DNA of 37,088 nucleotides, from NCBI GenBank assembly GCA_022822185.1, contig JAJECE010000005.1, positions 1-37,088 on the forward strand. The letters run 5' to 3'. Origin of the DNA: Rhodothermales bacterium. Lineage in GTDB: Bacteria; Bacteroidota; Rhodothermia; Rhodothermales; Bin80. Each line of letters starts with the position of its first letter. The stretch's first letter is position 1. The translations under genes and the position numbers were made by a program. Below, piece after piece: positions 1-37,088 of this stretch. Under the pieces are notes generated by a model that had not been told where the DNA came from, made no database searches, and was given only the letters and a program-made list of their open reading frames with translations.

Positions 1-312
1 ACCGGTGTAGCGGATGAGATTACTGAACTGCCAACGGAGTTTGCACTTCATGGGAACTACCCGAACCCGTTCAATCCGTCTACGCGGATCCAGTTTGATC
101 TTCCGGAGTCCGCACAGGTCACGCTGCAGGTGGTGGATATGTTAGGACGGGAAGTGATGACCCTGCCGGCGAAGGAGTTTGAAGCAGGCGCGAACCGGAA
201 CATGGAGATCAATGCGGTGAACCTTGCTTCGGGCACGTATCTGTACCGGATGATTGCAACCGGAGCAGAGAGCAGGTATGTGAAGACCGGTCGCATGACG
301 CTGGTGAAGTAA
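1..312 (+). CDS. C-terminal fragment of a T9SS-secreted protein (type A sorting domain)
   Basis: The reading frame is open from the first base of the window and ends at TAA 310-312, giving 103 residues of the C-terminus of a larger protein. The fragment has the hallmarks of a type IX secretion type A sorting domain: a YPNPFNPST-like block near residues 20-28, then a beta-sandwich with a V-x-D-M-L-G-R-E-V strand, an L-A-S-G-T-Y-L-Y-R motif and a terminal M-T-L-V-K strand. In this family the domain targets cargo through the outer membrane, where it is cleaved and the cargo released or anchored. The cargo domain lies outside the window, so its function is unknown. A hairpin terminator follows about 40 bases downstream. 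Confidence 0.93.
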   Translation, partial: TGVADEITELPTEFALHGNYPNPFNPSTRIQFDLPESAQVTLQVVDMLGREVMTLPAKEFEAGANRNMEINAVNLASGTYLYRMIATGAESRYVKTGRMTLVK

Positions 313-352
313 CCTGCACAAAGTCGCCTCACGACTTGGTTAAAAGAAACAG

Positions 353-386
353 AGCGCCCCGGTATCGGAAGATGTCGGGGCGCTTT
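353..386 (+). terminator. Rho-independent-like terminator after the T9SS cargo gene
   Basis: A perfect 9-bp GC-rich stem, AGCGCCCCG (353-361) with CGGGGCGCT (376-384), encloses a 14-base loop and is followed by TTTGGGTT. It lies 40 bases after the stop codon of the T9SS cargo fragment. The T tract is short. The rest of 313-669 shows no convincing gene or other signal. Confidence 0.7.
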
Positions 387-669
387 GGGTTAATCCCTGC
401 GGTAAATTGTTTCCGATTATTTATTGTACCATGTCCAGCACAGAACATGCAGTTAGCGCTAGACAGCCGGTGGAGAATGTCGTGATGTCTGGTATTTTGA
501 TTATCGTCTTCAGGGCTTGGGGAATCTTCTGATGACTACCTCTGATGACACGAATTAAATCCACCTGGCCCTGTCATCCCACTTCGCCCTTTTTGAGCAA
601 AATGCCCATCCATTGCCATATTTCCCGATTCCACTGATTACGGGAACCCTCAATTAATGACCAGTTCAA

Positions 670-1965
670 TTAATCGTTCAAGGCGATTTCTAATGCCCGG
701 TCAAATGCATCCACCGTATGGGCAACCGCTTCGGTGTCATGGGCAATTGACATAAACCACGCCTCATATTGGGATGGTGCCAGATGTACCCCCCCGGGAA
801 GCAGTGCCCGAAATACTTTACCAAAGAAGTCTGCATCGGACGAAGAGGCCGTCTCCCAATCGGTTACCGGCATCTCTGTAAAAAAGATACTGAACATCGT
901 TCCGACCCCATTGATCTGCATTGGAACAGATTTGTGTTTTGCAATTACCGATAATTCGTTCATCAGTGATCCTGTCTGCGATGCCACACCTTCCCATACC
1001 TCCCCCTGGATCCCAATTTCCAGAGTCGCCAGACCGGCCTGCACGGCAACGGGATTCCCTGAGAGGGTCCCCGCCTGATAGACCGGCCCCTCAGGGGCAA
1101 TCTGCGCCATGATCTCTGCTCTGCCGCCATAGGCCCCAATCGGAAGCCCTCCACCGATCACCTTTCCAAGCGTCGTCAAGTCCGGTATGATCCCGTACAA
1201 TGTCTGGGCACCTCCAGGATGAACCCGGAACCCGGTCATGACCTCGTCAAAGATCAGAAGCACCCCATGAGATTGCGTAACGTTGCGCAAGCCTTCCAGA
1301 TAACCCGCAACCGGTGGAATGACCCCCATGTTTCCGGCAACCGGCTCAACAATCATCGCTGCAACCTCGCCTGCATGCGCGTTTAATGCCTGTTCAACTG
1401 CAGAGATATCATTAAACGGAACTACAAGAGTATTCTCGGCCGTGCTCCTTGGTACGCCCGGGCAGTCTGGCAGCCCCAAGGTTGCCACTCCGCTTCCCGC
1501 CTCCACCAATAGACAATCTGCATGGCCATGGTAGTTCCCCACACACTTGATAATCTTGCTCCGCCCGGTGAACGCCCTTGCCAGACGAAGCGCACTCATT
1601 ACGGCCTCCGTACCGGAATTGACCAGACGCAAACGCTCCACCCCGGGCATGACCGACTGCACTTTTTGTACAAGTTGCGCCTCCCCCTCAGTACACGCTC
1701 CGAAACTGGTCCCCTTTGCAGCCGCGGCGCTGATCGCTGCAACAACCTCCTTGTGCGCATGCCCGACAAGTAACGGTCCGTAGGACAGTACGTAATCAAC
1801 ATACCGGTTGCCATCTACATCCTGAATCCATGCACCGGAGCCCCGCTCTATAAACACGGGGGATCCCCCAACTGCCTTGTATGCGCGTACAGGGGAACTG
1901 ACACCGCCAGGCATACAGGCTCTGGCGGCTGTGAAGAGTGCATCGGAGCGGGTATGGGTATACAT
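670..1965 (-). CDS. hemL: Glutamate-1-semialdehyde 2,1-aminomutase
   Basis: This is a full-length 431-residue class III PLP-dependent aminotransferase-fold enzyme. It converts glutamate-1-semialdehyde to 5-aminolevulinate in the C5 route to tetrapyrroles, in the cytoplasm. Visible motifs are the N-terminal MPGGVSSPVRA block typical of HemL, NSGTEA at 116-121 (cofactor phosphate region), NYHGHAD at 144-150, FDEVMTGFR at 239-247 (the Asp contacts the PLP ring nitrogen) and TTLGKVIGGGLPIGAYGG with the Schiff-base lysine K268. The start is ATG at 1965 and the length matches the family. It stands alone on the minus strand, divergent from the esterase gene. A second, divergent tetrapyrrole-family gene (ferrochelatase-like) lies 8 kb away and is not in the same operon. 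Confidence 0.97.
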   Translation of the reverse strand: MYTHTRSDALFTAARACMPGGVSSPVRAYKAVGGSPVFIERGSGAWIQDVDGNRYVDYVLSYGPLLVGHAHKEVVAAISAAAAKGTSFGACTEGEAQLVQKVQSVMPGVERLRLVNSGTEAVMSALRLARAFTGRSKIIKCVGNYHGHADCLLVEAGSGVATLGLPDCPGVPRSTAENTLVVPFNDISAVEQALNAHAGEVAAMIVEPVAGNMGVIPPVAGYLEGLRNVTQSHGVLLIFDEVMTGFRVHPGGAQTLYGIIPDLTTLGKVIGGGLPIGAYGGRAEIMAQIAPEGPVYQAGTLSGNPVAVQAGLATLEIGIQGEVWEGVASQTGSLMNELSVIAKHKSVPMQINGVGTMFSIFFTEMPVTDWETASSSDADFFGKVFRALLPGGVHLAPSQYEAWFMSIAHDTEAVAHTVDAFDRALEIALND

Positions 1966-2114
1966 GATGAAAACTTATAGATCCATGGACAACCATTGTA
2001 CTCACTCAAAGAACTTTCCGCCGCAATACTGGGATCCATCCCCGATAAAGACTCTCATCTGATAAAATCATCTAACCCGCACTCTTACCGTTAAATGGCG
2101 AATCACCCCTTTCT

Positions 2115-2141
2115 ACCATGCATGCGGAACCAATGCATGGT
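2115..2141. promoter_or_regulatory. 27-bp interrupted palindrome in the hemL/esterase divergent intergenic region
   Basis: ACCATGCAT (2115-2123) and ATGCATGGT (2133-2141) are perfect 9-bp inverted arms around a 9-base spacer. The site lies between the divergent hemL and sialate O-acetylesterase genes, about 115 bases before the esterase ATG. The geometry fits an operator for a dimeric regulator. A transcript hairpin is the alternative. No regulator gene is adjacent. Confidence 0.4.
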
Positions 2142-2255
2142 TTGTCAGGCATTTGAGCATTATTTTGGGAAGGGAGTATAGTGCTTACCGCTGTGTGAGG
2201 CAACCCGGGAAATTTGGGGGCCTCACATTCACCAGATCATCAGAATACAGTTTTT

Positions 2256-4166
2256 ATGCGAATTTTCTTTGCCATTCTTCTCACGTTCCTAATGGATAGC
2301 GAGGTATTGTCCCAGCCATTCACCGTAAATAAACTGTTCCGTACCGGAGCCGTCCTTCAACGTGATGCCTCCATCCCCGTCTGGGGAACATCGGCTCCCG
2401 ATGCAGTGGTGACCATCTCGCTGGATCAAAATCAATTATTCGTACGTGCGGACCCCGACGGTAAATGGCTTGTCTTCCTTGAACCGCACCCTGCCGGCGG
2501 ACCACATCGACTCACGGTTGCCACCGAAACCGACACATTGACTGCCGAAAATATCATGTTTGGTGATATCTGGATTGCGTCTGGCCAATCCAATATGGAA
2601 TGGTCTGTTACGAACTCGGCGAATGCCGAACAGGAAATCGCATCGGCAGATGATCCGCTCCTGCGCCATTACAAAGTCCCTCGGAGTTGGTCCTATACCC
2701 CTGAAGATACACTGGCCGGCGGACAGTGGCATGCGGCCGGTCCAGAACATGTGGGAGACTTTACCGCAGTCGGATACTCCTTTGCCCGTGAACTCCGCGC
2801 ATCCGCTGATATTCCGATTGGAATTTTGAACACATCCTGGGGCGGCAGCCGAATTGAAGCCTGGATGGATCCCGCTGCGCTTGGAATGGATGATACGCAA
2901 ATCTCACAACTTTGGGAAGCCCCCAGGGCCCGTGCAGACAGCCTTGCGCGGATCTTCACCGAGGAGCACGGCGCTTCGACAAACTCGGATGCAGGCCTTG
3001 ATGCAGAGATGCCGATCTGGGCAGCTCCAGACCTTGATGACACGGATTGGATGGAGATTGCAGTTCCAGGGACATGGGAAGCAGGCGGCCTTGAAGGATT
3101 AAACGGTGTGGCCTGGTACCGCACCCGCTTTGAACTTGACTCCGTTCCCGCCAGCGCGGTCCTGCATCTCGGCATCGTTGATGACCAGGATATGACCTGG
3201 ATCAATGGTCATCTGGTAGGCCAAACCGACCAATATCAGATTCAGCGGGAATATGAGATTGATGAAGGCATCCTGCAGCCCGGCATCAACCAGATAACCG
3301 TCCGCGTGCGTGATCTGTGGGGGAACGGGGGATTGGTGGCCGGGAATGCCCGACTAGCCCTCCGATGGGCAGATGGCGAGATAGATCTGGAAGGGACCTG
3401 GAAAATTCGCGTAGGGCAGTTCCGGATTAACCCCCATGGAACTCCCAACCAGCAGCCAGTCCTGCTCTATAATGCCATGATTCATCCGATCCTGCATTTT
3501 CCCATCACCGGGTTTATCTGGTATCAGGGAGAATCCAATGCGAATGATCCCGAGACCGCCACCACCTATGCCGACCAGTTCCAATCCATGATCAACCGGT
3601 GGCGTACACTGTGGAATCACGAAGATGCCCCATTTTTGTTCGTATCTCTGGCCAGTTTTCGAGCAGCACAGGAAACCCCCGCTGAAAGCAATTGGGCGAT
3701 CCTGCGCGAATCTCAGGCCGCGGCAATGGAACTGCCCAATGTCGGGCAGGCAATCACACTTGATATTGGGGAAGCGGACGATATTCATCCAGGAAATAAA
3801 CAGGATGTGGGGGTTCGCCTCGCACTCTGGGCAAGAAATCTCGTTTATGGGGATCAGATCGTCCACTCCGGGCCCATTTACCGGAACCATACCATTGAAA
3901 ATGGGACGGTTGTGATCTCGTTTGATCATGTTGGCAGCGGACTGACGGTCAGGGGCGAGGATCCTCTTAGAGGATTTGCGATTGCAGGATCTGATGGAAT
4001 ATTCCTATGGGCGGAAGCTCAAATTCAGGGAGATACCGTAGTTGTGTCTCACCCGAATGTCCAAAATCCAACCTCAATCCGGTATGCCTGGGCAGACAAC
4101 CCGGCGACTGCAAACCTGATCAATGTAGAAGGACTGCCTGCCGCCCCGTTCCGAACGGGACACTAG
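2256..4166 (+). CDS. Secreted sialate O-acetylesterase (SGNH/GDSL-type)
   Basis: The protein is 636 residues from the chosen ATG at 2256. The frame is open back to a TTG at 2214, but the ATG gives a clean signal peptide (MRIFFAILLTFLM...VLSQ), so I prefer it. The family removes O-acetyl groups from sialic acids or acetylated glycans in the periplasm or outside the cell. Motifs are GQSNMEW with nucleophile S112, WYQGESNA in the middle, and a C-terminal D509-I-H511 acid-histidine pair in DDIHP. A jelly-roll-like, sugar-binding-style insertion (roughly residues 250-375, with many Trp and Gly) splits the hydrolase halves, which is normal for this family. tamB follows with a gap of about 80 bases. 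The substrate could be another acetylated glycan rather than sialate. Confidence 0.87.
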   Translation: MRIFFAILLTFLMDSEVLSQPFTVNKLFRTGAVLQRDASIPVWGTSAPDAVVTISLDQNQLFVRADPDGKWLVFLEPHPAGGPHRLTVATETDTLTAENIMFGDIWIASGQSNMEWSVTNSANAEQEIASADDPLLRHYKVPRSWSYTPEDTLAGGQWHAAGPEHVGDFTAVGYSFARELRASADIPIGILNTSWGGSRIEAWMDPAALGMDDTQISQLWEAPRARADSLARIFTEEHGASTNSDAGLDAEMPIWAAPDLDDTDWMEIAVPGTWEAGGLEGLNGVAWYRTRFELDSVPASAVLHLGIVDDQDMTWINGHLVGQTDQYQIQREYEIDEGILQPGINQITVRVRDLWGNGGLVAGNARLALRWADGEIDLEGTWKIRVGQFRINPHGTPNQQPVLLYNAMIHPILHFPITGFIWYQGESNANDPETATTYADQFQSMINRWRTLWNHEDAPFLFVSLASFRAAQETPAESNWAILRESQAAAMELPNVGQAITLDIGEADDIHPGNKQDVGVRLALWARNLVYGDQIVHSGPIYRNHTIENGTVVISFDHVGSGLTVRGEDPLRGFAIAGSDGIFLWAEAQIQGDTVVVSHPNVQNPTSIRYAWADNPATANLINVEGLPAAPFRTGH

Positions 4167-4246
4167 AATCTTCCCATCAAATCAGCTGATTCGTGGATCC
4201 CCCTCTTTCATCTGATGTCCAACCCGGTCCTCACACACATGGATTC

Positions 4247-7200
4247 ATGTTCAAGCGTGTCACTGCGATTGCAGTCTTCGTACTAGGGAGTGGCTTCCTC
4301 GTTTATATTGGACTGACCCGTACCGAGGTGGGGAGGCACTATCTGCGTCAGGAGATTGAATCCAGATTTGCCGAAATTTATACCGGAAGGATTGCCATCG
4401 GAACGATCTCCGGAAACATCCAACAGACGATTCGACTGCAAAGCGTCAGTCTCTATGATGAACAGGATCGCCTCTGGCTCCATATAGACGAGATCATCGT
4501 ACGGCCAAACTGGCGGGGGATATTTGGAAGAAAATTTAATCTCCATACACTCCATATTGTACGTCCTGCATTGCAATTGCATTACCGGGCAGACCGTACA
4601 TGGAACCTATCTTCGGTACTCACCCGGAGAAAAACCACCCGCGCCCCGAACTGGGAATTTGAGTCGGCAAAACTCTCCGTCTCCGAAGGGACCATGGCCA
4701 TCTCTTATGAGGAGCATGCCCCCGCAGCGATTGCGTCGGGATGGCTCTTTGATCTGGCGGAAGCGCCCTTGTCCGGTATCTCCCTGGAAGGCGAAATCAG
4801 CATGAAAACCCGTCAGCGGCTTCTGGCGACTGCGTCAATTGAAGCCTCGCTGGATACGCTGGACTTCCAGGCCGATGGGGAGTTGCTGCTCAGCCGGGAA
4901 CAACTGCAGATTCACGCGCTCAATCTATCCAGCACCGCCAATCGGGTGTCCCTGAACGGGATACTTGCCCTGACCACCGGGGCCGCTGATCTTACGCTGT
5001 CCCAAGCTTATTTGACACCCGACTTTGTTCAGGCCATTGCGCCAAAGGTACTCCTGCCGGACTCGCTGTCGCTGAACTTAAAAGCCCGTCGTGATTCTGT
5101 GCAGTGGTCCCTACAGGATATCGTAGCATTCTCCGACCGATCACGCATTGAGATTTCTGCTTCAACCATCCAGATCCGCGAAAACAATATCTCCTTCACA
5201 GCATCTGTTGGCCCGTCCATGATTGATCCGGCAGATCTATCTGCTGCCGCTGATCTGACGGCATGGAATGGCGGGATAATCCAGATTGAGGGGATTCTGG
5301 AAGGTCAAAGTGCTCCGAATAACCTTGAACTTGAGGGAGATCTCCGTATTGCAACCGAAACAGGCAGCCGTGGACATCTGTGGGGAACTGTCCATCGTCA
5401 GACCTACTGGAATTATGATATGGAACTATCCGCTTCAAAGATTAATCCATTTGACCTTACCGGGGATGAGGCGCTGCGTGGTCTGATCAGCGGTCATCTT
5501 GCAATTGAGGGAACGCGAATCCAGTCCCCCTCACTCTCTGTCTCACTTGCACTGTCTTCCTCTGTGATTGGGGAACGATCACTGGACAGCCTGTGGGCAG
5601 AGGGAACACTCCAGGGAAGCATATTGGATCTTAATGGATTCGTCACAGAGCAAGCGTCCCGTCTATCGACAGAAATCACCGCAGACTGGACATCGGGGAT
5701 CCTCTCCTATGAAAGCGAGGGTGCATTAAGCCGGTTTGATCTTGGCCCCTTGCTGCGAACTCCCAATCTGAAAACAGACCTGTACGCAACCTGGAAGTTA
5801 TTTGGCCGCGGAACCAGCCTGGATGACCTCTCCGCGTCCCTCAAAATTGACATGGATTCATCCTCGCTCAACTGGCAGAATCTCACCCGTTCCACGCCCC
5901 CGACCACCTGGTATATTCTTGTCCATGATTCGACCACCACAGGGCCCCGTATTATTATACGGGGGGATATGATGGATCTTGAGGTGTCCGGCAGATTTGA
6001 CGAGCACTCGCTCTATCAGGCACAAACCATCTGGCTTGCGGCATTTGCCGAGACGGCCAAACGCCATTTGAGTCACCTGAGAACGGACCCGTCCAATACC
6101 ACAATGGAAACCGGGATCACCAATCCATTTCCTCTGGAGAGAATGGAGGAGGGGCAATCCACGAAAAACCCTCCGTTCCGCCCTGTTGAACTCCACTTTG
6201 ACTGGAAACTCCACACGAACCCGGCAACAGACGCGTTCATGGCGATCCTTCCTGCGTTTTCCAGTCAGGCACAGGGGACGGCAGACCTTCTGGCCAGCCC
6301 AGACACCTTCCGCCTGCAATCCCGATTGCAGGACAATCACTTTGTATTCGGAGATTTTTCTGCTTATCAAGCTGAAGCGACTCTGGCACTTACCGCCAAC
6401 CTGAGTCAGGAGATTGAATCGGATTGGAACATTCATCTGAATGTGTCTGCCGACTCCCTGACCGAGCATCAATTCACAATTGAAAAACCCGAAATCTCCA
6501 TGCGGCAGGATGGCCGGACCGGGACTATTGACATCTATACCGGTCAAGAAGAATTCCCCCCCCGGGGGTATCTGTCATCCGGCGTTGAACTACTTCCAGA
6601 TCGGGTCCAGATACAGATCCATGACCTGCGTATTCCAATTGGCGATACGATCTGGAAGACCCCACAGCGTACGAATATCGATCTGTATTCCAATGCGACC
6701 GTCATTGCTCCACTGCGACTGGAAACCACGAGTCCGTTTCTTGACCAGATTCAAACGGTCACGATCCAGGGAGATCTGTCCCCGCTCCCCTCGGATACCC
6801 TAAGACTGAATCTGGATGGAGTAGACCTGAATCATCTTTCCAGTATCCTGGAATTGAGGCGACCTTTTGGAGGAGAAATTGATGCCGATCTTTCCTGGAC
6901 AGGACTCTGGATGCCCGAAATCACCGGCACACTGGATGTGGATACGCTCACATTTGACAATCGTCTGGTGGGACATCTTCAGGCTTCAAGCATTCTCTTG
7001 CCAGGCGGATCAGACCTGAGAATTGCAATGATCATTGACTCCCTCAACACCGCACCGACGGGGTATCTCTATGCGAGCAATCAGATGGCAGTGACCGGAA
7101 ATTTTATCGTTCCCGGATCAAATTCCCCCGGTGCACTTGATATTTTTATGGATGTCGACCATCTGGATGCGTCATTTTTGCAATTGATCTTGCGACAGTT

Positions 7201-8788
7201 TACAGATTTTAGAGGCGGATTTCATGGAAATGTTACCCTGAAAGGCCCGGTCGATGATTTAATTCTTGGCGGAGCACTGGACTGGGAAGATGGCCACTTC
7301 GGGATTCCTCGATTCAATTCCTCCTATTTAACCACCGCTTCGGTCAGCCTTCAAAATGATAAAATTCTCATTAACCAACTGAACGTAGAGGATCCTTACG
7401 GCGGAGCGGCCACACTTGCAGGGACGCTTGATCTGAATGATTTTCAATTTCTGTCCTTTGATGCAGCGGCGGATCTGGATTCACTGCAAATCATGGATGT
7501 GCAGACGCATACAAGTAATCTCCCATTTTATGGAGACATCCGTGTATCCGGGGATGCGACATTAACCGGTCCTATCCATACTTCATTCCTGCGCTCCGAC
7601 AATCTGGTTGTCTCCCCGCAAAGTGAAATCTATATCCCAATCCGGGAATCAGGCACCGCACATGATCCTGGATTCATCGTCTATGTGGATCCCACACGTC
7701 CTGTGGAAGGGCAGTTGACCTCCTTCCGGCAGCGCGAAAATATTTTAGATGTACGTCCCGAGGGAGAGCGTTTATTCCGGGATGGACTAGACATGGATCT
7801 TAATCTTGCCGGGCCACCCGGATCCAGCATTCATCTGGTCGTGGATCCACTCCTGGGAGATGTGATTAACGGGATTGGAACGGCCCGTGTACAGATCCAG
7901 CGAACCGGAGGAGATATAGCCACCTATGGCTCCTTTGAAATCTCTTCCGGTGATTATCTCTTTACTGCGGGAGAGGTCTTCATCAGGCGCTTCCTGATTG
8001 ACTCCGGTACAATTACCTGGAATGGGGACCCCCTCAATCCTGCACTTGATATTCAGGGAGCCTACCGTACACGCGCTTCACGCAGTGGGCTTCCCGAAGA
8101 TGTGGGCGGCACCATCCAGACGAGCCTGCCTGTGATCGTAACCCTTGATGTATCGGGAAGTTTGAATGCCGTTCTGATCAACTTAGCACTGGAGGTAGAT
8201 CAAAGACAGGAAGCTATTAGTGATACACCGCTTCTGGATTCCTACTTAAACCGGCCGGACCTTGCGGCAGAACACGCAACAAGTGTACTGCTCACGAATT
8301 CGTTTCTGCTCTCCGCCAACGGCACGCGGAGCGGAATCCTGACAAGTTCGGCCGTGAACAGTGTATCCAGTCTGGTCGTCAGTCAACTGAATCGATATTT
8401 GAGTCAGGTAATTCCACAAGCGGATTTTCGGCTGGGGGTCCAAAGTGACGAGACCGTTCAGGATCTGGATGTATCCGCAGATATTGCATTCCGACTTCTG
8501 GATGAACGTCTGCTGATTCGCGGGCAGGGAATCTACCGGGGACTGAACACCGAAGAAGTGGCTCCACAGGGACTTGAGGGAGAGTTTATTGTGCAAATTC
8601 AACTCAGTCCCTCGGTTGCCGTAGAATTCTTTTACCGGCGGGAAGGGGATGTATTGAGCGAGTCGCTCATCAACCGGGAAACTGGACTTGGACTCAATTA
8701 TCGAACGGAATTCACCTCGTGGCGGCGCTTACTGAGGCGGGACGTACCTGACGCAAAGGGGCAGGATGAAGGGGAGCGTGGGTCTTGA
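4247..8788 (+). CDS. tamB: TamB/AsmA-like intermembrane translocation-assembly protein (DUF490)
   Basis: From the ATG at 4247 this is 1513 residues. A GTG 54 bases upstream is also in frame but gives a less typical N-terminus. The protein has one N-terminal membrane anchor (FKRVTAIAVFVLGSGFLVYIG), then over 1,300 residues of repetitive beta-rich sequence with few cysteines, as in AsmA-like bridge proteins. It ends with a DUF490/TamB domain of about 400 residues (the ISSGDYLFTAGEVFIRRF region, followed by GTITWNGDPLNPALDIQGAY). In the family this forms a hydrophobic groove linking inner and outer membranes for lipid or barrel-protein traffic. No tamA-like barrel gene is adjacent, which is common outside Proteobacteria. 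A C8G5 run at 6556-6568 lies inside the frame without disrupting it. Confidence 0.88.
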   Translation: MFKRVTAIAVFVLGSGFLVYIGLTRTEVGRHYLRQEIESRFAEIYTGRIAIGTISGNIQQTIRLQSVSLYDEQDRLWLHIDEIIVRPNWRGIFGRKFNLHTLHIVRPALQLHYRADRTWNLSSVLTRRKTTRAPNWEFESAKLSVSEGTMAISYEEHAPAAIASGWLFDLAEAPLSGISLEGEISMKTRQRLLATASIEASLDTLDFQADGELLLSREQLQIHALNLSSTANRVSLNGILALTTGAADLTLSQAYLTPDFVQAIAPKVLLPDSLSLNLKARRDSVQWSLQDIVAFSDRSRIEISASTIQIRENNISFTASVGPSMIDPADLSAAADLTAWNGGIIQIEGILEGQSAPNNLELEGDLRIATETGSRGHLWGTVHRQTYWNYDMELSASKINPFDLTGDEALRGLISGHLAIEGTRIQSPSLSVSLALSSSVIGERSLDSLWAEGTLQGSILDLNGFVTEQASRLSTEITADWTSGILSYESEGALSRFDLGPLLRTPNLKTDLYATWKLFGRGTSLDDLSASLKIDMDSSSLNWQNLTRSTPPTTWYILVHDSTTTGPRIIIRGDMMDLEVSGRFDEHSLYQAQTIWLAAFAETAKRHLSHLRTDPSNTTMETGITNPFPLERMEEGQSTKNPPFRPVELHFDWKLHTNPATDAFMAILPAFSSQAQGTADLLASPDTFRLQSRLQDNHFVFGDFSAYQAEATLALTANLSQEIESDWNIHLNVSADSLTEHQFTIEKPEISMRQDGRTGTIDIYTGQEEFPPRGYLSSGVELLPDRVQIQIHDLRIPIGDTIWKTPQRTNIDLYSNATVIAPLRLETTSPFLDQIQTVTIQGDLSPLPSDTLRLNLDGVDLNHLSSILELRRPFGGEIDADLSWTGLWMPEITGTLDVDTLTFDNRLVGHLQASSILLPGGSDLRIAMIIDSLNTAPTGYLYASNQMAVTGNFIVPGSNSPGALDIFMDVDHLDASFLQLILRQFTDFRGGFHGNVTLKGPVDDLILGGALDWEDGHFGIPRFNSSYLTTASVSLQNDKILINQLNVEDPYGGAATLAGTLDLNDFQFLSFDAAADLDSLQIMDVQTHTSNLPFYGDIRVSGDATLTGPIHTSFLRSDNLVVSPQSEIYIPIRESGTAHDPGFIVYVDPTRPVEGQLTSFRQRENILDVRPEGERLFRDGLDMDLNLAGPPGSSIHLVVDPLLGDVINGIGTARVQIQRTGGDIATYGSFEISSGDYLFTAGEVFIRRFLIDSGTITWNGDPLNPALDIQGAYRTRASRSGLPEDVGGTIQTSLPVIVTLDVSGSLNAVLINLALEVDQRQEAISDTPLLDSYLNRPDLAAEHATSVLLTNSFLLSANGTRSGILTSSAVNSVSSLVVSQLNRYLSQVIPQADFRLGVQSDETVQDLDVSADIAFRLLDERLLIRGQGIYRGLNTEEVAPQGLEGEFIVQIQLSPSVAVEFFYRREGDVLSESLINRETGLGLNYRTEFTSWRRLLRRDVPDAKGQDEGERGS

Positions 8789-8808
8789 ATATCCATCCAA
8801 ATGCAAGC

Positions 8809-8839
8809 GGGGGCACACGGGATGTTCCCGTATGCCCCC
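8809..8839. terminator. Strong hairpin between convergent tamB and the small secreted-protein gene
   Basis: Arms 8809-8822 and 8826-8839 pair over 14 positions with one mismatch (8816/8832) around a 3-base loop. It sits between the tamB stop (8788) and the stop of the minus-strand gene at 8889. It likely acts as a bidirectional terminator, although neither side has a strong T tract. Confidence 0.65.
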
Positions 8840-8888
8840 GGAACTTGTCCGACCCAAACCGACGACAGGATTCAGATCAGATACGGAG

Positions 8889-9326
8889 TTATCCTATGAT
8901 GGAAGCCGTCTGGCGACTGTTGTAGTACTCGTTCAGCACCGAGGCCAGAACGAGACGGATTTCATCCGATTCGGCCTGACTCGTCGTGTGGATCAGCAGG
9001 TCATGTACTCTGGTACCGCCGATCGTGTGAAGTAGTGCCAGCGCCAGTTTGTGATTCTCATCCGACTCAGACTCCCTGTAGATTTTACGCAACAGCGATC
9101 CATCATCACTCAAGTCAAACTTGTCGCGATAGAGGGTCGCTAGGATGATTGCGTTTTTCAGTGTCTGCTCACGAACCGACTGGTATTCTGAATCCAGAGA
9201 GGTTTCGATTTGTGCCGCCGCAAGATTCCATCGAATATTGTCGTCATCGAGGATACTTGCAACATCCTGTGCAAAAAGGGGTACTGCGAAAAGTGCTGAA
9301 AAGCAAAGTGCAAAAAGGGTTCTCAT
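8889..9326 (-). CDS. Small secreted all-helical protein, function unknown
   Basis: The 145-residue protein starts at ATG 9326 with an obvious signal peptide (MRTLFALCFSALFAVPLFAQ) and cleavage expected after the Ala-Gln region. The mature part is predicted by eye to be entirely alpha-helical. Its spacing of Leu and Ala residues resembles HEAT or armadillo-like repeats (for example the RWNLAAAQIETSL and NHKLALALLHTIGG stretches). It has no recognisable catalytic motif and no cysteines in the mature part. It is convergent with tamB and divergent from the DNA glycosylase gene. I do not recognise a named family; a periplasmic protein-protein interaction role would be a guess. Confidence 0.7.
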   Translation of the reverse strand: MRTLFALCFSALFAVPLFAQDVASILDDDNIRWNLAAAQIETSLDSEYQSVREQTLKNAIILATLYRDKFDLSDDGSLLRKIYRESESDENHKLALALLHTIGGTRVHDLLIHTTSQAESDEIRLVLASVLNEYYNSRQTASIIG

Positions 9327-9436
9327 GGTTTTGTAGGGTTTGGTTATGAGATTTGGTGACTCACTCTAAAAGGCCTTACGGAAGCGCTTTCCCGAATGTT
9401 ACACACGGCGAAATTTTTTGACAAACTTTCTTTTGA

Positions 9437-10051
9437 ATGATTCCCTACGACATTGACGAGGCCCTGCATGTGCTTAGGGCCTCCGACCCCCGCATGGCCA
9501 GTCTGATTACCCGCGTTGGGGCCTTTGAATTGATCTTGACCCGCGAATGGAGCCCTTTTCAGGCACTGGTGCGCTCGGTCATCTTCCAGCAAATTTCAAC
9601 GCATGCAGGCAAAGCCATCCAGGGGCGGCTGTTTGACCGGTTTGATGGCCCTCCTGAACCGGCTGCTCTGCTTGAAACGCCCCATGGCACCCTCCGATCA
9701 GTGGGGCTGTCAAAGACAAAGGAGAATACGATCCGCAGTTTAGCCGCAAGTGCAAAAGACGGCACACTGCCAGATCGAACACGCATCCAGACCATGGGAG
9801 ACGAAGAGATCATTGAGGCGCTGACGGTGCATCGGGGGATCGGGATCTGGACGGTTCAGATGCTTCTGATTTTTAATCTGGGCCGCCCGGATGTATGGCC
9901 GGTTACCGATCTGGGAATCCGCCGCGGCTACAAGATCGCCTACGAACTGGAGGAACTCCCCAAACCCTCAGACCTTCAGTCGCTGGGGAATGATTGGAAA
10001 CCATTCCGAAGTGTTGCCAGCTGGTACCTCTGGCGTGCGAATGACCTGTGA
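9437..10051 (+). CDS. DNA-3-methyladenine glycosylase II-type base-excision enzyme (HhH-GPD)
   Basis: This 204-residue protein lacks the N-terminal AlkA domain and is essentially one HhH-GPD unit, as in short AlkA/MpgII-like glycosylases. It should excise alkylated purines from DNA. It shows the QQIS substrate-pocket helix at 51-54, the helix-hairpin-helix at 129-142 (LTVHRGIGIWTVQM) and the catalytic aspartate D158 in the PVTDLGIRRG segment. There are no Fe-S cysteines at the C-terminus, which argues against an EndoIII/MutY function. The last 84 bases overlap the 3' end of the convergent ferrochelatase-like gene. No alkylation-response regulator is nearby. Confidence 0.88.
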   Translation: MIPYDIDEALHVLRASDPRMASLITRVGAFELILTREWSPFQALVRSVIFQQISTHAGKAIQGRLFDRFDGPPEPAALLETPHGTLRSVGLSKTKENTIRSLAASAKDGTLPDRTRIQTMGDEEIIEALTVHRGIGIWTVQMLLIFNLGRPDVWPVTDLGIRRGYKIAYELEELPKPSDLQSLGNDWKPFRSVASWYLWRANDL

Positions 10052-11158
10052 ATCAGGCGGCACACTACGCATACTGGACTCCACCGCCTCGCCGATCATA
10101 TCGGACAGAGTTTCCAGAAACAGCCCATAACTGTTCAATGCCTTGGCAACTTCAAAGTGATGAACTCCTGACTGATGGGCAAAATTCCGGCAGGCAATAT
10201 CCATGCTGTACGTTGTCTGCAGATTTTCGGTAGTTCCGCAAAGCGGTAGCAGCATAACGCAGCGGTTGCCTGCATAGGCCATTTCAATGACGGTCTCCTT
10301 CAGTTCCCGGAGGTAGTCCCCGATGGGGTCGTAGTATCCATAAAACGCGGTATCCCACGGATGTTGTTCTTTCCGCATCTGCATGACATCTTTGCTCACT
10401 TGCATGACCTCTTCCTTGAACTTAACTTTGTTCTGACCGGGGATCCCTGGAGCACAGAAAATTACCGCTGTACTGGACCGGTACGGTTTTGGAAACCGCT
10501 GGAGTGTCTGGTCGATGCGTTCACTGAGTGCTTTCAGGACTCCCGGAACGCGGCCAAAAGGTGAGATGGCATAGGTTGACCATTTGGGGATCTCATTATT
10601 GGCCGTCAGATTTTGCCATTTTCCGATTGACTTTTGCATCCCTGCATTGGATTCCTGCAAATAGGCAGGGACCAGAATCACATGCTCGATCCCATCCTTT
10701 TTCATCTGCTTTGCCGTATCCGGCAGGGACGGGTATGCATACTGGGTTGCAGCATACACGCGAAAGTCAACATTAATTTTATCTCTCCAGCGTCGACTCA
10801 GAGTATCTTCCAGCCCTTGTGCCTGCTCATGGATTAACTTCTCTGCCGGACAGTTGCCTCCGATGGCTTTCAATTCATGCGCAACTTTTTCCCGCATAGA
10901 CACCGCCGCAAGCCACGAAAAGATCAGTTGCAGGTAGTTTAATCTCTGGGAATAGTTCCCCTGAAACTGGTCGTCGTAAACGCGGCGCAGGAATGAATGA
11001 ACATTCTGAGCCTGACTTGGGCCGCCCCAGTGAAGCAGGACAATCCCAACTCTGTCGAGGTCATGGATTCGCCTCGGATAGAAGTCTCTGTGCGGTATTC
11101 GCAAGGCAGCCTGCTGGACAGGTATACCTCCCGCAATGGTATGTTTAGGAGGAATCAT
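9968..11158 (-). CDS. Ferrochelatase-like protein with substituted active-site residues
   Basis: From ATG 11158 the protein has 396 residues. The frame extends to a TTG at 11176. The fold signature of ferrochelatase (HemH/CpfC) is clear: RVGIVLLHWGGP matches the family opening (LLNLGGP), VILVPAYLQES matches the VVPLYPQ-type strand, and a PL-x(8)-QTTYSMDIA region follows. However, the metal-binding His of the SAHGLP motif is replaced: here it is C-A-P-G-I-P with P237. In the SDHIETLYELD motif the His is N312 and the essential Glu is Q314. The protein also has an N-terminal extension of about 35 residues and a C-terminal extension overlapping the glycosylase gene. The rluA-type gene is immediately upstream (50 bases from its stop to this ATG), so the two are probably co-transcribed. 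It may be a chelatase with altered chemistry, a tetrapyrrole-binding protein or a pseudoenzyme. Confidence 0.78.
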   Translation of the reverse strand: MIPPKHTIAGGIPVQQAALRIPHRDFYPRRIHDLDRVGIVLLHWGGPSQAQNVHSFLRRVYDDQFQGNYSQRLNYLQLIFSWLAAVSMREKVAHELKAIGGNCPAEKLIHEQAQGLEDTLSRRWRDKINVDFRVYAATQYAYPSLPDTAKQMKKDGIEHVILVPAYLQESNAGMQKSIGKWQNLTANNEIPKWSTYAISPFGRVPGVLKALSERIDQTLQRFPKPYRSSTAVIFCAPGIPGQNKVKFKEEVMQVSKDVMQMRKEQHPWDTAFYGYYDPIGDYLRELKETVIEMAYAGNRCVMLLPLCGTTENLQTTYSMDIACRNFAHQSGVHHFEVAKALNSYGLFLETLSDMIGEAVESSMRSVPPDSQVIRTPEVPAGNTSEWFPIIPQRLKV

Positions 11159-11208
11159 AGCGCTTTTACAGTGCAAACGTTTTCATGGTTCCCGTTTTTA
11201 TGTGAATT

Positions 11209-11874
11209 TTAATGAATTTTTGAATTATTTACGAATTTCCCCCAGAAGCCGGGAAATGCGGCTTTGACCTCCATGGGAGTCTTCCGTACGGGGTGCAAAA
11301 AGTGAAGATTCTGACAATGTAAGGCAATTTGGCCACTTTCTGCAAAGTTCTGGCATGCACCATAGCGGGTGTCTCCCAATATGGGGAAGCCCCGCTCACT
11401 GAACTGACATCGAATCTGGTGAGCACGCCCGGTAATCAGTTCAATGGACACCCGTGTATGTGTTCCATTGGTCTCTACGGCATGCCATCGCAGGCTTGCA
11501 TACTTGCCCTGTTCACTGGCTGGAACCACATAGGCCCGGTCGGCCTCCTTATACAGATAATCTTCCATGACTCCACTGCCGGTGAGTACCCCTTCTACTA
11601 GAGCGCTGTAGGTCTTGTTTACATTTCGTTCCCGGAATGTCTGCGACAGGCGCCGTGCTGCCTTGGAGGTCCTTGCAAGCACCATTGCTCCCGATGTGGG
11701 ACGATCCAGTCGATGAACCAGTCCGATATACACATTCCCCGGTTTCCTGTATTTCTCTTTGATGTACTTTTTTGCCAGAGTGACCACATCCGGGGATCCG
11801 CTGCTATCTGCCTGCGACAGCAGTCCCGGCGGTTTATTCAGCGTCAAAAGATGGTTGTCTTCAAAAAGCCACAT
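11209..11874 (-). CDS. RluA-family RNA pseudouridine synthase
   Basis: The 221-residue protein matches the short RluA class without an N-terminal S4 domain. Such enzymes isomerise specific uridines in rRNA or tRNA. The catalytic motif HRLDRPTSG spans residues 54-62 with nucleophile D57. A LNKPPGLLSQ motif at 12-21 and an ITGRAHQIRCQF motif in the C-terminal half complete the family pattern. ATG at 11874 leads directly into the first conserved strand (MWLFEDNHLLTLNKPPG), so the start is secure. It is upstream of the ferrochelatase-like gene on the same strand. The exact RNA target cannot be read from the sequence. Confidence 0.92.
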   Translation of the reverse strand: MWLFEDNHLLTLNKPPGLLSQADSSGSPDVVTLAKKYIKEKYRKPGNVYIGLVHRLDRPTSGAMVLARTSKAARRLSQTFRERNVNKTYSALVEGVLTGSGVMEDYLYKEADRAYVVPASEQGKYASLRWHAVETNGTHTRVSIELITGRAHQIRCQFSERGFPILGDTRYGACQNFAESGQIALHCQNLHFLHPVRKTPMEVKAAFPGFWGKFVNNSKIH

Positions 11875-12582
11875 GGACAGGCAAATTTAAGAAGTGCGAA
11901 AATTGACGGTATTCCGTAAAGTCAGACCGATCTGGAATCCTGTGCGAATCACCTTGCCAAGATTGAATACGTACCCAGATAACGAATCCAAACGTCTGGA
12001 CATTAAGCAGCAATTCATTGATGTTCGTTTCATGAAAAGCTTTTCACAAAGGTTGCACGCGGCTAACTTAGAAAGGTGCACACCGTGTTACTCCCCTGTC
12101 ATCTATTCGCCTTTCGATGAGCATCCCCATGTGCACATTAGGTGAAAGACTCTCCGAGTGAAACCAATGATGCCATTGACAGGATCCTCCAAACGAGGCA
12201 GAAACGGGGATAGATCACATAAGACAGACTTTTCTGTATTACCTGTATCTGAATCTGGGCAATCTTCTGCAGCAGGAATCCCATCCTATACAACTGCGCG
12301 ATCATCAAACGGATAGAATCTATCCCTGAGCAACCGTTGTCAGCAGCCAGACACGGATCATGCCCTATCGACCTTCGTCGGCTTGCGATGTGGCATTTCC
12401 TGCGAAGTTGCTATATTTCACTGCCGAATTGAATTGGAGTACACGATGAATTCAGATGGAACTCGGAAGATCTGAACCCTGACCGCACGTTCCATCGATT
12501 GCCCAGACAAATCCATCTGAATACACAGTCCGTTGCAATACTCGGCGGCCCTTATGTCTGATAACATGAATGCTTGAACTGA
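11875..12582. other. Long non-coding leader of the Zorya locus
   Basis: These 708 bases contain no ORF that looks like a real protein; the longest open frames have no family character. Two tiny ORFs precede zorA. One starts at ATG 12446, has a GGAG 8 bases upstream and runs nine codons. The other starts at ATG 12554 and runs seven codons. The region also holds an inverted repeat at 12450-12522. It presumably carries the promoter of zorABC. I could not find a good match to the Bacteroidota TTTG/TAnnTTTG promoter. Confidence 0.45.
12450..12522. repeat. Perfect 11-bp inverted repeat upstream of zorA
   Basis: ATTCAGATGGA (12450-12460) and TCCATCTGAAT (12512-12522) are exact reverse complements separated by 51 bases. 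The right arm ends 60 bases before the zorA ATG. A shorter overlapping pair, TTCAGAT (12451-12457) with ATCTGAA (12470-12476), shares the left arm, so two alternative stem-loops are possible. This could be an operator pair or a leader RNA switch, but no function is proven. Confidence 0.4.
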
Positions 12583-14346
12583 ATGAATGTGTCCAGTTTT
12601 TTCCTCACCCCGATATTTCTCTATGTATACGCTGGCGCAGTTTCCGTGTTTTTTGTTTACTGGACATGGCAACTGATCAAGAGCGCAAAAGATCTCCGAA
12701 AACGATTGCTTGAGGCAACGGAAAAACTTAGCAAAATTGACGGCGAACAGGGGTTTGTGGAGCATTTTGAAGAATTCCATGCCTATGCGGGCAAAAAGTT
12801 TGGCCGGGCCTGGGAAGAGTTCGTAGAGATGCTCATCCTGCCTCCGCCTGGCTCAGGGGATCCGGTTCGGAACACAAGCGGGGTTTCAAACTACCTGAAC
12901 GAAACGACCATCATTTTTCCTGAGGTGAATTTTCGATTTTTCCGCTCCGTTCCAAATTTGCTGATGGGGCTGGGGATTCTCGGTACGTTTCTCGGCTTGG
13001 CCGTTGGAGTTGGATCAGCGGATACGGGCCTATCCTCTGGTATCCCCAGTGAAATTACTGCATCTCTAGAGCAACTTCTGTCCGGCGCTTCGTTAGCCTT
13101 TTACTCCTCTATCGTTGGAATTTTGCTCTCCCTTATTTTCGTCGGGATTGAGCGTAGACAGTCCAGAAAACTTCATCTTGACCTGTACAATTGGGTTGAT
13201 GAACTGGAAAAACACCTGCGGCTTATCACAGCCCCGGAGATTGCGCTCAAACAATTGAATGAGGCAGAGGATGCAACAACCCAGCTTAGACAATTCAACA
13301 CCGACCTCGTATTCTCCATTGAGCAGGCACTTGAGGAGAAAGTTGCAGGCCGGCTTACCCCGCATCTTGAGCAATTAGTAACATCCATCGAAGGGCTGCG
13401 GTCTGATCGAACCAGTGAAGCCGGACACATGATTGAACGCTCTCTTGCACAGTTTACGGCCGCAATGCAGCAGCAAACCGGTGCTCAGTTTGAGGAAATG
13501 GCTTCGGTTGTCGGCAATCTGAACAGTACGCTCAAAGATGCCTCAAACGGTTTTGCACAAACCCAACATGATCTCTATACCACAATGAACTCTCTTGTCG
13601 AGAGCATGGAAGCATCTTTGGATGGGAGCACAAGGTCAATGACCGAAACTCTGCAGCAATCCTTAAATGGCGTGTCCGATATTGTAGCAAATGCATCCAG
13701 ACAGATGACGGATCAAATGGTCGAGTCCACCAATGCCTCTGCACTGGAGTTGCGCACTACGATCAGCCGCCTTACCGAGGATTTAGCAAAAACCAGTATT
13801 GATGCTGTTCATCAGATCGCCGGGTCAGTAAACAGTTTACAAGAGGCCGCCGAAAGCCTTGGGCGGTCCACACAGCAAAGCGAAAAAATGCTGTTAAGCA
13901 TGACCGGGTTCGTGAATCAGTTGAACTCAATTCGCCATATCATATCATCGTCCCACAAAGAAATGTCAACTATATCTGTACAGATGGAGCAGGTTGCACA
14001 GAACATTCAGACTTCCAGTGACCGATCTGCGAATTCGCTGGAATTGACACAGGACGCGGTAGGCAGTATGGGTGCATTGATCCAGAAACTTAAAGAGCAC
14101 CAGCAATCTACTGCAACTGCCTGGACCCAGTATCAGGAACGATTCGAGGATATTGATGTCTCGTTAAAGAGTGTATTTGTACAAATGGATGAGGGGCTGT
14201 CACGATATTGTGTGCAGGTTCAAGAGTTTGCTACCACACTTGACCGAACATTCTCCGAGGCTATCGGGAATCTGTCTGGTGCCATATCAGAATTTAATGA
14301 TTCTATTGATGACCTCGTTCCACGTCTTCCAAATAATACCCCATGA
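12583..14346 (+). CDS. zorA: Zorya defence protein ZorA (MotA/ExbB-like channel with long coiled-coil tail)
   Basis: The 587-residue membrane protein has three predicted helices: 10-32, 121-143 (PNLLMGLGILGTFLGLAVGV) and 166-189 (SGASLAFYSSIVGILLSLIF). The latter two are the MotA/TolQ/ExbB proton-channel core, with T135 and the S175/S176 pair as likely pore polar residues. Residues from about 200 to 570 are a long, Gln/Ser/Glu-rich coiled coil, the cytoplasmic tail that in characterised Zorya transmits phage sensing from the envelope. ZorA works as a pentamer around a ZorB dimer. Its TGA overlaps the zorB ATG (ATGA), indicating translational coupling. From memory, the tail is shorter than in the E. 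coli type I protein (about 730 residues in total). Confidence 0.93.
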   Translation: MNVSSFFLTPIFLYVYAGAVSVFFVYWTWQLIKSAKDLRKRLLEATEKLSKIDGEQGFVEHFEEFHAYAGKKFGRAWEEFVEMLILPPPGSGDPVRNTSGVSNYLNETTIIFPEVNFRFFRSVPNLLMGLGILGTFLGLAVGVGSADTGLSSGIPSEITASLEQLLSGASLAFYSSIVGILLSLIFVGIERRQSRKLHLDLYNWVDELEKHLRLITAPEIALKQLNEAEDATTQLRQFNTDLVFSIEQALEEKVAGRLTPHLEQLVTSIEGLRSDRTSEAGHMIERSLAQFTAAMQQQTGAQFEEMASVVGNLNSTLKDASNGFAQTQHDLYTTMNSLVESMEASLDGSTRSMTETLQQSLNGVSDIVANASRQMTDQMVESTNASALELRTTISRLTEDLAKTSIDAVHQIAGSVNSLQEAAESLGRSTQQSEKMLLSMTGFVNQLNSIRHIISSSHKEMSTISVQMEQVAQNIQTSSDRSANSLELTQDAVGSMGALIQKLKEHQQSTATAWTQYQERFEDIDVSLKSVFVQMDEGLSRYCVQVQEFATTLDRTFSEAIGNLSGAISEFNDSIDDLVPRLPNNTP

Positions 14347-15221
14347 TGAGAAAATTGCAATCCTCATCAAACCCGGGGCAGGGGGATCAGAACTATCTTG
14401 CCAGTATTAGCGATGTGATGGCGGCACTCATATTCGTGTTTATCATCATGTTAGCCCTGTTTGCTTATCAATTATCAAACGTTACAGAAGAACAGGCCAA
14501 TGTTACCGAGAGATTGACTGCGAGTGACGAAACACGTGATCATATTCTACGAGAACTGGAAAACCGACTGGAAGAGGCTGGCATGAGTGTTGAGGTGCTC
14601 CAGGACCAGGGCGTGCTCCGCCTGTCGGATAATGCAATCAATTTCCCGTCCGGCAGCGAAAACCCCGTCGTGGAACATCAACGCAATGTCGGACGATTGG
14701 CAAAGGCGCTGGCGGAAGTTGTCCCCTGCTATGTTTCGTCTGACAGGGAGGCCATGATTGCCGGATCCGATATAGATCCTGCTGTACTGACCACTGAGAA
14801 TACACCGCTATACTGCCAACCAACTGAAATAACCTCGACATATACCTGTGAGGAACAGGACTATCCATGGCTTCTGGAAACCCTGCTTATTGAGGGGCAC
14901 ACCGACAGTATTCCCGTGGCTGGTGACCGGCGTTTTCGAGACAATCTTGAATTATCCTCCATGCGTGCTGCTACGGTGTACCGCATGATCACGGCATGTG
15001 AACCCCGCATTGAACGCATTCGCAACACGGAAAACGTTCCCGTGCTGAGCACGAGCGGCTATGGGTACACGCGACCGGCAACACTTGACCCTGAACTGTC
15101 CGACTACAATAGACGTATTGATCTGCGACTTCTCCTTGAACCTCCCGATGATGCCATGTCATCTGCCGAATCGAATCTCCAGGAACAACTCCTGCAGCGT
15201 CTTGGCGAGGAAACTCAATGA
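14343..15221 (+). CDS. zorB: Zorya defence protein ZorB (MotB/OmpA-like peptidoglycan-binding stator)
   Basis: The 292-residue protein has one N-terminal transmembrane helix (about 24-43) carrying the ion-carrying aspartate D24 in SISDVMAAL, equivalent to the MotB plug Asp. A short linker coiled coil (47-80) precedes a C-terminal OmpA-like peptidoglycan-binding domain with EGHTD (184-188), NLELSSMRA (201-209) and YNRRIDL (255-261). Between these motifs is an insertion with cysteines C129, C158 and C169, plus C219 later, all expected in the periplasm and able to form disulfides. It overlaps zorA and zorC by ATGA junctions. ATG 14343 and ATG 14346 are both possible starts. Confidence 0.93.
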   Translation: MMRKLQSSSNPGQGDQNYLASISDVMAALIFVFIIMLALFAYQLSNVTEEQANVTERLTASDETRDHILRELENRLEEAGMSVEVLQDQGVLRLSDNAINFPSGSENPVVEHQRNVGRLAKALAEVVPCYVSSDREAMIAGSDIDPAVLTTENTPLYCQPTEITSTYTCEEQDYPWLLETLLIEGHTDSIPVAGDRRFRDNLELSSMRAATVYRMITACEPRIERIRNTENVPVLSTSGYGYTRPATLDPELSDYNRRIDLRLLLEPPDDAMSSAESNLQEQLLQRLGEETQ

Positions 15222-16882
15222 GCAAAAAATCTCTAAAGGAAACGCTGTCAAAATGGAGTGGATTGCCGAAGCCTCCACATCGACTAGAGCCAAGACAGAC
15301 GCAAAAAGCAGCCGCTGAAGTTGCGAGATTTTGGGGAACTGAATTATCAAGGAAACCCGCAGACTATGATCTGAAAGATCTTCATCAGCGAATATCACGC
15401 AGTTGGCACCGATACCGTATGCTTACTGAGTACGACAAAACCGATACAGATAAGTTAACCTGGGTTTCATTTTTTGAGCAGGAGGCCACGAAATCAGGGG
15501 ATTCTCCTTCTCGTGACCTTCGAAGGCTGCCGTGGATTCTATTTTATTCTCCCCTTGAGCAAACCTCAACACGGCAGCAGTCAGGATCCAATGGCTGGCT
15601 GGGTGGAGATCCGCTGTTTGTCAGACATTATGGGCGCTGGCTGTCTGAGCAGAGGAACACACGCTCCGTACGAGCTCTCTTGAGTGAGTTCCTGCTTACC
15701 TATCCCATCGAACTATCTACGTTTGAGGAACTTCGGAGTCTGCTCCAATCCTCCATTACCGGAACGGCGGCATCAAATCTCAAGTCGCTGCAAAAATGGC
15801 AACAAAGATGTCACCAATTCCGTCTTTTAGAGACAGACGGCAGCCGTTTATTCATTGAAAAACTTGTATTGCTTCGGGATGATGTGCAGGAAATCTTGAA
15901 TCATGAGGGTTTTGAAGGCAGACTTGCACGAGGAGGGTTTCTAAAATCCGGCATTCTCGAATATCTTCCGAGGGCCAGCGAACTCCTGAAGGGAGATGGT
16001 TTACCGCCTGCCCGGCTCGCACGACTGCTGCAAGTCCTTGAAGTTGACGACGGCCTGCGTTTTGATGATCGCACCGTTCGGGCCGCAATTGCGGAATCAT
16101 TCCTCGCCCCGTTCTCCGAAGGGTATTTGCCTCATGGAGCCCGAGATCAATTGGAACCTTTTTTCATGCGGCACTTCGGTGACCCGCGTCTTCCATCAGG
16201 AAAATCCAGTTGGTCCGGGGTACCGGAAGAATTTCGTCTGGTCATCAAGAGGTGGCTGACGGAGCAGACACTTGAAGAATTTTTCAGGCTTATCAAAGAG
16301 ACGGCTCTGGACCGTCACTGGTCGTACCGGCAGACATTCTGGAAAGCCTATTTTGATCATCACTTGATTCTTGATGCCTGGTTTGTTCTGGGAACCAGAG
16401 CGCGGCGGCTTATGAAATCCCTGAAAGACAAAGAGCATTCGTACGGAATGCTTCGGGGTGGTGCGGCAGGTGATCAGTCTGTACTTCTGTTACGCATGCA
16501 TAGCGCAACAATCGTGGAGTGGAGCCACAGTGGAGCATGCCGCATATGGCTTGACGGCAATTCCAGCGCTCCAGAACTGTACAGAGATATGAACAGCCCG
16601 TACACAGGCCAAGAACTGCGGGCAATTGCAGATTTGGAACAACCCCATTACAGCAGTGAAACCGGGCGGTGGCAGGATGCGATTGCAGACTGGCTGCAGG
16701 ACAACACAGGAGTGGAGGTTCCTCGTTCAGAATACTTTGAGGGATCCGAATCTTTTAACAATAACCCATCCCGTACACAGCCAGGCATCGGGAATTCCCC
16801 TGCCCCGGTCCAACCTGAAAAAGCGCGGAAGCCGTTCTCCATCTCCAGCTTCAGACATAGATGGGGATCTCAAAATCACTGA
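15218..16882 (+). CDS. zorC: Zorya type I protein ZorC (EH_Signature domain)
   Basis: The 554-residue soluble, mostly helical protein follows zorB with an ATGA overlap. The part from about 315 to 450 carries the pattern of the EH_Signature family: an FGDPR segment at 320-324, then RWLTEQTLEEFF (345-356), an E...W.YR..FW..Y run (361-378), and a later IVEWSHSGACRIW stretch (432-444). ZorC is found only in type I Zorya, where it binds DNA and, with ZorD, is required for defence. The N-terminal 300 residues show no motif I recognise. The C-terminal tail after about 505 is low-complexity Pro/Ser/Lys. Another frame remains open past the stop to 16958 and could be the original C-terminus after a frameshift. 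Confidence 0.88.
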   Translation: MSKKSLKETLSKWSGLPKPPHRLEPRQTQKAAAEVARFWGTELSRKPADYDLKDLHQRISRSWHRYRMLTEYDKTDTDKLTWVSFFEQEATKSGDSPSRDLRRLPWILFYSPLEQTSTRQQSGSNGWLGGDPLFVRHYGRWLSEQRNTRSVRALLSEFLLTYPIELSTFEELRSLLQSSITGTAASNLKSLQKWQQRCHQFRLLETDGSRLFIEKLVLLRDDVQEILNHEGFEGRLARGGFLKSGILEYLPRASELLKGDGLPPARLARLLQVLEVDDGLRFDDRTVRAAIAESFLAPFSEGYLPHGARDQLEPFFMRHFGDPRLPSGKSSWSGVPEEFRLVIKRWLTEQTLEEFFRLIKETALDRHWSYRQTFWKAYFDHHLILDAWFVLGTRARRLMKSLKDKEHSYGMLRGGAAGDQSVLLLRMHSATIVEWSHSGACRIWLDGNSSAPELYRDMNSPYTGQELRAIADLEQPHYSSETGRWQDAIADWLQDNTGVEVPRSEYFEGSESFNNNPSRTQPGIGNSPAPVQPEKARKPFSISSFRHRWGSQNH

Positions 16883-16951
16883 TTCGCTGTGGCAAAATTC
16901 TCGAGAAACGAACTCTCGTATTGCAGCCGATAACCTATCTGATTTCCTGGA

Positions 16952-17209
16952 TCACTGATGAATCTGCGGGAGCGTATAGTTTACGACCTTCATCAGTAAA
17001 CCTACAATAGAAGCAGTCGCAGATCCGAGAAGTGTAACGATAATTGAGGGATGATAATCTAAACGATTCATCCCGTCAAGAACTACAATGACCACCACAA
17101 AGATGAGCCAAATCAGTACCAGACACCCAACTGACGGAACAATCCATCTCTGCATTTCCAATCTTCGAACCCGTTCCTCCCGTCCCAAATCATTACTTTC
17201 ACGCAGCAC
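16952..17209 (-). CDS. Two-helix small membrane protein, probable PanT-type toxin
   Basis: This 85-residue protein starts with a basic, amphipathic region (EERVRRLEMQRW) and has two hydrophobic helices (about 23-44 and 56-77). The second is Gly/Ser/Ala-rich (GSATASIVGLLM). It lies directly downstream of a Panacea-domain gene. Small two-helix membrane proteins are among the toxins neutralised by Panacea antitoxins, so I infer a membrane-acting toxin; no direct evidence is visible. The annotated start is GTG 17209 and is weak. A better-placed ATG at 17240 overlaps the panA stop (TGATG) but is out of frame by one base across an A7 tract (17226-17220, minus strand). The gene converges on zorC with a 69-bp gap. 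Confidence 0.62.
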   Translation of the reverse strand: MLRESNDLGREERVRRLEMQRWIVPSVGCLVLIWLIFVVVIVVLDGMNRLDYHPSIIVTLLGSATASIVGLLMKVVNYTLPQIHQ

Positions 17210-17239
17210 CCTCGATTTGTTTTTTTATGCGGCGGCGCA

Positions 17240-17770
17240 TCACTTGCAACTGACTTCTTCAGAAACTGACGACTGTTCATTGATATTTTCTGCTGCTTTA
17301 ATTTTTTTCGTATAGTAATCTCGAATTATCTCTTCTGGAATACGAACAGTACGACTAGCTAACTGCTTTGAAGAATGGCTTCTGACAACCCAATCCCACG
17401 GGGTTCCCTTTTGATGGGTTAGAGCGGACAGGTCAAGCGCGGAAAATTGGTTATAATGCTCTAAAATCATATTAAGAAACTCGGTCATTGAATCATCAAG
17501 CGGTGGTTCATTAGACAGTTTGATCCCCGAAGTGACGGTGGCTGTAATTGGATTCCTGCCATATTGGTTGATCTGGAAGTACAGTTCCGGGATTACCGGT
17601 CCGTAAGGCCATGCACAAATCGGATCATAGATTAATCGATTCCCTGTATACCCCAAATACCATCCATGCGCTATGTACACAAGCTTAAGAAGCTTCATGG
17701 GAGTCAGGTATACCCCCCCTTTCCAACTCTCACGTAGAAAGTAGTTAGCGATTGTGATTGAACTGTACAT
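17240..17770 (-). CDS. Panacea-domain (DUF4065/SocA-like) antitoxin
   Basis: The 176-residue protein matches the Panacea/DUF4065 domain: ANYFL near the start, MKLLKLVYIAHGWYLGYTG at 25-43, then the AWPYGPVIPELY motif and the YGRNPI continuation. These are typical of the phage GepA/SocA family, which serve as antitoxins for very diverse small toxins. No separate DNA-binding domain is evident. The C-terminal tail (about 150-176) is charged. The gene is the first of a minus-strand pair with the two-helix membrane protein, and the pair sits inside the Zorya operon. Sampled 60-base lines of this gene have 28-47% G+C against 58% in a sampled line of zorD, suggesting separate acquisition. Confidence 0.8.
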   Translation of the reverse strand: MYSSITIANYFLRESWKGGVYLTPMKLLKLVYIAHGWYLGYTGNRLIYDPICAWPYGPVIPELYFQINQYGRNPITATVTSGIKLSNEPPLDDSMTEFLNMILEHYNQFSALDLSALTHQKGTPWDWVVRSHSSKQLASRTVRIPEEIIRDYYTKKIKAAENINEQSSVSEEVSCK

Positions 17771-18240
17771 GCTTTGATCTTATCCGGGAGACTGCTATCG
17801 GCTCATCCAATATTCGACTGTACTAAGTTCATGGATCAATGTTGCATGGTAAGCTCCCTTACCTCTGCCTGAGATTGTCTTCATTCATTTGGAACATTAA
17901 ACTCTCGTCCCGTCAATCTGTGGAATGACGGACTCAAAGATGTCCATGACGTTCCTTAAATTGAGTGACCCAGACTCCGAAGGAGCGTCTGATAAAATCT
18001 CATTCGCCACCGTTGCACACGGCTTATTGTCTCTTGGACCAAATGGTTATCTGATTCCAAATCACTTCCAATACCATATATTGTCGCCGCACACATCTAT
18101 GCAACACTTCGCCGCACGGTAAAATAATGAATCCCCCGAAACCTGAAAAGCCGATGATTCCTCCCTGCCATTCATGCCACCAGTTAAAGAATTCGCTTCA
18201 ATCTCTCTTAAACAGGATCTTTTTACTGCAAATCTGATCA
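17771..18240. promoter_or_regulatory. 470-bp divergent region between panA-like antitoxin and zorD
   Basis: No convincing gene is present. A 65-codon plus-strand open frame at 17925-18122 has no family character. The two flanking genes diverge from here, so both the panA/panT promoter and a separate zorD promoter should be inside. The only symmetrical element I found is a weak 6-bp inverted repeat, CCGTCA (17910-17915) with TGACGG (17926-17931). A stop codon at 18235-18237 in the zorD frame fixes the zorD start downstream of it. Confidence 0.45.
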
Positions 18241-21200
18241 ATGCCTGAACTCATCACGCCTGAATTTCGAACGACCCCAGATGGGCTATGCGTCTGGATG
18301 GAAGAAAATGATCAGCGAATCCCGGTCAGCGAATGGACATCTCACACGGGAACAGCACATTATGCCGGTGCATTTTTGCGGTTGCGTGACGACGGGGAGG
18401 CCGTAGAGCAGGAGGATGGAAAGGTGCTGCGACTGTCCTGGAGCAGCGTAGCAAACCTGCCTGTGGAGGACTTAAAGTATATGGGACTTCCCAATGCATG
18501 CCCGTATACGCTTGAAATAACCTCGGACGGAGCACTGCATGACCGTTACTTTGAACTGCATTACGGCTTCATCCAGAAAGGCCGGCGCATCCTGGGGCAT
18601 AAGCGTGAAGGCGCGTGGCTGCGGGCCGGCGGAGATGACTTCATTCTCATTGATCCACTGTATGACATCGTTGAAGCGATTGATATATCCAATTCTGCGG
18701 ATAATCAGGATATTGAGAGCCGGATGCTCCGGTGGGGACAGATCTCCCAAAATCTGCCGGACGGCTCCGAAATCCCCGACCAACTGCGCTCTATTCGCAT
18801 CACAGTTGCCACGGGATTTGAACTGCATCCGTTTCTGAATGAATCCGATGAGCCGGATTTTGACCCCGTAATTGGCCGGTGGCAGACTAGTGTTGATGAG
18901 AGCGGAGAAGAAGAGAGGGAATTTCGTCATGCCTTACCTACTGCGAGACAGACCGAATTCTCTAAAAAATTTCGCGGACTCTCAAAGGTTAAGCACAGAT
19001 ATTCGGCCGGGGGAGCCTACTATATAGTGCTTACCCCACAGGTCAAAAGCGCCCTTGTTGCCGTGCACCGTGCACAGCGGGCATCCCTCGAAGAGCGTCA
19101 TGAATTCCTTAAAAATCCTTCCGGATTTCTGCGGGGTGCGCTTGATGATGCAGGAGAAACCGGGGTTGATGTTGACCGGGTGTTCTGTGACGACGAACTG
19201 AGTGCGCGTGTTGAAGGAGTCGGGATCTGGTCCAGACGGATACTGCCCTGGATTCAGCGGGCTTCCGATCCCTGGCTCCCCCCGGAACGTCTCGGACTCC
19301 GAATCGGAACGAAGGTCGTGCAGATTCCGGTCGAAGAACTGCCGATCCTGTTGGACCAGGTCAACGCAGCAATCACAGGCGGGGCCGCAACCGTTGCAAC
19401 AAGCGATGGCATTGAAATTCCTGCAAGTGTATCTACCGCGTCCGCAATTGAAGAACTTATTCGGCAAATCCCTCCCATACAGTCACCGAAGGATCGTGCA
19501 CGGTCAGATTCGAAAAAACAGGAAGTCAAGCCGGATCAGGTCCTCCTGATTACGGAAAATCTGGAATCACTTCAATTCAGGCGGGAGCCGCGGAAATGTA
19601 CCCCCGGTGTCTCTGAATTGACACCGGCGATCCGGAGTACGCTGCTGCCACATCAGCAAGAAGCGGTGACATGGCTTCTCAATCACTGGGAGGCCGGTAG
19701 CTGGGGGGCACTGCTTGCCGACGATATGGGACTCGGTAAAACACTTGAATCCCTGGCTTTTTTGTCCTGCCTGCAGACGCATCTCCTGAATCTGGAAACC
19801 CATGACCAGCCGATCCTTGTCGTTGCTCCGACAGGTTTACTGCAGAACTGGCTGGATGAACATGACAAACACCTGTCCGGAAATGGACTCGGACGAGCCC
19901 TTGAAGCATACGGGACGGACCTGAAAAAACTCAAGCTTCCCAACAGTTCAGCCGGCAACGAACTCGGCGCAGACATGCCCCTGCCGAAATTGGACATCAA
20001 TAAACTGAAACGGGCTGCCTGGGTGCTGACCACGTACGAAACTCTGCGTGACTATCAGCATAGCTTTGGCCGTGTCCGCTGGAGTGCCGGTGTTTTCGAC
20101 GAAGCACAAAAGATCAAGAATCCCGGAACACAGATCACCGTTGCTGCGCTTGCAATGAATATTGACTTCGCACTGCTGATGACCGGCACGCCCGTAGAGA
20201 ACCGTCCGGCAGACATCTGGTCCCTGCTAGACCGTATAGAACCGGGAGAGTTTGGAACCCTGAAAGAATTCAGCAAAAAGTACGAAAGCAACACCCCTGA
20301 TCACAACGCGGCACTTACGAAACTGAATCATGCGCTAACAGCAGGAAATGGAACGCCACAGTTAATGTTACGGCGACTCAAGGAAGATCACCTGTCCGGA
20401 CTGCCGCAAAAAAGTATACATCCCCTCATCGTGGATATGCCAAAACCCCAGGCGGACGAATATGATCGGGTCTTGAATCGCCCTCCCACAGACGAACCAA
20501 TACTTCAAAAACTCGCCCGGCTGCGTTCAATCTCATTACATCCAGAGGTGCCAGGCGATCTGACGGATGATCAGTACATCCAGAGATCTGCCCGGCTTAA
20601 AGAAACATTCTCAATCCTGCAGAACATAGCCAGATGCCAGGAAAAAGCCCTCATTTTCGTCGAATCACGCCAAATGCAAGGCTTTCTTATTGGCGCAATC
20701 CGGCGATGCTTTGAACTCCCTGATGATGTGCTCGTGATCAACGGGGCCGTCCCTGGAAAAACACGTAAAAAACGCGTGGACTTATTCCAGAACCGGCGAG
20801 GCTTTGATGTGATGCTGCTGTCACCGCGTGCAGGGGGGGTCGGACTGACGCTGACCGCTGCAAACCATGTCATTCATTTGTCACGATGGTGGAATCCCGC
20901 TGTCGAAGATCAGTGTACCGACCGCGTCTTCCGGATCGGACAGCAGCGGCCCGTTCACGTATACTTTCCCATGGCAAAACATCCGCGTTATGGCAAATAC
21001 AGTTTTGACTTGAAATTGAATGATCTGATCACCCGAAAACGGGAAATGAATCAAAGTATCCTTTCACCAACCACGGCGAGTAAAGGCGATCTGGAAGAAC
21101 TCTACCGCAGTATGACCCGGACAGAAACAGATCATCCTGCGTCTGCTGAGCATCTTAATGTAGATCTTCTGGAGCCTGAAGAATTTGAAAACTGGGTTCT

Positions 21201-21534
21201 TAAGCAACTCTCACTGGCAGGCTATGAGACCCGTAGAACGCCTCGGAGCGGTGATTGCGGTGCAGACGGACTGGCATATTCGCGCGGCAATACCGAGGAA
21301 CACACGCTGCTGATCCAGTGCAAACGGATGCAGCCCGACGCAAAATGCAACTCCAAAGCTGTACAGGAAGTGCTCCGTGCTGCCGCAGAATATGAAATAC
21401 AGGGCGAACCAAAATTTATGGTCGTAACCACAGCTGATGATTTTACGACAAGTGCAAAAACCCTGGCACTGCGAGAAGGCGTCAAACTGGTATCCCGTAC
21501 AAATCTGTCTCGACTACGAACCTGGCAGCCATGA
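18241..21534 (+). CDS. zorD: Zorya type I effector ZorD (SNF2-family helicase fused to Mrr-like nuclease)
   Basis: The 1097-residue protein has an N-terminal region of about 450 residues typical of ZorD, then a SNF2 ATPase: Walker A DDMGLGKT at 494-501 (K500), DEAQ box at 620-623, TGTPVENR after it, and helicase motif VI RIGQQR from residue 898. The C-terminus (about 975-1097) is a restriction-endonuclease-like Mrr domain with D1009 and Q1026-C-K1028, followed by a conserved VTTADDF strand. In characterised Zorya I, ZorD degrades phage DNA after ZorAB activation. The start ATG 18241 is fixed by an in-frame stop 6 bases upstream. Unlike zorABC it is not translationally coupled, because the toxin-antitoxin pair separates it. 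All key catalytic residues appear intact. Confidence 0.93.
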   Translation: MPELITPEFRTTPDGLCVWMEENDQRIPVSEWTSHTGTAHYAGAFLRLRDDGEAVEQEDGKVLRLSWSSVANLPVEDLKYMGLPNACPYTLEITSDGALHDRYFELHYGFIQKGRRILGHKREGAWLRAGGDDFILIDPLYDIVEAIDISNSADNQDIESRMLRWGQISQNLPDGSEIPDQLRSIRITVATGFELHPFLNESDEPDFDPVIGRWQTSVDESGEEEREFRHALPTARQTEFSKKFRGLSKVKHRYSAGGAYYIVLTPQVKSALVAVHRAQRASLEERHEFLKNPSGFLRGALDDAGETGVDVDRVFCDDELSARVEGVGIWSRRILPWIQRASDPWLPPERLGLRIGTKVVQIPVEELPILLDQVNAAITGGAATVATSDGIEIPASVSTASAIEELIRQIPPIQSPKDRARSDSKKQEVKPDQVLLITENLESLQFRREPRKCTPGVSELTPAIRSTLLPHQQEAVTWLLNHWEAGSWGALLADDMGLGKTLESLAFLSCLQTHLLNLETHDQPILVVAPTGLLQNWLDEHDKHLSGNGLGRALEAYGTDLKKLKLPNSSAGNELGADMPLPKLDINKLKRAAWVLTTYETLRDYQHSFGRVRWSAGVFDEAQKIKNPGTQITVAALAMNIDFALLMTGTPVENRPADIWSLLDRIEPGEFGTLKEFSKKYESNTPDHNAALTKLNHALTAGNGTPQLMLRRLKEDHLSGLPQKSIHPLIVDMPKPQADEYDRVLNRPPTDEPILQKLARLRSISLHPEVPGDLTDDQYIQRSARLKETFSILQNIARCQEKALIFVESRQMQGFLIGAIRRCFELPDDVLVINGAVPGKTRKKRVDLFQNRRGFDVMLLSPRAGGVGLTLTAANHVIHLSRWWNPAVEDQCTDRVFRIGQQRPVHVYFPMAKHPRYGKYSFDLKLNDLITRKREMNQSILSPTTASKGDLEELYRSMTRTETDHPASAEHLNVDLLEPEEFENWVLKQLSLAGYETRRTPRSGDCGADGLAYSRGNTEEHTLLIQCKRMQPDAKCNSKAVQEVLRAAAEYEIQGEPKFMVVTTADDFTTSAKTLALREGVKLVSRTNLSRLRTWQP

Positions 21535-21610
21535 TGCCGGGGTCTGTCCCTCTTCCGGATGACGGATGGCTTCAAAAATCCGCCCTATACAAAACCTTCT
21601 CCACCGCTCA

Positions 21611-23959
21611 CTAATTGCGGCCCGCAAAGCCAAGCCCCAAAAATATCCTCGGCGCATCCATGCTGCGGGTGAAGTTGATCCGCACGGGGGCCCGTGCAAT
21701 ACTCAGCGAAACCTCATGAATCCAGCGTCCATTCATGTATACATGCGCTCCCCCGAACCGGATGCTGACATTCTGGCCAACCAGCGGGCGAAGCCGGAGA
21801 GACTCAAACAGAACACTCCGAAAATCATGCTCCCAGTACCCCCCGATCATTTGACGGCCGATAAGACGATGATTCCGAAGAGTCCGCAATGTCCCTAATT
21901 CGCCAGCAGATGCAATACTCCCCTCAGCTACATGCCATCGATCCCTCGGTGCCCCCCGGGTGACGATGCCGCCCAGAATGCGCAGCGAAAGTCCGAGCGG
22001 AGCCGGGCGGCGACGCATGAAAGTGGGAATATGATAGTCTGCCAACAGCGTCGTCCGAAGATCATCATATCCACCGGTCGAATGGGCAAACTCTGTCCTG
22101 ATTTCGAAACTCTTTCGGGGATAAACATGATAGGGGTTCCAGGCTTTTCCCGTCCCAAGCCTGAACTCAAGGGTTTGGCGCTGCCCCTTATGGATCGCCG
22201 GATTGTCCGGGAATTTCTTTTTCCACGGCCATGGACGCTCTATATGCGTATCAATCGATTCAATAAACGCATACTCCCCCGAAAGCATCATCCGTATCCC
22301 CTTCTTTTCATAACGTCTGCTTACACGGAGACTCCTGGACCAGTACCAGTCAAAATAATCCTCCGCAAATAGACTTGAAGACAATGTGTTCAATGCCTCG
22401 GTGTGAATCAACATCCCGTTCTGTGGACGCGTGTTCTGCCTGTAAACCACCGAGGTCTGTGAGAACCTGGTTCCTCTCTGATTCCATGCAAGATTGAGAC
22501 GCGTTCGTCCGTATCCGATTGACTGACCAATCCGGGCGGCAATCTTGCGGTCATCTCCAACCGTAACGACCCTGCCCGCCCCTACACGTGTTCCGTCAAC
22601 ACGGTTGAATGCAAACCAGGGACTGAATCCTCCCACAACGGGGAATGAAAACTGAGGGCGATCCCATATCTGGAAGTTGTACAGTTCAAATTCAGATGCA
22701 AGTACCGAAGTTGGTGGAAATGCCTCCCGAAGCGTCAAGGGCTTCTTCCATCGAAGTTCCCCCAGGGCCTCCAGTTCACGCGCCGTCAACGCAACCATAT
22801 CCAGCCCCATCAAAAACAAGTCATCCCGCAGAACCGAAGTGGTGTCAATCTGCAATGGCTCCTCACGGGTAAATGGCCCGGCAGGAACCGGTTGGTTCGC
22901 CTCGTAGTCCATCAATCTAGCAGTCTGCTCTACCACGGCCGGACTGACCCGCTCACCGTCCGGCTCTACATGAATCCAGCCCTGCAGTTGAAGGTCTATC
23001 GGAAGCCAGAATGAATCCACCTGCGCAAAATTCTGCCGATAATGGATACTCCAGTCCTTTGTATCCGGCGAAAAGACTACATGCGGGGCAGGCCTCAAAT
23101 CTACCTCTATGAGTGCGTAAAGGCTGTCCAATACCGAGATTCGGCCAATGAATGTGGCTTCCTGATTACTTTTGGGAGCAACATAGATGTCGTACAGCTG
23201 CTGCCCGTTCCATACGCGGCGGCCCGCAAAGGTGAACGTATAATGCTCCAGTGCATCCGGGTGGGTCGGCCCGAAGAACGGCAGCCCGTTGATGTGCACA
23301 TGATCAGAGGAAAAATCCTGCGGGGTCAATTTCAAACCCAATTCTTCGTGAAAATCCGAGGTTTGACGCCTCGACCGGATGACATCTCTGATCCCACTCC
23401 CTCTGGAATAATACCGGTCAAAGATCGCTTCGCTGACCAGAACAATCCGGTCCCGATTCTGAAGCGTGATCCGGGCATAGACTCTTGCATTGTGAGCATT
23501 CAGATGGCGTCTGCGTGCGGCCTTCCGGCGAATGACTTCCTGCATAATTGCTGTCGCCAGATAGTCTCCCGTAATTAACAGTTCCGGCAACTCTATTGCT
23601 GCAGGCTCAAGGCTGATGTGGAGCGTTCGGGCATCATCCGGCATCAGTTTGACACGTATCGGATGATAACCAATATGGCGAAAAACAAGGGTCGCCGGGA
23701 GATGGGAAAGCGTGAGTTCAAAATCACCCTCCCGATTGGTAATCGTGCCCCGATTACTCCCTTCCATGATAATGTGCGCCGAAGCAAGCGGAAACCGGGT
23801 AACGGAATCACGCACCGAACCGGTAATGAGAACCTGCCCCGCTGCCTGCTGCGGATACATCTGGATTGCTGCAAAACCCAGTAAACCCAATGCCCAGGTG
23901 CGGAGGACATAACGCCTTCTGAAAAATACAGGTCCAAGCACCGTGCAATGCCGATTCAT
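21611..23959 (-). CDS. DUF5686-family outer-membrane protein with carboxypeptidase-like regulatory domain (copy 1)
   Basis: The 782-residue protein has an N-terminal membrane or signal segment (LRTWALGLLGFAAIQMYPQQAAGQ). A CarboxypepD_reg-like beta-sandwich follows (about 44-120: TGSVRDSVTRFPLASAHI, then TNREGDFELTL). The rest is the DUF5686 body, with a C-terminal beta-barrel of alternating aromatic and polar strands. This architecture is specific to Bacteroidota-type outer membranes and its molecular function is not established. It is 14 bases downstream of a paralogue of the same length and order of motifs (for example GPTHPDALEHYTFTFAG here, GVTHPDALDRYIFTLEG there), a clear tandem duplication. 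The last gene of the minus-strand run, it converges on zorD across a 76-bp gap without a strong terminator. Confidence 0.85.
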   Translation of the reverse strand: MNRHCTVLGPVFFRRRYVLRTWALGLLGFAAIQMYPQQAAGQVLITGSVRDSVTRFPLASAHIIMEGSNRGTITNREGDFELTLSHLPATLVFRHIGYHPIRVKLMPDDARTLHISLEPAAIELPELLITGDYLATAIMQEVIRRKAARRRHLNAHNARVYARITLQNRDRIVLVSEAIFDRYYSRGSGIRDVIRSRRQTSDFHEELGLKLTPQDFSSDHVHINGLPFFGPTHPDALEHYTFTFAGRRVWNGQQLYDIYVAPKSNQEATFIGRISVLDSLYALIEVDLRPAPHVVFSPDTKDWSIHYRQNFAQVDSFWLPIDLQLQGWIHVEPDGERVSPAVVEQTARLMDYEANQPVPAGPFTREEPLQIDTTSVLRDDLFLMGLDMVALTARELEALGELRWKKPLTLREAFPPTSVLASEFELYNFQIWDRPQFSFPVVGGFSPWFAFNRVDGTRVGAGRVVTVGDDRKIAARIGQSIGYGRTRLNLAWNQRGTRFSQTSVVYRQNTRPQNGMLIHTEALNTLSSSLFAEDYFDWYWSRSLRVSRRYEKKGIRMMLSGEYAFIESIDTHIERPWPWKKKFPDNPAIHKGQRQTLEFRLGTGKAWNPYHVYPRKSFEIRTEFAHSTGGYDDLRTTLLADYHIPTFMRRRPAPLGLSLRILGGIVTRGAPRDRWHVAEGSIASAGELGTLRTLRNHRLIGRQMIGGYWEHDFRSVLFESLRLRPLVGQNVSIRFGGAHVYMNGRWIHEVSLSIARAPVRINFTRSMDAPRIFLGLGFAGRN

Positions 23960-23973
23960 TCATCTCCAGTGAA

Positions 23974-26370
23974 TCAGAAGATACGGGCCACGCCAATCGC
24001 AGGATAGAACTGGTTTTGACCGATCCGATACGCAAGATCAAAACGCATAAACCCAAATAGTCCGCTAAGTGAAACTCCTAACTCGTTATGATCAATCCAT
24101 TCCCCGTGACGGGATCCTGTCCCGCGAACAAATGCATGCCCACCAAAAATTAATACGTTATAGCCTTCATTGGCCATCCCGCGCAGACCAAGAATTTCAA
24201 ACAACAGCGTGCGAAAATTATGCTCCCAGTGCCCAAAGATAACAGCATTCCCCTGATAGGGTAAGCCCTGGAGTGCATATAATGAGCCGCCCCAGTGAAA
24301 AATTCTGGTTCCCCCCTCAACAATAAAGGAACGCTGGAGCGGCAATGTCCGGCCTCCGTCTGAAGCAAAGCCTGCCGTAATCCCAAAATCCAGCGTTGCC
24401 GGTAAAAACCGCCGCTGAAGAAAGGTCGTGATCCGCCCCCCTGCCCGTACATAGTACCTGCGGAACGTAATGTCCGACCAGGGCATGGAGAGTTCAATAC
24501 TGGACTCAAAATACCTTGACGGACCAATGCCAATGATCACCAGTTCATCCTGACCGGCACGAAAGGTCGCCGTAAACGTCCGAAAATCTCCCTCCATAAT
24601 TGCTCCATTCGGGCGCTGGAGTGTACTCTTGCCCATAAAATCATAACTCACATTGCCCATCAGACCGGAATGCTTCTCATGGAGATAGGTGCCGGTAAGG
24701 GTCGCCGATCCCCACCTCCTGATCCTGTATCCTCCCGTTAAGGAGATCCCCTCCCGCCGGTAATAATCAAAATAATCCTCCCTCCCAAAAAGCATCAGAA
24801 TACTGTTCGGCAGACGTCGATAAATATTTGACTGATAGGTAGATGCATTCTCTGCACGGTACGCTGCCTCCATAAACCAGCCCTTATCTATACGAAAAGT
24901 TCCCTTGTAGGAATACTTGCCCCTGCCATCCTGCCCCGTATTGACACCTGCTTTTGCCTGCACTTCAAAGATGTCTCCGAAGTCCTGCTTTGTCCCAAGC
25001 CCTAGATGCAGCGCATCCACACGGTTGTACCAGAGATCGGGCTGAAGCCCAAGACGGGATATAAATGAATTCGACCCCCGGAACACCGAAACAGACCGCT
25101 CAACCGATGCGCGGCGCTCTTCGGCTTCCTCAAGTCGATTCATAGTGCGCCCCAAAACTCCCCCCGGCCGGAATGCCTCCCGGAGGGAATGCGTGCTGTC
25201 TATCGATGCATAGGCGATGGTTTCCTTCGGCGTGAGCGGAACAATCGACCCCTCACGCTGAAATGACTCGCCAGACGACACGGCCGATGAATCCACCTGC
25301 AGCCAGGTTTCCTCTTCAAACAAACTGTCCGCAAGTTCTACATTCAACTGATAATCGGTAAAACGGGATACCATGTCAATCCCAACGGTTGGAAAATTCA
25401 GGAGCGCTCCAAGTGCAATCTCCACCATTGTACTTGAGCGCAGGTCAATTGGCAGCCAGATCTGGCCGCCATAATTGGAAAACTGCTGCAGATAGGTGGT
25501 TTCATACCTCTGGATTGGTACAGGAAACAGGAACGCCGGTCCAGGGCGCAGCCTGGCTTCTATGAGGGCAAACTCTCCATCAAGTACCGACACGCTCCCC
25601 ACAAATGCGCTGCTGAGATTGTTTTCTGGCGCAACAGCTATATCATAGACCAGCGCATCATCAACCTTGCGTGTCCCCTCCAGCGTAAATATATACCGGT
25701 CCAGTGCATCCGGGTGGGTCACACCAATGAGCGTATGACCGCTGATTTCAATGTCATCATCATACAGGTTCACCATGGTCCGCGCAGCAGGAAGTGCCTC
25801 CACATCCCCTAAGGGTACATTCCCGGTACTTCGGGACCCGGTGACCTCCTCCCGAAGCCCGCGATCCCGGTCCCACCACGCGGTTGCCGCCGACTCAATA
25901 ATCGCAACAATCCCCGAATCATTGGAAAAGGTGTACCGCGCATAGGCCCTGGCCTCAAACGTGTGAAGCTGTTCCCGCCAGATTTGCTTCCGCTCAATGA
26001 CCTGCCGCATAATCCAGACTGCCGGATCATCTTCGGTCACCACCAGCTGTTCCATTTCCAATATGACCGGCTCTAGACGAAATTCCAGCGGTGTCAGTGT
26101 GTGTGCCGTCAGCGTGTCCGTGCGGAACCCAATATACCGCACCACAATATCCACCGGCAGATCATCCACCGCAATTTCGTACATCCCCTCGTTATTGGTA
26201 ATCGTCCCCCGGTACGTACCCGTAATCTGGACGGTCGCTGCCGGCAGCGGCGCACCGGTATCTGCGTCCATAACCCGGCCGCGAAGAATCTGTGCATCAC
26301 TTATCGGCATGTACATCGTGCATGCAAGCAAAATCGAACCGAATGCCTTCCGGGCCCGTGATCTAGCCAT
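23974..26370 (-). CDS. DUF5686-family outer-membrane protein with carboxypeptidase-like regulatory domain (copy 2)
   Basis: The 798-residue protein has a short signal peptide (FGSILLACTMYMPISDAQ), the carboxypeptidase regulatory-like domain (about 30-115, RGRVMDADTGAPLPAATVQI) and the DUF5686 region. It ends in a barrel whose last residue is Phe, the usual Bam recognition signal; copy 1 lacks this terminal Phe. It shares the FGHWEHNFRTLLFE motif with copy 1 (GGYWEHDFRSVLFE), confirming paralogy. Its ATG overlaps the end of the patatin gene by 8 bases, so the three genes likely form one transcript. The role is unknown; the regulatory-domain family is often linked to surface assembly or TonB-dependent uptake. 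Confidence 0.86.
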   Translation of the reverse strand: MARSRARKAFGSILLACTMYMPISDAQILRGRVMDADTGAPLPAATVQITGTYRGTITNNEGMYEIAVDDLPVDIVVRYIGFRTDTLTAHTLTPLEFRLEPVILEMEQLVVTEDDPAVWIMRQVIERKQIWREQLHTFEARAYARYTFSNDSGIVAIIESAATAWWDRDRGLREEVTGSRSTGNVPLGDVEALPAARTMVNLYDDDIEISGHTLIGVTHPDALDRYIFTLEGTRKVDDALVYDIAVAPENNLSSAFVGSVSVLDGEFALIEARLRPGPAFLFPVPIQRYETTYLQQFSNYGGQIWLPIDLRSSTMVEIALGALLNFPTVGIDMVSRFTDYQLNVELADSLFEEETWLQVDSSAVSSGESFQREGSIVPLTPKETIAYASIDSTHSLREAFRPGGVLGRTMNRLEEAEERRASVERSVSVFRGSNSFISRLGLQPDLWYNRVDALHLGLGTKQDFGDIFEVQAKAGVNTGQDGRGKYSYKGTFRIDKGWFMEAAYRAENASTYQSNIYRRLPNSILMLFGREDYFDYYRREGISLTGGYRIRRWGSATLTGTYLHEKHSGLMGNVSYDFMGKSTLQRPNGAIMEGDFRTFTATFRAGQDELVIIGIGPSRYFESSIELSMPWSDITFRRYYVRAGGRITTFLQRRFLPATLDFGITAGFASDGGRTLPLQRSFIVEGGTRIFHWGGSLYALQGLPYQGNAVIFGHWEHNFRTLLFEILGLRGMANEGYNVLIFGGHAFVRGTGSRHGEWIDHNELGVSLSGLFGFMRFDLAYRIGQNQFYPAIGVARIF

Positions 26371-27535
26371 GAATCAGTCTCTCCAGAAATTTTTTAATTG
26401 CGGCAGTCTGTCGCCTGCCATCTTCATAACCCAGTTCTAGTACCCGCCCGATGAACTCTGGATCAAACAGCATGACACTCAGCCAATCCGGGCTCAGCGT
26501 ATCTCCACTCCCCAGCCCGCGTGTCAGCATCCTCAGAATTCCATGTGTCTTCACTTCCAGCCCCTGTGCCAGCTTTGCAATATCCCTTGACGGTTGAATC
26601 AGAAGGATATTAACCGGGCGAATCCCATCCCGTTCATCTGCCGGCACATGATTGACCAGTCTGGTCACCCTCTCTGCCATCCGAACATCATGGTCAAATG
26701 CATCCAGAAACGTTGCATTCAGCATAATTCCCATGACCTGTGCAGCAGGTGGATACCCGGTAATGGCCGGTTCGGCAGCTTCCGCCTGGGTACGTATATA
26801 TTTGGGCGAGATGCAAATGATATCCGTTGCGCCCAGATGCAGCGCCGGTGAAAGCGGTGCAATGAGACGAATGCCTCCATCCCCGTACCATGCATCGCCG
26901 AGCTTCACGGCGGGAAATAACAATGGCAGCGCCGAAGAAGCCATCACATGATCAAGCGTAATCTTGTCGTGATGTGCAATCCGGTTCGGGCGTTGCCAGG
27001 TCTGTATATCACGCCCCTGCACCCAGCTCACCGACTGCCCCGTTGTAAAACTTGTGGCCGTAATGCAAACCGAGGTCAACTCCCCTTCATCAAGATTCTT
27101 GCGGATCTGCGACAGGGTACCGTCCACAGAAGCCGGTAACCGGTCCGAAAGGTAATGGCGCAGCGGGGTCGTGTTGAGGAGCGCCTCCCCCTCCTGAACC
27201 CGGATTGTGGCATCCCCAAATGGCATCCACGGGAGGATCCTCCGAATGACCCCAATGGACGATTCCGCCTGATAGACCTTGTCCTGATTTATATTTCTCC
27301 AGCAATCCACCAGCGCTTCTGCACCATCCCGCCCCGGATGCCCCGCAAGAAATGCGGCATTGATTGCTCCCGCAGAGACCCCCGTAATGATCGGGTATGG
27401 AATCTCTGGTGCCAATTCACGCAGATAGCACACAACCCCCGCCTGATACGCAGCTCTGGCCCCTCCGCCTGCCAATACCAGTGCAAGCTGCCTCGGCGGC
27501 TGCTCCATTTCCCCGGAATTGAATCTGTGCGTCAT
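26363..27535 (-). CDS. Patatin-like phospholipase/lipid acyl hydrolase
   Basis: From ATG 27535 this is 390 residues. The frame extends to a TTG at 27565, and ATG 27508 is a further candidate with a GGGG purine run just before it. The patatin signature is complete: oxyanion loop GGGARAAYQAG (from about residue 23), nucleophile elbow GVSAG with S54, and the DGG dyad motif at 219-221. The substrate is likely a phospholipid or lysophospholipid, possibly in the membrane. Without a signal peptide it probably acts in the cytoplasm, resembling the RssA/YchK-type family. The second half has no further known domain. It is the first gene of the cluster with both DUF5686 genes, which suggests an envelope-lipid role. 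Confidence 0.9.
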   Translation of the reverse strand: MTHRFNSGEMEQPPRQLALVLAGGGARAAYQAGVVCYLRELAPEIPYPIITGVSAGAINAAFLAGHPGRDGAEALVDCWRNINQDKVYQAESSIGVIRRILPWMPFGDATIRVQEGEALLNTTPLRHYLSDRLPASVDGTLSQIRKNLDEGELTSVCITATSFTTGQSVSWVQGRDIQTWQRPNRIAHHDKITLDHVMASSALPLLFPAVKLGDAWYGDGGIRLIAPLSPALHLGATDIICISPKYIRTQAEAAEPAITGYPPAAQVMGIMLNATFLDAFDHDVRMAERVTRLVNHVPADERDGIRPVNILLIQPSRDIAKLAQGLEVKTHGILRMLTRGLGSGDTLSPDWLSVMLFDPEFIGRVLELGYEDGRRQTAAIKKFLERLIHG

Positions 27536-27550
27536 TTTCGATGAATTACG

Positions 27551-27574
27551 TCCATCCAGACCCAATTGGATGGA
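27551..27574. promoter_or_regulatory. 24-bp interrupted palindrome before the patatin gene
   Basis: TCCATCCA (27551-27558) and TGGATGGA (27567-27574) are perfect arms around 8 bases. The site is 16 bases upstream of the preferred patatin ATG (27535). It would lie at the very start of the coding region if the TTG start were used, which favours the later start. It could be an operator or a 5' UTR hairpin. Confidence 0.35.
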
Positions 27575-27728
27575 TGAACTCTACGGCAAACTCCGAATGG
27601 TCATCCGATCTGGAATGCGTACGGTCCCCTGAGCAAAAGTACGGGTTCTGAAATCAGAGGCATCCCTGACCATCCACACCCTGGTAACGATTTTCTTCGA
27701 TCGGTTCATGAGGTGAGCACGGCTGGAT

Positions 27729-29948
27729 CTATTCTATCTTAAGGATCTCTTCTACAATCCGCCCCGCTTTATAAACATGCTGCAACGAGGCGAGGATTGC
27801 CCGAACATCTACCGAAACGGTCCGCGCAGTCCGGTCCGAAAATACATATACATTGGGCAGAGATTCAATATTGCCATCAAACACCAGCCCCACAATCTCC
27901 AAATTCTGATTCAACAACGGGGATCCGGAATTTCCTCCCGTAATATCGTTCGTACTGACCAGATTTAGCGGTGTGGAAAGGTCAAACGTCTCGGGCGGAT
28001 CCCGCCAGCGCTCTGGAAGATCCCACGAGGCGCTGACAGTGCGGTGGGCATAAAAATGATCATACAGCCCATAGAACGTTGTAAAGGCAGGCGCACGGGT
28101 CCCATTGTAGGCATACCCCCCGACACGCCCATCGGAGAACCTGAGCGAGAAGGATGCGTCTGGCGGTATATCGGTCCCATAAAGGGCAAATCGAAGCGAT
28201 GCCAATTCCGCAACCAGGAGATCTTCTCTGTTTTTGAAGCTTTCGGACTGCTGCTGTGCCGTAAAATATAACGGGGCCAATGCACTGATCACCGGGACAA
28301 CCGGATCTTCACTCCCCAGAAATCCTTCCTCTAGAAGAGCAGCAAACCCTGCAGAGTCGGAGAGGGCCGTGGTCGTGGCCAAAGTAGCCGCCAGACTGTC
28401 TGTGGGCAGCCCTTCCAGGATGCTTCGCATCGTCGGATCCTGCGCCCCCAATGCATTCAGAAGTTCCTCAAACCGAAGAACAATCAACGCTCTGTCCACC
28501 TCTACAGGAACGTCTTCCAGCGCCAATGCATCCTCACGAATTCCATCCAGCGTCTCCTCATCTACATAACCGCGGCGCTGCAGATTTGCGTAATAATATC
28601 CATACAGTGCACGCGTCAGGATCCGTGACCCGATGGTCGTCCCGAATAAGGTGAACGCCGCCATACGACCTGCCTCCGCACGCTTGGACAGTTGGATTTC
28701 ATCCAGTTCCTGAAACAATGCGCCGTAGCGGGCGGACAGCGAATCTACCTGAAAGAGGTCTTCCCTGATCTGAAATTCCGCCGCACTGCGACGTGCGATC
28801 AGTGTGTCGTTGCGGAGCCCTTCCAGCTGCCCCGACAAAGCCTTGAGTGAATTACTGGTCGTAAACCACATATTCTCAAGCGCATCCGCACCCGGCCCGT
28901 CCATGCCGACAAATGATTGCAGTACGTCTACGCGCCGCTGGAATGCTTCAACCTGCTGAACCAATGTATAATCCCGTTCAAACATCAACTGCGACACGCT
29001 CCCAAACCGGCTGGTTGATCCTGGATTCCCAACCACAAAGACGGCATCACCGGCCCCGACTCCGTCTTGACTCCACGGGTAGTATTCCGGAGTGACGGCC
29101 GGATTCCCTTCCCGATCATAAGCGCGAAAGAAGGCCATGTCTAGTGTATACCGGGGAAAGGTGAAATTATCCTCTTCCCCGCCGAAGTATCCGAGTTTCT
29201 TTTCGGGAGCCATGACCAGACGGATATCCTCATAGCGCCGATAGGTGTAGGCGGCATAGCGTTCCCCGCTGTAGAGTTCAACCACCTCCACCCGGAGGGT
29301 GGAGTCCCGCATCCTGGCTGCACTGGTCAGCTCATCTGCAATCACCGAAGCCTTATCCCTGCGTGCACGGACACGCTCATTATCCCCGCGAACAATGCGG
29401 CTGGCACCGTGCACCCGGCGGGTGACATCTGAAATTTCCAGAAGCTGCTCCACATACAGGTCAGGCACTTTGCGCTCATCCACAGCGGCGGCCGCCAGAA
29501 ACCCTGCTTCAAGTAAATCTTCCTCCTCACCCGACACCTCGACAATACTCTCACGGGCACAGTGATGATTCGTTAGAATTAGCCCCTGCCCCGAAACAAA
29601 ACTGGCAGAGCAGTTCACCCCAAACCGTAACGCGCCTAATCTGGCTTTGGCAAACCACACAGAATCCGCGTCTATCCCGTACGCTTCTGCAAGCCACCCC
29701 ACGGGCGGGTTATCAAAGGTCCACATCTTCCCCCCGTCAAACCGGTCCACATCCACATCGAACCGATCCACGGTCAAAGAAGCCATAGGATCTGGTGCTT
29801 CCACAGATGCGTTCGAGGCCTGCAACTGCTCTTCCACAACAAGAGGTTGATTAATTACCTGAACCACCTCAAGAGCGGCAGGGGCGCAGCCTCCTGTATA
29901 CAACAACAATCCCCCGATAAGCCAAGCGCTGTAATTATTCATCTTCAT
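27729..29948 (-). CDS. S46-family dipeptidyl-peptidase (DPP7-like), probable lipoprotein
   Basis: From ATG 29948 (GGAG five bases upstream, overlapping the preceding stop by 14 bases) the protein has 739 residues. The signal sequence ends in a YTGGC lipobox-like site, suggesting an outer-membrane or periplasmic lipoprotein. Catalytic elements of the chymotrypsin-fold S46 family are present: H129 in LTNHHC, an Asp in the TLDMAFFRAY strand and S674 in GGNSGSP. The residue 18 after the serine is Gly (FDGN). In DPP7 this position is Gly, while in the acid-specific DPP11 it is Arg, so hydrophobic or broad P1 preference is expected. The central helical domain is present. The enzyme removes dipeptides from oligopeptides for amino-acid nutrition. 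Confidence 0.9.
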   Translation of the reverse strand: MKMNNYSAWLIGGLLLYTGGCAPAALEVVQVINQPLVVEEQLQASNASVEAPDPMASLTVDRFDVDVDRFDGGKMWTFDNPPVGWLAEAYGIDADSVWFAKARLGALRFGVNCSASFVSGQGLILTNHHCARESIVEVSGEEEDLLEAGFLAAAAVDERKVPDLYVEQLLEISDVTRRVHGASRIVRGDNERVRARRDKASVIADELTSAARMRDSTLRVEVVELYSGERYAAYTYRRYEDIRLVMAPEKKLGYFGGEEDNFTFPRYTLDMAFFRAYDREGNPAVTPEYYPWSQDGVGAGDAVFVVGNPGSTSRFGSVSQLMFERDYTLVQQVEAFQRRVDVLQSFVGMDGPGADALENMWFTTSNSLKALSGQLEGLRNDTLIARRSAAEFQIREDLFQVDSLSARYGALFQELDEIQLSKRAEAGRMAAFTLFGTTIGSRILTRALYGYYYANLQRRGYVDEETLDGIREDALALEDVPVEVDRALIVLRFEELLNALGAQDPTMRSILEGLPTDSLAATLATTTALSDSAGFAALLEEGFLGSEDPVVPVISALAPLYFTAQQQSESFKNREDLLVAELASLRFALYGTDIPPDASFSLRFSDGRVGGYAYNGTRAPAFTTFYGLYDHFYAHRTVSASWDLPERWRDPPETFDLSTPLNLVSTNDITGGNSGSPLLNQNLEIVGLVFDGNIESLPNVYVFSDRTARTVSVDVRAILASLQHVYKAGRIVEEILKIE

Positions 29949-31041
29949 ATGTGCTCCGCGCCTGCCTGGCCAGTTCCTGCACGATATTCTCCGCTTCAAA
30001 TACGGTCCTCAGAACAGACAGAACCCCCGAGGTGGAGACCACAACACAGCGCTGCAGGCCTTCGGTCACTGCATGATCAAATGCAACCCCCAGAATCTCC
30101 ATATCTATATCTATAACCCCCGTTCCTATCTGGGCGCACCTGCCTGCCATGGAAAAATTCAATGCTGCGGACGGGTCTCCTTTCTGGATTCCAGCGCTCC
30201 ACTGCGCAGGCAACTCCCAAGCTCCCGTTGCGCCATGCGAATAGTGCAGATCCAGCATCCCATACAATGTCGTATAGGGTGGGGTCACCGTCCCGTTATA
30301 GGTGAATGTATCCGAGATGGACATACTTGTGAACGGTTTATTTTCATTCACGGCCGTGGTGAACAGTCGTTCCCGGTGATTCGGCGGGCGATCACTCCAT
30401 GCAAAGTAACTCTCCGTATCCAGGGGCTGGCCACGCTCATCATATACTCTGAAGAATGCAAAATCCAGTGCGTGCCTGGGGTAAACCCCACCCTCATTGC
30501 CAAAATTTGCCACATCCACTGAAGGAATCAATACCAGTCTTACATCCTCGTAGATATACCAGATATATTCCCGGAAACTGCTGCTGTCCTGCGCGGCAAC
30601 GACCTCTGTACGTGTTCCCGGCAGGGTGTCGCTCACAGGATCCTCTGCCCTTTCAAGTTCCCGGATCCCGACAAGTCGTTCTGCCTTAAGGCCTGTCAGC
30701 TGATGTTCCATAGACAACTCGTCGGCTACAAATGCCGAATCCGCCGGGCGGATCCACGATTCCAGTGACCGCAGACATGCCGCACTGGTCACGGCCAATC
30801 CATCCGCACTTACCAGAGCGCCAGCACATTTTGGCAACTGCAAGGTCCCCAGACGCATATGTTCAATCCAGTCCCCATCTACCATTGAGCCCCCCATATG
30901 CTCCGTGGGTACATGTAAATATCGTTGATGGCGTACAATCACCGTGTCTGCCTCACCAGAAGGGTTCACCTGTCTTGCCTCGGCAGGCAGGCTCAGCAGA
31001 AAAACGCCGATAACCCCGTAGACGATGGAACTATTTTTCAT
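29935..31041 (-). CDS. Truncated S46-like protein lacking catalytic His and Ser (pseudoprotease)
   Basis: The intact 368-residue frame starts with a signal peptide (YGVIGVFLLSLPAEA). It aligns with the neighbouring S46 enzyme across the double-barrel protease fold: DVRLVLIPSVDVANFG, HALDFAFFRVYDERGQP and YNGTVTPPYTTLYG match EDIRLVMAPEKKLGYFG, TLDMAFFRAYDREGNP and YNGTRAPAFTTFYG. The TNHHC motif is T-S-A-A-C (His lost) and GGNSGSP is represented by A-Q-I-G-T-G (Ser becomes Ile), although the Asp strand persists. About 300 residues of the helical domain are absent. There is no internal stop or frameshift, so it has been maintained. It is the upstream partner of the active enzyme with 14-base overlap. 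Possible roles are a chaperone, regulator or peptide-binding subunit. Confidence 0.72.
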   Translation of the reverse strand: MKNSSIVYGVIGVFLLSLPAEARQVNPSGEADTVIVRHQRYLHVPTEHMGGSMVDGDWIEHMRLGTLQLPKCAGALVSADGLAVTSAACLRSLESWIRPADSAFVADELSMEHQLTGLKAERLVGIRELERAEDPVSDTLPGTRTEVVAAQDSSSFREYIWYIYEDVRLVLIPSVDVANFGNEGGVYPRHALDFAFFRVYDERGQPLDTESYFAWSDRPPNHRERLFTTAVNENKPFTSMSISDTFTYNGTVTPPYTTLYGMLDLHYSHGATGAWELPAQWSAGIQKGDPSAALNFSMAGRCAQIGTGVIDIDMEILGVAFDHAVTEGLQRCVVVSTSGVLSVLRTVFEAENIVQELARQARSTYEDE

Positions 31042-31066
31042 AAATCTGTATTACGCCGGTTCGATT

Positions 31067-31148
31067 GCCGGAGTGGCGGAACTGGTAGACGCGCAGGTCT
31101 TAGGAACCTGTGTCTTCGGACGTGTGGGTTCGAGTCCCACCTCCGGCA
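31067..31148 (+). tRNA. tRNA-Leu (anticodon TAG)
   Basis: A complete class II tRNA is visible. The acceptor arms GCCGGAG (31067-31073) and CTCCGGC (31141-31147) are followed by discriminator A. It has a D arm with GGTAGA, an anticodon stem CAGGT/ACCTG around loop CTTAGGA (anticodon TAG), a long variable arm, and a T arm GTGGG-TTCGAGT-CCCAC. CCA is not encoded. It lies between the divergently oriented S46-like gene and msrB, on the opposite strand to both. Confidence 0.96.
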
Positions 31149-31172
31149 CGATGTATCGAATGGAACACACGG

Positions 31173-31550
31173 TCAGGAATCGGCTTTGTCCCTTGCAACA
31201 AACTTCATGGACAGTGAATTGACACAATGACGGGTATTCTTGGCCGTAAACATCTCCCCTGTAAATACGTGACCCAGGTGCCCTCTGCATTTTGCACAAA
31301 TGATCTCCATGCGACGACCATCGGCATCCGGGACCCGCAGAACCTGCCCTGGAATTTCATCATCAAAACTGGGCCAGCCGCATCCTGATCGGAACTTGTC
31401 CTCCGACCGGTACAAAGGCGCATTACACCGTCGGCAGTGATAGACCCCCGCCGCGTAGTGCTCATAGTATTCTCCGGTAAAGGGACGCTCAGTCCCTTTC
31501 TCTAAAATAACGTAGGCCTCTTCAGGTGTCAGTTCATTCATGTGTTCCAT
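31173..31550 (-). CDS. msrB: Peptide-methionine (R)-S-oxide reductase
   Basis: The chosen ATG at 31550 gives 125 residues, the normal MsrB length. The frame extends to 31697 but that would overlap the upstream gene, and an AGG run lies about 6 bases before this ATG. Zinc-binding pairs C39-R-R-C42 and C85-A-K-C88 are present. The active-site signature GCGWPSF is at 56-62, HLGHVF at 91-96, and the catalytic Cys is C109 in RHCVNS. It repairs R-methionine sulfoxide in proteins, using thioredoxin. There is no signal peptide, so it is cytoplasmic. It follows the YeeZ-like gene by 40 bases. Confidence 0.95.
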
Positions 31551-31590
31551 TTTATACCTGCAACTTGAATCCCCCCTGTAATGTTGCCCT

Positions 31591-32415
31591 TCAGGGTGCG
31601 GGAGCCAACGGATCGGGGAATTTAAACGTATATCCAAGGGAGATTCGTACCTTCTCATTGCACACGATCTTATCCGGCTCTGATTCACCGGAATCATTTT
31701 GGGGCGGCGGTAAGCCTAAATTTGATGCCGCACGGGCGTAGAACTCGGCTCTCGTCGGATGCAGGTCCGCGCACACATTAAAGGTTTGCCCCCAGCAGTT
31801 TTGCATGATCACCTCCATGGCAACCCCCACCGCATCATCCTGATGCAGCATGTTTACCGCATTCTCCGGATTCCTCAGCGGGCGCCCCGACCAGAATCGA
31901 CCCGGTTTCCGCTCATATCCATACAGACCGGCATATCGCAGGATCGTTGTCTCAAACGCGGAGGAACTCCGGAGCAGCTCTTCGGCATCCAGAAGAGCCG
32001 CACCGGATGCGGAACCCGGCGGCAACCTACCCGCATCCTCTTCCTTTACATGCCCCGAACGGTACACGCTGGTTGAACTGACAAACAGCACCTTCGTCAC
32101 CTGCCCGCCTTCCAGATACGTCAAAAGTGATTCCATTGCAGTGGACATGAACAGTTGAACATCGGCCCGCTTGCGTCCTGGGGGAAAATTGATGACAACA
32201 ATGTCAGAGTCAAAAAAATCATGTCGACCATGCCCTTCCAGTTTCGGGGTCAGCTTCAAGAGATACGGTTCAATCCCATCGGCCAACAGGCGTGTCAACT
32301 TTGATTCGCTAGTCGTGGCCCCGCGGACACGCCATCCATCCTGTATGCACCGTTTGGCCAACGGGTGACCGACATAGCCACATCCGAGTATACTGATCGT
32401 AATTGGCGTACACAT
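31591..32415 (-). CDS. YeeZ-like NAD(P)-dependent extended short-chain dehydrogenase
   Basis: The 274-residue Rossmann-fold protein has the dinucleotide-binding motif GCGYVG (11-16) and the LFVSSTSVY strand that carries the SDR active-site Ser/Thr. The expected YxxxK is not obvious, as in many atypical YeeZ-type SDRs. The substrate is unknown; related proteins act in nucleotide-sugar or cofactor chemistry. ATG 32415 is directly before the Rossmann strand. It lies upstream of msrB on the same strand and diverges from ydbS-like with a 57-bp gap. That gap contains a T9 run (32445-32453) and a TATAAA-like sequence. Confidence 0.78.
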
Positions 32416-32472
32416 ATTGTAACAAGTAAGCGGCGCTGGCGTAGTTTTTTTTTCTACTTCTTATAAAGTACA

Positions 32473-32940
32473 ATGCAGATACTTGATCCGGCAATCAAAA
32501 AAGTTTGGACCATCAAGGGAGCAATCGCCTGGATATTTTTGCTCCCTGTCACTGCTACGGCGGATGTCATTCTCCTGTTCTCTGACAATGATACGTTTCT
32601 GCCGGGATTATGGACGGGACTGCTGTTGATGATCTGCTTCGTGTGGCTCCTGACCATCCCAAGATTACGATACAGATACTGGCGATACGAACTGCGTGAA
32701 GAGGATCTCTATGCGGTCCGGGGCATCTGGAACCGTGTACAGACGACCGTCCCCCTCCGGCGTATCCAGCATCTGGATGTTGCTCAGGATCTGATTGAGG
32801 AAAATTACAATATTGCCCGTCTGGTTGTGCATACGGCCGGAACACGCAGTACCGATGTGGTTGTTCCGGGGATTCCCTACGAGGAGGCGGTGCATCTGCG
32901 TGATACGGTTCGTGAATTCATCACAAACTATATGGACTGA
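32473..32940 (+). CDS. YdbS-like membrane protein with bacterial PH (bPH2) domain
   Basis: The 155-residue protein has two N-terminal membrane helices (roughly 15-33 and 45-62) followed by a cytoplasmic bPH2/DUF304 domain: YELREEDLYAVRGIWNRVQTTVPL, then a PGIPYEEAVHLRDTV helix. It is the smaller partner of the YdbS/YdbT pair, reported in other bacteria to influence envelope physiology; the exact activity is not known. Its TGA overlaps the next ATG by one base (TGATG), strongly suggesting translational coupling and complex formation with the YdbT-like protein. Confidence 0.85.
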   Translation: MQILDPAIKKVWTIKGAIAWIFLLPVTATADVILLFSDNDTFLPGLWTGLLLMICFVWLLTIPRLRYRYWRYELREEDLYAVRGIWNRVQTTVPLRRIQHLDVAQDLIEENYNIARLVVHTAGTRSTDVVVPGIPYEEAVHLRDTVREFITNYMD

Positions 32941-34385
32941 TGGAAGGGCCTTCTGCGGATTTTCGCCGACTGCACCCATTCACCTTCGTGCACTTCGTGT
33001 TTCTGGCGATTGTCGGTTTCGTCTTTGCCGGGGTTTCCTCACCTGAAGTGGGTGCGAATGTACAGCGAAACTCCCTGATCTTTGCCATCATGTATGCGAC
33101 ACTTACCGGGCCATATGCGATTGCAAAGTACATCATGTTTCGCTACCATGTCACCCGTGATGAGATCATCATTTATTATGGCGTTTTCAAACGGGTACGA
33201 CGCAATATTCCATCCGAGCGTATTCACACCGTTTCGATTGAACGCAATTTGCTCGCCCGGGTACTTGGCACGGCTGCGGTAAAGATTGAAACGGCGGGGA
33301 CGGGGGACGCAGAGGGAAATCTGTCCTATGTTGGAGTCCGTGAGGCGGAGCGGATAAAAAGCCTGCTCCGAACAGCAGCACAGGCGACAGATGCCACCGG
33401 GTCTGCGACCTCGCCGAGTTTTTTTATGCCTATTGGCCGGCTGCTGCTCTCAAGTGTGTATCAGTTCTCACTCGGACTCACTGCACTTTTGATTGGTATT
33501 TTCTTTCAACTGGAATCCTTCGGTATTGTCCAAAGCCGTGCGGTGGTCACCTGGCTAATCGAGCAGGAGTTCTTTCGTGGAACCATTGCAGATTCCTGGC
33601 CACTGCTTGCAGTTCTGTCCCTTCTGGTGATTCTCGTGCTTGGCTGGGCACTGGGGTTTATTCAGAATCTGATACGATTTTATAATTTTCAGATTGAACT
33701 TGGAGACACAAAGATCCGCCGAAGGTTCGGCCTGATCACCCTCCGTGAAGGGGCTATTCCCTACAAACGTGTCCAATCCTTCCTGCTGCGGTCCAACCCG
33801 CTTATGAGACTGCAGGACTGGTATCGCCTGGAGATACAAACGCTCGGCCTGCAAAGTGGCGAACGGGGCTTCCAAAGCGGAATGCCGTTTGCCAAGTTGT
33901 CAGAGATTACCACATTTGCTCCCCGGATCCGGCCGTTTACCATTCCAGATACCTATTCACGTGTCAGTCGGCTGACCATTCGAAGACGATCTTTACGATA
34001 CAGCATCCTGATTCTGATCTCCGCAATGGCGGCATCTTTATTCTGGTGGCCACCTGCGGTCTGGGGCTTGGCCCTGCTGCCGGCCGGCTGGGGATTCGCA
34101 TGGCTGCAGTACCGGTATCACCGCTGGACCTATCATGCTGGAAACCTGCTGATTCGACGCCGTGTAATCAGTCAGCAATTCTGGATTGTCCCGGTGGAGC
34201 GCTTCCAGGCCTTCGAAATCACGGCAACGTTTTTTCAGCGGCAACTCGGGCTGTGCACACTGATCGTTGATACCGCCGGGGCAGGAAATCTGCGCTACCC
34301 CAAGATTATCGATCTGAGACGGGACGAGGCAGACCGGCTGCTGGCCGAACTCTATGATGCATTCCAAACGGAAGCCACCTGGTAG
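32940..34385 (+). CDS. YdbT-like multi-bPH2 membrane protein
   Basis: The 481-residue protein alternates membrane segments with three bPH2/DUF304 modules. Helices are roughly 18-36, 48-66, 163-190, 216-242 and 350-385. PH-like modules are around 68-145 (RYHVTRDEIIIYYGVFKRV), 245-325 (NFQIELGDTKIRRRFGLITL) and 390-470 (WTYHAGNLLIRRRVISQQF). The order matches YdbT. It starts at ATG 32940, overlapping the ydbS-like stop. The two proteins probably form one membrane complex. It ends 31 bases before the stop of the convergent YaaW-like gene; a short CCGG-TTTA-CCGG hairpin lies in that gap. Confidence 0.86.
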   Translation: MEGPSADFRRLHPFTFVHFVFLAIVGFVFAGVSSPEVGANVQRNSLIFAIMYATLTGPYAIAKYIMFRYHVTRDEIIIYYGVFKRVRRNIPSERIHTVSIERNLLARVLGTAAVKIETAGTGDAEGNLSYVGVREAERIKSLLRTAAQATDATGSATSPSFFMPIGRLLLSSVYQFSLGLTALLIGIFFQLESFGIVQSRAVVTWLIEQEFFRGTIADSWPLLAVLSLLVILVLGWALGFIQNLIRFYNFQIELGDTKIRRRFGLITLREGAIPYKRVQSFLLRSNPLMRLQDWYRLEIQTLGLQSGERGFQSGMPFAKLSEITTFAPRIRPFTIPDTYSRVSRLTIRRRSLRYSILILISAMAASLFWWPPAVWGLALLPAGWGFAWLQYRYHRWTYHAGNLLIRRRVISQQFWIVPVERFQAFEITATFFQRQLGLCTLIVDTAGAGNLRYPKIIDLRRDEADRLLAELYDAFQTEATW

Positions 34386-34416
34386 TGTTCCGCCTGCACC
34401 GGTTTACCGGCCATAT

Positions 34417-35160
34417 CTACACATCTCCGGCTTTTTCGGCATCCAGACGGATACAACTCAGCCCCAGATAGAGCAGAATCGGTACCGTCTTGCGACGGGC
34501 AGGACCTTGCAGATCCAGTGCAGTCAATCCAATCGAGATGGTCCATGCTCCAGGGAGAATCGTATGGGCCCACCATGGCACACGCGCAAAAAGAAATGCA
34601 AACAGTGAGGTCGCCAGTTTTCCCCCGATCAGGCGGACGGTCCATCCAAAGAGGACGGTTTTGATCAGCCCCTGAACCACCAGCGTGCCAAAGGCCTGCA
34701 GGAGCACCGGAACCGCAAAGAATCCGCCGGTCTTCTTCAGAAATGCAACGGCGCGTCTGCGCTCAATCCCCAGAGATTCCAGAACCTGCAATTGCTCCGC
34801 ATGTGTACACTTTGAAAATACATCCACCGCATATTCCTGGGCCATCTGGATGAGTAAATCCCGTTCCGTCCCCCGATCCGCCAGAGGGATCTTGAGGAAT
34901 CGTGCCGTATCACGAATGATTGAACGCATTCCTGCCCCTGGTTCTTTGCCGACCAATCTTCTGAACTGGTAGGCAAGATCACTGCTGCCCAGATAGCGAA
35001 TTTTCTCTTCGAGCTCTTCGCACAGGGCGGCCCGTTGACCGGGAGAATCAAGTTCATCAAGATGCCTTTTCAGACCTTTGCACCGGTCCAGTGGTCCCTG
35101 GATAATCTGGATGATGTATGCATAATCATTCCGGGAGAGTTCCAACAGTAAATCCTGCAT
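34417..35160 (-). CDS. YaaW-like (UPF0174) protein
   Basis: The 247-residue protein has a helical N-terminal region (about 1-135) rich in charged residues, then a hydrophobic Ala/Gly/Leu-rich region (about 145-230) with one or two membrane-associating stretches (FFAVPVLLQAFGTLVVQGLIK; WWAHTILPGAWTISIGLTAL). Order and wording of segments resemble E. coli YaaW: the EEKIRYLGSSDLAYQFRR block versus its ELQHFGGDSIANKLRG, and a final TVPILLYLGLSCIR versus TIPAVLQIACLRR. Its function is unknown. The identification rests on remembered similarity, so I treat it as moderate. It is convergent with the ydbT-like gene. Confidence 0.55.
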   Translation of the reverse strand: MQDLLLELSRNDYAYIIQIIQGPLDRCKGLKRHLDELDSPGQRAALCEELEEKIRYLGSSDLAYQFRRLVGKEPGAGMRSIIRDTARFLKIPLADRGTERDLLIQMAQEYAVDVFSKCTHAEQLQVLESLGIERRRAVAFLKKTGGFFAVPVLLQAFGTLVVQGLIKTVLFGWTVRLIGGKLATSLFAFLFARVPWWAHTILPGAWTISIGLTALDLQGPARRKTVPILLYLGLSCIRLDAEKAGDV

Positions 35161-35403
35161 GGGAGAGTGTCTTGGTCAGCCCTTTAACCCCATGGATACG
35201 CACGGAAACCGGATAAGGTTGAGTGCATAGAGGTCGGATCGTTCATTCCCGAAATCGATGACTTGAAAATACGGGTTCAAGATACCGGTCCCGCTGAAAA
35301 ACCCTTTCTTGTGACGAACAGATACCCATCGCATGAACGGACAGATTTTTGGGGATGCACCACACGGAACATTCTCCGGTGTTTATGATCGATGCTCTGC
35401 CCC

Positions 35404-35464
35404 GGGTTCAAGGGCGATTGCTTGAACCCTTTAAGCAGTGAGTGGAGATCAAGTCACTGCTTAA
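35404..35464. other. Two adjacent perfect stem-loops in the intergenic region
   Basis: The first stem is GGGTTCAAG (35404-35412) with CTTGAACCC (35421-35429), loop 8 bases. The second is TTAAGCAGTGA (35431-35441) with TCACTGCTTAA (35454-35464), loop 12 bases. They are separated by one base, and the second overlaps the start of the first direct repeat copy. No gene is present in 35161-35706 apart from these structural elements. The pair may be a leader RNA, terminator or small RNA. Confidence 0.55.
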
Positions 35465-35609
35465 GACACCTCCAGTAGAGATTTTTTATTTACCGGTTAT
35501 TTTCATGAACGGCCAAATATGGTGCCGATTTGTTACCTGATCTCCATTTAAGACATCTCCAGTAGAGATTTCTTTATTTGCCGGTTATTTTCACAAACGA
35601 TCAAATATG
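35461..35609. repeat. Tandem imperfect direct repeat (about 61 bp, 87-bp period) upstream of the repeat protein
   Basis: Copy 1 runs from 35461 to about 35521 and copy 2 from 35548 to about 35609. Both begin TTAAGACA, share CTCCAGTAGAGATT, then a CCGGTTATTTTCA core and an AAACGATCAAATATG-like end. They differ by a handful of substitutions and one T-tract indel. Such a duplication near the 5' end of a surface-protein gene could mean duplicated promoter or regulator sites, or a local tandem duplication. Confidence 0.65.
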
Positions 35610-35652
35610 ACGCTCCCCCACCCCTTGCAATAGTCTCATTAGGTTATTATAT

Positions 35653-35697
35653 TGCACTGAGTAAAGTGCAGGTTCCTATGGTGCCCTGTAAGGCACC
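35653..35697. other. Two short hairpins just before the repeat-protein start
   Basis: TGCACT (35653-35658) pairs with AGTGCA (35665-35670), and GGTGCC (35680-35685) pairs with GGCACC (35692-35697). Each has a 6-base loop (GAGTAA, CTGTAA). They end 9 bases before the ATG at 35707, where they could occlude translation initiation. Confidence 0.4.
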
Positions 35698-35706
35698 CTT
35701 AAAAAG

Positions 35707-37088
35707 ATGTGTCGGGCTGTATGCACATCATTTCTTTACACGCTTAGGAAGAGAAGGAGAAGAGCGCATATTCTAATCTGCCTGTTCCTGTTGCTACTTC
35801 CGGTGTTCCCTGCCGGGGCCAAACAAACGCCGGTTGTAAGTATCAGTGCGGATAAGGCGGAAATCACTGAAGGCGAAAGCATTGTAGTCACCCTGACCGC
35901 CAACCCCGCACCCAGTAATAGTTTACAAGCCCAAATTGTCCTCAACGAAATTACAGATCCTTCTGAATATTTCGTGAACCCGCACGCTGTCAGCTATATA
36001 GACATAGCAATTGGCTCAAGCGGTACAGGCAGCTACACGATAAAAACAATCAATGATCGCAGTCTTGAATCAGATGGATCAGTATCGGCAACCGTGATCA
36101 GCAAAGCGGGATACGACATTGCAGAGGCACCGAACCATACGGTCAGTGTGGCGGTGCTGGATAACGACACGCCGGTGATCAGCATTTCTGGTAGTGACGC
36201 AGTGACCGAGGGAAACAATGTTATGTTCACGCTTAGCGCTGACCGATGGCATGATGACAACACGAGAGTTGTAGTGAATTTTAGACAGACGGGTAATTTT
36301 GCCAACTTTAGAGCCCTTGCTCAGCGGTCAGTATTGATTAGCGCTCGGTCAAACACTGCTACGTTCGGGATCAAAACGGAAGACGATGCTGTCGATGAGC
36401 CGAACGGTTCAATCCACTCGACAATAGCAAGTGGCAAAGACTATGAGATTGCAGAATCACCTCATCACACGGCCAGCGTGACCGTAGAAGATAATGATGA
36501 ACCAGTACCGGCAATCAGTATCCTTGAAGGTGCCGCTATAACGGAAGGAGCCAGTGCTTCGTTCACACTCAGTTCTAATCCCGCACCCAATGCGGATCTA
36601 GATGTAAGCATCACGGTCGAGCAAGAAGGGGTCTTTGCTGCGCCCACTGAGTTAGGCTCACGAAAGATCACGCTAGGGACCAGCGGCACCGCCACCTTCG
36701 AAGTCGACACCGTGAATGATGCTGCTGACGAGCCCAATGGTACAATCCATGCGTGGATTGCCAGTGGTCAAGGTTATACGGTAGCGAGGGGCTCCGCTTA
36801 TGTGATCGTAAAGGATGATGAAGTGCCTGTTATTCGCATTTCTGGGGGTAAAGAAGTGACAGAGGGCAATGGTGCTTCATTCACGCTCAGTGCTGCCCCC
36901 ACACCTGGAACAGACCTAGATGTAAGCGTCATGCTTACGCAAACAGGAAACTTTGCGGCATTAGGAGCGCTTGGCACACGGGAAGTAACGGTGGGAACCA
37001 ATGGTAATGCCACCTTTAGCGTTGACACTGTTAACGATAAGATTAAAGAAGATAACGGCTTGATTCAGGCAACGATCCAGAGTGGCAC
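35707..37088 (+). CDS. Secreted Calx-beta-like repeat protein (5' part, runs off the window)
   Basis: An uninterrupted frame from ATG 35707 to the window end encodes 460 residues without a stop. After a short basic segment (RKRRRR) there is a signal peptide (ILICLFLLLLPVFPAGA). Then come four copies of a module of 106-114 residues, each opening with P-V-[IV]-S-I-like, then [IV]TEG and [FV]TL-S/T-A, and closing with an A-S-V-T-V-x-DND-type strand. Copies start near 35830, 36172, 36508 and 36826. This is a Calx-beta-type surface repeat, usually in large adhesins or hemolysin-like proteins. The C-terminus, and with it the secretion signal and any catalytic domain, is outside the window. Confidence 0.88.
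   Translation, partial: MCRAVCTSFLYTLRKRRRRAHILICLFLLLLPVFPAGAKQTPVVSISADKAEITEGESIVVTLTANPAPSNSLQAQIVLNEITDPSEYFVNPHAVSYIDIAIGSSGTGSYTIKTINDRSLESDGSVSATVISKAGYDIAEAPNHTVSVAVLDNDTPVISISGSDAVTEGNNVMFTLSADRWHDDNTRVVVNFRQTGNFANFRALAQRSVLISARSNTATFGIKTEDDAVDEPNGSIHSTIASGKDYEIAESPHHTASVTVEDNDEPVPAISILEGAAITEGASASFTLSSNPAPNADLDVSITVEQEGVFAAPTELGSRKITLGTSGTATFEVDTVNDAADEPNGTIHAWIASGQGYTVARGSAYVIVKDDEVPVIRISGGKEVTEGNGASFTLSAAPTPGTDLDVSVMLTQTGNFAALGALGTREVTVGTNGNATFSVDTVNDKIKEDNGLIQATIQSG

Follow-up and report, generated by a model that had tools for sequence, protein, structure and literature searches.

The DNA analysed here (the window; 37,088 nucleotides of a Rhodothermales bacterium contig) encodes, at 9968..11176 on the reverse strand, a ferrochelatase homologue with replaced catalytic residues and an altered pocket that purifying selection maintains. 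These observations bear out a sequence-only reading of the same DNA, which had proposed a retained, non-classical homologue with tetrapyrrole binding, metal sensing or a different chelation as candidate roles. We give about an even chance to the interpretation that it is a neofunctionalised pseudo-ferrochelatase, most likely a putative non-catalytic tetrapyrrole-binding protein whose ligand and role we infer.

The reading frame is intact, as had been claimed, and is open to the stop at 9968 either from a TTG at 11176, giving 402 residues, or from an ATG at 11158, the more likely start, giving 396. Residues are numbered here in the 402-residue form, such that P237, N312 and Q314 of the earlier reading, counted from the ATG, correspond to Pro243, Asn318 and Gln320; the ferrochelatase domain spans residues 42–368. 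Alignment to human ferrochelatase places Pro243 (codon 10448..10450, reverse strand; motif FCAPGIPG) at the catalytic histidine H263, whilst Glu317-Asn318-Leu319-Gln320 (10217..10228, reverse strand) replaces D340-H341-x-E343, with Glu317 encoded at 10228–10226, Asn318 at 10225–10223 and Gln320 at 10219–10217. The CAPGIP and TENLQTTY motifs picked out earlier are thus as described. The same Pro/Glu/Asn/Gln state occurs in G003 (an independent genome of the same genus; protein 94% identical) and in G006 (66%); FCAPGIPG is identical in both, and the second motif, LLPLCGTTENLQTTYSMDIACR, is identical at 22/22 residues in G006. Because all three genomes carry these residues, sequencing or assembly error was ruled out as their source. 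The C-terminal tail (9968..10051, reverse strand) lies antisense to the last codons of a convergent alkA-like gene; it is modelled with low confidence and is missing from the G006 and G012 orthologues.

The protein matches PF00762 over residues 43–363 with 147.8 bits (curated cut-off 27). An AlphaFold2 model built from 46 homologues (pLDDT 84; poor only at residues 1–28 and 376–402) was overlaid on ferrochelatase, a check suggested by the earlier reading, and the fold is retained: the best structural match is the human enzyme (Z 36, rmsd 2.6, 319 residues, 22% identity). Further pocket replacements relative to the human enzyme are N75 to His49, M76 to Trp50, Y123 to Leu102, S130 to Cys109, R164 to Gln145 and F337 to Gly314; the equivalent of Y191 is retained as Tyr172. 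The window protein departs at 83 of the 148 columns that hardly vary among 17 canonical long HemHs of the order, the further replacements just listed among them, so the earlier claim of an otherwise preserved fold signature holds for the fold itself but is too generous beyond it. The C-terminal Cys motif of those canonical proteins (RCHQC...EAxCW; RCxxC...EAxCW) is missing, there being no cysteine in the tail of the window protein.

Every H263 variant studied is inactive, and E343 and H341 support proton abstraction (PMC9133952). Since the equivalents of H263 and E343 are lost together with residues on the propionate side, iron–porphyrin chelation by the window protein is, judged from its sequence, very unlikely. 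That it could nonetheless be an ordinary, still active ferrochelatase is suggested by a score well above the Pfam cut-off, and by homologues with H341 changed to Gln (HEQE) near HemQ and URO-D, which are presumably active; against the inactivity of the H263 variants, a score under the HemH equivalog cut-off and the presence of a canonical HemH in the genome, we regard this as highly improbable. With the human-type HemH/PpfC (PF00762, TIGR00109) the window protein shares fold and family, and its gene occupies the order's old HemH locus, but it lacks the catalytic His and Glu and most pocket residues, and it scores below the NCBIfam TIGR00109 HemH equivalog cut-off (116.6 vs 124.6 bits). A chelatase with changed chemistry, acting on another metal or another tetrapyrrole, would fit a pocket under selection, and the class II chelatases SirB and CbiK have the same fold; however, with the basic catalytic His replaced by Pro and the acid by Gln, with the studied H263 variants all inactive, and with no tetrapyrrole gene found among the neighbours of the window gene, it too is improbable. 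Loss of activity need not abolish porphyrin binding: a human E343K variant, though inactive, is purified together with protoporphyrin (PMC9133952).

The window's own genome (G000; 3.71 Mb, 98.8% complete) does encode a second, canonical short HemH, which the sequence-only reading had advised looking for, with the motifs SAHSLP and SDHVEVLYDID. Its gene is located between those for URO-D and a protoporphyrinogen-oxidase family protein, adjoined by a PF06778 (HemQ/ChdC) gene and ALAD, all on one strand of contig C86. This order, hemB-hemQ-hemE-hemH-hemY, is the established layout of the coproporphyrin-dependent pathway. The two ferrochelatases of G000 are about 24% identical to each other, and HemQ, URO-D and the short HemH are present in 16/16 genomes of the family, the window's included. 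Given this separate canonical HemH, heme synthesis does not depend on the window gene.

The window gene has nevertheless been maintained as a protein-coding gene. Across the ferrochelatase domain, G000 and G003 differ with dN 0.023 and dS 0.208 (dN/dS about 0.11). Between G000 and G006, identity is 86% over the 100 codons of eight segments that line the ferrochelatase active site (picked from known motifs, not blind) and 59% over the remainder of the domain (Fisher p 1.5e-6), and 2/326 shifts in a circular-shift test of this bias reach the observed value. The distance is dS-saturated, and of the pocket codons with an unchanged amino acid 56% carry synonymous differences, which indicates that the constraint acts on the protein. 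Canonical groups (0.86 vs 0.67 and 0.56) show a comparable pocket bias, as do the altered lineages f4, f5, f13, f2 and f12; the linked copies of f14, taken as a set, show none (0.59 vs 0.57). The G012 orthologue (35% identical) has different residues, Thr/Asp/Thr/His, and the exact pocket is therefore not common to the whole family.

The gene lies 30–32 bp downstream of an rluA-type pseudouridine synthase gene on the same strand (11209..11874, reverse), and is convergent with an HhH-GPD (AlkA-like) DNA glycosylase gene (9437..10051, forward), which serves as a locus marker in the family and was not counted in function. The sequence-only reading took the rluA neighbour as a hint of co-expression with RNA modification; this did not stand. 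rluA adjoins hemH homologues in eight other families (f2, f5, f6, f9, f11, f12, f14, f15), canonical ones (f6, f15) as well as altered ones, and is an ancestral hemH neighbour in the order; in G006 the pseudo-ferrochelatase gene no longer adjoins the intact rluA, yet remains conserved. A functional link was thus rejected as inherited synteny, uninformative on RNA modification. A short gene, c20, likewise accompanies both canonical (f7, f9) and altered hemH copies. Among the neighbours other than rluA none supports a heme role, nor was any clue to function obtained from the genes flanking copies that have moved or are unlinked, which encode arylsulfotransferases in G006 and DUF819, galactokinase, amylase and unnamed proteins in f4.

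The order rluA, pseudo-ferrochelatase, alkA is shared by G000, G003 and G012, whereas in G001 and G015 rluA and alkA abut and the gene is absent. In G006 the gene is relocated, with an rluA fragment beside it (L034:9182-9328) and an N-terminal remnant of the pseudo-ferrochelatase left beside alkA (L100:6420-6509); these pieces are evidently the traces of a segmental move. Taken together, synteny, the abutting rluA and alkA, and G006 place the gene at the old hemH locus, from which it was repeatedly lost, and show that it survived a relocation. It is present in four of the family's genomes and missing in 12/16, and is thus dispensable. This patchy retention, the two members in which the flanking genes abut, and the absence of pocket bias in the linked f14 copies would be expected of a functionless, decaying relic of the old hemH; the intact frames, the low dN/dS, the conservation of the pocket above the rest of the domain over a dS-saturated distance and the survival of the gene through relocation in G006 make such a relic improbable. 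A scan of named genomes with an orthologue alignment returned only the records of G003 (Rhodothermales bacterium jk18xAbins.42) and G012 (Bacteroidota bacterium RHO3_bin_5), and the clade carrying the protein looks narrow by this pattern search, which reaches close relatives only.

Other features of the window were observed alongside this locus. PADLOC models identify a Zorya type I anti-phage system at 12583-21534 (forward strand), comprising ZorA (12583-14346), ZorB (14343-15221), ZorC (15218-16882) and ZorD (18241-21534); in G003 (L033) the zorA and zorB regions each consist of two ORFs, so the copy there may be broken. At 21611-26370 (reverse) two adjacent DUF5686 / CarboxypepD_reg-like proteins lie beside a patatin gene, and related genes are also found near rluA in G012 (L035). 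Two overlapping ORFs at 27729-31041 (reverse) both match peptidase S46; that at 29935-31041 covers only part of the family and may represent a second copy that is truncated or split.

The motif was read in 72 homologues of the order, and the heme pathway was typed by URO-D and HemQ, with ALAD for selected genomes. Canonical long HemH is present in 24/24 checked genomes with URO-D and without HemQ (the old pathway), in 3/15 genomes with HemQ and a long copy, and in 0/14 genomes without ALAD and HemE-grade URO-D; two of the latter, G030 and G040, have only distant URO-D family matches of 68-80 bits. The contrast between the old pathway and the replaced or lost pathway (24/24 vs 3/29 canonical) gives a Fisher p of 4e-12, counted on genomes and uncorrected for kinship. 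All 14 genomes of the last group keep an altered copy and have COX1, and would therefore appear to be respiring heme auxotrophs. Recent single changes between close relatives are conspicuous: G024, lacking ALAD and URO-D, has H263 changed to Gln, whilst in its congener G045 both genes are present and the motif is intact; G035, with HemQ, has E343 changed to Gly, whilst G023 and G044 of the same family have no HemQ and an intact motif. In the tree most altered copies join (support 94/97), several on long branches, and G035 (f9), G024 (f10) and the f12 pair fall among canonical copies, outside the altered group. The joined copies could represent one old paralogue or a long-branch artefact, and we do not claim a single origin.

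Across the order as a whole, 17 genomes lack ALAD and HemE-grade URO-D but have COX1 (G018, G032, G042, G019, G024, G025, G057, G074-G076, G080-G082, G016, G030, G040, G049) and look, by gene content, like respiring heme auxotrophs; in 14/17 a non-canonical PF00762 protein is retained. A ferrochelatase of a third type (SAHGTP, HEQSETLAEL), with H263 and E343 kept and Gln at the H341 position, occurs in HemQ-carrying genomes (L042, L045, L047, L060 and L062, in G051, G043, G035, G072 and G073). The altered-residue copies at L034, L035, L038, L043 and L075 pass the TIGR00109 equivalog cut-off, and annotation pipelines would consequently call them functional HemH.

In the interpretation we favour, acquisition of the heme cluster with its short HemH would have made the old hemH at the rluA locus redundant. 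The copy left at this locus, kept in four genomes of the family, no longer has the catalytic His and Glu, the C-terminal Cys motif or other residues of the pocket; with these, the window protein would have lost the ability to insert iron into porphyrin, whilst the ferrochelatase cleft may have been retained for a ligand, making it a putative binding protein. The ligand would most likely be heme or another tetrapyrrole, bound with no metal exchange, for delivery, buffering or sensing. Loss of the Y123, S130 and R164 equivalents and the entry of Trp50 into the pocket of the modelled protein argue against the usual porphyrin pose, and a different ligand is consequently the main rival. Here the altered pocket would bind a non-tetrapyrrole, or the protein would act by contacting other proteins, pairing for instance with the active short HemH or with some other heme enzyme. 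This rival would account for a pocket that is conserved although most porphyrin-contacting residues are replaced; against it, altered copies have repeatedly been kept where the heme economy changed, including in the apparent auxotrophs with COX1, which points to heme handling. We consider this rival possible, if on the unlikely side.

Known systems offer partial parallels for a pseudo-ferrochelatase. The nematode FeCL (the C. elegans ‘pseudoferrochelatase’) is likewise a retained homologue without the catalytic His, and some species additionally have a horizontally acquired active ferrochelatase (PMC5633385, PMC9133952). The window gene resembles it in being intact and selected without the catalytic His. 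However, FeCL is eukaryotic, its hosts are heme auxotrophs, and its replacement residues arose separately; G000 makes its own heme (ALAD, URO-D, HemQ and HemH are present), whereas the 14 other genomes of the order with altered copies appear to come from hosts without heme synthesis. A survey of ferrochelatases reported two copies in Salinibacter ruber, both assumed functional and the second without the Cys motif, and excluded sequences without the His (PMC8529089). In the likely matching genome, G028, whose identity with S. ruber we infer, Asn stands in for E343 in the copy linked to rluA; unlike the window protein, the second copy of S. ruber keeps the catalytic His, and the pocket of its group is not preferentially conserved. 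FetB/IhtB of Porphyromonas gingivalis combines a chelatase fold with a link to heme handling (PMC6460266) and matches the window model with a Z of 16.9, but belongs to a different, CbiK-like family of the outer membrane, so that the likeness is at the level of the fold only. No paper on bacterial pseudo-ferrochelatases was found in a literature search, most subscription journals being outside its reach.

Dead ferrochelatases are known from nematodes, and the window protein, its altered pocket conserved, gives them a counterpart in bacteria. Altered copies, some of them from apparent heme auxotrophs, pass the HemH cut-off and would be taken to show that heme is synthesised, which calls for care in annotation. 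In several lineages of the order the trait accompanies the replacement and the loss of the heme pathway, such that its role is testable both comparatively and biochemically. More speculatively, and at strength well short of our main interpretation, ferrochelatase in aerobic Rhodothermales may have a second, non-catalytic role, such as holding heme or handing it over for respiratory enzymes; this putative role would become visible because a protein with a conserved non-catalytic pocket is kept where heme synthesis has been replaced or lost, and the window protein would then be one of several specialised survivors, in parallel to the nematode FeCL.
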